A DNA stretch of 64,000 bases from Branchiostoma floridae (Eukaryota; Chordata; Leptocardii; Amphioxiformes; Branchiostomatidae). Location of the stretch: the NCBI RefSeq assembly GCF_000003815.2, contig NC_049979.1:10641381-10705380 (forward strand), read 5' to 3'. The position numbers were made by a program, and so were the translations under genes. The notes under the pieces were generated by a model that was given only the letters and a program-made list of their open reading frames with translations, was not told where the DNA came from and did no database searches. Every line of letters starts with the position of its first letter. Within the stretch, counting starts at the first letter, position 1. This document shows positions 1-64,000 of this stretch, in pieces.

Positions 1-435
1 TGAGATAGTGTTGCCTAAACTCTTAACTACCTAAAAGGTCATAATATTAAAGTCTTTTGAAAGACATTGCTTAGAAACTTTGCTTTTTCTTAAATAATAG
101 ATTACAAGATATGAAAATCAAAAAGCAAAAAAGGAACAACAGCAAATTTACCTATGATACTAAGGTGGCACTGAGCAAGGTGTGGTTATCATTTTTACAA
201 GACTAAATATGTACTGAGCTTCCTCAGATATTGAAAATATGCGTAACTAGTTTGAACAGGCTTCTCCAAAACACAAATGGGATGTTTCTATGCAAATTGC
301 TACACATCAAATTTTCTGACATTGTTTTAGCTCTTTTGGATGAAGATGAACTCTGAAAGTGAACTTGAAGAATAGTGGTACAAGGTACAAAGTATGGCAA
401 CATTTTTGTAATACATTTTATCATATGTCCGTTAC
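1..435. other. Intron of the receptor kinase gene; no exon seen
   Basis: This AT-rich stretch follows the VAVK exon on the minus strand. I see no coding segment with usable splice sites. The next kinase exon should lie outside the window. Confidence 0.6.
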
Positions 436-647
436 CATGGAGCATCTTAACAGCCACAGTCACGTTGAAGCTCTTGGCCTTCTCTGTTGCGATCGGGGAG
501 GAGGCCTTCCTGTGTGTTGGTACACTGCCCATCAGGACTCCTCGCACAACCTTGCCAAAGGCACCTCGTCCAAGTGTCTCGTAAAGCGTGAGGCGCGAGA
601 AGGGGATTTCCCAGCGATCACACGGGTCTGGTTTTACAACATCCAAG
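436..647 (-). other. Exon with N-lobe start of the tyrosine kinase domain
   Basis: The exon encodes WEIPFSRLTLYETLGRGAFG, then KVV, and ends at VAVKMLH. The glycine-rich loop and the lysine are intact. Between strand beta-2 and VAVK there is a longer linker (about residues 531-553, Ser/Thr/Lys-rich) than I expect in FGFR-type kinases. No catalytic-loop HRDLAARN or DFG exon is present in the window, so the kinase cannot be judged active from here. Confidence 0.85.
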
Positions 648-3600
648 CTGTAAATGCAAATGAAACATAAGAACAATAGTAGTACAACAAAAATGTGAAC
701 ATCAACAGTGTACTGTAAAACTCAACTTCACTTACAAGTAATGTAAACTGGACACTTACAATAGTTACAAAGTTGGTAAAAGTTGTTGCTCGTAGTACCT
801 CAGTATGTATGTTATGTACATGTACAAGTAAAGGAGAATTTTGAGGAGGGAAAAAGGGCTGTAATTCAAATTAGTAGATTGTCTATTGAATATCGTACAC
901 ATATAGTTGATTCATCTGAAGCACTTTTTCAGCTATTTCCAAGTACAGGAAAGCTTCAGGGGTCGGTAAGGTTATCGCTGGGATGCAAGTCTTGTCAGGT
1001 GCCTAAGGGAACAATGGTGGAAAATTTCAGGCATGCCAAAGACACATTTCGAAATGCGCTGGGATTTTAAACTGGTGATAATGGTAACAGATACCATGGC
1101 ACGGGCAGGTGCATGGAAACCACAAGCATGAGGTGGTTGCCATGTCAGGAGAACTGCCATCTGTCCTCACCCATAACGTGCCACTTTAGATATTGATGAC
1201 AATTATATGCTTAAGATTTTTTTATTTGGATGTTTCTTTTTATCAAAAAAAGGATTGAGGTAGTAATGAAAGTCAACTGTTCAATGATTATAAATATGTG
1301 GTAGAGAAAATGTTACATGTAACATGTGACATGTCACAGGAATGTTGCATAATTGTCACGTGAAGTTGGTGAGTGGAGTATGAAAGGGCATTGACCGATA
1401 GGGCCTACATTTTCTTAAACACCAATGAGAAAATATGCGCTTCTAATGAACTCTTACAGGAAATGTACCTATTTGATATATCTATTTTGTGCAAAGCTCA
1501 TTAAATCTAAATTGTGAAAAGAAATTCTTACGTCAAAATTCTAAACAAAAAACACACAACTTCATCAAGAAAATCTACACACACAATACCCTTAACTACC
1601 TGTAAGAGGCATTCTTCTGCAGCTAGCTTGCAGATACATTTGTAGCTTCTAACAGTAGCACTCCAAACGTAGGACAGTAATCCTGCTATGTAATGTTCAG
1701 TTGACAACATCAACATTCTAATTTATTCAGTTGGACACCTGTTGAACATATAGTTTGAGGAGAGCTACACCTCAAGCCTGTTAAAATATGCAACACACTG
1801 TGAGAAAGACATACATGTACATATTTTGTAACCCACCTATCAGCAGGCTGATGATGACCTGCGATGTAGATGTTCTTCTTCCAAGTCCCCCCGTCATCAT
1901 CGACAGTTTTAGTCAGGCTGGAGAACTTGTAGTGGCGATAGTAGCAGTAGGATACAGCCAGCAGGAGGAGCGTGACGGCTACAGAGGCTGGGATGTAGAT
2001 ATGCAGGGGCAGGGGCCTGGTGTCTGCACTGGGAGGGATGGTTTCACCAACTGGGAGACCTGTTGAAGATGACAGCCAGATCATAACTACAACCTGGAGT
2101 TATGAAAAACTTACCAACCAACCAACAATAGAGAAGTTGGGATTTACCCAAATACTTGGCTGGCTCCATCATCCTAGTTCATGTAATGGACCTAACTTCT
2201 TTACTGTTGATTAGGTAAAGTTTACCTTTTTTCATAATGTCATTTACCCACACAGATGAACTTTCATGCAAGTAAAAACGGATAAACTTGATGATGAGAA
2301 AACGATAAAGCAAAACAATCAAAGTTAATCTGCACATCAAGGAAAGTATCATCTTACCATAGGGCAGAGTGCTCTCCAGTATGGCTGTCCTCATCTTGGA
2401 AACAGTTACTTTTGTAGTACCATAAACTTGAAGATCCCCTAACATGGAATAGACCAGGAATTTGGATCATCCAGCACACAATAATATCTTAAGATACAAG
2501 GGATAGCATCACTTTTATCATAGATTATCATTAGCATATCTTACAATATAAGATAAACAATGTTATAACAAGGAGTAATTAAGTCACACCTTAGTAATCA
2601 GTTTTATCAATAGGATATCAACACCCTTTGTTCAAAATGAATATCAAATGCACTCGCTGGATTGCGGAGGCTGTATGGATCAGAAAATCTAATGCTGTAA
2701 CAGTCATAAACTGACGAGGGGGGATACAAGTTCAGTCAAGTTTGGGACTGCAGTCTACCCAATGCAGTGCTGTAAGGGAAGTAGAACCAGTCACCTTGCC
2801 GTGAGGGAGGTAGCAGAGGGACTACCGAAACTTGGCAGGTAAACTGTAGCACAAAGAACCTTAAAACAGCTACCTGATGACACTATTCAGTGTCATCAAT
2901 AGCAATGTTTTCCAAGCCATTGCTTGGCTAAAAGCAAGTTGAAGCTAACTGCTTACCTGTCTCAAAACAGGTGACATGAGCTATGTTGATGTTCAGGTCA
3001 TTCTCTGTATGATAAGGTGTCATGGCAAGCACCTGTTTGATATAAAAAAAGCTGTAATGCAGCAGTCTGCAAAATATCCAAGACCTTTGTCCAAACAAAT
3101 ATATTTATGACACTGCAATACTCATGACATATGAAATTACAATGTCTTTAGAAACTAAGGTACATAAAGGTAAAGCTGGTCATACTCAATGGCACATGAT
3201 TCAAAGCTATCAGTGCAATGCAGCTTTGCTATATGACACAGGTTTATCATAGCCAACCACATTGGGCAATCCTTTCTCTTCTGGATAAGTGTGTTGGGTT
3301 CTCTAACCACTGAGGCTCTCACAAACACAGGGCCGTGTCCTTACATCATCCCCTGAAATGATGAGAAACTTACCTGCACTCCATAGCGGCTATTTGGTCT
3401 GAGGTCACTCAGCAGGTAGTGTTGTAGGTTCTGAGAAATAGCAAGGATGAATTTTTTTTTCATTGGTTTAGAAATACCACGGTATGGGAAATATTCATTG
3501 TAAATTCAGTTTGCTGTACTAAAAATTTTGTGGTATGGTGAAATCAAGAGTTTGTCATCTCTTTGTGTTTGCAGATGAACCAACAGTAAATCAATTTACC

Positions 3601-6600
3601 TTAAGACAGACTATGCAGTGTGATGGCTTTGTAGTTGGATTGTAATGGCATTGTAGATGTAAATGTACAGTAGTGTTTAGTTGTGACTGTGGAAATAAAA
3701 GAAATGATCAAGCAAATGGCTTTCTCACCCCTGGTACTACAGTAGAGTTTGCAGTAGTTTCCTGGATCCAGCTGAGAATACTGACAGTAACACACTGTCC
3801 CCATCTAACCAGAAAGCTGGTGATTTGGCCTGTCCTGTTGTCAGGCCTGTCCCAGGTGAGGTTAGCAGAGATCCCATGGGGGGTGGAGGTGACTGAGGCT
3901 TGGATGTTCTGCACTGGGCCTGGTGCTGAAGCTGGGGAGGTTGTAAAGACAAACATTCCTTTCACTTCAGACAGTCTTAATTTTCTGGTAGGGGAATAAT
4001 GAGGTGTTTGCTGTATCTAATGCTGGCAGTGGGCATGCAGAGTGCATGTTTTCACTGTGTGATGATTTCATTGTGGAGAGTTTGCTGCTAAAACTTCAAA
4101 CAGAAATCACTAAATTTACAAATTGAAAGGCTCAGACTTATCAAGCTGATGTTGCATGTAGGTCCTCTCCCTGTGCATGTTCCATCGTCTGCTGAGTCAT
4201 TCAATACTTTTTACCCCGTCTCCCAAATAAGATGCAGATCTTGTATGTCATGAAGAAGTGGAAGAAGTTAATCTTTTGTACAGATTGTATACTAGCATAA
4301 ACACATTGTATGACCCTACTACAACTACAAGTACCACTACAATAAACACACTTCCTAATGGTAAAGTACACTTAATCACTCACCTTCAGGTATACAGGTG
4401 TAATTCTTGATCTGGGAACAATCTGCAGATTTGTAAGTACAGGAAATACACGTCATTTTTCTGTTTTTCTTTCAGTTTTTTTTCTGGTCCAGAGTGCAAA
4501 ATAGTAAGCTACAGCTTTTAAAAGGAACATTTGTCAGTTAGCAGGACACCTGCTAACATCAGCTGATGTATGAGAGACGTAATCTCACCGGTGAGGTCTA
4601 ACACAATAGAGGTTCCCTTGGCTGGTCCACACGTTGTATAAGGTTGGAGCTGTATGGAAGATAATGATGATGATGACACATTAAGGACAATTCTTCTACT
4701 GTCAATGTCATCAAAACTACAGTGCATCTGGAGTACTTTCATTTGATATGCAAAAACAGATACAAGAAAAATGAAACTGTCTGGTGAATAAAGTGAATGG
4801 CGCAAATTAAGGGTGTTGTTAAGTTTGATCAGACCTTGAAGTAGATGATACACCCAATTCCACCCTTTGGTACATCCAGTAGAACATGTCTTTCTTATTC
4901 TGAAGAAAAAGAATGAGTTAAAGACTTCCATATCAATATGATCATACAAGCCTTGGCAATACCAAAACCATGAGATTCTGAATTATGATATTGTAAAAAC
5001 AAGACAATCATAGGATTATCAACCAGTAAATTACAAAATGCAGAACTCGAATTGCCTTTGAATGTGCAGTAATACTTACAACTTACTGAATGAGTTATCA
5101 TTTCAAACAAACAGGATCAGAGATGTGTGGTATATTTTACTACCTTATAACCAGAGGCAAAGTGTGTTGAACTTTATGACCTCAGAAGACGCCATGAAAA
5201 ACTTGTTGTGTGTGTTAAAAGATGTATGCACAGGATCTCTCTTGTACATGTTTTCCTTACAAAACTGTACCTAGACAGACAGAAATCATATGAAGCACTC
5301 ACTCTAAGATGGCGTTCATAATTAAAAGGAAAGATCTTGTCTTGACAGTAAGGGGATCTGTCTGCAGAGATGCTGTAGTGTGTGAGCTGCCCTGCCTCTC
5401 CCCACCCTGCAGAACATGGTCAGGACCAGGTGTAAAAAATCTCATCTAAATTTGTCCGCTGGTACAACCACTATTTGGCATAATGGCACAGTCACATTTG
5501 GCATGTGATTTCGAGGCAGTTTTTATTCAAGTAGGCTATGACAGAAATAACAAAGACAGGAACAGACACGTGCGACATATCTTGTCATGGTAATGACAGG
5601 GCTCCCTTGGAAATCAGTCTGCTGACTGAAGGGACCACCCTATAAGATCAATAAATAAATAAATAAATGGTAGTGATGTCACTTGACCCTTGCCCTACCC
5701 ATAGTGCCTTATATATAGGATCCATAAAAATGCGCAATCAGATATTGTGGTGGAAGATCGTAACTTTGTCTATGCCGGGCTTCTCTGACAGTTAGTTCAT
5801 CTGTATTGGCAAATGACATTATGGAGGAAACTAACCAACACAGCAAACACACCAAAATAGCTGGAACATATTCAAATTTTAGTCTGAAGAAACATCAGAT
5901 CCCTAAAGCTGTTACGCAGTGGTAGATGGGTCCATTCTGTGAAAATGAAAATTTGGTTAAGTCAAAACTATTTTACCAGTGTTGGTTAGTTAAAGTTTTT
6001 TTCTCCATAAGTCAGAAAACTTAACGATCTTCCTCCAAAAGCATACACCTGGAGACTCTTTTCTGCCAGTGCTCACAGAAAACGTGGAGTGACTGGAACT
6101 CACAGGCAGGATGTTCCCACGTGATGTCAGCCTGGAAGCGGGAGCCATCAAACATCACCGTTCCAACAGTCAGGTTGCTGACAGTGCCGTCTGAGTGTGT
6201 GTGTGAGAGAGAGAACAAAGGTGGTTATACACATATCTATACACCTCCACACCGGGAATATTTGGGTCACTAATGGACAACACGGTTGTTTGGAAATAGA
6301 CTAAGGAAAGCATTATCACAAGCCATTGCATGGTCCAGGGAGCCCAATGTATGGGGTATGAGTGTATGTAGTATGAAACACAACCCATTCATAATCAATC
6401 GGTGATGAAATGTTGGTATTTTCCAACATGCAGGTGCACTTTCAGACAGTTACAGTGAGGTTGTACATGTCCACAAAGGGAAAGGAAACATCAGACACCA
6501 AATATCTAATTACATTGTAACTGCTTGGCCTTATAAAAACTCAAAACTTCACTCTGGAGTTGACAACTACCACCTGTTAATATATGTATACCAAACAATA

Positions 6601-9600
6601 TGTACTCTTTTATTTCATTCAAGCAGGTCCCTCTTTTCAACCTCCTTGTTTCATTCACCTATCAAATGGACAAACTCAAATGACATTTTGAAACTCTGGT
6701 CAAGAAACATCATTGGTACATTTTAGTAGTATCAACTGACATTGATTTTTGACTATGACTTCCTTCCTACTCTGGGCTTTTGGAGTTAATAGAAAAGCAT
6801 GGAAAACTTCCATAAACTCGAGGGCCAAAAATAATTGGCCGACAACAGCTCACGCAATGAATAAAGCCTTTTTGCTCAGATGTGAGCCACTAGTGGCTCA
6901 TTACCAAATGCATGTGGCTTTGTAAAAGTATCATCCAAGGGATGAAGGCACATCACAGGGTTGAGGGATATTCAGATATAGTGGCAGTGTTGTTGTTTCC
7001 TGATGAAAGTCTGATTAGATGTACCAGAGGACACACATCTTACCAGTCTCTATATCCCAAGAGTTCTGGAGGACTGCAAAGCAGGTACCTTGAAAAGGAG
7101 ACCCTCATACTAGTACAGTAGCCATATGCAAATACTTTGTGATCCTAAGGGTCAAGGGTGACCATAATGCAAAATAAAATAATTACCAATATACACTGGT
7201 GGAGAGAGCCTCTGGAGACCACGCCAGCCGACTGCTGCGACCTGAATGCGGTACCTGTTGCATGCTGGGAGCCCCGCAGCTGTGAGAAATAATGTCGTAG
7301 TCTGGAAAATAATTGGTTTGTTGGTTGTAGTGATTGGTGTGATCATTGATTGTTCACAAGAAAGTCAAGACCATCTAACTCCACATCCATAATCTAATTA
7401 TAACATTTCAAACAAAGTACAAAACCATCATCTATTTATTACATTCCTGGATGTCTAATCTTCACAAACGTATCAAAGTACAAAAGGGTTGCTGTAAGTT
7501 GCGAGAACTGTAAAAGCATTTATTCTTGTGGAGGTTTAACAATTCCCAAGTTATAGTAGTCATAGAAGGGAGACATATTCGCTGTGTCTACAATTTGTAG
7601 TGGAAAGGTCACAAGAAAAAAAATCTGACAGTTTCAAGATTAACAGTGCCCTCCCACCTACATGTAGAAGAGTTATGTCAGAAATAAAGAGAGGTGCAGT
7701 AGTTTATGTAGCTCATTTAATGCAATAGGTATCCAGCATTTGTCTTTTAAATCTAACCCATTTACAATCATGGCACAGATTTTCCTTCTTTGAAGGCCAA
7801 GGACTTGTCTTTGAAGGCCAAGGACTTGTCGAAATCTGGCAATGTGCATCTGCAAAAAATGCATCTTCACTAACAGTGACGACTTTTAGACCTGATAAGA
7901 GCAATCAATAGAGTAAAAAGAAGGTAGGAAGAATTTGGACCTGTACCTATGGTACAATCTCCTATGTTACATACAACTATTGTAGTTTTTGGACAAAGGA
8001 CTTCAATGTCAAATGGCAAAATGACAGGTCTACAAGTTTTGTCATCCAGGTCTCTTAAGAATAAGACCAATAACCCACATCAACATTCATCCTCTGGGCT
8101 ACATGCATCTACAACTTTGAAAAATTGTGTGCTGGCAAGATTTCTATCACAGCCCACACAGGTATGCACAGTTTAGATATACTCGAGTGCATATACCATA
8201 CTGGGGAACATTGCCATGCATATACTGGGTCTAACGTTAATAATTCCCTGCAAACTATGACTTTCCACTCAGTATCTGAATTCATGTTTATATTCCAATT
8301 CAGCATCAGTCTTTTAAATATGAGGATCAACAGATCATATTGAAAGACTAAGCTGAAGAAAGTTTACTAAGATGAACTTTATGGAAACCAACAGATCAAC
8401 ATTGGTGTGGCCTTAGTGCACCCATCCTTTGGTTAGGAAGTCTGACAAGTTTTCACTTTCCACAACCACATGTTCCTCATGTCACAGAAAACCAAATGTA
8501 GTCTGCAGGGGTGAAAGGACAGGTTTACAGTTTTCTTTTCCCAACACATCCAATTAAATAGGGTCAGAAGGAGCCCAGCAGAGTGAACTGAAGTGAATAA
8601 CTCATGAATCACAGTGTAGCATAGCATTTCTCTGGCAACAGTAGCTGGTGATCAGTACCAGGTTTTCATGCTAGTGCAGTTGTTCACATCCTTCAGTCTA
8701 AAGAAATGCAACTGCCACCTATCAAATGGGCCGAATTATTGTAGAATGGCTGTTGTAAATTTGACGTACTTCTGTAACATTCCAAGAACAGCTTTGCCTG
8801 ATTACTTAAAATCCCTCGGTGAAGCTACGGTACATTGGCATCTTCGCTGTGTCCTAGATTGGATTTGTGTTACCCTTGACTTAACAATGGGAATATGCGT
8901 GTATCGAACAAAACAAACATTCAAGTATAACTAGAAAGACAACAAAACACACAAAGCATTTTTGTTGATGAAATTTGTTGAGCGCTCTGTCAAATCGCTC
9001 AGACACAGCCATGACACCAACATACAGCAGCTTCAGTGACATACTTAAGAAAGGGCTTGGAGAAATTTGAAGGCCAAAAGATTTAGGATTCTAAGTGATT
9101 TTATCAATACACCTCTATCACCATCAAGAGGATTACTTTCAATCAAGTAGGCATCAATCTCTATATAGATATAATGTATATCATATACTATTCGCCTCTT
9201 GTGTTTCACATGGCTGCTTTAAGCTCACAAGAATATCAAGCAAGACCAGATCATTCTGGGAAAACAGAGAACAACTGGAATGTCTCAGGCTTCCCTATGA
9301 AAAACTGTTATTATATTACATACGAGTAGAAGAAATATGTCATGCCAATCCAAGTGTGTCACATAAGATTTGTCTGCACTGTTGCCTTGGAAAGCTCACA
9401 GTCCAACTTGACTTACTGGAGGAAGCTGCCTTTCAGCAAAACCTGTCATTCAGAATGTTGAGTGACTTGAGTCAATGGGAAAAAATGTGGGTAAGAACTA
9501 GTCTCAGTGAAATTTAGCAAAAAAGGGAGAAAAATATCATGCTAATGAATTGTTCCAATGTTCCGTTATGCTCCTTGGAAGATTTTCACAAAAATGCCCC

Positions 9601-12600
9601 TGCAGTTCCAGAGCAGAGAAATGGTAAAAAAGCCTAAAATAAAGCAAGGTGGAGGGAGCTACACTTCTAGTAATGTTTCAAAACATGCACATTGTTGTTG
9701 TCTTGTAGTTGTCTAAACATGAAACAAAGAAATTGTCTAAACATGATTTACATAAGATTGGTATTTGCATACAATCCTTTTGAGTTAGTGACTTTGACTT
9801 GTACAACTGGTTTTCCCTGATTTCTTCTACCAGTTCTCAGTGATTTTTATAATTTGCAGTAGGCAATTCACAAGTTTATAGAGACAATGACAGTGTAAAT
9901 GCAGGTTATTTCATGCAAAATAACCTGGGGAAAACATCATAAATTTGAATTTATCCAGTTAAAGGTCTGTTCAAAATTGGTGGAGAAGGGGTGCGTACTT
10001 TATTTGAGTTTTTCCATTTTACCTTTCAGTCCCAAAGATCTGTCTAAGACTTGTCCAAAATCAGGAGTGCGTACTTTAATTGGGGTGCGTACTTTATTCG
10101 AGAATATACGGTAGTCTCAGTGAAATTTAGCAAAAAAGGGAGAAAAATATCATGGAAATGAATTGTTCCAATGTTCCGTTATGCTCCTTGGAAGATTTTC
10201 ACAAAAATGCCCCTGCAGTTCCAGAGCAAGCTGCTACTGGGCCCAAACAAACATACATTACTTCTTCCTTACATCACAAGCTATCTGCCACCAAACAGGC
10301 CATAGCATGTTTATGTCAGGTTCTTGATTTATGCTGACCACAAATATGCAGAAACACAAACAAACAGACAGACACAAAGATATACCAAAAGCTATACCTC
10401 CATCTTTCATGGAGGTAATAATGATTTGCCAAGGGACTTTGGCCAACATTGGGTAGCATTTGCCTGTGGTTCGAAGGGAAAATGTTACCTCACTGCTGGC
10501 TCACTATCCTGGTAACAAATTACCTATCGTTGCCAAATTTTACTATTAACTATCCATAACCCCTTAGGAATGCCTGGTGGAGGCAAGGAGACAACTTCAG
10601 CGGCAGATTGCTTGTGGCACCGAGGTGGTTTGAATGAAGAGTTGCCATTACTTCTAGCACAACAGAGCCCTGGGTGGTAGGGAAGGGTCACACACCCCTG
10701 TTGCAGGGGCCACCTCTGCAGGTGCGTAGCTCAATAACCCAAAAATTCCCCTTGGGCATAGCTCGCCACTAATTTGACAGTACACAACCCACTGATTGCA
10801 AACAATTTTCAGGACTGTCACACTGGCAGTTGTTACAAGGAAACCTCAGCAGGGATTTGCTGCCAGCACAACTCACTTCTGGAAGCTGACCAAGAATATG
10901 CTTGGTTTTAATTTATAGGAAAGAGTCGAACGTGCAATCAGGGCCTATTTCATTTCAGTTCACATACCAGGGTAGCGTATAGCTTAATCATTGTACCTTT
11001 CATTAACAGTCATAAATTAGTAGCCAGGTGGGAGCATGCTTTCAAAAGGAAGCTGTTTAACAAACCGCTAAATTGCTGTAAATCTTCCTCCTTGGAGACA
11101 GCCTATTTGTGAGAGGAAGATGTGACGCACTATGCATGTCATAAAAACATGTGACTCAAACTTGAAACATTTTAACACAAAAGATTGGATGTTTGTGAGA
11201 TTTTCTTTGACAAAGGAATGACAAATACGTCGATGATCACAGTGAATACCACATGGTGGTAGTCTCATTACGTTATCCATGATGTATGTTAATTGACTTG
11301 TTGCTAAATGAGTTTACACCTTTTGTGTGTTTCCTGGTAAATGTAGTCTTAGCCTACCACAAACTGTATCTTATTCTGATAACCACATCACTGTAAAAAG
11401 TAATGTGTCTAAAAAAATCTGTCAGATTTCCCATGATTTGGAAAAAGCTCCAGTTGCCTGTGAATGACATTCTCCACATTGCCAGTGGAATCCTCTCCTT
11501 TGCTTTATAAAGAGGTGGGTATCTTTCCCAGACAACTGAAGGAAATGAAGCGGAATGATGGAACTTAAACACATGTTGTTGGAGAGATTCAAAATGTGTG
11601 TCCTGTGCCCAAACATCAGCGATCCATTTCCTTACTGTACAGACTCTCCCAGTCCCGATGTGCTCATAATCTCTAAGCAGATGTGAGGATTTATCTCATT
11701 CTCAGCATTTATGTCTGCTTTTGAAACTTCCTGGGAGGAGAAGAACCTTTAAAGATATAATTTAAGAGCACTAGGTGTACAATACATGATAGAACCTCCT
11801 TAGTACTTGTAATGTACATGTACTAAAAAGTAGGTGTTGTACACTTTCAACACACTTGCATATCCTTACGTCTGCTTTGAGATAGGTGCTCCTAATGTAA
11901 TGTACTTGAACTATACATGTATGTATGGAACCTCCTTGGTACTTGTGGAGATAAGTGCTCACAATGTAATGTACTCCTTCTAACATCCAGGCAAGTTGCT
12001 TTTCAATGCTCAAGGACATCTTCAGATGAGACTTAATTTCACTTAGATGTGCTCTGTCTGTCTCACCGGTAAATCATGACGGAAAAGAGCAACAACTCAG
12101 GCAGCTCACTGCTAAGAACATCACAAAGGACCACTAGATCCACCCTACTGAAGTAAGGCTGGAAATTGGTTTTCCTCTTCTCTCCATCCAACCACAACAG
12201 GATAATTGCTCCTCAGACATCCCCTCCTCACAAATAGACCTATTACTTGTAATTACCGGGTCATCTGAAAAGCAGGCATTTCCATGCCGTCCAGTTTGTC
12301 TGGTAAGGCACGGCCTTTCCTTCTTGTTTCACCTGGGATGAACGAGGACAATAAGTTGTGATGAGTTTACTTCAGCCGCAAAGCTCGTGCAATATTTCCG
12401 CCTTGTTGGCTTTTGTTCTTTATAGCTCTTTTGACAACAGAATGTTGAAGACGGTTCAAATAGAGCTTACTTTCTTCATGCATCACTTCTCATGTCACAT
12501 CCCTCATGTTGTGGGTCAGAGGGCAAAAACTCAATATCACAAGATTGGTTTGTGTCAAGGAGATTCTTTTGGGTTAGCCAAATCTTGGATTGAGACTCCA

Positions 12601-15600
12601 AGCAGACGCACATTGTATGGCTCTGGCTCATTCTGCATTTCTTTTTACCACATCCTTTTACTTTTAGCCTTATATGAATACAGATATGCAACATGCCACA
12701 AAAGACATGCAAAAAGTTAGTTGGAACCAAACATTCCTAGATAAGGAAAACTTCAGCTACATATTTATCTCAGAGCATGTTATTTTTAATGACCCTTTGC
12801 TGCTTTTCCACCCATTCTAGCAAATACAGAAAACCATACTGTGAATTGCTTTATGATCTTCTGTGGTGCCCGATGGTCAAGCAGTTAGACTAAGGAATAG
12901 AGGGAACAAGGTATTCAGGAATTGGGAGGGAAAATGAGGCATTCACGGTTAAGTTAGTATTTTGAATGCAAGACAGATCACATATTCACAGCGATGCGAT
13001 GAATTCGTAATGAGAGCTCACCGCAAAAACCACAACATTAAACAGGTGCAAATATTGTACAGTAATAAGACACAAAGAGATGAAGAGATGTTAGATTGGC
13101 TATTCAGCTGTGACACCCTTACGTGACCTCTCTAATAAGCACTTCTTATTTCTGACATATTGGTCAATACAGCGCACTCTAATTACCATCCCATGCCATC
13201 AAAAGGTGGAAACAAGTGAAAGGAACCCCCGCTGTTCTTCTCTGCACACCTGTGTCTCACCTGGCGGGAACAAGTCCCTATTGTCTCAACAATCATACAT
13301 ATTGCTAATTAGATTGGACAGATGTAAAGCTGCCTGTGATAAATACAGTCTAACATCACATTACATTCAGTAGATGGTCAAAGGTGGGATATTGTGATAT
13401 CTTTCACCAAGAAGGTTACAGTTTGGTAGTGTTTGTGGTTTTCACTATGGGAGAGGGTAACCTCCAATGACAATTTGATGATTAGTGCAGCATTTATACT
13501 TGAAAGGATGTGAATGCTTTTACAAAGACTTTTTTCTCTTACTGAGATTCACATTTGTGGAAGGATTGACAGATTAACAGGACTGCTGACTGTCGACTTT
13601 TCCACTCAAACTGGGAAGGACCCATGCTCTTTTCGATAAGTGTGGTGGGTTCTTTAACATGCTCGAGGTGTGGCTCTCCATAAACACGAGACCTTCATTT
13701 AACATCATATCTAAGGGATGGCCCAAAATGAAGCTAGGCACTCATTTCATAACAGCAGTTATGAGGTTTTTGATGTTTGAGTTGAAGTGCAGCCATTTTG
13801 GATGGATAGGTTGGAAGTGTGCAAGGGAGTGAATCACAAATTGAGAAGCACAAATCAGAATCAATCCCATGCCTGGGTCAATTCAGATTTGCAAATCCTG
13901 GCATGAAAAGGCTCTCGGAGACCTTATCTGGTTGTTTGACTTATGTTGTACAACTGATGCAATCACATTATACAACATAAATCAAAAACTGGATATGGTC
14001 TATGTCCAACCCAATAAGTGTAAACACCCTACACTGCTACACATGTTACATGTAGTCCATCCTTGCAGCTCAGAGACCTAACAAAGTTAAGGGCTTCTTC
14101 TACATTGCTTAATACATAACTATAGCTCTATATCAAGGCCGTCTCCAACTTGAAATGTCTTTTCTGTCCCACTCATTGTTTGGGAGCCCATGTTGTTGAT
14201 TTTCCTGGTTAAATATGTCATTTCAAGCTTATGACAGTACATTTTCAACAGTTATTTTGTTATTTTGGGGATGGATAGCAAATTTCCGTCCCAGGATGGC
14301 AAGTCGGGTCCTGGAGACAGCACTGCTTTATATAAAACTTCATAACAGACTTTTATTGAGGGTAAAGGGAGATGAGCTTACCTGATTGATCTGGTACCAC
14401 TCTCCATCACCCTCCTGTACAAAGACCACATACACAGTGGATGAACGGACAGATGGGTCCATCCCAGCATCTTCAGCAGACCAGGACACAAGAACAGAGT
14501 CTGATGTACTGCGATGGGCTGTCACCACAAAACTGGGGTCTTCTGGAACTGGAATGTAGAGACAAATCCAAGCTCATGCCACACCTTGTCCAATGATTTG
14601 TTGGTTCTTAGAACTAAGACACAAATCCAGATAGTAGAACTGGAAAATTGATGTGAAAACACTGTCTGAGGGCAAAGTCTGCAACTTAGTACAAACAGGT
14701 AGTCTATGGGGAGTGAATGCAGTCATTTTTAAGTATTCTTCTAAGCCCACTGTTTTCATATACCTTCTTCTTGCTAGAATTCAACATAAAATGTCTAAGG
14801 GAAAAATAGTTACGGCCTTGTCTGAAAGTGTCATTTGTAACAATATACATTATAGGGGTCATTATCATTTGTTTGAAGAACCACTGAAGAAGCAATGTCT
14901 TCAGCTTCCAAAGCAAGTGCTGTGTTGACCTTCTAGTAATTGGTCCTAAGCACTAACAGCACCACCTGTCAGTAGTCTACAGAACTACACAGAACCATAT
15001 GTCCAACTGCGTCAACTTTTTACTACGGTATAGTCTATTCTCGCAGCTCAAGGACCGCCCCAAGAATTGCATTACTGTGGCTTACTATGGTTAACAATGT
15101 AAGTCATGTATAACGTACATGTACATCTGCATCTGCTGAAACCGTCTCACATGTGTCATACAGTTCTGTCCCTGTGAGACTTAGTGCTCCAGTAGACAAG
15201 GGGGTGGAGAAGGAATTGAACACCCCTTCTTCACCATAAAAAGTCATGTGCAGGTCAGGCAAACAGGTAAATGCCTGTCTGCCTGCTCATCTGTCGAATC
15301 GACAGGAGAACCATAACATGTAGAATGAAGAAATAAGACTTACCAGTACCATTTCCAACTGGAAAGCACTGCAGATCCCCTGAACAGTTTGACACAACCT
15401 AAAGAAAAGAAGCGAAATGTGGTCACAGGCAAACAAATCAGCTGAATATCTGAGGTATCATCAAGATGGTCGGAGGTGGAGTTACCTGGGAAGACTGCTA
15501 GCTGCCATTTTGTCATTTTGTGTAAATAGTCATTCAAGGCCTGTAAACTCATCATAGTCCTGTAGCCTCCGTTAAAGAAACTCCTGCTGAAAACTACTGA

Positions 15601-18600
15601 GTAAGCAAGACTGGCAAAACAAGTCTGCGTGTTGGTTCAATAAAGTTTCTAAACGGGAAACATGCGGCTACAGCATCATTACTAAAGATGTGGCACAAGT
15701 GTGTAGGGCTGACTTAAGGTTGTTTACTCCCATTTAATACCCTTCTGATTTCCGATAAGGTACCATTTTTATTAAGTTTTTCTTTACCAAGGTATATGAT
15801 AAGAAAAAAATGTAATAAGAAAACAGCAGGAGTCTGTAATGGAAGCTCTTGTCCTAAAACTGCAGACCACATTAAAGAGTTACTCTTCCTATAAGTTACA
15901 TAGTATTACACAAATACAGCAGATGGTCTTTGAAAGCAAATTGGTAGATTGTGATGATGAAAGTGACACACTTTTTTGTCCTGCATACAGACAGGACAGA
16001 ACCAGCCTGATTTGTACTTCATCCTTCCCACACCTTTCAGTGTATAGGGGTAGTGCACATCTCCATTTCTACAATACTTTGGCCACAACACACTACACCC
16101 TAGGCCATTTCACCTGTCATTGTATTATTGTATATGCCCACTCTTTATAAACATGATGTCATCAGTCCGTCACACCATCACAACAAGGCAGAGTTTACAA
16201 GGCACTGTAAACTTGCCTTAATTGCTGTGTAACCACAGCCTATGTCTGGGGCAGCTTGAAATGATGGGTGCTCTCCCACAGGACATTCTGCTTACACCAA
16301 CACACTTCCCCCTTCCTGACCACTTCTTAGTCAGAATTGGTCAACGTATACAGAGACATCAATTCCAGTGATGGAGATAGGGGACTGCTTATATACATGC
16401 TAAAAGTCTCTGGTATTTTGTTTTGTACCACTTCCATACACAGGAAGTTCCAAGATCTATATCATACATCTCATTCTGGAATTGAAACTTTCTGACCAAC
16501 TATTTATCAATCAATGTCTTTTTTATACAATGGAATTTGGTTTGTTTATTTGACAAACATTTTATAGTATAATCTAATGACGAATATGTTGCTGTAAGCA
16601 GTCTGGAAAAAAAGTGACTGTAAACATTTTATACATAGTTTATTTACCAGTAGGCAGTAGCTTATCTAAGTTCAGATGGAGTTTTTTTCAGCAATGCTCT
16701 TCATGTCAAAGAGTCATCTAACGTTACAGAGACAACTCTAAGGGCCTCACACTTGTAACATGTTTGTAAGCAACTGACCACCCAGACATTGCCAGACTTC
16801 CACCGTCATGTTATGACCAGTAGACTTGTGGCTAGAAGCAAGGAAGTCGGATGGTGTTTTCACATGGATATTATTGTTTTCCACATATGCGATAACGGTC
16901 AGTCTCTGGAAATTAATTTCCTGGCCATTTCCAAAGTTTTTTGTGGACCACACAACGGTAACACACAGTAGACAATGGGCAAACAGATCTGATGACAGTG
17001 GTCTGAGCGAGTCGCCAGTCACATCCTGCTGACCTAGACATTGCAAAATAATCTCCAAGCAGATGTTGGGAGGTAAAATCAGTAATTTTGTTTTCCTACC
17101 TGCCCGTTTCTGTCACAAGCTGCTGGTAGGGGAGCAATTTGTAACAAAAACAGGAAAGCTAGGAAAACGTAATGATTTTGCCCCTACCATCTGCTTGGAA
17201 ATTGTTGAGAGGGCACAGTCCGCACAAAAACTTCTACCTGGTGAACTTTGCCAACATTGCTGAACTATGCCGGACACAATCCTGGTTATTTTCAGCTTTG
17301 CTTTGTTAGTAGGTCCCCCAACAGTCTGGGACTTATGATACATTTGTATATAGTGGCATGATGATTAGGGTTGTTGAATCTAAAGGTTCAAATCCAAGCA
17401 GGTTCCAATGTTGTACCCTTGAGAATAGGACGCAAACTAGCGGCAAAGCCTCAGCTCTTTGTTTGAGGAGACACTTTTATCACTAACAGTAGGCATCCTT
17501 CCCCATTAGACTGGACCAAACTTCTCAGTCTAGTTACATTCAGCTTTAACATATATGTACATGTACAAAACCAGTGCACTACTCTATAAGGTAACAAGAT
17601 ATCTAAGGTCTCAAACAGTTCTTCTCGGCCAACCAACGCCTCTGGTGTGTTTTCTGTCCATTTGGCCAATTTCTACTATTTTTCCAGCGGCCTGGGGAGA
17701 CTGGTAGAGGCTAAACCAGATACACAAACAAAAATCATCTCATCTATATACATTCATCCAGATTTTGTGAGAAGAAATATCAAACTAGATATGAATCCAG
17801 CAAAGGATGTCATTAAGGGTAACACTTACAAACTGACATCTTAAAAGGGTTAACATTTACGGAGAGTAAATGTACTTGATACTTAATATTAGGCATGAAA
17901 GCTGTAGACAAACTTACACAGTCATCTGTAGCCAATGTGACGTCATCACAGTCAGCAGGGCAGTTCACGGGCTGAAAGGGAATGAGGAAAAAATTCACAA
18001 AAATAGTAGTATAAAAAAAATGTTTTTATGTAAACAAACTAATATTATTGAAACTCTATCACACAATGTGCAGAACTTAGAAAAATGCACGAGTATCATT
18101 AGCAAACATGATGTAATGACGTAAGATTGCTGCTTTAATGTGTGATTTTACGTCATTAAAATAATATCAGATGTTTCAAATAAAGGCACACTATCTTAAT
18201 ATCAGGTAACATTAACTCTTGTTGTGATGCATCACTAAACAGTTCTTTGCATCCTAAGTATTTTATGTATCTAATGTTATTAGGCTGTGAAATGGAAGAA
18301 AAATTTCTCTCCCTGTCTCATATTTCAGGAACTAATTCCTCAACGATCTAGAATTTACTACAACATACACTGCATTAGACTTTACAAAGAGATATCTTAA
18401 TCCTGAGGATTACATGCAGGAATGCAAGTATGGTTCCCACACCTGGCTCTCTTTTAAATCAAACCCCCTTTTGGCTACAAATATCAAGTTCTTTGTGTCT
18501 GTGTCACTAAACTCAGAATGAACAGATCTGGGCTTTTGAGTTTGGTTCATGCTGTCCTGAGCATTCAAGTGACTCTCCTGTCTATTCCTGTTCTTTTGGG

Positions 18601-20897
18601 GACAATGCACCTTCCAATGTCCTAATGTACATTTTATTTGAGTGACAATTTTCTTTCCATTTTCTGAGTTAAATTTGATCGTTTTGAACGAGGTACATGA
18701 AGGGGAATCAAGGGGGTACGTGCCATGTCCTACATGTAGTACCAAATCTGACAGCAGGTGCTCTGCTGATCTGGGGGTCTTGCACCCTTAGTCGTTTCTT
18801 TTCAGGTGAAGACAGGTCAGACAGTACTAGTGATGCTGACGTTGCAACTTATGTGGCTGACACTGCGGCCCAGCCAAGGAACAACAATGGTGAATGATGC
18901 CTGAAATCACTGAGACAACAGGCATCCCTGGAGAAATGACAGGCCAGCTTGACTCTGAACAGGTAGTGTTGCAGCAACAGGTGCCTAAATGCTAGTGGAT
19001 GAGAGGACACAGCAAGCAAAGGATCCTCAACCTAACTCTGCTGAGGTGTCCAACAGTGACTGTGAGGATGACAACAGACCAGGACCATGCCACTCTACCA
19101 AACCCCCTCTCCCCTGACAGTTACAGTTCTATGTTAATGTAGGGTAGACTGAATGATGATGGGCTTACTGATGGAAATGTGAACAGCAAATGATATAAAT
19201 GAGGTGAAAATTTCCCCTTGCTTACTTCCTTGCATACTTGTCAACTGTGCAGTCCTGTACTGTACTTCTGTCAATATCACATACCTCTTTTCAAGGATTG
19301 GCCATTGGGGTCAAGGGAACAAACGACCTTGAGACAAAGGTGCAGACGGGCACTTAGGAAAAACATTCTGTGCCCGATAGAATTTCGGATTTATCGGTAT
19401 GAGGTTTTACACCAAACATTTCTAATGAATCATTGCAAGAAAATTAAGTTTGCCTCTCTTTACTGCAGGAAACTGCTGATAACAGTTTATGACAGTGAAA
19501 TAATAACTGGTTCTGTCCTCTAGTGATTCTTAACATGACAAAAGCCTTGGTTCCGAGAGTAAATGGAATTCTCAAGTAAGGATGACCAACACAAAGGTTT
19601 CTTGCAACAGCTTGTGCTGAGGCACATTGCAGGCAACTTTCCACATGTTTCTGAACAAACATCAAGGAAGTTTTAAAGAGAAAGACAAATAAGAAAGAGT
19701 TGTAATGGACACAATGCCCTCCTTGTCTACAATGCTTTTAATCATTTCATAAAAGAAGTATAAAAGAGGTCCCTTTGCCCATTCTTGCCGAACAAATGTT
19801 CATTATTTCTGTTAATCCTGCTAAAAAGGAATCTGATAACATTGTCCTTACTCAAGTACGAATGTAGTGTACTTGAAAAAACACCAGCTATCACGACTTC
19901 ACTTGTTCACTGAGGATTCCAACACCAAAAGCCAGCCAACAGGGAGCCACTACATTTGTTCAGTACCTCTCATAGAAGTCCAGGGACATAAAGGCCCCAT
20001 GACACTGATGAATGGTAGGTATGTTCTCAGAAATGTTGGTTGTGCATTTTCAACATTATATCAAGCTCCCAATGGTTGCTTGGTGCTAAAAGACTCTTCA
20101 TCCTCAAGGACAGAGGGCAGGGTTTTTTTTTCATCAAAGAAAAGTCTTAAATTCTCTGTCACTATGAGAAGGGAAGTTACATCATGGGCGGGAAATAATG
20201 TTCACCATGGTTGTCATGAATGTGAAGAAAGGGCAGCAAGGTTTGCGGTCTACACCCTAAGAATGGCTTTAGCACTGGTTCCCCTTTACGGCCTCCATTG
20301 TCAAACAACAGGGCTCACATAGGCAGCAACTCTTTTGGTTTTGCTGGTCAAAACACATAAAACTCATATAAAGAACATTTTGTTTGGTCAGAATCATAAA
20401 ATTGGGTCTTTTTTCTAAAACAACCTTCTTGGACTAACGGGTCAACTTAATGGGTTGGGTGTTGAATTTAATTTTTCACAAATCACTTTTTTATGAATAA
20501 AAAGTCTGTTTTTCTACATGTACATGTACATACATCATTATACAAAGCAGCCAATCAAATACTATCATCAGTTTGCACTTATATCTTGTTCATAGTTACC
20601 CTCATTTTTAATTGAATCACAAGGTGAAAGTAGACATATGTACATAAATCTTTGATGAATCAATTACAGTACAAAGTAAAAAGCTTCCAGGTACAGGTGA
20701 GGTTCTCAATAGGTGGGAAGCACTTGTACTGGGAAAAGGCTCACCTGTGGCAGTTCTGTCTCACAAAGAGTTCTGCACTGTGCCTTGCAGACTGCCCTTC
20801 CCAGCACCGACAGGGGCACACAGTCCACCATCGTCCATCCCAGCATCCCGGCAACCGCAACAAGCAAGCAAAACTTCTCACTACTGAGCACCACCAT
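436..20897 (-). CDS. FN3-domain receptor tyrosine kinase, 5' part (14 exons, kinase cut by window edge)
   Basis: Exons in transcript order: 20745-20897, 17918-17971, 15344-15398, 14382-14548, 7187-7301, 6026-6190, 5303-5406, 4589-4649, 4384-4422, 3729-3931, 3374-3430, 2957-3032, 1837-2059, 436-647. Every junction has an AG acceptor, a GT donor and a matching phase, giving 561 residues without a stop. Residues 1-26 look like a signal peptide. Residues 35-80 are cysteine-rich. FN3 unit one spans about 88-181, a cysteine-rich FN3-like region follows to about 304, and a further FN3 unit spans about 305-416. A hydrophobic helix lies at about 437-457. The kinase starts near W503 with the glycine loop GRGAFG (517-522) and the ATP-binding lysine K558 in VAVK, as in the FGFR/VEGFR-type receptors. 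The rest of the kinase would lie left of position 1. Parts of the ectodomain look anosmin-like (inference). The extracellular ligand cannot be read from the sequence. Confidence 0.85.
1837..2059 (-). other. Transmembrane and juxtamembrane exon of the receptor kinase
   Basis: This exon joins the last FN3 unit to the kinase. It encodes a threonine/proline-rich stalk, a hydrophobic run (IYIPASVAVTLLLLAVSYCYY, here split: about residues 437-457), then a basic stop-transfer stretch with RHYKF and an acidic DDDGG segment. It starts in phase 1 and ends in phase 2, which fits the neighbours at 2957-3032 and 436-647 exactly. A single-pass type I topology follows. Confidence 0.85.
3280..3360. repeat. 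Fragment of dispersed repeat (SINE body-like)
   Basis: The stretch with 'ataagtgtgttgggttctct' and 'cacagggccgtgtcc' matches the repeat near 13620-13740 in order and wording, although diverged. It lies in an intron of the receptor kinase gene. It looks like a truncated old copy of the SINE family seen at 25866-26125. Confidence 0.5.
5648..5669. repeat. (AAAT)n microsatellite beside repeat remnant
   Basis: Five or so AAAT units follow the phrase 'actgaagggaccaccctat', which looks like the 3' end of a dispersed retroelement ending in a simple repeat. The element family was not identified. Confidence 0.4.
7789..7830. repeat. 21-bp tandem duplication
   Basis: The 21-bp unit at 7789-7809 (starting TTTGAAGGCCAAGG) is repeated exactly at 7810-7830 within an intron. 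It looks like replication slippage and has no visible function. Confidence 0.8.
9499..9615. repeat. 117-bp direct repeat, left copy
   Basis: This copy pairs with 10112-10228. By eye the two copies differ only at two adjacent bases (CT versus GA). They flank 496 bp of unrelated sequence inside intron 4 of the receptor kinase gene. Confidence 0.85.
10112..10228. repeat. 117-bp direct repeat, right copy
   Basis: This is the right copy of the 9499-9615 repeat. Just upstream are three 'tgcgtacttta' phrases and 'gaatatacggta', a wording that resembles termini of non-autonomous DNA transposons in marine invertebrates. That family link is from memory and weak. Confidence 0.8.
13615..13740 (-). repeat. 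SINE body-like repeat, reverse orientation
   Basis: The sequence 'tttcgataagtgtggtgggt' followed by 'tctttaacatgctcgaggtg' is the reverse complement, with mismatches, of 26055-26115 in the SINE within the oxidase gene. The tRNA-like head is not recognisable here. Confidence 0.55.
17350..17465 (+). repeat. tRNA-like SINE fragment in receptor kinase intron 2
   Basis: A candidate A box lies near 17351 (TAGTGGCATGATG) and a perfect B box, GGTTCAAATCC, at 17385-17395. The text after it ('ccaatgttgtacccttgaga') parallels the tail of the SINE at 25866. It is too diverged and too badly folded to be called a tRNA gene. Confidence 0.6.
20745..20897 (-). other. First coding exon of the receptor kinase: signal peptide and cysteine motif
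   Basis: The start at 20897 gives M-V-V-L-S-S-E-K followed by a hydrophobic core (CLLVAVAGMLGW). After the likely cleavage site comes AVCKAQCRTLC. The exon ends in phase 0 at a GTGAGC donor, matching exon 17918-17971. An upstream in-frame ATG at 20975 exists, but it places the hydrophobic core far from the N terminus, so 20897 is preferred. Confidence 0.75.
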
Positions 20898-22999
20898 TCT
20901 CAGGACCCTGTCTCCAAAAGGCAGACTTACTTGTGTTGGGGACAGCCGTGAAGGCCACACTACTACTGTTGTCAACCGCTGCCTATAAACTCACTTGACT
21001 CGAATGACTGCTGTGTGCTCTCAGGCCTTTCAGATGGGAAAATATTTGCATGAGGTATTGGAGGCCCTAATGCATTCAGGAAGTATGCAAGGTAGCCCAG
21101 AAAATTAATGCGAATGACTTGAGCGAATGCCTCACATGTGTGACAAATCAGAGCTTAGGGACTGTCCACCCTGAGATTCTGGTGAAAAGAAAAGGGGTGG
21201 TCCGGAAAAGTTGCTGAAAATGAGGGTCATTTCTTAATACGTTTGGGGAAATTAGTATTATAGTTTTCAATCAGTAAGGCCGAGTACATGTTTAAGTCCT
21301 TCAGACTGTCGCTGGTCTATTTCCTCGTCTGTCTGTTATCCTTTGGTCCATCATTAATCAATAATTACATCCTCCAACATCTTGGTGTTACAGATGGTTA
21401 GCACTATCCCTAAAATGCTTTATAATAGACTAAATTGGGAAACATTGCAGGATTGTACTGGGGCAGCCAGGCATGACTCTTCATTTGATTTTTAAAAAAA
21501 TGCCGAACAGGAAGTGTTTTCAGTCCAATGAAAAGCTGTGAAAAGAACTGATTGTGACATTACTCACCTAACCACACTTGTGGGTGGGCTCCTTCAGATT
21601 AGCTTCATGGTTATGAACGTCACTTTGTTCATGTTTGCAGACAAGGAAGTGGGCCTACATGTACTGTCTCTCCAGGCAGGGTTGGATGGAAAGACTGTGA
21701 ATTTTTCTGACTTGCCCCAATTTCTAACACCTGTAATAGTCTACCCATCCAAAACCAGTAGTTTTGAATAGAATTAAAGAAAAAAACATGAAAAGATATA
21801 ACAAAATCTACATCTGTATGCATCCTATATCTGCATGAAGATAAGACATAATCTATTTACTAGTAGGTTTTCCCCGTTTTCTCAAAATTCACCTTGTATC
21901 TTGTTAGTCATGACTAATACTAATTATAAACTAAATAGACGTAATTTAGATTACCCATGTATTCATCAGAAGTCACTTTTGTTATGCAAACACCAATAAA
22001 TACCTATTTATTAACATGATAAGTAAATATGAATAAACCAATCAGCCAGATATTACTTAACAAATCATTAACTGCTTTGAGATCAAATTTAATGAAAACA
22101 TCAAATCCCTTTGAAAAACTTCTTTATATTTCTGAAAGACATTGTTGATTTATGATTTACATGAGAAAGTTACAGCCATTAATCTGTTACATTTCAATCA
22201 ACCTGGTTAAGATAAATGTGTATTGCAAATGTGTATTGCAAATTTATGGTGACCTACTGTATTATACTACATTGTATATTAATTCCAGTAGGAAAAAATA
22301 TTAGTTTCTTTGAAATTTCATTATGCATGAAATCATTTCATGCAACTTACTGACATGTGTATAACTAAAATACATTCAAAAAGAGTAATCAAAATGTTAA
22401 GAAAATATTTCTTCATTGCACTGCTCCTATTGGCCTACACTTTTCATAGTTACAATTTAGACTTGGATAATTCATTTTCTTTTAAGTCCTATATTGATTC
22501 ATGATGACACTGTCATGTGTTTGAGCAAAAGATTATCTCTGTATCTCTTAGTTAGCAGATACAGTTTTTCTGCCAGTGTATTACTTTACTACATTTTTGA
22601 TGGGTCTTTTTTTGATAGGCCTTCTTTCTAAAAAGATTTTTTATGTGATCGAGGGCATGGTATGGGAAGGTGGAGACAATCCCTCTTCTTCCCACACCTT
22701 TACCTTGTGACATCACATGTCATGTTGTGTAGCTACTGTTTGCAATTATAACCTGAGTAAAGTCCCATGATAGAATTGATTCCATTTAAATTGTTAGGTA
22801 CAAGAAGAGTACAGTTTGGTCTGGCCATACTGAACAGTGCAGCCCAGTTTACCAGTAGTGTCCTGTTGCATCACTGGATCCAACGTAATGTTACTTGAAC
22901 ATTCTCTCATCCCACAAGTTAACTCATGATTGCACTTACAAATACATTATAGACTAAAATGTTGGCACCTGATGCCATACTCTCTAAACATTGCCCTCT
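20898..22999. other. Intergenic region between receptor kinase and oxidase genes
   Basis: It would hold the receptor kinase promoter and the oxidase 3' UTR, as both genes run leftward. It is AT-rich, especially 21900-22600. I see no supported exon or RNA gene. Confidence 0.6.
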
Positions 23000-23103
23000 T
23001 CACAGTTTCGACTGTTGCTTGGTTGAAGCATGGCCAAGGCTGGACTGGTAGTAACTCTCATGAACCACCAAGGCTGGGGTGATGGCAGACACACGGCTAC
23101 AGC
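23000..23103 (-). other. HAO1: Last coding exon of the oxidase with SKL targeting signal
   Basis: The preceding exon ends in phase 1 with MALSG. This exon continues [13 protein letters not shown] and ends QQSKL before TGA at 23000-23002. It was found by reading phase, since its own open frame has no start codon. SKL at the extreme C terminus is the canonical peroxisomal import signal. Confidence 0.9.
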
Positions 23104-26100
23104 CTTGACAGACAGACAAGAACACACACTATACAAAACATGTACATCATATATTATTAAACTATTTCTCCTATTAGCGCACCACCAAGTAATTACCCTT
23201 TCTCTGTATAGAGAGTTTTTACAGGTTATGTGCAGACATGTACCTGTACTTATATTTTTGCACAAAAATAACATTGTGATGACTGACCTTGATTTAACTT
23301 GTTTGATCATTTAGTATGGAAAGCATTATAATGCATTTTGCATTCCACAGAAGATCATGATTGAGTAGAAACTTTATTTCATGTTCAGGTTAATCATAAA
23401 AAATACATCTTGATTGGTCAATTGGCACAACAACAACTATATAACTACCAATAAGAAGTGGGAACACATACAGAATTGTTTCTACTAACCTGACAATGCC
23501 ATGCTGAGACTGAACTCTTCCTTCAGCATTTGAAGCATCTCCTGCACACCTTCTTGTCCCTTCAAGTTAACACAAAAGTGTCAAATCACATCACAACACT
23601 AAAAAAATTAACACTGACTCAAGTTGTGCTCAGGACTTGTCATATTACCTCCTAAAACTTAAAGCCTCTGTCATGCATAGCCAACCATGGCCTTCCAACC
23701 TTCTCCAGACCATGGCTGGGAGTTAGTCAGCGAGCTTGTCTACTATTCTTTAAAAAGTCATTTGCGCGTGCACTAGCTATGAATCTTGACAAATCAAATA
23801 CAGGAAAGTCATGTCTTTTCAGACGTGTTAAGAGGAGAAAACAGGAGCTAGAGTACAATGAATTCCTGGCTACTTCCAATGCTGCCCTTGGTTAGGTCAT
23901 TATATGGTTCTGAATATGTGACAGGGGTTTAAGATAAATCACAGATAGGACACACTGATGGCATCATTACCTTGTATGCAAGACCCCAGAGAACAGGCCT
24001 GCCCACAAACACACACCTCGCACCTAGGGCAAGGGCCTTGAGCACATCAGTTCCAGTTCTGACACCACCATCCAAGTACACTTCAACCTGTCCATTCACT
24101 GCTGATGCCACTTCTCTAAGGGCATCTATCTGCAATTGAAAGTAATTAAGGATTTACCACAGTTACCAAAACAAGTATTTGATACAACATTTACCAACAT
24201 TCATAATACATACTGGTGGTCTAATGGCATAAAAGCTCTGCCCCTTTCCTTTTGTCTTCAAGGTTCCATAGAAACAGTCAGTTAATTGAAATAGAGAAAA
24301 ATATCAATGAAACAGAAATTTGTAGAAATTATGCAAAGTTCAAGAAATTAGGAGCATATAAATTAAAAATTGAATCATGTGGCAATGTAAATGTTTTGGA
24401 TATCAAAAGGTAAGTTTTGTGATAATCAGATTGAATTGAATTAATGATGAATGACAAGAAGCAAAGGTTGGGAGGGAATGACAATTCTCACTGTAGCAGG
24501 AACTCCATCCAGTTGCCTTGCTCCATGGTTAGAGACTAGGATCCCATCTACACCATGTTCAACAGCTTCCCTGGCAACTTCAGCTGAAGAGACAAGAGAT
24601 TATAGTTTAAATACTGACTTTCTGCACCCCTACAGCTAAGAAACTACAGTCTAACAATAATGAGTGACTGGTTCTTCTTCTTTCATGGTTATCGTCGTGA
24701 AAAACAGATTACTAGCACCTTGCCTGTGGCTATCATTCATTGCAAGAACATGAATGAAAGTAACCACATAACATTTAGCTCACAATATCTCTGCTTACAT
24801 TATCTCTGCTGGGTAAACAGTAAATGACCAAAGTATAGATATCTAAGATAAGGAGGGGTACAGTATTAGGCACAGCATCAATGGACGAAGACATTGAAAA
24901 TTCATCCCTCATATGGTTGGAATATGCAGAAAGGGTGGAGGACAGCAGAATCCATCAAATGGCTTTAAAATACAATCCAATTGCCCACTGGGAAAACTAA
25001 GGAAAAGATAGGGAGACTGCATAAAAGAGACACTACCACAGTATAGATCAGGCAGACTTGACAGGTTTGAGGAGGAGTAGGGTTCCATGACCAAGAAGAC
25101 TTAAGGAAACAAAGCTCTCAATTGACAGGCCCTAGGGCCTACATGTACCTGGGGAAGATGTATGAGGTATAACTGTAAGAAGATAGACACTGTTTCACCA
25201 AACACACCTGTTAGAACCCCTTTGAGAATGATGGGCAGTTTGGTGACACTTCTCAGCCAGTCGACATGCTCCCAGCTGAGACTGGGGTCGATCAGGGAAG
25301 CTACGTACGCCGCAAGTCCGGAGTCGCTGTCGCTCTGCACACGGGAGGATCGCACGTCGCCCTCAGAGAAGTTTGCAAGCCTGAAACCACAACAATGTTA
25401 GCTTTCTTTATATGGCAAAAGACCAAGACTTGCCATAGTGACCAGTCACTAACCACTTAAGTGACTTGATGAAAGTAGTCACAGTAGGGTTAGAGGTTAG
25501 TTTTGTTTCTTACAGGTCACAGGAAATTTTGTGGGATTATCATTGCTTGGGTCAATGGGAAAAATAAATCTAAGGGCCCAGCAAAAAGCGGACACAATGA
25601 CTCGCTGGTCCTTATATATATATATATGTAGAGGAGGTTCATAGTCATACAGAATTAATTGTATTAGTACTGTCTCTGCAAAAATTTAGGGACTGCTGCA
25701 TCTCAGCATTCAAAAGCTTCCATTCCTTACCTGAGATGTGCTGGAAGCTTGAACTTGTTTCTGGTATCCTCCAGACGTTTGCCCAGGATGGGTGTATCTA
25801 TAGTGAGGAAGATGGCTTTGTACCCAGCCTTCTCAGCTCTCTCCACAAGGTTCCTGGTTACCTGAGGTGGTATGGTGGTCTTGTGGTTAGGGTAACGTTG
25901 TTGACTTAAAATCTAGGTTCTGGGTTTAAATTCCTTGCAGGCCCCAATGTTCTACCAAAGGAAAAGGAACTTTACACCTGTTTCTCTACTAGTACTCAAA
26001 CTCGACAGGTGAAAATGAGAACCTAGTTCCGTCTAGGAATGCCATTTTGGATGGAACATAGAGCGACACCTTGTGCATGATAAAGAACACACCACACCTA

Positions 26101-27396
26101 TCGAAAGAGTGGAGTACATTCCGATGTAAGTGCATTAAAGCTTACAGTCCAGCTCTATGCAGTATACAAAACTGGGAGTTATGTCTGAAGGCATTTTTCT
26201 AGCCATGCAACACAAACAAACAAACCAACAAACCTGCCTGTCCTTGTACACATACAGCTGGAACCACCTCAGCCCACGTGGCGCGGCCTCAGCCACTTCC
26301 TCGATGGTAGAGGTGGCCCAGGAGCTCAGGATCATCCCAGTGTTCATGGAGGCAGCGGCTAAGGATGTTGGGCAACACAGATTCAGACCAGAGTCATGAA
26401 ATACCACAATCCCATCACACCACACACGCTCTGTCTTGCACTGCTTTACTGTAAGCATTCAACCACAAATCTAAAAAAAACACAAATGATCTCTTCCCCC
26501 TTTGACTCTCCAGAAGCCAATTAAGGAGCATGCTGGTCTACAGGATGATGATTTCTTATTCTGGATCTTGTGAAGAAACTTGTGTCACTTCATGAAGTTC
26601 ATGGAGGATGAACCAAATTGACCAGAACAGTACACTTAAGTCCTTTAAAACTGTAACACAGACAGACATACCTTTGGCACTTGCCACTTCTCCATCTGGA
26701 TGGGCCATCCTCTGCATGGCAGTGGGAGCCAAGGCAACGGGGAAATCCAGCAGCTCCCCCAACACGGTTGTTGTTGTGTCTCTCCTGGACACATCTCTCA
26801 GGAACCGAGGCCTCAGGCGATAACTGGAGCATTGACAGCAGATTATTTTTTTTACAAAGCATTGCATTGTTACATGTAATATACAATCTCCACACCCTGG
26901 TGGGATGAAGGAGGGGGGTGCACATGTATGCCTCCCTCCTATAAAGGCACCATTTCAATTTCCCACAATTCAAAGCAGGGTGACCAAATTTTTGATCATC
27001 TGTCATCTGCCATATTTCAAGGAGAGTCATGATGAGGTTAAGTTTTACTTTTCCATGTGCTCAATTGGCTGCAATACCTTAACTGTGTGCTACATAGTCT
27101 TCTTTCTGTGAGTGAGATACGAGTAACTACCGTAGGAGAACAGTCATTTTCTTGATGACAGTTTCTGAAGAAAGGCCATAGGTCAAAAACTTTTTGAAAG
27201 GACATATTTCCACACGTGAAGTAAACGTTGATAACAGCAAAAAGTCGTTTGGATTTTACCTTCTAAATGCGTCCACGTTGTCTCGAAGCGTTTGTTCATT
27301 GTTTGCACCGCTGTTGTAGTAATTCGATGCATTTGTGTCAAGCGATTCGCGAGCAAAATTCTCGAAATCCGCCAAGCACACAAACTTGCCCGCCAT
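23000..27396 (-). CDS. HAO1: 2-hydroxyacid (glycolate) oxidase, peroxisomal, 9 exons
   Basis: Exons in order: 27260-27396, 26672-26823, 26234-26358, 25731-25861, 25208-25380, 24492-24583, 23971-24129, 23490-23559, 23000-23103. All phases agree and give 380 residues, the family's usual length. The enzyme is an FMN-dependent oxidase that turns glycolate and related 2-hydroxyacids into 2-oxoacids plus hydrogen peroxide. Visible hallmarks are YYNSG with Y26, [30 protein letters not shown]235 in [21 protein letters not shown] with H259 and R262, LDGGVR and FVGRP. The chain ends in SKL, a type 1 peroxisomal targeting signal. The SSWATS tryptophan and overall match favour HAO1 over HAO2. The gene is divergent from EPDR-A. 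Confidence 0.95.
25866..26125 (+). repeat. tRNA-derived SINE in oxidase intron 3
   Basis: The head has an A box-like TGGTCTTGTGG at 25876-25886 and a B box-like GGGTTTAAATTCC at 25922-25934. The body includes 'acaccttgtgcatgataaag' and 'acacctatcgaaagagtgg', found reversed at 13615-13740. The element lies antisense to the host gene and its head sits a few bases from the exon 4 splice acceptor at 25862. Confidence 0.65.
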
Positions 27397-28582
27397 GATG
27401 CCTTGGTTTTTGGACTAAACCAAAAGACTTGAGGGGCGCCTGGGCTTCACCTGGCTCTCCGGATTCTTTCTGAGCTCCATATTCACATAGCGTATGAGCA
27501 TTTCTTTTTTCCTCTACTTAATCTTTCGTATGAGTCGGCCATTTTACACGTGTCAAACCTTGCTAGCTTTTCCTCATCTCTCTCTGCTTACCATCTGCTC
27601 GCGACTTATGGTTTCATCCACCAACTTCTATCTATCTGCAGTTCAATACTTTGTCGCTAAAAGTCGCTTGCGTACATTTGACTCCACCAATGCTAATACT
27701 AGTAAACTGGCGCGTGCGGGAACAAAATTTTCGGAATACAAAATATTTTCACAAAAGATCAAAATGCACGATTGCCATACATAGTACGCACACATCGTCA
27801 TCAGTATGTAGCTCCCACCCTTGGCATTTTCACGTTATTTAGACTGTGTATCAGTTACCTCCTTGATAACGTTAACTTGTTCTATTCTATTCAGTAATGA
27901 ATTGTACAAAAGTAGTAAAAGGTACGGAAATCCCTACCTACCGACACTATTTTATAAGTACCCTAACGTAACCGGAAACACACTATTTTTTGCTCGGCCT
28001 AATGAACATATAAACATACATTAGTAGTAACGTTAGTACACATACCGGCATGGTAAAAAATCACTGCAAATATCCTTAATGTATTCTAATCATTGCAGTG
28101 TTTGATTTCCAATAACGAAATAATAAAGGTCCAAATAATGTAGTTAATTCAAATTGAGATTTACAGTCCTTTCATATCCCAAGTGCTAGTTAGACATCCT
28201 GCTAACTTCCAACTGTACCCATCATTCAAATTCGCCATTGAATATATTCTGTTATGGTTGCTAAAAAAATGTAGTTTCTCCGTCCCAAAAAAGGGTAAGA
28301 TCATCTTCTTGGTGTGCTGACCATTCGCACAAGTACCTTTGGCATATCATTTCATTCTTTCATATGCAATGTCTCTCTATTCCACGTATAGGCAGGTTAC
28401 TGCAGGTCATTCATAGACAGGTTTTTTAGGTCATCCTATCTCATCGACCAATCAAAGAATGGGTCATAGGTTATGTTTGACGCTCCAGGTGACGCTTTAC
28501 CTGGCTAGATCTTGTCAGCTCCCTAACGTTGTACAGGACAACTTCCTCTTTTGTGGCAACAGTCAATATCCCGCTCGCCAAC
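27397..28582. other. Divergent intergenic region, oxidase and EPDR-A promoters
   Basis: It separates two genes transcribed outward. On the EPDR-A side there is a CCAAT box (28449-28453) and several GGTCA half sites. On the oxidase side no TATA box is obvious. No coding exon is supported. Confidence 0.6.
28461..28473 (+). promoter_or_regulatory. DR1-like nuclear receptor site upstream of EPDR-A
   Basis: GGGTCATAGGTTA is two AGGTCA-like half sites in direct repeat with one base between them, the spacing used by HNF4, RXR and PPAR-type receptors. Two more GGTCAT half sites lie at about 28405 and 28429. Function is inferred from the motif only. Confidence 0.4.
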
Positions 28583-31226
28583 ATGAAGGTTCTCCTTTTC
28601 CTGGTAGCAGCCATCGCTGTCGTCTACGGACAAGCACCCCAACCATGCAGTAAGCCATGTTGTAATATTATACTTTACCTGTAGGCAGGTGTGAGGCTGA
28701 AAGTAAAAGAACGAAAACAATATTGTTGGTCTATGATCTATAGGACGTGGCGTAATATATCTCTGATTACAGCTAGCAGTGATAGACTTATGGTAGCTTT
28801 AGCCAGTAGCCCATGCAAAGATACTGTATTCTCAGTGAACGTTGAATATAAAGTCAATCAAACCGTACCATATATCAAATCTAACTCAGTGTCTAACGTT
28901 ACCTGCGACATGTAACCCTTGCTAAACATGTGACATAAACTCAGATCTAGAGAAACGGCTCGAGATTTAATTGTTTATAAATGCATGCTAACGCTACCCT
29001 ATGTGAAACCGACATACAGTCTTCTCATTCTCTCTATTCCCCTTTTTGTTGATTTCTAGTTGCACCGAAGCTCTGGGAAGCCAGAATGTCACGGGTGAGT
29101 TGTTCTGTATGCAAATCGCGTAGGTAGAAGTTGTATAACCTGTGCCATTGCGTCACACCAGCAGTGACAATGCAGAAAACTGTATTTGTATTATGGCAGT
29201 CTACACAGAACATGATACTCTTATTTATCCTGTATCAATTTTGAACCACCTGTTGGATAATAAAAAAATCAAGCGAAATGATTGATACAAAACCTAATAC
29301 CTGATGGTACCTAATAACATCTGACATTTTTTTTGCAAAGTTATACACTTCCTGTTCCAACAAGCATGTTTTCGTCTTTAAATTTAGATCGACCCCTCTA
29401 AAAGGTTCTTCGAGCGTGCGCGCATTTCGTACGACGCTATCAACCAACGTGTCCGCGTCATCGAGGAGGTGAACATAAAGGAACAGAGGGACTTCTTCGA
29501 TGTGCTCTACCTCCACCAAGTCGTAAGTTATCTCGGCACTAAAATCCAAACAGACTCATCTGTGGCAATGGCAGTCATGATCCAAAGGGCCAAAGCAATT
29601 CAATCAAATTTCTTTTTGCCCTGGATACTGTCGTCATTATCATCGATAAATCTGCTTGAATATCATCTTGTCATCACATGTCGGTGTTGTATAACATTCG
29701 GAGAGCCAGTCATTATAAAAACTGTCATTACAGATATTGCAGTATATTGTATATGATTTTACAGACGGTTGCCACTATCCACCAAGTGCAAGAATGTGAG
29801 GGTAATTTCATAATGGTTCCAATTTTTCCAGCGGTTCAACAATGACTGTCGGTCCGCTCTGAATCCTACTACATTTTGTATATACCAACCTAGGCTTTGT
29901 CATAATGGCATTTACATATTGGATTTGGAGCAGACATGGCCCCAGGTTGGAAAGGTTACTTGCGATAGCGTGAATGTTTTTCTGTTGTCACAAATGGTTA
30001 TAAGACACACATTTAGTCTCCTTTATGTTATTGTCATACATTTCTGAGTACATAAAAATCAATACATTACTATTCATGTCAGGGCAAGGAGTATAGGTAT
30101 AACTTGAAGACCAAGGAGTGTGAAGTGAAGCAACTGGCTGAGCAGTTCCGCCCCTTTGAAGTGCCCGCCAACGCCACCAACTTCGGCGAGTCGTACATAG
30201 GCACCTCTGCCTTCCCCGCAGATGGCGTGCTGATCACACTGTGGGGAGGAGAGTTCAGGGGAGGTGGGTTCATGTGCAAAAGCGCAAGTTTATTAATACA
30301 CTTTGCAATTTTGTGAGTATACGCAAAGACTTAAAACTACTAAGTATGTCCGGACAATTGATAAGAAATATAGTATGAAATTGTGCTGTATACATATTAA
30401 TTAACATTGCAACATATTCGTTAGAATTGTCATCAAACTAATAAGATCGAAGTGTTTTCGCTATTCAGCAAAATTGCTAATTATACTTGAAACCATGAAA
30501 ACTCATGACGCAGTATGACCGAGAACTATTGACAAAAATATGATTGTTTGATACCTTCTTGTTTGTTTGACAAATTGGTGTGTGCACGTTTGGAGCTACC
30601 TGTTACGATTGTTACGATTGCCATATATGTTGGCACATCCGTGCATTTCATATCACAGATTCAACAGGTGGCAACACAGACTAACTTTGGAATATTGGTT
30701 AATTTGTCCAGACAGCCAAAAATCCAACAACATAATTCTATTCTTGACCACCCCGATTATTGATATGTACCCTGACAGGTAGGTACATGGCTACCTTCAC
30801 CAACAGCGGCTGTGTACCGGTGGAGGACGGTTTCTGTACGGAGCGCATCGGATGTGTCCACACATCGTGAGTACAACCGTCCGTATCATGGCGTAACATA
30901 TTCCAAATGAGACTGGTGTAATAGCCTGCTTGGTAGAGTACTCCTCGCAGTGTTTTCGGTTTGATACTTGACGCGATCAAATCTAATGCTTTGGTGCTAC
31001 TACTACTAGTGATTTCATTCCTTCAGAATAGTCAGAAAAAATCATGCAGATAAAATTATAACCGTTACGGTAAGTACACGACGTGGGATTTTGACAGCTC
31101 CCATCAGAGCTGATCGCGAAGTGCTGTGTTTCACAAGTCTCACCACTTGTCCCTTGCAGGTTCTATGACGTAGTTGCAGGGATCTCCGACCCAGATGTCT
31201 TCATTCCTCCAAAGGCGTGCGAGTAG
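28583..31226 (+). CDS. EPDR1: Ependymin-related secreted protein, EPDR-A (6 exons)
   Basis: Exons: 28583-28649, 29060-29094, 29388-29522, 30083-30263, 30779-30866, 31160-31226, giving 190 residues. Residues 1-17 form a signal peptide ending VYGQ. Family marks are LWEAR, the ISYDAINQRVRVIEEV block, NLKTKEC, FEVPANAT followed by YIGTS, NSGCVPV and the C-terminal GISDPDVFIPP. The family are secreted glycoproteins with a lipid-pocket beta fold, known from fish brain fluid and widespread in deuterostomes; the exact role here is unknown. Odd point: where the paralogues have FYSNRTG this copy has FCTERIGC, adding two cysteines and removing an N-glycosylation site. It is separated from the other six copies by the heat-shock genes. 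Confidence 0.93.
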
Positions 31227-32463
31227 GAAGAATCCGATAGATGCGAAATTCGTGACATAAGTTTTATTTCCGAATGTGTTTCATTTATCTCACAAGATGT
31301 CAGTCAACCAAATGCAACCAAAATATACACATAAATATTGATTGATTTTAAGAAGTTGTTGACCGATGACAGACAAATACATATTCAACTTTAATATTTT
31401 TATTTCGTATATGAGAAATGACTATTAGAAATTGGGTGCAAGGAATTGATATATGTCCCCCAAACAATAAGATACTGATAAACTATGCATGCCGGCAGCC
31501 GGATGATTACCCTAATCTCTATTAATGATTATATTGCACTAGCGAACACACTATCTAGACGTGTCACCTTTACGTTTTTCCGCACTGTTACCATGATAAT
31601 TATTTTATGTTACGGTGTCGGCTTGAAACAGCGACTGTATGACGAGTGATTGCCATCTTGGTGTAATCAAGTTGAAACTATTGAATACAGAAAGCAATAC
31701 GTCGTTTTTTTTATGTCTCATATCATTAAGTATTTTATGACGGGCTTTCTCTGCCCAAAGAAATTAGAGAGTGATGTACACTTGTCACATTATAAATTCT
31801 TCTGTAAGTTGTCAGGCGCTTAGCAACACTGACTGTTGAATAGTTTAGCTAAGGTCTCCTCTGTCATCAACCTTCCCACGGAAAACACTAATTACACCCA
31901 TTGCTGACTGTTAGGCCCCGTCTCATCTGTGGTAGATAGGGTGGCGTTATATCTTTTTAATCCTATCCTAGGAAGACTAAAGTTTTGCACTTGTATGTCA
32001 TTGATGACTAAAGCTGACTGTCACGTGCTTCCTTGACTGTGCATTTAGCCTGAGTACCATCCTCCGTAGTGACCGCTGGTTACTGACTATTTGCATATTG
32101 TATCAAAATCTCAGAAAGGATTGACACAAACAAACAAATACAGTAAAATACACTTTATTCCGTATCTATACTTTCTCAGCTGCAGTATTATTAAGACATT
32201 TATGTACCATCTTGCAGGTGATAAATGATTAACACAAAGAAACCTCATATCTACACATGTATGTAAGTATCTGAATTTCTGCGGCAACTGGCAATTTCAC
32301 GTCTTGCAATGCAGGACATAACATACCTAGGGTACGATATACTTTTTCTGAACAAATGATACATTAAGTTAGATCACAGATTTTACTACGCTGTTGTACG
32401 TAGGCAAAGATTATTGATCTACATAAACAAACAAACAAGGAAGCTACTGTGCTACACATTGTC
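31227..32463. other. Convergent 3' flanks of EPDR-A and sHSP-1
   Basis: The left edge of the duplicated heat-shock unit falls at about 31634. A minus-strand AATAAA (TTTATT at 32154-32159) serves sHSP-1. No coding exon is supported. Confidence 0.65.
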
Positions 32464-33529
32464 TCACTCTGCCATCTCATCGTCGCCCTCTGCACTACCG
32501 GTGCCCTCGGTACCATTCTCTACTGCCGGAACATCGGCAGACTGGACAGGTACAACCTTCTCGGCAGGTGCCGCCTCGATGGCCATCCTCGGTGCCTGGA
32601 TACTCAGCACTCCGTCCTTGGATAGCACGGACGTCACGGTGGCGGGGTCCACCCCCTCGGGCAGCACAAACTCCCTCCTCAGCTCCTGATAGCGGAAGCT
32701 GTGGCCGGTCTGGTCGGCGTGGCGCGCTTCGTGCTTGCCCTGGACTCGGACTTTGTTGCCGACCGTTTTGACGCTGATCTCGTCAGGAGAGAACCCTGTC
32801 ACGTCGAGCGACACCTCGTACTTCTCGGGCGGAGTGGCTTCGTTCTTCTTTTCCTTCTTTCCTTCGTCGGCCGTCTTCTCAGCGTCCTTGTTCTGCTGTG
32901 TCGGTGGCCGACATGGGCATTGTGAAGGGCTGAGGAGCTGGTTGAGGAAGAGCAGTCCATCTTGGAGGGCGGCGTCCATCTGGTGTTCCATGACGGAGAG
33001 TGGGACGTCTGCGAGTAGGAGAAAAATGCATCGTCAGTATTAGAAAGCATAACGTTACATAGCATTTTGATACATTACAACAGTTTAAGGAGAATAAACT
33101 TTGAATACAAAAACGATGTAACGTAAGATAATACAAAATGTTATATTACTCGCAAGTAATAATAGTAAGGGCATTTAATGCCTTCGCTACAGTCACAGTC
33201 TTCTCAAACCGTTTCGTATGCACAGTTTTATATCAGGCTAGGGATACAGGGATGTGTCTGACACAGAGAAATCAATTCGGCAAGTCATAACTCTGTCGCG
33301 CTACGGGCTTACACTGTATTAATTAGCGTGAACGCACAGCACTTGTATTAAACTGCTTAAAACGTCGACTTTTTAGGCTGCAAAAAACGTACTACTACTA
33401 GCTACAAAACGGATATTTTGTAGAAAGAACGTCATAGGACTTACCATGAGCCAGTCCCGGGAAGCCGCGAGGCCGCACGACTCGGCAGCAGTGCCTGCTC
33501 GGGTGGAACGGGGAGAACACGAGAGCCAT
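32464..33529 (-). CDS. Small heat-shock protein sHSP-1 (alpha-crystallin domain, 2 exons)
   Basis: Exons 33445-33529 and 32464-33008 give 209 residues. ATP-independent chaperones of this family bind unfolding proteins in oligomers. The N-terminal exon begins MALVFSPFHPSRH; the intron falls in phase 1 after GLAH. The alpha-crystallin domain covers about 91-168 (YEVSLDVTGF, GKHEARH, RREFVLP, LSKDGVLSIQAP), and V-P-V at 181-183 fits the family's C-terminal I/V-x-I/V motif. The tail is acidic (EGDDEMAE). The internal ATG of MEHQMD would also give an open frame, but the spliced start is conserved in all four copies. It is head-to-head with sHSP-2 over 632 bp and likely heat-inducible. Confidence 0.93.
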
Positions 33530-34161
33530 TCTGTCTGCTGTCGGCTGGGTCGTCTTTGTCGCTGGAAAGTTGATGCTGATATTTCCGTGGATTGGAAGAG
33601 TCTGATGAACCCAGCAGTGTCACCCAGTTTTTATATTACAACAAGGAACGAGCTAGGTGGTTCCTGAATTTTCTAATATGTCGCAGTTGGTGAGTAATGT
33701 AATATAACGTTACATACCCTTAAGGGGTTACAGCGCGAATGTTTCAATGACTTGCAGTCATTCTTGTTCCTAGCAGACGACGCGAATGTTCTAGGGTGAC
33801 CCAGAAAACCTTTGTCTCTGACCAATCATAGACGTGATCACAAACACTCCGACAAACAACAATAATGGCACACGCTATCTGATTGGTTTACAATTTCGCG
33901 CAGGCGCTTTGACCCCTTGTAGCAAACCCGGAAGTCACTGGAAGCTTCCAGATGTTTCGAGCATTTTCTCGACCAAAAACTGTATTTTTAGACTCTGATC
34001 ACCGACTACATCATATTAGAAAATTCAGGAACCACCTAGCTCATTCCCTGTTGTGGTATAAAAATGGGTGACACTGGTGGGTTCATCAGACTCTTCCGAT
34101 CCACGGAAATATCAGCATCAACTTCCCAGCGACAAAGACGACCCAACCGACAGCAGACAGA
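33530..34161. promoter_or_regulatory. Bidirectional heat-shock promoter of sHSP-1 and sHSP-2
   Basis: The two ends mirror each other. Proximal heat-shock elements are TTCCTGAATTTTC at 33661-33673 (for sHSP-1) and GAAAATTCAGGAA at 34019-34031 (for sHSP-2), each a perfect three-unit nGAAn array. TATA boxes are at 33629-33635 (minus) and 34057-34063 (plus). Central elements include GAATGTTCTAGG at 33784-33795 and GGAAGCTTCCAGA at 33940-33952, with CCAAT motifs around 33820 and 33885. HSF1-dependent control of both genes is the natural inference. Confidence 0.85.
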
Positions 34162-35211
34162 ATGGCTCTCGTGTTCTCCCCGTTTCACCCGAGCAGGCAC
34201 TGCAGCCGAGCCGTTCGGCCTCGCGGCTTCCCGGGACTGGCTCATGGTAAGTCCTGTGACGTTCTTTCTACAGAATATCTGTTTTCTGGCTAATGCGTTT
34301 TTGAGGCCTAAATCGACCTTAATTTCGGACCGATCAAATTGCTGTGCGTTGTCGCTAATGACAGCATTAACCCACATCAGAATGTCAGACGCATTCCTGA
34401 ATCCCTAGATATAGGACAGTATACGTACAAGAAACTGAGAAAATACTGTATTTATAACAAATATTATATGTTGTTGTTTGCATAGTTTGCATAGTTTTTG
34501 TATTCATAGTTTAGTAGTCTCCTAAAATATTATTTGATAAAGGGTGCTACTTACACAATAAAATTATTTTCCTGTTGTAAATTGTGGATGTCACAAACAT
34601 ATAGCAAACCGTATATGATTTGGATCCCGGAGCATGTTAACTGACGATGCGTTTTTGTTCTCACAGACGTTCCACTCTCCGTCATGGAACACCAGATGGA
34701 CGCCGCTCTCCAAGATGGACTGCTCTTCCTCAACCAGCTCCTCAGCCCTTCACAGTGCCCATGTCGGCCACCGACACAGCAGAACAAGGACGCTGAGAAG
34801 ACGGTCGATGAAGGAAAGAAGGAAACGAAGAACGAAGCAACTCCGCCCGAGAAGTACGAGGTGTCGCTCGACGTGACAGGATTCTCCCCTGACGAGATCA
34901 GCGTCAAAACGGTCGGCAACAAAGTCCGAGTCCAGGGCAAGCACGAAGCGCGCCACGCCGACCAGACCGGCCATAGCTTCCGCTATCAGGAGCTGAGGAG
35001 GGAGTTTGTGCTGCCCGAGGGGGTGGACCCCGCCACCGTGACGTCCATGCTGTCCAAGGACGGAGTGCTGAGTATCCAGGCACCGAGGATGGCCATCGAG
35101 GCGGCGCCTGCCGAGAAGGTTGTACCTGTCCAGTCTGCAGAGGTGCCGGCAGTAGAGAATGGTACCGAGGACACTGGTAGTGCAGAGGGCGATGATGAGA
35201 TGGCACAGTGA
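34162..35211 (+). CDS. Small heat-shock protein sHSP-2 (alpha-crystallin domain, 2 exons)
   Basis: Exons 34162-34246 and 34667-35211 give 209 residues. The second exon is almost identical to that of sHSP-1 and sHSP-4. Differences seen include TVDEGKKETKN in the linker, SMLSKDG in place of SVLSKDG, and a final Q instead of E. The alpha-crystallin domain (about 91-168) and the V-P-V motif are intact. An AATAAA signal lies at 35522-35527. The gene shares its promoter with sHSP-1. Confidence 0.93.
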
Positions 35212-36881
35212 GACAATGCGTCGTTCTGAAATTGTAGGACTCTGAAGCACCACGGCTTCCATATTTAGTCGCTAATATTCTATAATATTTATCAACGTAC
35301 AACATCGATGTTTACTAAAAATGGGTACATGTATCAATTTGATTATATCATGTTATTCAGTAAAACTATATTATACATGCCATAATAGCGGCGTCTTTAA
35401 ATGAAATGTAATGCAGGACATTGCAAGACGCGAATTGTCATTTGCTGCAGAAATTTAGAGGGACGTTTCCCTGTGCTAACGGTGGACAAATATATCTTAT
35501 GTATTAGAAGTATGGATGCGGAATAAAGTGTATTTTTCTGTCAATTGCACTGATTCGTTTGAGTTTATCTGAGATTCTGTTATATGCATAAGGAAGGTCA
35601 AGGAAGCTTAACTTAATATGGAAGCTAACGAAAGTCCTAGGATTGAACGCCATCTTGTTTGTAGTCGTTTATTAATGTCTGACTTCTTTGGGTGGAGAAA
35701 GCCAGTCATCAAATACTAAAAAATTAAGACACACTAAGGCCAGGCGATGTATTGCTTAGTCGTTTTTATTCGAGTCAGCTTGATTATTATGTAGATGCCA
35801 ATCACCCGACATATACAATTGTTGTTTTACGTCGACACGGTAAATGCATAGTCACAATCATAGTAACGGTGTTAGCAGCAGTAGGAATAAAAGGAGACTC
35901 CTCTAGATCGTGGTTCTAGAATAATGGCGTTGTAGTACATACATAGCAAACTATATTGATATTTCTCCATCTTTTCAAGGCTTTCGCTACAGTAGACCAC
36001 TCGCCATACTTTGGCTAAAAGGCTATTTCACAGAAAGAAAACAGTTTTTCTCTCGTCGAGATACCAATAATAAAAGTGATTGAATTATAATTAAGACATT
36101 TTACGTCAAAAGGTACAATTCAATACTATAAAACTAAAACGTAAACGTTAGTATCAAATGCAAGACAGTTCACTAACAATATGAGCATTTACTGTTTTGA
36201 CATGGCTATGAGAAGTCAGATAAAACGGGTACGATGATGAGTGGCCTCTAATTTGAAAATAACATACATAATGTTTTTTTTTTGCTTTTCAGCTGGCTGA
36301 TTATCCTAATCTCTCTCCAGAGCTTCATCATATGTACTGGAAACATAGATGGTGACCGTATTGGTATCCCACGATTATGATTTGCTACCAAACTTAACGG
36401 TGCACACCCCAGTTTATTTGGGGTCTCAAATCGAGGCTGCGCACCCTCAAGTCGAGAGGCCGTCTCTTCAAGAAAATAAATCAAAAGCAGAAAAGCCGTA
36501 TATGAAAATGAAGGGTATCACTCCAGCTTTAAGAACAGCCGGGTTTCAGTTTCTTCACTCTCTCTACTTTTCGTAATATTTGGGGGAGAAAAGTTTTTTT
36601 CACGTAAAAAAGTATGCAAAAAAAAAGGGAATTTTGACGTGGAAATAAACCCATCACCTATATTCTAGTCATGAAAATGACTGATATTGTCGGAAAGAGA
36701 ATACACTTAAGATTAATCAAGCGTCACATTTTTGTCGCGCACTATCTCGGACCCCTGTCGCGGAAGAATTGGTGTGTGCACCGTTAAATAATTCTAGATG
36801 AGTCATTGTGTTTTACTCATACCGCTGCTACGTCCCATGATTGTGACTTTGTTGCAGTCTCGACTTGATCACTTGAAGTAT
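35212..36881. other. Spacer between the two heat-shock pairs
   Basis: The first 700 bp are the sHSP-2 3' flank, repeated after sHSP-4. The part from about 35913 to 36881 is unique to this spacer and holds a 394-bp inverted-repeat element at 36394-36787. No coding exon is supported. Confidence 0.65.
36394..36787. mobile_element. Non-autonomous inverted-repeat element with TTAA ends
   Basis: The left end TTAACGGTGCACACCCC (36394-36410) and the right end GGTGTGTGCACCGTTAA (36771-36787) are inverted repeats with one mismatch in 17. Both edges are TTAA, as for piggyBac-type elements that duplicate TTAA. The 394-bp body has no useful open frame, so this would be a MITE. It is absent from the paralogous position after sHSP-4. 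Confidence 0.65.
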
Positions 36882-37902
36882 TGACTGTATGACGAGTGAT
36901 CGCGATCTAGCTGTAATCAAGCTGAAACTTTTCAAAGGAGAAGTTTCTTTGTTTTTTTTTGTGCGTCTTTTATTCTTGCGTCTTTTATTTAGTAAGAGGG
37001 GCTTTGCCTACCCAATGAAGTTAGAAAGTGAGGTACATTGGTAACTTAATCTACATTTACATGTATGCTGTACGTTGTCTGTGTAATTTGCAACATTGAC
37101 TGTTAAATGATTCATCTTAGGTCTGCTCTGATCAACCGTCCTACAGAAAACACTGAATACACTCATTACTGGCTATTAGGCTAATCTTCTCTGTGGTAGG
37201 CAAAATGACATTGTAGTCTCCTATCTAGGAAGACCAGGGTTTTACACCTTAGCTAGCTTTCATTGACTAAAGCCGTAAAAGTTGACTGCCACGAGCTTTC
37301 TTGGATCTCCATCTACATATCCTATCACAATCTCAGCCGAAAAAACTGACACAAACTATAACCAATACAGCAAAGTACACTTTATTACGTACTCATAATC
37401 TTTATTACATAGAGCGGATGTACCATCTTGCAACAGATAAATGGTTAGAACAAAGAAACTTTATTATATCAGCATCTGAATTTCTACAGAAAATAGTAAT
37501 TTCACGTGTTATCATGCCCAATGTGTGTACTTTTGCTAAACACATGATCATTCAATTAGATCACGGAGTTTACCACGCCTTGCTGCTGTACATGTGCGTT
37601 GGTAAAGGCTACAGGATTATTAGCTACTAAATACGTAATACGAGTCCTACAACTTCAGAGCAAGACATTGTCTCACTCTGCCATATCACGCCTCGCATGC
37701 CCTGCATGTCATCACATATATAAGCTACAATTGTACATGTGTATACTCTTGCTTAACGCAGAATATATTCAATACGATCACAGATTTTATCATGCATCAA
37801 TGCTGTACGGTTGTACGTGGACAAAGATTATATAATTGTTAGCGGTTAAAGACGAAAGCTGCGGAACTACAGAGTCCTACAGTTTCAGACCAGGACATTG
37901 TC

Positions 37903-39012
37903 TCACTCTGCCATCTCATGATCGCCCTCTGCACTACCAGTGTCCTTGGTACCATTGTCTACTGCTGGCACCTCGGCAGACTGGACAGGTACAACCTTCT
38001 CGGCAGGCGCCGCCTCGATGGCCATCCTCGGTGCCTGGATACTCAGCACTCCGTCCTTGGACAGCACGGACGTCACGGTGGCGGGGTCCACCCCATCGGG
38101 CAGCACGAACTCCCTCCATAGTTCCTGATAGCGGAAGCTGTGGCCGGTCTCGTCGGCGTGGCGCGCTTCGTGCTTGCCCTGGACTCGGACTTTGTTGCCG
38201 ACCGTTTTGACGCTGATCTCGTCAGGGGCGAAGCCTGTCACGTCGAGCGACACCTCGTACTTCTCGGGCGAGGTGGTTTCGTTCTTCTTTTCCTTCTCTC
38301 CTTCGTCGGCTGTCTTCTCAGCGTCCTTGTCCTGTTGTGTCGGTGGGTGACATGGGCACTGTGAAGGGCTGAGGAGCTGATTGAGGAAGAGCAGTCCATC
38401 TTGGAGAGCGGCGTCCATCTGGTGTTCCATGACGGAGAGTGGAACGTCTGTGAGGAGGAGAAAAATGAATGGTCAGTAAACGTGTCTCGGGATGCAAATC
38501 ATATACGGTTTGCTATTTTTGTGGCATGTAAAAATTACTGCAGGAAATTATATAATACATATAGAAAGTATACATTATATTTCAATACATTGCAACAGCA
38601 TAAGGAGACTAAAACTATGCAACGTGAGATAATACAAAATGTTATATTACTTAACGTTAACTATTACTCACAAGAAAACACATTTAATGCCTTTGCTACA
38701 TACACAGTCTTCTCAGACCGTTTCGTACGCACAGTCTTAAATCTGGCTAGGGATACAGGAATGTGTCTGGCACGGACAAATCAATACGGCAAAACATGAC
38801 TCTCTGACGTTATGATATGGGCTAACATTGTATTAGTTAGCTTCAACGTACAGCACTTGTATTAAACGACTGAAAAGGTCGACGTTTTAAGCTCCAAAAA
38901 CGTACCGTTACGTGGACAGAAGGTCACGAAACTTACCATGAGCCAGTCCTGGAAAGCCGCGAGGCCGCACGACTCGGTAGCTGTGTTTGCTCGGGAAGAA
39001 CACGAGAGCCAT
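37903..39012 (-). CDS. Small heat-shock protein sHSP-3, the most diverged copy
   Basis: Exons 38937-39012 and 37903-38447 give 206 residues. Exon 1 is three codons shorter than in the other copies and changed (MALVFFPSKHSYR). In the alpha-crystallin domain ELRREF reads ELWREF, next to the arginine that corresponds to R120 of alpha-B crystallin, which is kept. Other changes are HADETGH, LPDGVD and EGDHEMAE. The frame is intact. Its TATA position (39111-39117) reads AATAAAA on the minus strand instead of TATAAAA, so its expression may be weaker. A minus-strand AATAAA lies at 37381-37386. Confidence 0.92.
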
Positions 39013-39625
39013 TCTGTCTGCTGTCGGTTGGGTCGTCGTCGTCTCTGGGAAGTTGATACTGATATTTCCGTGGATCGGAAGAATCTGATGAACCCACCAG
39101 CGTCACCCATTTTTATTTCACAACAAGGAACGGGCTAGGTAGTTCCTGAATTTTCCAATAAGATGCAGTTAATGTAAACATTCCTAAGCGATAAAGCGCG
39201 AATGTTCCAATGACTAGTCCCTTGTCCCTAGCAGACGACGCGAATGTTCCAGGGTGACCCAGAAAACCTGTGTCTCCGACCAATCATAGACGTGAGCACA
39301 ATCCCTCCGATAGACAGCAATAATGTCACACGCTATCTGATTGGTTTACAATTTCGCGCAGGCGCTTTGACCCCTTGTGGCCAAACCTGGAAGTCAATGG
39401 AAGCTTCCAGATGTTTCGAGCAATTTCTCGACCAAAGTATGTATTTTTGGACTCTGCTCAACAACTACATCATATTAGAAAATTCAGGAACCACCTAGCT
39501 CGTTCCCTGCTGTGATATAAAATGGGCGGCACTGCTGGGTTTATCAGACTCTTCCGATCCACGGAAATATTACTATTAGCATCAACTTTCCAGCGACGAC
39601 GACGACCCAACCGACAGCAGACAGA
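39013..39625. promoter_or_regulatory. Bidirectional heat-shock promoter of sHSP-3 and sHSP-4
   Basis: The layout is that of 33530-34161. Proximal heat-shock elements are TTCCTGAATTTTC at 39143-39155 and GAAAATTCAGGAA at 39478-39490. The sHSP-4 TATA box is at 39516-39522; the sHSP-3 one has lost its first T. Central elements include GAATGTTCC near 39200, GAATGTTCCAGG at 39242-39253 and GGAAGCTTCCAG at 39399-39410. Confidence 0.85.
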
Positions 39626-40728
39626 ATGGCTCTCGTGTTCTCCCCGTTCTACCCAAGCAGGCACTGCTGCCGAGCCGTTCGGCCTCGCGGCTTCCCGGGA
39701 CTGGCTCATGGTAAGTTATTTGACGTTATTTCCACAAAATGGTTATTTGAAGTTCTTTCCACAAAATATCCGTTTGCTGGCTAATGCATTTTTGAGGACT
39801 AAGTCGACCTTACTTTCAGGCCGATAAAAAATTGCATTGCGCTGTCGCTAGTAACAGTAATAGTCCGTATTATAATGTCAGGCGCATTCCTGCATCCCTA
39901 GATATAGGACAGTACGAGAAACTGAAAAAATACTTGTAGTAAATACTCATACATTATGTCTTCTTGCTTTATGGTCCTCGCATAGTTTTTGTATTCATAG
40001 ATTAGTAGTCTCAAACTGTTCTTTGATAAAAGGTATTCATTGTAACCTACACAACGGTTGTGCAATAAAGTAAATTACCTACAGTAATTTGCCCATGTCA
40101 CGAACATATAGCAAACCGTATATGATTTGCAACCCATGCATATGGCATGTTTACTGACCATTAATTTTTTCTACTCCTCACAGACGTTCCACTCTCCGTC
40201 ATGGAACACCAGATGGACGCCGCTCTCCAAGATGGACTGCTCTTCCTAAACCAGCTCCTCAGCCCTTCACAATGCCCATGTCGGCCACCGACACAGCAGA
40301 ACAAGGACGCTGAGAAGACGGTCGACGAAGGAAAGAAGGAAACGAAAAACGAAGCCACTCCGCCCGAGAAGTACGAGGTGTCACTCGACGTGACAGGCTT
40401 CGCCCCTGACGAGATCAGCGTCAAAACGGTCGGCAACAAAGTCCGAGTCCAGGGCAAGCACGAAGCGCGCCACGCCGACCAGACCGGCCACAGCTTCCGC
40501 TATCAGGAGCTGAGGAGGGAGTTTGTGCTGCCCGAGGGGGTGGACCCCGCCACCGTGACGTCCGTGCTATCCAAGGACGGAGTGCTGAGTATCCAGGCAC
40601 CGAGGATGGCCATCGAGGCGGCGCCTGCCGAGAAGGTTGTACCTGTCCAGTCTGCCGAGGTGCCAGCAGTAGAGAATGGTACCGAGGACACTGGTAGTGC
40701 AGAGGGCGATGATGAGATGGCAGAGTGA
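39626..40728 (+). CDS. Small heat-shock protein sHSP-4 (alpha-crystallin domain, 2 exons)
   Basis: Exons 39626-39710 and 40184-40728 give 209 residues. The start MALVFSPFYPSRH and phase-1 intron match sHSP-1 and sHSP-2. The alpha-crystallin domain and V-P-V motif are intact; the domain opens VTGFAPDEIS, as in sHSP-3, while sHSP-1 and sHSP-2 have FSPDEIS. This shared A supports duplication of a whole pair followed by mixing. An AATAAA signal lies at 41052-41057. Confidence 0.93.
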
Positions 40729-41408
40729 GAAAACGTCGTCCTGTTCTGAAACTGTAGGACTCTGAAGCACCACGGCTTTCATATTTAATCGCTAATATAA
40801 TGTTTATCAACATACAACGTCAACGTTTACTAAAACTTGGTAAAAAAATGGGTACATGTATCTTTTTCATTATATCATGTCATTCAGGAAAACTGTATTA
40901 TACATAATTGTAACTTAGATGTCCTTAAATAAAACGTAATGCAGGACATTCAGGATACGTCAAATCGTCATTTGCTGCAGAAATTTAGAGGAACGTTGTC
41001 TTGTGCTAACCGTTGATGGAAAAATATTATGTATTGTAAGAATGAATGCGGAATAAAGTGTATTTTTCTGCCAGTTGCACTGGTTTGTTTGAGTTTATCT
41101 GAGATTGCGTTATATGCATATGGAAGGTCAATATAGCTTAACTTAATATGAAAGATAACGAAAGTCCTAGGATTGAAGAATATAACGCCATCTTGTTTCT
41201 AGTCGTACATTTATGTCTGAATTGTTTGGGTCGAGAAAGCTAGTCATCAAATACTAAAAAATAACACACACTACAACCAGGTGATGTATTGCTTAGTCGT
41301 TTTATCAGAGTCATCTTTATCAAATCTAGATGCCAATCACCCGACACATACAATTACTGTTTCACGTCGACACTAGAAAGAAGAATAAGGAGGCTCCTGT
41401 AGATCGAT

Positions 41409-41884
41409 GTAGGCTTGCCAATAAAGAGCAATCGTAGAATATAAAGTAGATCACAATCTGTGTTTCCAGTATGATCACAGAGACGGATTAGGATAATGAC
41501 TTTCAAGAGAACAATCACATCGCCTGCTAAGAATGACTGGGGAATAAAGTTTTTAGCGGTTGTAGTTTTTAGCTATGGATGAATGTTGATGAGTTTTCCT
41601 AGAAAATGTAGATCACAGCGCTGAATCAAGTGCATAAATGGCAGCTTTGGGCGGTGTCTAAAACTAAATTAATTATGGCGGCCATTCAGACTGTCACAGA
41701 AACTAGGACAGGCTGAAGGAAGTGCATGTTGGGGCGTTCTTGGGGATGTAGGTTTTCTCCGCTGTCATTGGTTGCCTCTAATAGCAACGTAAATATTCTA
41801 CCTTGATCATCAGAGCCAAAGGGTCCAAGGTCAACATTTGCACAATCCTTGTGACGCCTCCATTGTAGAACTGGACCTCGCAGC
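41409..41884. other. Upstream region of EPDR-B
   Basis: It follows the end of the heat-shock duplication. The last 120 bp are the promoter block shared by EPDR-B to EPDR-E, beginning at an ATTGG (inverted CCAAT) motif near 41768. No other gene is seen. Confidence 0.6.
41829..41843 (+). promoter_or_regulatory. Conserved EPDR promoter block, EPDR-B copy
   Basis: GGTCAACATTTGCAC lies 41 bp before the start codon and matches blocks before EPDR-C, D and E. Read on the minus strand it is GTGCAA-A-GGTTGA-like, a possible DR1 nuclear receptor site. It could equally be a core promoter constraint. Confidence 0.5.
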
Positions 41885-44204
41885 ATGAAGACCCTCCTAC
41901 TTTTCGCCGCCGTCTGCGTAGCTGTGACCTACAGCCAAGTGCTGGAGCCATGCAGTAAGTTGTTTTCTTAGTTTTAAGTACGACTAGGATCCCATTTAAA
42001 GAGTTGTTTTTACTATGCAGGTGTACGGAGCCTACAAGTATTGAAGTCTCATACCTGGCCATTCTGCATGAGTAGGTGATTTTTGCAAGAATCTAGAGAC
42101 GTGGCAATCTTTGTAGTGTACTTGAAGATGACTTGTATTAATGTACGATGTTCTTTTACCATGCACAGTGGCACCGGATCTCTGGGAGGCCCGCGTCTCA
42201 AGGGTAAGTCAGGGAGGCCTTGTTTAACATGTGACCGTCTCATGCTAACACGTAGCCTGTCGTTCCAAGGTATCAATGTTGACCATACTGTTAATTACAG
42301 TGCTAATACAGTACTAATTAGCACAAATATACCAAAAGACACGACATTAAGTGTACGTTAGCACACGATGAATGCCCGCAAAATGTCATATTCTAGATCT
42401 GATGATTTAATCTTAACCTGAAGGCAGAAGTAGATTTTATGATGACTCGCACAACTCGTGACTACTACAGCTAACACAATGATGTCACCTTAAGTCGTCG
42501 ACCTTTGGTATGCAACGTTACAGCAAACAATGGCACTTTTAATGCATTGTGCGTCGGTTTAACTGCCCATAGGAGGACGTGTTTATAATAAACGTAACAA
42601 AGGATTTACTCGTAACTTATATTTCTCTTCATCTTTTTTTCATCTGAAAAATCCACATGACCAAACTGTGCTGCAGATTGACCCAGAAAAGCGCTTCTCC
42701 GAGCGCGCTAGGATGTCCTACGACGCCACCAACAGGCGCGTGCGCAGGATCGAGGAAGTCAACCTACTTGAGGACAAAGAGTTCTACGATGTGCTGTACA
42801 TTCACAACACCGAGCCTGTACGTGTGATAAAGCTAAAATAAAAATGGGCCTGAATATAATAGACACTGAAAGTAACATGTTCCGGTGGCCGAAATATTTT
42901 ATTGCCTTGTTGCGATATCATTAAGTACCTAATACTAGATGAACGGGGACTGATCGTATGCGCACTCTTAAGTGCTTATTAAGGGTATGAATTACAATCA
43001 TATTTCTCCTTTGTTAGTTACTAGTCAGTAGCATCTTTGTTACTTTTTTGTGGGAGGCACAAGGTATAATGATAGTACCAAAGTATTTCTATTGTCAATT
43101 AATGACCTGAATGGTCCAATGTAGGTATGTATTGCCTTCAGGCGAAACTCCTCAGGACCAACTTTCAAATTCGAATGGATATCAACCTTCATGTCGATCT
43201 GTCAGCCTTGGTGTCAAACGTAATTCCTTAACCCTGGCTACGACATTTCTATTACAGGGCACTGAGTACCGTCTTAACCTGAAGACGAAGGAGTGTCAGA
43301 AGAGGGAGATGTCCAACGCCTGGCGTCCCTTCCAAGTCCCTCCGAACTCCACCTTCCTGGGTGAGAGCTACATCGGGACCGGCGCGGTGCCAGGGGCAGG
43401 CGTGCTGACGGAGCTTTGGTCCAATACCTTTGAGGACGGAGGTTAGACTTTGTTCTTCGTGAACACACTTACAACGTTTCTGTCCGCTCTCTATTTCCAT
43501 CATTTCTATTTACCCACATGATGTCAGTACAACACATTTACAACGGATCCTATCTCGGCCGTCTTGAGATACCAGTTTGCGCTTACTATATATAACCTGC
43601 TCCTTTCTTTGTTTTGAACATCTAGACAAGTACTTTGGTGTCTACACCGTGGAGGGGTGCATTCCCATCCAAGAGGAATTCTACAGCAACCGCACTGGCC
43701 TTGTCTCTACATTGTAAGTAGTGTGTATATCAAGCTGAAGTGTCCACATTGCTCACATGACAATTAAATTGTCAAACAACCATGCGGCCATTAAATACCT
43801 TGAACCCGCCTTCTACTCCTATCATGTTGTAAGAGCTCAGCTGGGCTAGGAACAACCGATGGAATTATCATCAATGATAAACACTATGTAATCCATTGGA
43901 CAGGCAACTGGGGACGCTCAAAGGTTAAACGTAGCAAGGGCATTGTGCTCGTAGTATTGTTTTCTGTAATAGATCTTTTTCCAGTGTTTATCATGTTTTA
44001 CCACGGAAAGCATGGAAGCCATGGCCTTGTCCTAGCTGTAGTTATAACCTAAGTACAGTGACTGAATGGCGGTGAGAATATGTCAGAGTAATGCAAATGC
44101 TGATGAAGTATGACTTACGCATTTTGTTCATTTTCAGCTTCTTTGACGTGACAGCCGGCATCTCCGACCCAAACGTCTTCATCCCACCGAGAGAATGCAT
44201 GTAG
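41885..44204 (+). CDS. EPDR1: Ependymin-related secreted protein, EPDR-B (6 exons)
   Basis: Exons: 41885-41954, 42169-42203, 42677-42817, 43258-43441, 43626-43713, 44138-44204, giving 194 residues. The signal peptide ends about residue 17 (VTYS). The four cysteines shared by the family here are C23, C95, C155 and C193. N-glycosylation sequons occur at N112 (NST) and N165 (NRT). The conserved C-terminal block is GISDPNVFIPPREC. Exon 3 carries the YDATNRRVRRIEEV block. The first intron donor pairs with a phase-1 split as in all copies. AATAAA is at 44480-44485. It is the first of four closely related tandem copies. Confidence 0.94.
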
Positions 44205-45779
44205 TTAGTTACTACCCGCGTTAGCTTGTCGTGAAGTCTACACAGATTCCATTACATAACAGAATCAGTTTCATTGTAAATTCTGCTGTTTTTACGTTCA
44301 TGAACATCAACGTGATGTAATTTTACGTTCGATGTGGATTGTTCTGTAAACGTTTCATGCTTCTATAAATGATTGTTCTTTCCCTTGCTGGCAAATATAA
44401 AATATTTTCACTCTATCTCTTTCGTTTTACTACTGCGACAGTAATCTCAGGATAGCTGAAAATTATTTGGACCTTATACAATAAAATGGTTGTGAATTAA
44501 ATTTTTTATGGCACGACATTGCTGTGGTGTGAAATGAATTGTTGTCTCTCTGTCACAGTATGGGTTAGGCCGGTCTTAATAATGCTTTGGGCCTGACTGG
44601 TTCCAAAAGCCTCAACATCCCTATGCACTAATTCCGAGCCATAGGTGGTGGATGACTAGAGACTCAGCTAAAGCGAACAAGTGTGTAGCGTAGGAAACTC
44701 CAGATGCTGGCTCATGAATGAATGAAGACCTGTATCGCAACTTCTTGCCCATTACAATACAATGCTCACTGCAAATCGTCCAAACCTACATACCCACCTC
44801 TAACACATAACTAAACATAATCCCCAAGCAGATCTTTCGTTGGCAATACAGTATTCATGGACCGAAACTGTCATCTGTTGGTCAATGGATACTATTTCTG
44901 CCTAGAGAGATCTGCTTGGAGAGAAAAATAAACACAACTAGAGTTCCACGAACACATCCCTTCCCCAAATAACCATGCCTTTATACAAGACGTAAACTCT
45001 TATTCATGTATTACCAAAGAGTACCTACCCCAATAGCAAACGACTGCATGAACGTGTGTTCCTCACAAACCCACGAACGCTACCAACAACATCTTAACCT
45101 TCTTGGCGAAGGTAACAATAAAATTATGTACTCTGTTGTAATACTTTCCAGAGCAACTTTTATATTGCATCGTCAAAATCATGGCTGGGCTGGTCGAATA
45201 TATAGTGAATTATCGGATAGGGGGCTTTGGCCAAGCTAGGAATAAAAGCTTACTAGGGCTCCGTAACTCGCCGCTAGAAGGCCCATTATCGAAATTGACC
45301 TTCCTTTTCCCAACCCCTACCTATCCACCAAATATCATGCAAAACGATCAGCAACGTCTCAAGTTATGCTGTCCGCAAACAAACGGACACACACACTCGG
45401 CCCGCTACCGTGCTGATACCGTGCTACGCCAACCATTTTCGACCTCGACCTTCCTTTCCGCAACCGCTACTCAAATACCCAAATATCATGAAAATCCATA
45501 CTCAGCTTCTCGAGTTATGTAGTTTTAAGCTACTTTAAGACTCACACACCAATTACATGACCGAAAATATAACCTTCTTGGTCAAGATAAAATACCCATA
45601 CTCGCATGTCTTCGCATCTGCTATTGGCTACTCCTCATGACAACGCAAATATTGCAGCTTGACCAGTGGAGATAGACGTATATAACGTCCAGGTCAACCT
45701 TTGCACAGCCCTCCCCCTCTTCATTGTAGACTGAGCTCCCTGCTAGATACACACGTTAGTCTCTACAGGACCTCACACA
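44205..45779. other. Intergenic region between EPDR-B and EPDR-C
   Basis: It holds the EPDR-B 3' end and the EPDR-C promoter. I see no coding exon. The stretch 45180-45520 gives open frames in several phases but no recognisable domain. Confidence 0.6.
45679..45706 (+). promoter_or_regulatory. EPDR-C core promoter: TATA box and conserved block
   Basis: TATATAA at 45679-45685 is followed at once by GGTCAACCTTTGCAC at 45692-45706. This is the only copy of EPDR-B to E with a clear TATA box, and it places the conserved block between TATA and the expected transcription start. Confidence 0.55.
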
Positions 45780-48127
45780 ATGAAGACTCTCCTACTTTTC
45801 TCCGCTGTCTGCGTAGCTGTCGCCTACAGCCAAGTGATGGAGCCCTGCTGCAAGTAGTAGTTTGGTTACATCCACAGGTGTTAAGGTCCTCCAACCTTTT
45901 TTTACGTTAAGTGCTAAAGCGCTTCAGGGAAGAACATTTTCCAGAAATTTTCAACTTTTTCAGAAGTGCGTCAATCATTGCAAAGCATTTTCAGTAACAT
46001 AAGCTGGGTGTCATTGATGTTAACACGTGATGTTTTACCGTGCACAGCGCCACCATCGCTCTGGGAAGCCAGGATCTCCAGGGTGAGTTACCTGCTACAT
46101 GAACAAACTTCGTCGTTACAATAAACTCCAACTGCTCCAATGTATCGGCGGTTGATCTAGACAGTTAGGTAGTAGAGGGTAAATGATTTGTTAGATTGAA
46201 AACGTCGTCGCAAACTTTTGTTCTCAATACAGCCTGCTTCGTTCGTTATATTTACTATAAGAAACGCATCACTCGGAAATTTTATTGCCCCAAACTCGTG
46301 ACTCCTACTGCTTATATAAAGCCATTCAAACCCGTCGACCTTTGATACACCAGGAGGCTCATGCATGCTGTATAGAATGCTCTAAGTTAGAAAGTTTCTG
46401 TTTTCTGAAACCTGATTGTTATATATGTCACAGTAGAGATTGGAATCCAAGAGAACTCTGAATTCAACAATGGTTTTATCTTTTGTTTCTGACACTTACA
46501 TGTTAAGGATATGCTGTATGCTACCCACTAGTGTAGAACAGTACATTAGTCTTGGGCTAACTTTGAAGTGTCAGATCTTATATAACAAAGGCTTCAGCAT
46601 TTTCATGTAATAACAATCTCTCCTAAAAAGATTCCAGATTGTACTGGATTCCAATCTATACTGATCTCGCTGATACAATGTCTAAGATACTTTTTTATTC
46701 AATTCCAGTCTGAATGTTGTCCGGTACAAACGTCCATAGCACAGACGGGGTATAGTCAAGGAGAAGTCAAGGGGCTATTTGACCCTTTTTTAGTTCATCG
46801 ATTCAAATTGTATAACGGTAATTATTTACTACTAATTTCTAACATGTCAACCTACGTTGCCTGATAGGTTGACCCAGAAAAGCGCTTCTCCGAGCGTGCA
46901 AGAATTTCTTATGATGCCACCAACAGGCGCATCCGCATCATCGAGGAAGTAAACATCCTTGTAGCGAGAGAGTACTATGATGTGCTGTTCATCCACAACA
47001 CCGAGCCCGTGAGTATACCATCTCACTTTGAACTCAGAAAAATCAGTTCAAGAAAGTCGACCCTGCCATTCTTGGTGTGAAAACCTATTCCTGGTCATCC
47101 TTACACCAATATCTTTTCACAGGGAACTGAATACCGCCTCAACCTGAAAACGAAGGAGTGCCAGAAGAGGGATATCGTTGATGCCTGGCGTCCCTTCCAA
47201 GTCCCTCCAAACTCCACCTTCCTGGGTGAGAGCTACATCGGGACCGGCTCGATTCAAGGCGCAGGCGTCCAGACGCAACTTTGGGAAAATGTTTTTGAGA
47301 ACGAAGGTTAGATTGTCCCAGCACGTTTCTGTTGTCTCAATGGTTTTTTTTTTCCATCTCTTGTCAATATGGTGTAGTGATGCAAATACAGACCTTGGCA
47401 TGAGGTGAATGCTTGTCAAGGAGACCAGCTTCTGTATTTATAATTCAATAACCTGAATTTTTCTTTCTGTTCAACATTCAGACAAGTATTTCGGTGTCTA
47501 CACCGCTGTGGGCTGCATTCCAATCCAAGAGGAATTCTACAGCAGGCGCACTGGCCTTGTCACTACCACGTAAGTAGAGCGCACACATGTACTTATATAT
47601 ATATATATGTATATATAGGACTATATAGTCTATACTGTAAGAAGGTGTCAAATGAAAAGTAATACCTGGGCTACGATGGATCTTTATTAGACTCCATGTA
47701 TTGCTGGATAAATACTAGTAGACCGTGATTGGCCGGAAGAATTATCTGTCCACAGGGTTACAAGTTGCAAGCACATCTGACCTGCCAAGTGCTTCAAATG
47801 GTAAACGACGAAAATGTAATGTTTGGAAAAAAAAGACAGAAAAGGGGGTCTTTTTGATACTTGGTTGTTTACATCAGAGTAAATGCGTCGGTTAGTTGTC
47901 GCCAACTTTATTGTTACATAACACAAAAACGACGGACAGTGGTACAGTAACACAATAAAATGTAATAGCATTTACTGTTCTGGCTACTACGAGGAATCCA
48001 GTCATCGATTCCACGTTATGATTATGTAAGTGATAAAACATTGTTGTTGTTTTCCCCCAGATTCTTTGACGTGACAGGCGGCATCTCCGACCCTAATGTC
48101 TTCATCCCACCGAGGGAGTGCATGTAG
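45780..48127 (+). CDS. EPDR1: Ependymin-related secreted protein, EPDR-C (6 exons, GC-AG intron 1)
   Basis: Exons: 45780-45849, 46048-46082, 46868-47008, 47123-47306, 47482-47569, 48061-48127, giving 194 residues. Signal peptide MKTLLLFSAVCVAVAYS, then the usual cysteines and blocks (ISYDATNRR, NLKTKEC, YIGTG, GCIPIQEEFY, GISDPNVFIPP). The sequon NST is kept, but NRT is changed to RRT. Intron 1 begins GCAAGT rather than GTAAGT; without splicing the frame stops two codons later. Also unusual are V for I at the start of exon 3 and GSIQGAGVQTQ in place of GAVPGAGVLTE. AATAAA is at 48408-48413. Confidence 0.92.
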
Positions 48128-48965
48128 TCTCTGTCGGTGTTATCTACGCAGATACCATTTGAAGATTTGCAATGAAAGCTTTCTTAAGAAAGTGGCCCGA
48201 CAGGGCGTTCTGCAATTTTGTTTCCTTCCTTGAACATCCAAGTGAAGTAATTTTATTTATGGTGTCGTTTTTTCTATAAACGTCTATTCTGACTCCATTT
48301 AACGCATATTCTGTATGATTGGTCTTTCTCTCGTCACAATGATGACACATGTTGGTATAATATCATGTACTGCTGCACAATCATCTTTGTCTCGGAAATG
48401 ATTGCGAAATAAAGGTCTTATGACACGACGCTTCTATGGTGTGAAATTTTAAAGTGTTGTCCCTACATGTGCATACACTGTACAATATGATTTAGGTCTC
48501 TCTCAGCAAATGTTAGACGTTCTCTGATTCCAGAAGTCAACCCTGTATCCCTGTGATGATAAATATAGAGTCAAATGGGTGGCCAGTGACTAGAGAATCC
48601 GCTGAACCATGCCGTATATAGCGCAAGAACATCTAGATTTCAAAGTTTATGAACGAACTTCATCATAACGACATGTCCCAATTGCAGGTCGTCCAACCGT
48701 ACGACATTCCCCTGACACGTGAATACACACATATAGCCATACCGATGCATTGGCCTAGATATGAATACACGATATGGGTGTTATCAAATGGAGATAATCA
48801 CTCTTGCTATTGGCTGCTTCTCCTGACAACACAAACATCACAGGTTGACCACCAGAGACGGGCGTACAGCGTCCAGGTCAACCTTTGCACAGCCCTCGTG
48901 ACCTCTTCATTGTAGACTGAGCTCCCACCTAGATACACCCACTGACCTCTACAGGAGCTCGCATC
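48128..48965. other. Intergenic region between EPDR-C and EPDR-D
   Basis: Besides the EPDR-C 3' end and the EPDR-D promoter nothing is recognisable. An ATTGG motif lies near 48810. Confidence 0.6.
48876..48890 (+). promoter_or_regulatory. Conserved EPDR promoter block, EPDR-D copy
   Basis: GGTCAACCTTTGCAC, identical to the EPDR-C block, lies 75 bp before the start codon. Neighbouring text ('gtcc' before, 'agccct' after) is also shared with EPDR-C. Confidence 0.5.
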
Positions 48966-51268
48966 ATGAAGACTCTCCTACTTTTCTCCGCTGTCTGTGT
49001 AGCTGTGTCCTACAGCCAAGTGCTCCAGCCATGTTGTAAGTCTTTGGTTATAGTTTTTGGTTAAATGCTTGTTAAAGTACATACATGTATCTGTCTCTTA
49101 ATTATAAATCTTAGTCACAGGCGAAGATAAAGGATGCTACCTGAAACGTCTTAACGTTTCGTCATGTAAATCTATCCAGTTGCTTGAGTAACTTTGTTAC
49201 TTTGGGTATCATATTACCTGGGTGTATAGCCTTCATCGACGCATGTTGTAAGTCGTTCAATACCTTCTTATACTTCCAGGTGTTACGGTAGTCAATTGCA
49301 TGTACATGACGCGCTCTTGATAGAGGTTCTAAAAAGAATGTTTTCGCGATACTTTCAGAAATGCTTCAATCATTTCAAGGCACGGTATATAACAATTGAG
49401 TGTTATCAACTCAACACGTGATGTTTTACCTTACACAGCGCCACCATCGCTCTGGGAAGCCAGAGTCTCCAGGGTGAGTCGCCTGTTATATGGACATTCT
49501 TTATCTATGGTACCAGGTAACACGGGGCTCTAATCTGAAAGTAAAACATCACCTTTAGGATAAATATTTCCACTCCAAGATATCAATGGCTGATTTAGAT
49601 AATAAGGGTGGCTCAATTGCATCCTCACTATTCTTACACATGTATACATTTTTACTAGATAGCTTTGAAGAACGCTTGCAACTAGAATGTCCAAAAGATA
49701 AATGTAACAGGTTGTTCACTGTGATATAACAAGCTGCTGCCGCGCAGTGTGCTGGCAGAACGGGTGTGTTTCGGGCAATAATGGCAGAGATCAAGTGACC
49801 TTATTGATTAGAAGTGTCGTCGAAAGTACTAAGTGTCGTACTGAGTGTTTTGTCCTTCATGTTAGCTATCAAAATGCAGCAATATCAGTTTTATGGCTCC
49901 AAAGAACCCGTGACTACCGCTGCTTATGTAAAGCTATTAAAAACTTCGACCTTTGGCGCGTGGCAAACAAAGCCCATGCGTGTTAAACAAATATTGTAGT
50001 CTGTTTGTTAAGACCTGATTGTTATATATAATGCCTTGGATGGTGTCTTCGATTCTAGTCCAGCTGCTGAACGACACAAATGTCTACAACAATAAAGAGA
50101 CCGATTTTGAATTTCACAATGTGTCCAAAATGAGGCGAAAGGTTCGACTTCTACTGTTTGATCTTTTATCAACTTCAATGATTTATTTAGATTGTATATT
50201 GTTAACTATTAATTTCTAAGAGAAGTAATTGTGCTTTACCTGATAGATTGACCCAGAAAAGCGCTTCGCCGAGCGTGCGAGGATTTCCTACGATGCCACC
50301 AATAGGCGCATCCGCCTCATCGAGGAAGTCTTGATTCGTGACGACAAAGACTACTTTGATGTGCTGTTCATCCACAACACCGAGCCCGTGAGTATAGCAA
50401 CTACAGCAATTTTGATTTCAACTAAACTGAAAAACGTAGTAAAATTGATAATGTCATCCTAGTTGAAAAAAAAAAACTGGCGCATTTAGCCATTCATCAA
50501 TATCTTCTAATAGGGTACGGAATACCGCTTCAACCTGAAGACCAAGGAGTGCCAGAAGAGGGAGATCGCTGATGCCTGGCGTCCCTTCCAAGTCCCCCCA
50601 AACTCCACCTTCCTGGGTGAGGGCTACATCGGAACCGGCGCTGTACCAGGGGCAGGCGTGCTGACGCAACTCTGGTCAAATACGTTTGAGAACGAAGGTT
50701 AGATTTTGTCAATGCGTTTCTACCTTCTCACTGTTGCCTGTTATTTTTCATCTCCAATCAATGGTATCTTACCATGCAAAGCAAGGACCTTGAGATAAAT
50801 CATTGGCTTAAAGACAAGCTTGCCTGTATACAACCTGACCATTACTGTTGTCAACATGCAGACAAGTACTTCGGTGTCTACACGGCGGAGGGCTGCATTC
50901 CTATCCAAGAGGAATTCTACAGCAGGCGCACTGGCCTTGTCTCTTCTACGTAAGTAGAGCACACTGGTACTTATGCGAGGATACAAATGGAAAGTGATTT
51001 TTGGTTTATATATTGATTTACCATGTAACTGTAATGAACGCCGGAACTTCAGTCGAATACTTTCGCAAAAATAAATGAATTTACGATGCATCGTTGAAAA
51101 TTAACGATGGACATAGTTCCAGATAATTAACGGAGCAATAAAGTTCTGACTTTAACGTTATGAGCATGTAAGTAATAAAGTACTGTTATTATTCATTCCA
51201 GCTTCTTTGATGTGACAGCCGGTATCTCGGATCCTAATGTCTTCATCCCACCGAGGGAGTGCGAGTAA
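48966..51268 (+). CDS. EPDR1: Ependymin-related secreted protein, EPDR-D (6 exons)
   Basis: Exons: 48966-49035, 49439-49473, 50247-50387, 50514-50697, 50862-50949, 51202-51268, giving 194 residues. It is closest to EPDR-C: both have PPSLWEAR, ISYDATNRRIR, FENEG and SRRTG, lacking the second sequon. Its chain ends RECE as in EPDR-A's ACE, where most others end RECM. YIGTG is preceded by GEG instead of GES. A candidate ATTAAA signal is at 51627-51632. All introns are GT-AG. Confidence 0.94.
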
Positions 51269-52288
51269 CCCGCAATGCCGGTAGTTACATGTATTACGGC
51301 GAGAAGATCCTTATTAGAGTGGTGATAGATTGAAGAAAGAACCCACAACACAGCAAGTCTCTCATTGTACTTAATTTGCGAGATCTATATTATGACGATG
51401 TTTGTTTATTTTTAATGTCAGTTTGTCTTGTAAGCGTCAATACTTATTTCAGTTAACACACACAGTTTACAAAAACACACTATTGGTCCTTCCTTGTCAT
51501 GTGTGCACGATGGCAACATGTTGTCAAGCACACGGTTGGTAGTCACCTTTGGTTTAGTACAACCACAATATCGTATGAGACACCTCGTTCCTCCCCTACA
51601 TTGTAAGGAAACGATCGTGAACGTGGATTAAAACTTTCTATCTACTCATGTTGAAGTGTCATCACTCCCCCTACCTGTATTCCAAGGTATTACATGAGGA
51701 GTCACTCGACCCTGTTGGGTCTCGAGTCAATCAAATCAATTTATTAATAGCATGAAGTACAATACAGTAAAGTTCAAGGGGTTGAACTCTCTCATGGTTA
51801 GCTGAAGGAGCTAGAAGTACCCATTCTGTCACTACTTTACGCCCCGTTTTCACTAGACGGCGAGAGACCACAGTGCGACCAAACTTGGATTTTCGAGACC
51901 CATGATTTTATCATTGGGATGTGATGCACGATGTAGAGTATGATATAAAAGACATCGAAACACATAAAACCGTATAAAGATATTTTTGTGTAGTAATTCG
52001 TTGAGCGATCAAAAATGTTTGTTCGTTCATCGGTCGCGCAGCAATCGCAGTCTCTAGTGGCAAGGGGTTGTTATGGATCGCAAATCAGTTCTCCAATGCA
52101 TCGTCGGGCTTGCAGGAATTAGAATGATGGGCGTTCCCGGCTTTTGGTTCTGCAATTGGCTACATCTCACGGCAACGCAAACACCGCACATTGGTTATCC
52201 GAGACACAGGGTCCAAGGTCTACCTTTGTGCAATCCTCGTGACTGCCTCATTCCCGACCTGACCTCACGTCCAGTCAGACCAAGCACC
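51269..52288. other. Intergenic region between EPDR-D and EPDR-E
   Basis: It holds the EPDR-D 3' end, a stretch at 51700-51920 that reads like a dispersed repeat fragment, and the EPDR-E promoter (GGTCTACCTTTGTGC at 52217-52231, two changes from the other blocks). No coding exon is supported. Confidence 0.55.
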
Positions 52289-55069
52289 ATGAAGACTCTC
52301 CTACTTTTCTCCGCCGTCTGCCTGGCTGTAGCGCACAGCCAAATCCTGGAGCCATGCTGTAAGTAGGACACTTAGTTTGCACTGAGTCGTACAGTGAAAA
52401 GTTTTAAGAATTTAGCTTGGTGTTTGTCATAGAGGTGCATAGGGGTTAGCGGGTACCAATGTCGTTATCTTTTTTGCTTACTCATGGTAACGATACGATA
52501 AGCATTTACAGGTACCGTTAGACGGTTATTTTTGTGGATTTGTCAGAATTGCGCCTATCATTATATTGTTACAGATTTGGTGTGGACGAATTTCCGTAAC
52601 ACACAATGTTTTACCATGCACAGCGCCACCGCCACTATGGGAGGCCAGGGTGTCCAGGGTGAGTCAGCTATTTCAGAGATACCATTTATCTACCAGCTGT
52701 TAACACGTGGCTCTATTTCTATACATATTCCATTGTCTCAAAGTATCAAAGGTTGCTTTAGAGTTAGACAATAATTGGCTAAAAATTGATGAATCAACAG
52801 CAGAGGTATAGCGAAAGGGTTCGACCGAGTATCTTCCATGCGATTTAATAGATTCCGGAAAATGTTACATGATAATATTCTAGATGCAGTCTGGTATTTT
52901 TGTTATTGGTACTGAACATTGTTGGTGCAACAGTCTTTATATGGCTACTAGAGCCCGTGGCCATTGATACAATGGTACCATTTATTAAAGTAATCGACCT
53001 TCGGCACGGACGACAAACAAAGCTGTTCTGCTCTGTCACAAAGCCAGGGGGCGAGGCCCATGCAGCACAAACGCTTAGCCGCCCATAAATACTGTTTTCA
53101 CAAGACTAACAACACAAGACTGAATAATACTCGTTTTTTCACTACCTTCATTTTGAATAAGATAATCGTCGTTGTTAACGACCAATGACATCAAAGACAC
53201 AAAAACTTTAATGTCAGCGAGGTATTCTTGGATAAGTAAAAGTGTTGACCATGGCAATATAACGTTAGAGAAAATGTAAAAATCAAGGTGTTTGAGAGAG
53301 ATTTTCATTTAACTAACGTTAACACTCTGGATTTAGAAAAATCACAAAACAAGATATGCTTTGTAATTTTGAAAGATACACATTTCCTACACGAAGATTA
53401 CACTGAAAGACAGAATGCATGTACAGAGAAAATATATCCTTTACAAATCGACGTAAACTATTCCGTAGATTGACCCAACGAAGCGCTTCTCCGAGCGAGC
53501 GAAGCTGTCCTATGACGGCGCCAACCGCCGTGTCCGCAGGATCGAGGAAGTCAACCTCCTTGAGGACAAGGAGTTCTTTGATGTGCTGTACCTCCACAAC
53601 ACCGAGCCTGTGAGTATTAACGTTAAAATAAAACGAAGATTCTAAAGAAATGGGGATGAAATCGTTGTTTCTGGTCACACAAGTTAGATACTTTAGGTAG
53701 GATATATTCTCAAATCCCCATCCCATGTCAGCAAAACTGTGGCACAAAATCATAGCTAGTATACGTAAGGTACATTTTAGCGGAAGGACTAATAGACCTA
53801 ATAGCGTTCACATTCCAATGATGATGGTTATCAGACGTTCACATTTCTTCGTCTTGGTTCTCCCGTCGTCAATACGGATGAGCGTCTCTTCTTTCACGCT
53901 CTTTCAAATGTGTGTAAAGTCCAGGTGTTGAGAATCTACTTAATCTTTCCATCATCAGGGCACCGAGTACCGCCTTAACTTGAAGTCCAAGGAGTGTGAG
54001 AAGAGGGAGCTTTCCGAACCCTGGCGTCCCTTCGAAGTCCCGTCCAACTCCACCTACCTGGGCGAGAGTTACATCGGAACCGGCGCGGTACCAGGGGCAG
54101 GCGTGCTGACGGAGCTTTGGGAACGTACATTTGAGACCGGAGGTTAGAGTTTATGAACGCACTTCTACAAATATGTCTATCTCCTATCAATTATGTTATC
54201 ATGCAAAACAAGGTCTAGGGAATACGATGAAAAACAAAAATGAGGAGTGTGCAAATTACACCATACCTAATCTGACATGTTCGCTGTTTCCGCAATCTAG
54301 ACAAGTACTTCGGCGTCTACACTGTGGAGGGCTGCATTCCTATCCAAGAGGAATTCTACAGCAACCGCACTGGCCTTGTCTCTACATTGTAAGTAGTGAA
54401 CATTTCGAAGGAAATGGACCATAATCTAAGCTAAAATGAGCACATATTGCAAATAGAGATCTTTATCTGCACTACATAGTCTGCATTAGATTACCGTGTT
54501 ACTGTATTGGGAGCAGTTTCTTCTCTTAGTTAGCTGCAGTGTGCGTAAGTGAGGAGATGAGATCCCCATTGTTCTAGGGGTTGTTTATATATTAAGAAAG
54601 AATGGGAAATTTTGGTGTATAACCTTTCAGTCTACTACACAGAGCCTCGTCCGCGGCCTACACAACATATTTCGGGGAGACTCTGCTAGACCGGGTTGGG
54701 GTTTCTACTTCCGTGGGCGTCACCTATAGCCAACTGTCAGACAATCTGAGAAGCGGCTCTACCTAAAGAAAACATTGAGGAAATTCTCTGGCTGAAACCT
54801 GATTAGTGGCCACGCCCAAAAAATAGAAACCTCAGCCCGGTTTACAAGAGCCTTCCATGGTATATTGTAAAGGCCGCGTGCGAGGCTCTTGATAGGAGAA
54901 CGAATACACCACTCTCTGGAAAAAGAAATGCTTAATGTTGAGTATAAATATATACCATCAAATGCGATGCGATTGCTAAAATGATCACATGGCTTTTTCC
55001 AGCTTCTTTGACGTGACAGGTGGCATCTCCGACCCTAACATCTTCATCCCACCGAGGGAGTGCATGTAA
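52289..55069 (+). CDS. EPDR1: Ependymin-related secreted protein, EPDR-E (6 exons)
   Basis: Exons: 52289-52358, 52624-52658, 53469-53609, 53959-54142, 54301-54388, 55003-55069, giving 194 residues. Signal peptide MKTLLLFSAVCLAVAHS. It has both sequons (NST and NRT) and the family blocks, with LSYDGANRRVRRIEEV in exon 3 and a PWRPFEVPSNSTYLG block nearer to the vertebrate pattern than the other copies. Its last block is GISDPNIFIPPREC. Intron 5 (54389-55002) contains a 249-bp inverted-repeat element. ATTAAA is at 55369-55374. Confidence 0.94.
54641..54889. mobile_element. Foldback-type element in EPDR-E intron 5
   Basis: The left end AGAGCCTCGTCCGCGGCCT (54641-54659) and the reverse complement of the right end (54871-54889) match at 17 of 19 bases. 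Inner parts also pair ('tagaccgggttggggtttct' against 'agaaacctcagcccggttta'), so most of the element can fold back. No open frame and no clear target duplication were found. Confidence 0.65.
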
Positions 55070-56658
55070 CTGCAGGCAGCCCTGCTCAAATGTAGTTACT
55101 GCACAAACATCACTAGAGGATAGATGAGACCTGCATGTTTATTGAGCGTGTTTATTCATTCGGCGTCATGTTATCTTGTTTACGTTTTATATTGCATTTA
55201 AGTTACATATTTCTGAGCCTAATAAGTCTTTATCCTGTCACCAGGATAACACGTAGGAAACTACTTTATGCGACATATGGTATACACGTTTGTTTTGCAA
55301 CATCGTCTTTGTCATTGTCTACTTTATTGCTTGTCTCTCTGACCTTGTATGGAAATGGTTGTCAATGAATTAAAACTTTTTTTATGACATAACGACATTA
55401 TGATATTGTTTTCACTGGTAGTTTAGAAACAGATTTGATAATGCCGTGCTGTCTTTTATCACACATGATTTTTAAAAATATGTATGTTCCTCTTATGTAT
55501 TAATTATTTCAGAGGCATCTCATGATAGTCAGCATGGTGACCATATGTCAATCAGAGAAAAGCATCGTCCGGCAACACAAAAGCACAATGACCCGACTAG
55601 GATGTCCCTTTATTTTGATGGCCATCCCTGTAAAGTATATCTACATCGATAATCGTTAAGTAAATAAAGTCCAAGTGGACAAACAGACCCTCGGTTGACC
55701 ACTACTCCCAGTTCAATCACGGCGAATAGACATTGTCTATGATGGTATTCATATTCATTTATTCATCTATTTATTTATGGTATTCACATACTCTTTAGAT
55801 AAGAGTCTCTAGAACAAATAAAGGTTCACATTCCTCTACATTAGGTACAAATTATGTGCCAAACACCAGGACACACGCGCCCACGTGATTGAACTGTAAA
55901 CGTGTCAGCACCAAAGGTGCATCCGCGGGCGATGTCCTTGGTGCTGAAATGGGGGTCTGTCACTGTCAGTCCGCCGTTCGGCGTGAGGCCGTCTCGAGGA
56001 GTGTGTCCGCTGGGGCGCGCGAACTCAAGGAGGAGAGTGGGATGTGTCTTGGGGTGGTTTAGCAGCCTGGGCTTGCTCCGATGTAAGGGTGAAGATTGTA
56101 AACGGCCGATAAATGTGCCGAGGAGGCCGGGTCCAAAGAAACGCCCCCAGTAGTACTAACCCACTGCGAAGTGCGGTCAAAGTTGGGAGGCCGCTACGGT
56201 AACAGGTTTACATGAGGTGAACCACCATTGCCCTCATTTGGAGTTAAAGAAACCAACACAAATATTAAGAAGACAAGGGGTGATCCTGTGCGCTTGACTG
56301 AAAAAGGCGAGAAGTGCCGAGGACGCATGTCACTACCAACCGGTTACGCTTCGCCTCATTCAAACGGACGCTTGACGTTTACCTTATTGTTTGCGTATCG
56401 GGTGTTTACCTGATTTTGATTGACGGTGATTTAAATAAACGCGCATGGACGTCGCCCTTAACCTGCCATACACCTCGGCATCCAGCATGGCGTGATTGAA
56501 CAATATTTGTCTCACAGTCTTGGTAGTCCCAAGTACCCAAGTACAAAGTTCGGACCCCTCGTGACTTGTCCTCTGACTTGAGCGAGTGTGCGCACGGTAC
56601 CGCCCACTAGTCTCTCCTGAGCCTCTGTTCGACTAGACGTGTAAAATCGAGCTCTGAA
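55070..56658. other. Intergenic region between EPDR-E and EPDR-F
   Basis: From about 55550 it is the left part of the duplicated EPDR-F unit. It includes a conserved antisense open frame (55899-56105) and the EPDR-F promoter. A simple-repeat patch of TTTAT/TTCAT lies near 55755-55790. Confidence 0.6.
55899..56105 (-). pseudogene. Conserved antisense open frame upstream of EPDR-F, copy 1 (candidate exon, unknown)
   Basis: On the minus strand this reads without a stop for about 65 residues, including NHPKT, ARPSGH, DGLTPNGGLT and TDPHFSTKDIARGC. The frame is shared with 60069-60285, and the two gaps between copies inside it are six and three bases, with synonymous changes such as CGC/CGT. That is how coding sequence behaves. 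I recognise no family, no start and no splice partners, so it may be a relic exon carried along by the EPDR duplication. Type is uncertain. Confidence 0.35.
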
Positions 56659-58846
56659 ATGAAGGCCTTGCTTCTACTTCTCCTGGCCGCAGCTGCCTAT
56701 GGGCAGGTACCGGAACCATGCAGTAAGTCCGTACATGCTTTCTACAGCAGATATCTATCTTATTTGTTGTCCGGTTTTGAGATGTAAATTTTCATATGGT
56801 GTAAACTCGATGTTCATGGGCTCATGGGTACCCCTTAAATGAGTGTCGCAGACGGAAACGTGCTACAAAGCCTCATCCATATTGGACTTCATATGCTGTT
56901 GTCCCTTTTCAAACCTCAGGGACGCCGAGTGTCTTTGAGTCGAACATTGGAGTGGTAAGTGAAATCGAATTTACAACGTAAAAGTAGGATTTCAAACATG
57001 TTAACTCAAGAGTATCGCATAACGATCAGATCGCATGCACCAGAGCTCGCCTCTTGCCTTGTACAAGTCAGCTGACTATAGGTCATCGGGTCACTGAAAG
57101 TTCAACAACAAATTCCATAACGATTGAAGAGAAATAGGGTTTATTTAAGATCATATCATATTCTTTCATAGCGAAATTTATTTGCCATAGAGCAAATCAT
57201 TCCTTAGGCACTACCTGTTTGTGTTATTTGACGACCTCAAATAAGACAATAGTTTTTTTTTATACTGCAACGTTGCGTTTACTTAAAGTGCTTATTGTCT
57301 TTATCGCACAATCTACTTGCTTTCCACACGTCTCCTTTTATAGCAAGACAGCAGCAGGGGGTTCTATGTGCGCGCCAAGCTGTCATACGACCGCTACAAC
57401 ATGCGCATCCGCAGGATCGAGGAGGTCGACGAGAGCCGGACAGGGAAGGAATTCTTTGACGTGTTGTACCTGCACAACACCGTGCCGGTGAGTGCCCGTT
57501 AAATCACTTTGGATTTTATGAACTCAAGATAGTGTTGAAGATGAGTATTATTTTCTAATGACCGGCCTATGGACAGACGAAGTTAATGAATAAGATCACT
57601 TCTAAACCAAGTACACCCGGTGCCAAAGACAAGCACAGACAAAATCTATTCATGTTATGCCCTGATATAATGTATATTTGTTACGTAACTTAGACGTATA
57701 CATTTGTAGCGCCTCACAAAGAAAGAGAATACATTCACGGAAAGAAAGGTATAAACATACATCATGTCAAAATCGCCTTTCTGTCCATATTCCCGTAGTC
57801 ATAGTTATTTGTTGAATAGACGTGTATTATTGTGTTGTCTGCTTTGTTATTGTCACCATACATTGCATCGTGTACAAACTTACGTTTGACGCTGTTGGTC
57901 GCTCCAGGGTAAAGAGTACCGCTTCAACCTGAGGACCAAGCAGTGCGAGACCCGGGAACTGAACTATCCCTTCCGGCCCTTGGAAGTCCCCCCGAACGCC
58001 ACACACATGGGTGACTTCACCATCGGCACCAAGGGGGCCCCGCACGAGGGGGTAGAAGTTAGCTTGTGGGGGGATCGGAACCAAGAGGAGGGTAAGAACT
58101 TACAATAGCTTTGACGTTGTTAGATGCGACAATGTGCTGTGTGGCACACTTCTGTGGCGCAACATGTGAGCCGTAAGATGGGTATTGTCGTAACTGTGCA
58201 TGCTCGAACGCTTCGGCCGGCCTGGCGTTTTAGTTTGGACCATTGTAACGTTACTTTACGGTTTGCCTTTGTACTTCCACCCTATCCGCATCTCTATGTG
58301 TTGATTTGTTATTCCCTCATTACTGATGCCACAACCCTGTGTATCTAGGTACTGAATGGGTGGGTTCGTTCACCAGCACTGGCTGTGTCCCCGTCAGCGA
58401 CATGTTCTACAGCCAGAGGACTGGCAGGGTGACGACGGAGTAAGGATTTCCCTTTGTCAATCCCAATCCATAGAAGATTCGTGAAAATAGCTCAAAACGA
58501 AATTCAGTTTCATTACAGATGGTATTCATATGTAGCAGTATGTTGTTGGGAAATTGGACTTATAACGTCACTAGAGTTCACGATTCGCCTCATGTAACGT
58601 TAGTAACATCTTCTCTAATCAATGTTCACATAAAAACTATGAATCTACATAACGTTAATTGTCGGAGATGTTAATTCCCATGACGTACATTTTAGAGACG
58701 ACTTTTACTGAGGTAATCTGATGACTGATATTTCACGATTTTTGTCTTGTAGATTCTTTGACGTCACCCTGGGGATCGCCGATGCTAACGTCTTCATCCC
58801 ACCCAGAGAATGCATGGGGCCTCCTCCTCCACTCCCTCCGCATTGA
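56659..58846 (+). CDS. EPDR1: Ependymin-related secreted protein, EPDR-F (6 exons, proline-rich tail)
   Basis: Exons: 56659-56722, 56920-56954, 57344-57487, 57908-58091, 58349-58439, 58753-58846, giving 203 residues. Signal peptide MKALLLLLLAAAAYG. Compared with EPDR-B to E, exon 2 is unlike (TPSVFESNIGV), exon 3 encodes KLSYDRYNMRIRRIEEVDES, and exon 4 encodes FTIGTKGAPHEGVEVSLWG. The C-terminal block is GIADANVFIPPREC, followed by MGPPPPLPPH, an extension the other subgroup lacks. The NAT sequon is kept; the second is lost (SQRTG). AATAAA is at 59318-59323. Subgroup with EPDR-G. Confidence 0.93.
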
Positions 58847-58904
58847 GGACAGCAAAATGCATATCTTCTGTAGAGGTGGAGCAAGAGGAATCCTCTTTCG
58901 ATTA

Positions 58905-59105
58905 ACTGCTGATGTTCGAATACAGTTCCGTTTATCCCTTCATTCGAATACCTGTTTAAGTGATCTATGCGTTCGAATAACTATTCAATCTATCTCTACT
59001 GTTCGAATAACTGTTAGATTTATCTCTACGTTCTAATATTTGTTCGATTTATCTCCACTCACAGTCGAACACCTGGTCGATTTAGCTCTACGTTCGATTT
59101 ATAGG
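58905..59105. repeat. Degenerate tandem repeat in EPDR-F 3' flank
   Basis: A unit of about 30 bp built on TTCGAATA, CTGTT and TTTATCTCTACG recurs about six times with drift. The same array follows EPDR-G. It lies between the stop codon and the AATAAA signal, so it is probably in the 3' UTR. Confidence 0.7.
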
Positions 59106-59679
59106 TTATTGCCCTAAATATCTCATGTTGTGCTAGAGATATCAATCCTCTACATCCATGTTTACGCAGTTACATTGTATCCATGCGACTTTAACAAAAT
59201 TTGAAGCACCTTGTTATAGCGTTTCCTTGTCACAATCACCTCTACTGGTAGCAAATATAACGTTTACGGCTAACGTTACGTTCAAAGTAGAACCCTTGCT
59301 ATTTTGATGGGAATGCGAATAAAATCTAGATCAATTAATTCAAAGTCTCGCGAACTTATGTTTCTATAGTGTAACATTTGTAAACTATTAAGTAAGTGTA
59401 TGTTTTCGAGTGATAGGGCTTATACTAAGTCGCGACCAAGGTTCTTACCAGCTGGGTAGAGTAACAAAGTTTGGGTTCTATGACTATGTGCGTCAAATTA
59501 CAGGACGTTTGTTGGCCTCAGTTCTTTCAGAAGTATCTTATGATAATAGACAGTGTAGTAGCCGTAATGGTTTCAAAGAAAAGCGTCTTCAACATAGAGG
59601 AAAGTACATTGACCTGATTAGAATGACACTTTATTTTGATAGTCATTCCTGTAGAGATTATCTCCATCGAACATCGAGG

Positions 59680-59730
59680 CACCTCCTCGAGCACAGGACG
59701 TAAAACGGGGGTCCCGTGCTCGAGGAGGTG
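59680..59730. repeat. Strong hairpin: 15-bp perfect inverted repeat plus extension
   Basis: CACCTCCTCGAGCAC at 59680-59694 pairs with GTGCTCGAGGAGGTG at 59716-59730. After one mismatch, GGAC (59696-59699) pairs with GTCC (59711-59714), leaving an 11-base loop. The block is missing from the matching place before EPDR-F. Confidence 0.8.
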
Positions 59731-60068
59731 TGTCGACCACGTTAAACAGCCTCATTACCCTCACTTTGGGTACCAACTGGCTGCAAAATACACCCAATGT
59801 TATTATTATCATTATTATCATTATATACAAAGCACAAGTAGATAAACAGACGCTATGTTGACCACTAATCCACATCTCCCTGGTCATGACGGTGACAAGA
59901 CGTTACTTCAGTCATGGCGAACTGACACTAGGCACGATGGTACTAATATCACCTTGAAACAAGATCGAGTCAAATAAAGCACAAACAAAGATTTACATGA
60001 CCCTGTAACGTTAATAGGAACAAAGCATGTATCAAACACCAGGATACGGTTTTCGGTTTTCCGCGTAA

Positions 60069-60285
60069 TTGAACTGTAAAAGTGCCAATATCCACGGTGC
60101 ATCCACGGGCGATGTCCTTGGTGCTGAAATGGGGGTCTGTCAGCCCGGCGTTCGGCGTTCGGCCGTCTGGATCAAGAATGTGTCCACTCGGGCGCCCCAT
60201 CTCAGAGAGGAGAGCGAAAAGTGTCTTGGGGTGGTTTGGCAAGCTGGGGGTCCGCTCCAATTCAGGGGTGAAGGTTGTAAGAGAG
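60069..60285 (-). pseudogene. Conserved antisense open frame upstream of EPDR-G, copy 2 (candidate exon, unknown)
   Basis: This is the partner of 55899-56105. The frame reads LERTPSLPNHPKT, GRPSGHILDPDGRTPNAG and LTDPHFSTKDIARGC. The ATG that opens it near 60290 is not conserved in copy 1, so it is unlikely to be a real start. No domain is recognised. Confidence 0.35.
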
Positions 60286-60849
60286 GGCAAGAGAAAGCAA
60301 ATGCAGAGGTGGCCAAGTCCAAAGAAAGGCCCTTCGGTGCTAGCCTACTACGAAGTGCGGGCAAAGTTTGAAGGCCGCTCCGGTGACAAGTCCGCATTTA
60401 GCTGAGCCGCTGTCCAACATTTGGATTAAAAGAATCCAACACACTTATCTGGAAGAGAAGGGGTAGCCCGGTGCACTTTGCTGAAAAAAAGGCGAGCCGT
60501 AGCGAGGCCGCAATGCGCTACCAGTCGTCGAAAGGCCGTATACGCTTCGCCTCATTGGAACTGATGCTTGAAATTTACCTGATTCAAGTAATTGTTTACG
60601 TATCCGGTGTTTACCTAATTTTGATTGACGGTGATCGACGTAAACGCGCATGGACTTCGTCCTTAACCTTGCACACACCTCGACATGCAGCATGGCGTGA
60701 TTGAACAATATTTACTTACGGTCTTGATAGTCCCAAAGTTTCTACCCCTCGTGACTTGTCCTCTGACTTGAGCAAGTGTGCGCACGGTACCTCCCACTGG
60801 TCCCCCCTGAGCCGCTGTTCGACTGGACTTGTGGAAACCGAGCTCTGAA

Positions 60850-63127
60850 ATGAAGGTCTTGCTTCTCCTTCTACTGGCCGCAGCTGCCTATGGGCAGGTA
60901 CCGGAACCATGCAGTACGTCCGTACATGCTTTCTACAACAGATATCGTATTTGTTGTTCGGTTGTAAGATGAAAATTTTCATATGGAGTAAACTCGATGT
61001 TCATGGGTACCCCTAAAATGAGTGTTACAAAATCTTATTCAGATGTGACAATTTTAGTGATATACTATAGTTACAAAAAGTCGCAGACGGAAACCTGCTA
61101 CAAAGCCTCACCCATATTGGGAATGCGCTTCACATTCTGTTGCCCCTTCTTTTCTTTTTCAAACCTCAGGAGCGCCGAGTGTCTTTGAGTCGAACATTGG
61201 AATGGTAAGTGAAATCGAATGTACGACAAAAGTAGGACTTCAAACATTTTGATTGAAGAGTATCGTATAACGATTAGCTTGCATGCACTATAGCTTGCTT
61301 CTTGTCTTGTACAACAGTCAGCTGACTAGAGGTCATCAGGTCACTGAAAGTTCAACAGCAAATTCCATAACGATTAAAGAGAACTAGGATTTCTTTAAGA
61401 TCAAATCATATTCTTTCATAACTTGAAAGTTCATCTGTGTTGGTAGAAGTCATTCTTGAAGTAGTTGAACTGTAATTTCCAACACAATTGATGGTGAGAC
61501 GGTGGGTGCCATAGACTACCTGCAACCTATAACTCACTACTCACTGAGTCACCTGTTCTATCTGCATAACGTGACGTCACGACAGCAGTGGATTGGTCAT
61601 TCCTTGACAAAGACTGATGCTGTGCAGTCGAAAATTTGGGTGAGTCCAATTTTTGTATTGGCAATTACACATCAACTATTTCAAGGACATATTCTTTCAT
61701 ATCGTATTTTGTTGTTTGCCATAGAAGGAATCATTCTTTAGGCACTACCTGTTTGTGTTATTCGGCGTGCTCAAATAAGACATCAAAGTACTAGTCGTTA
61801 CACTATAACGTTACGTTTTCTTAAAGTGCTACATGTTCTTATCTCATCATCTGGTTGCCGTCTACACATCTCCTTTTGTAGCAAGACAGCACGAGGGGGT
61901 CCTATGTGCGCGCCAAGCTGTCGTACGACCGCTACAACATGCGCATCCGCAGGATCGAGGAGGTCGACGAGAGGATGGAGAAAGAATTCTTTGATGTGTT
62001 GTACCTGCTCAATACCATGCCGGTAAGTGTTTGCTAAAGTAGTTACTATATATATTTAAAATAAATATCTTGTCAAACTGCCTTTCCGCCCATATTCCCG
62101 TAGCCGTAGTTATTACATATATTTGTAAAACAGACGAGTATTATTGACGATTTTGGGTGATTGATTTATTACTGTTGGCATACATGGCACCACGTACAAC
62201 AGTCGAGAAATAAAGCTAATTAATTCATTGAGCCGACGTTTGATGCTGTTGGTCGCTCCAGGGTAAAGAATACCGCTTCAACCTGAGGACCAAGCAGTGC
62301 GTGACCCGGGAACTGAACTACGCCTTCCGGCCCATCGAAATCCCCCCGAACGCTACACATATGGGTGACTTCACCATTGGTACCAAGGGGGCCCCGCACG
62401 AGGGAGTCGAAGTTAGTTTGTGGGGGGATCGGAACCGAGAGGAGGGTAAGAACTTACAATAGTTTTAACGTTCTTAGATACGACGATGAGTATAAAATAC
62501 TGGTGCTGCGTGGTACACTTCACTTACTGTGGTGCAACATGTGAGCTGTGAGATGTCATCATTGTACAGACGTTTTAGTTTGGACCATTGTAACGTTACT
62601 TGACGGTTTGCCTATGTATTTCCACCCTATCCGCATCTCTATGTGTTGATTTGTTATTCTATCATGACTTAAGCCACATCTCTGTCCATCTAGGTGCTGA
62701 ATGGGTCGGTTCGTTCACCAGCACTGGCTGTGTCCCCGTCAGCGACATGTTCTACAGCAACAGGACTGGCAGGGTGACGACGGAGTAAGGATTTTACTTT
62801 TTTAGTCCCAATCCGTACACGTAGAAGATTCGTGAAAACAGCTTACATCTGTAGCAGTATGCTGTTGGGGAGTCCACGATTTACTTAATGTAGTAAAATC
62901 GTCTGTAGAATATCATAAGAATTGAATGAAATTGCTCTGGGCGCCTTTAACACAAAACTATAAACTAACATTTGAGAGATAACTTTTACTAGAAACAATC
63001 TGATGACTGATACTCACGGTTTTTGTCCTGTAGATTCTTTGACGTCACCCTGGGCATCGCCGATGCTAACGTCTTCATCCCACCCAGAGAATGTATGGGG
63101 CCTCCTCCTCCACCTCCTCCGCCATGA
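60850..63127 (+). CDS. EPDR1: Ependymin-related secreted protein, EPDR-G (6 exons, polyproline tail)
   Basis: Exons: 60850-60913, 61170-61204, 61882-62022, 62262-62445, 62694-62784, 63034-63127, giving 202 residues. It is a close copy of EPDR-F, one residue shorter in exon 3 (VDERMEKEFF against VDESRTGKEFF). It keeps both sequons (NAT, NRT). The tail is MG followed by eight prolines. Exon 1 ends at a GTACGT donor. Intron 2 carries a 267-bp insertion. The sequence that matches the EPDR-F polyadenylation signal is cut off by a mobile element at 63539. Confidence 0.93.
61421..61687. mobile_element. Insertion with 14-bp target duplication in EPDR-G intron 2
   Basis: CATATTCTTTCATA occurs at 61407-61420 and again at 61688-61701, and only once at the empty site in EPDR-F (57157-57170). 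The 267 bp between are absent from EPDR-F. Variable-length duplications of this size fit target-primed retroposition. The insert holds a CRE-like TGACGTCA at about 61571 and no clear promoter boxes; family unknown. Confidence 0.75.
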
Positions 63128-63175
63128 GGACAGCAAAATGCATATCTTCTGTAGTGGTGGAGCAAGAGGAATCCT

Positions 63176-63335
63176 CTTTCGAATAGCTGTTCCGTTTATC
63201 TCTTCGTTCGAATACCTGTTCCAGTGATATCTGCGTTCGAATACCTATTCGATTCATCTCTGCGTTCTAACATTTGTTCGATTTATCTCCACATTCGAAT
63301 ACCTGTTCTATTTACCTATACGTTCGATGAATAGG
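63176..63335. repeat. Degenerate tandem repeat in EPDR-G 3' flank
   Basis: This has the same unit and position as 58905-59105, with about five units. The array therefore predates the EPDR-F/G duplication. Confidence 0.7.
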
Positions 63336-63538
63336 TTATGACCCTAGATATCTCATACTGTGCTAGAGATAACAATCCTCTACATCCATGTTTACGTGGT
63401 TGCATTGTATTCCTACAACTTTTACAAAATTTGAAGCACCTTCTGATAACGTTTCTGTGTCCCAATCATCTCTACTGATAGCAAATATAACGTTCACAGC
63501 TACATTCAAAGTAGAACCCTCGCTATTTTGATGGGAAT

Positions 63539-64000
63539 TAGGGCTGGGTACCGGTACAGAAACTTCAGGTCCAGGTCCGGTTCAGGTCCAAAGGATCAGG
63601 TCCTTGTCCGGACTTGAACCTGGACTTGATTCAGTATCTGAGAACTTACTCAGTAAGTACAAATACTCAGAACAATGGTCCATTCCGCTACAAAGAAATC
63701 TGTTTGGTGGAGTATTTGAGTCCCACTGGCTGTTTAAGTCATACAAGGTTAACTGCAACTATACGATTGACTGTAAAACTTGGTAGAGATTACAATGAAC
63801 TGTACTCTACTTCGCTCTTGTTATTTTCTTCAATCTGTAATCCCGAAACATGTGAATTTCTGCCAATTAACCTCTTCATTTTCTAGTAAATCTAACATCC
63901 GGTCCACCAACCGGTTCACCGTATTTTTACAGGTCCGGTTTTTCTGGAACGGTCCAATAAGAAAAAACGGTTTTGTACCGGTACACTGTAACGTTACCGA
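63539..64000. mobile_element. hAT-like non-autonomous element, right end beyond the window or at its edge
   Basis: It begins TAGGGCTGGGTACCGGTAC, a start typical of hAT elements. The text near 63960-63990 (GTTTTGTACCGGTACA) is the inverted partner of the beginning. Many 'aggtcc' and 'ccggt' motifs recur inside. No transposase frame is seen. The junction with EPDR-G 3' flank is sharp when compared with EPDR-F at about 59311. Confidence 0.55.

Follow-up and report, generated by a model that had tools for sequence, protein, structure and literature searches.

A probable Torso-type receptor tyrosine kinase gene of amphioxus and the relation of its ectodomain to anosmin-1

The receptor gene and its domains

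The window, a stretch of 64,000 nucleotides of Branchiostoma floridae DNA, carries part of a receptor tyrosine kinase gene on its minus strand (Table 1). Twenty coding exons, joined in phase at GT-AG junctions, translate into a protein of 909 aa, with exons 1-15 in the window and exons 16-20 in its left flank. The in-window span, 20897..436 (-), gives 562 codons without a stop, and an in-frame stop lies 32 codons 5' of the ATG. The sequence-only reading had joined 14 exons in phase; phase is borne out at all 14 in-window junctions (14/14 GT-AG and phase-matched), but the span holds 15 exons. Five exons (2, 6, 9, 11 and 13) can be skipped without loss of phase, which would account for the earlier count. 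The kinase half, expected to the left of position 1, was recovered there as exons 16-20 (-413..-20762), all on the minus strand, correctly ordered and with phase kept. Read from genomic DNA, the predicted receptor gene is real and complete as a gene model.

The encoded protein runs from a signal peptide through a Cys segment, three FN3 units and a membrane helix to a full tyrosine kinase domain, and its signal peptide and single hydrophobic helix agree with the type I membrane protein proposed earlier. Pfam fn3 matches two stretches of the ectodomain (E=1.7e-13) and is the sole ectodomain family above the Pfam cut-off; the middle unit, FN3-2, has no Pfam match and was assigned by alignment. 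Neither Pfam Cys_box nor WAP matched the receptor ectodomain, against 143 and 41 bits for human anosmin. The kinase covers positions 1-258 of 258 of PF07714 (E=2e-93) and has all of VAVK, HRD and DFG. Of the FN3, WAP and kinase domains anticipated from the letters, the first and last are thus matched and WAP is not; the Cys segment and FN3 units of the earlier ectodomain description stand, with the FN3 units numbering three, not four.

Table 1. Coding exons of the receptor gene (negative positions lie left of position 1).
Feature	Position	Strand	Remarks
Exon 1: start codon, signal peptide, first Cys of Cys segment (aa 1-51)	20745..20897	-	
Exon 2: Cys segment second half, PVNCPADC (aa 52-69)	17918..17971	-	
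Exon 3: CVVSNCSGDLQC, like first half of anosmin WAP core (aa 70-88)	15344..15398	-	weak likeness, no Pfam WAP match
Exon 4: FN3-1 first half	14382..14548	-	Pfam fn3 E=1.7e-5
Exon 5: FN3-1 second half	7187..7301	-	phase-0 junction EWYQINQ/TTTLFL at anosmin position
Exon 6: FN3-2 first strands	6104..6190	-	phase-1 end five residues past Trp
Exon 7: FN3-2 middle, HYSISADRSPYC	5303..5406	-	
Exon 8: FN3-2 end	4589..4649	-	
Exon 9: two-cysteine linker DCSQIKNYTCIPE	4384..4422	-	
Exon 10: FN3-3 first part	3729..3931	-	phase-1 start CIPE[A] at anosmin CPTP[A] position
Exon 11: FN3-3, HYLLSDLRPNSRYGVQ	3374..3430	-	phase-0 start as in anosmin and contig-4 gene
Exon 12: FN3-3 end	2957..3032	-	
Exon 13: juxtamembrane stalk	2358..2438	-	
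Exon 14: stalk, transmembrane helix (about aa 436-456), juxtamembrane	1837..2059	-	
Exon 15: kinase start, Gly-rich loop LGRGAFGKVV, catalytic Lys VAVK	436..647	-	PDB best FGFR4, E=3.1e-5
Exon 16	-413..-597 (left flank)	-	
Exon 17	-16250..-16339 (left flank)	-	
Exon 18	-16815..-17029 (left flank)	-	
Exon 19	-18665..-18802 (left flank)	-	
Exon 20, to stop	-20348..-20762 (left flank)	-	

Ectodomain and introns compared with anosmin-1

Anosmin-1 (ANOS1), the Kallmann syndrome protein, is secreted and has a role with FGFR1. Its orthologue is a separate gene in the same genome (contig C12; 33.6% identity to human). Anosmin-1 was the top match for three of five ectodomain queries of the PDB (177,635 sequences): FN3-2/3 (1zlg first, E=6.6e-6; next 0.0098), FN3-3 alone (E=1.4e-5; next 0.0074) and all three FN3 units (E=4.6e-5; next 0.00095); it was not listed for the full-ectodomain and N-terminal queries. 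Among 14 phmmer targets the receptor ectodomain retrieved amphioxus anosmin (2e-6), human anosmin (0.0039) and the contig-4 gene described below (0.0062), followed by a control at 0.83. Both anosmins outrank all ten controls: fibronectin FN3 7-10 and nine long open frames, taken from five genome stretches and only in part FN3. The best human anosmin unit for each receptor unit is collinear in 4/4 cases, two of them weak. Receptor FN3-3 scores 80 with human anosmin FN3-4, and with amphioxus anosmin it prefers unit 3 (75) to unit 4 (72). Pairwise BLAST E-values refer to one-sequence searches; of 2000 shuffles and one reversed sequence, the best among the 500 listed reached 28.1 bits, against 40.8. 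Automatic alignments in which the Cys box or an entire FN3 unit came out in the wrong place were left out, and a comparison between alignments with sequences in common was given no weight.

Profile searches were less discriminating. With a two-sequence profile of full anosmin, two genome open frames exceed the receptor in summed score and one ties with it on best domain (14.9 vs 14.6 bits), while with an anosmin FN3-3/4 profile one open frame and fibronectin exceed it in summed score and the best domain alone separates it (16.5 vs at most 8.9 for controls). The Pfam Cys_box profile found no match in this genome or in the control genomes, and hence gives no proof of absence; the viral contigs searched gave no relative. 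The earlier claim of an anosmin likeness beyond that of generic FN3 proteins is accordingly upheld by the top PDB ranks, the collinear units, the ranking among 14 targets and the shared introns, and in part by the anosmin profiles, but not by two of the PDB queries or the summed profile scores.

Intron positions were compared using solely the genome's own anosmin gene, from which FN3-2 was taken out before alignment. When the sequences were aligned blind to introns, three introns of the receptor coincided exactly with those of anosmin (0/20,000 random placements) and a fourth came within a codon (3/20,000). A five-sequence alignment, whose count omits the intron after exon 3, gives exact coincidence for 3/9 introns between receptor and anosmin (1/20,000 random placements), 3/7 between the contig-4 gene and anosmin (0/20,000) and 2/9 between receptor and contig-4 gene (40/20,000). 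The positions in common with anosmin are the phase-0 junction of exon 5, the phase-1 start of exon 10 and the phase-0 start of exon 11. Both the phase-0 intron before exon 2 and an intron of the genome's anosmin gene interrupt the Cys-box loop, though 75 bases apart in the intron-blind alignment, and the phase-1 end of exon 6 resembles anosmin FN3-3 and the contig-4 gene by eye, at a place where that alignment has a gap. Of 13 putative exon ends of ANOS1 itself, four (c.255, 541, 856 and 1062) agree with published splice-variant names; two others (c.1488 and c.1651) conflict with the structure of the amphioxus anosmin gene. The intron coincidences may also be ancient traits of a single FN3 unit that was repeated. 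On balance the receptor ectodomain is probably homologous to anosmin-1, its Cys segment, FN3-1, FN3-2, linker and FN3-3 corresponding in turn to the Cys box/WAP, FN3-1, FN3-2 or FN3-3, linker and FN3-4 of anosmin.

The kinase, the contig-4 gene and Torso

Contig 4 of the same genome carries a second receptor gene with this FN3 plan, in which the exons for FN3 and kinase and a hydrophobic segment all share a strand and lie within 12 kb. Its kinase is the closest found, at 62.8% identity, the 11 other kinases compared reaching at most 50.2% (RET 50.2%, FGFR1 44.7%); the Drosophila Torso kinase likewise has its best match in the contig-4 gene (50.2%). By phmmer, RET (8e-81) and FGFR3 (6e-78) were matched, ranking below an EGFR chain with two matching stretches. 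In a kinase tree containing one Torso, the AU test rejected neither pairing with Torso (0.17) nor pairing with RET (0.18); a further tree, again with one Torso, has the receptor, the contig-4 gene and Torso branching successively, with supports of 20-60. The two trees neither reject nor support a grouping of the receptor kinase with Torso. The tree used for the AU test omits rows Bf_L004 and Bf_L007 (wrong frame); L001 and L003 contributed no row. The genome also has expanded arrays of single-frame kinases.

Torso is the insect receptor for PTTH and Trunk. Among the 14 targets the contig-4 ectodomain found Drosophila Torso (7.4e-10), human anosmin (1.2e-9) and amphioxus anosmin (8.9e-6), with the best control at 3e-4, and a Torso query returned the contig-4 gene (2.5e-9; next 20). 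This match is confined to FN3-2 and the linker, FN3-1 and FN3-3 giving z of 2.9 and 0.1 against their Torso counterparts. Drosophila Torso does not retrieve anosmin, either in the PDB or by phmmer among the 14 targets, and its best unit pair with human anosmin has z 2.4. A direct Torso reading of the receptor through Drosophila alone was set aside, the ectodomain searches having yielded nothing useful: phmmer with the 562-aa model gave E=59, mostly from the kinase, and ectodomain BLAST 21.9 bits. No Pfam FN3_Tor_3rd match was listed for the receptor, Drosophila Torso itself scoring 15.3 against a cut-off of 30, and PF23008 had two matches in the genome under cut-off (best E=0.011). Because the link to insect Torso runs through the contig-4 gene, without a direct ectodomain match, we call the receptor Torso-type and do not file it as Torso.

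Origin of the receptor and comparison with known systems

We consider it likely that the receptor is a single-pass Torso-type tyrosine kinase whose ectodomain is homologous to anosmin-1, and a paralogue of the Torso/anosmin-like contig-4 gene. Since the closest kinase found is that of the contig-4 gene, whose ectodomain in turn matches Drosophila Torso and human anosmin best among the 14 targets, this reading is preferable to a fresh anosmin-FGFR fusion. If expressed, the receptor would most likely act as Torso does: a ligand outside the cell, plausibly a cystine-knot protein like Trunk or PTTH, would dimerise or rearrange it, and its kinases would then trans-phosphorylate and signal through Ras-MAPK. 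The Torso and anosmin ectodomains look homologous, and the resemblance of the contig-4 gene to both suggests that they are common by descent. With somewhat less assurance, we favour an origin of Torso receptors and anosmin-1 from one ectodomain, anosmin being a secreted sister, perhaps a kinase-less derivative, that would have gained its extra FN3 by duplication of the middle unit. PMC6660194 reports Torso genes in deuterostomes, lophotrochozoans, cnidarians and ecdysozoans, and trunk in B. floridae; with the repeated FN3 plan of the contig-4 gene, this makes the architecture probably old.

The sequence-only reading had proposed a fusion of an anosmin ectodomain to an FGFR/VEGFR-type kinase, which is less well supported given a Torso-type paralogue as closest kinase, ahead of RET and FGFR1. 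In its lineage-specific form, a block of anosmin-type ectodomain exons would have been joined by shuffling to an FGFR/RET-class kinase within the amphioxus lineage, with no connection to Torso. The match of the receptor ectodomain to anosmin and not to Drosophila Torso, nearest human kinases in RET and the PDGFR/VEGFR group, and the kinase arrays all favour such an event, yet we regard it as improbable in view of the contig-4 gene, which combines the same FN3 plan with a 62.8% identical kinase and an ectodomain matching Drosophila Torso, and of the phylogenetic spread reported for Torso. That the ectodomain is generic, its likeness to anosmin being ordinary FN3 similarity plus a coincidence of cysteines, is very unlikely: the three top PDB ranks, the position of both anosmins above ten controls and the linker and intron coincidences tell against it, outweighing the two PDB queries that did not list anosmin, the open frames that equal or exceed the receptor on anosmin profiles, and a score of 59 for fibronectin FN3-10 to receptor FN3-3, where anosmin FN3-4 has 80. 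Moreover, the genome's 150 best fn3 matches each cover at least 69/84 positions in one open stretch, so that split FN3 units do not make up the majority, in a ranking that favours intact units.

We give still less credence to a gene-model chimera, in which a secreted anosmin-like gene merely adjoins a kinase gene. It has been argued that seemingly novel domain combinations of lancelets stem from gene-prediction errors (PMC4967905), the receptor gene model was read from genomic sequence, no homologous sequence bridges junctions 12/13 to 14/15, and intron 14 contains two AATAAA/ATTAAA words. Introns 12 and 13, however, are short (518 and 298 bases), and such words are absent from them and from all of introns 7-13; the kinase exons would be left without an ectodomain of their own, and the contig-4 gene has FN3, hydrophobic segment and kinase exons together on one strand.

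In the literature searched, mostly outside subscription journals, we found no earlier link between insect Torso and human anosmin-1; PMC6660194, on Torso, does not mention anosmin, and work on anosmin and amphioxus concerns other subjects, to judge by titles. If Torso and anosmin do have one ectodomain in common, the outside part of Torso would gain a known relative, an origin of anosmin would be suggested together with testable anosmin ligands, and vertebrate anosmin could retain receptor-like cystine-knot ligand binding besides its FGFR1 role.

Among known systems, anosmin-1 (ANOS1/KAL1) agrees with the receptor in the collinear order of Cys segment and FN3 units, in the two-cysteine linker that precedes the final FN3 and in intron positions and phases. 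Anosmin combines a Cys box and WAP with four FN3 units, whereas the receptor has three FN3 units, no recognisable Pfam Cys_box or WAP, and a membrane helix and kinase. Torso is likewise a type I receptor kinase. It too has paired cysteines near the N-terminus, three FN3 units, a linker with two cysteines ahead of the third unit, and a single helix, and the closest kinase found belongs to the Torso-like contig-4 gene; the receptor differs in having more cysteines and a short kinase insert, and its ectodomain does not match that of Drosophila Torso directly. RET, FGFR, VEGFR and PDGFR are of the same kinase class, but their ectodomains are cadherin-like or Ig-like, while that of the receptor is built of FN3 units.

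Gene model of the receptor

The window carries the 5' part of a single minus-strand gene, of which 15 coding exons lie here and join without a stop. The sequence-only reading had counted 14 in-phase exons; phase is indeed kept at all junctions, and the count is corrected to 15. In this sequence-predicted model all 14 junctions are GT-AG with agreeing phases, and leaving out any one of exons 2, 6, 9, 11 and 13 keeps the phase intact. The kinase half, which that reading had sought left of position 1, was recovered there as five further exons, which follow on the same strand in the right order and phase and run to a stop at window coordinate -20762. The predicted protein has 909 residues: after a hydrophobic leader comes an FN3 ectodomain bearing cysteines, then a single membrane helix and a kinase of the RET/FGFR class that keeps its catalytic motifs. 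Pfam matches fn3 in two places and finds the tyrosine kinase complete (PF07714 positions 1-258, E=2e-93); with VAVK, HRDLAARN and DFG all present, the kinase looks active.

Several other gene families lie in the window. Downstream exons of an FMN-dependent hydroxyacid-oxidase-like gene adjoin the receptor gene's 5' end (PF01070 E=6.9e-8 in one of two typed pieces). Beyond them, small heat-shock genes that lack introns and closely resemble one another form an array in mixed orientation (HSP20 match E=6e-23 for the two members scanned), followed by several stretches carrying ependymin-family words, of which the one scanned stretch above cut-off, at 43.1-43.4 kb, gave PF00811 E=2.7e-15.

Coordinates of the receptor genes, the anosmin orthologue and other loci (C, contig)
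Feature	Position	Strand	Remark
Receptor gene, 15 coding exons	window 20897-436	-	
Torso-type receptor gene, anosmin-related ectodomain	C4:22513992-22525004	+	loci L037-L039; first kinase exon enters 100-base assembly gap
Amphioxus anosmin-1 orthologue	C12:8302672-8318286	-	loci L027-L029; 12 exons modelled
Hydroxyacid-oxidase-like gene, 3' exons	window about 23.0-25.4 kb	-	
HSP20 gene	window 32467-33033	-	small heat-shock array
HSP20 gene	window about 34.7-35.3 kb	+	strand inferred from antisense frames
HSP20 gene	window 37906-38472	-	small heat-shock array
HSP20 gene	window 40165-40725	+	small heat-shock array
Ependymin-family words	window about 42.5-62.5 kb		
Tyrosine kinase clusters	C12:0.60-0.98 Mb, C8:24.05-24.14 Mb, C7:24.41-24.54 Mb, C10:15.16-15.17 Mb		many with one open frame, about 900-1000 codons long
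Clustered matches to anosmin WAP part	C3:21.18-21.21 Mb, C17:18.22-18.24 Mb		probably WAP-domain gene families

Relation of the ectodomain to anosmin

The likeness to anosmin, proposed in the sequence-only reading, held up when the fit of the FN3 units to anosmin was compared with that to generic FN3 proteins. Pieces of the ectodomain were searched against all distinct Protein Data Bank sequences, and anosmin-1 (1zlg) came first in three of five queries: FN3-2 to FN3-3 (E=6.6e-6; runner-up 0.0098), FN3-3 alone (1.4e-5; 0.0074) and all three FN3 units (4.6e-5; 0.00095). It was absent from the matches to the whole ectodomain, for which a filters-off 562-aa model would give E=0.0066, and to the N-terminal half, where titin was top (3.9e-4). 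Best partners in human anosmin are collinear for all four segments, the Cys segment pairing with the Cys box/WAP (weakly, z 2.3), FN3-1 with FN3-1, FN3-2 with FN3-3 (weakly, z 2.4) and FN3-3 with FN3-4 (score 80, versus 59 for fibronectin FN3-10); in amphioxus anosmin, unit 3 (75) is slightly ahead of unit 4 (72) as the partner of FN3-3. In a PDB-sized phmmer control set of 14 targets, the ectodomain matched amphioxus anosmin at 2e-6, human anosmin at 0.0039 and the second receptor gene, on contig 4 (C4), at 0.0062; the best of ten controls reached 0.83. The reverse search with a two-sequence anosmin profile was less clear-cut: multi-repeat frames exceeded the window protein in summed score, and only the FN3-3/4 best domain separated it (16.5 versus at most 8.9 bits).

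The same genome (513,431,437 bases, 431 contigs searched) has a separate anosmin gene on contig 12, whose product shows 33.6% identity to human anosmin (over residues 58-627 of the human sequence used; E=3.6e-99 in a pairwise comparison) and whose most upstream exon is, tentatively, a C-x3-C-x11-C-x3-C segment. In an alignment built blind to introns, three of the 12 receptor introns counted fall at the identical base in this gene: at EWYQINQ/TTT in the receptor and DWELVEQ/TTS in anosmin (phase 0), at CIPE[A] and CPTP[A] (phase 1), and immediately before NLQHYLLSDLRP and DQFTHLIQGLTP (phase 0). A fourth sits one codon from an anosmin intron, and the remaining eight lie at least 39 bases from the nearest. 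With number and phase kept, 20,000 random placements gave three exact matches in no case and four near matches in three; when a five-sequence alignment was used, three of nine introns were exact, as in 1 of 20,000 placements. In the middle FN3, one more phase-1 intron lies five residues past the conserved Trp; its agreement was judged by eye (ITWEHPA[W], KVYWDLPE[G]), and it was left uncounted because the alignment places a gap there. Since introns sit at the same places relative to the FN3 fold in several of the units, part of this agreement may be an ancient trait of a repeated FN3 unit and not of the protein as a whole.

The contig 4 gene and the Torso receptors

The C4 gene, modelled in part, has three FN3 units, kinase pieces and, between them, a hydrophobic segment that lies outside the spliced model; upstream, the search gave no convincing Cys-box exon. 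Its plan bears on whether the window gene might be a chimera, the predicted joins that lead from FN3-3 to the kinase by way of the stalk and membrane exons not being real. Introns 7-13, each under 700 bases, contain no AATAAA/ATTAAA words, but intron 14 contains two; the recurrence of the plan on C4 makes a chimera unlikely. The window gene is the paralogue of the C4 gene. The two kinases are 62.8% identical, against at most 50.2% between the window kinase and 11 others in the alignment, and two introns are exact (40 of 20,000 random placements).

All comparisons with a Torso sequence used a single one, from Drosophila. Among 139 genome matches listed to its kinase (E<=1e-10), identity is highest for a C4 exon at 22.523 Mb (54%), with the window gene's HRD exon second (52%); with the window kinase as query, that C4 exon reached 63% and the next other locus 47%, identities in both searches being those of the best candidates scored. 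In summed score, many single-frame kinases come out ahead, since their whole domain sits in one open frame. The C4 kinase is also the nearest to Torso in its alignment (50.2%). In the control set, the C4 ectodomain matched Torso at 7.4e-10, human anosmin at 1.2e-9 and amphioxus anosmin at 8.9e-6 (best control 3e-4), and Torso as query recovered the C4 gene at 2.5e-9 with nothing else below 20. The Torso match is confined to FN3-2 and the linker (PHCLDVSGYNFSVC versus PSCLDWYPYNYTLC); for C4 FN3-1 and FN3-3 there was no match to the corresponding Torso units (z 2.9 and 0.1, respectively). Three of seven C4 introns are exact with anosmin (0 of 20,000 placements). Judged by these ectodomain similarities and common introns, the C4 gene forms a bridge between Torso and anosmin.

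Several results stand against this reading. The window ectodomain had no direct match to Drosophila Torso, which was unlisted in its 14-target control search, nor to the Pfam Torso FN3 model, and Torso as query did not recover anosmin from the PDB or the control set. In the kinase tree, with its one Torso sequence, the AU test rejected neither a pairing of the window kinase with Torso (0.17) nor one with RET (0.18).

Proposed working, descent and known systems

By analogy with the Torso family, a ligand would drive rearrangement of a receptor dimer, the kinases would trans-phosphorylate and output would pass through Ras-MAPK. The presence of trunk in B. floridae, as reported in passages of PMC6660194, makes a Trunk/PTTH-type ligand plausible. 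Descent could have run in either direction, anosmin arising from a receptor or a receptor gaining an anosmin-like ectodomain. Anosmin's extra FN3 could have arisen by duplication of the middle one, because the C4 middle unit resembles both FN3-2 (75) and FN3-3 (44) of human anosmin.

Torso genes in deuterostomes are already known (PMC6660194); passages of that paper are silent on whether the window or C4 gene is among them, and anosmin goes unmentioned in it. Our literature search, whose coverage lay outside most subscription journals, found no paper linking Torso with anosmin. For specialists, the surprising part would be the relation between Torso and anosmin.
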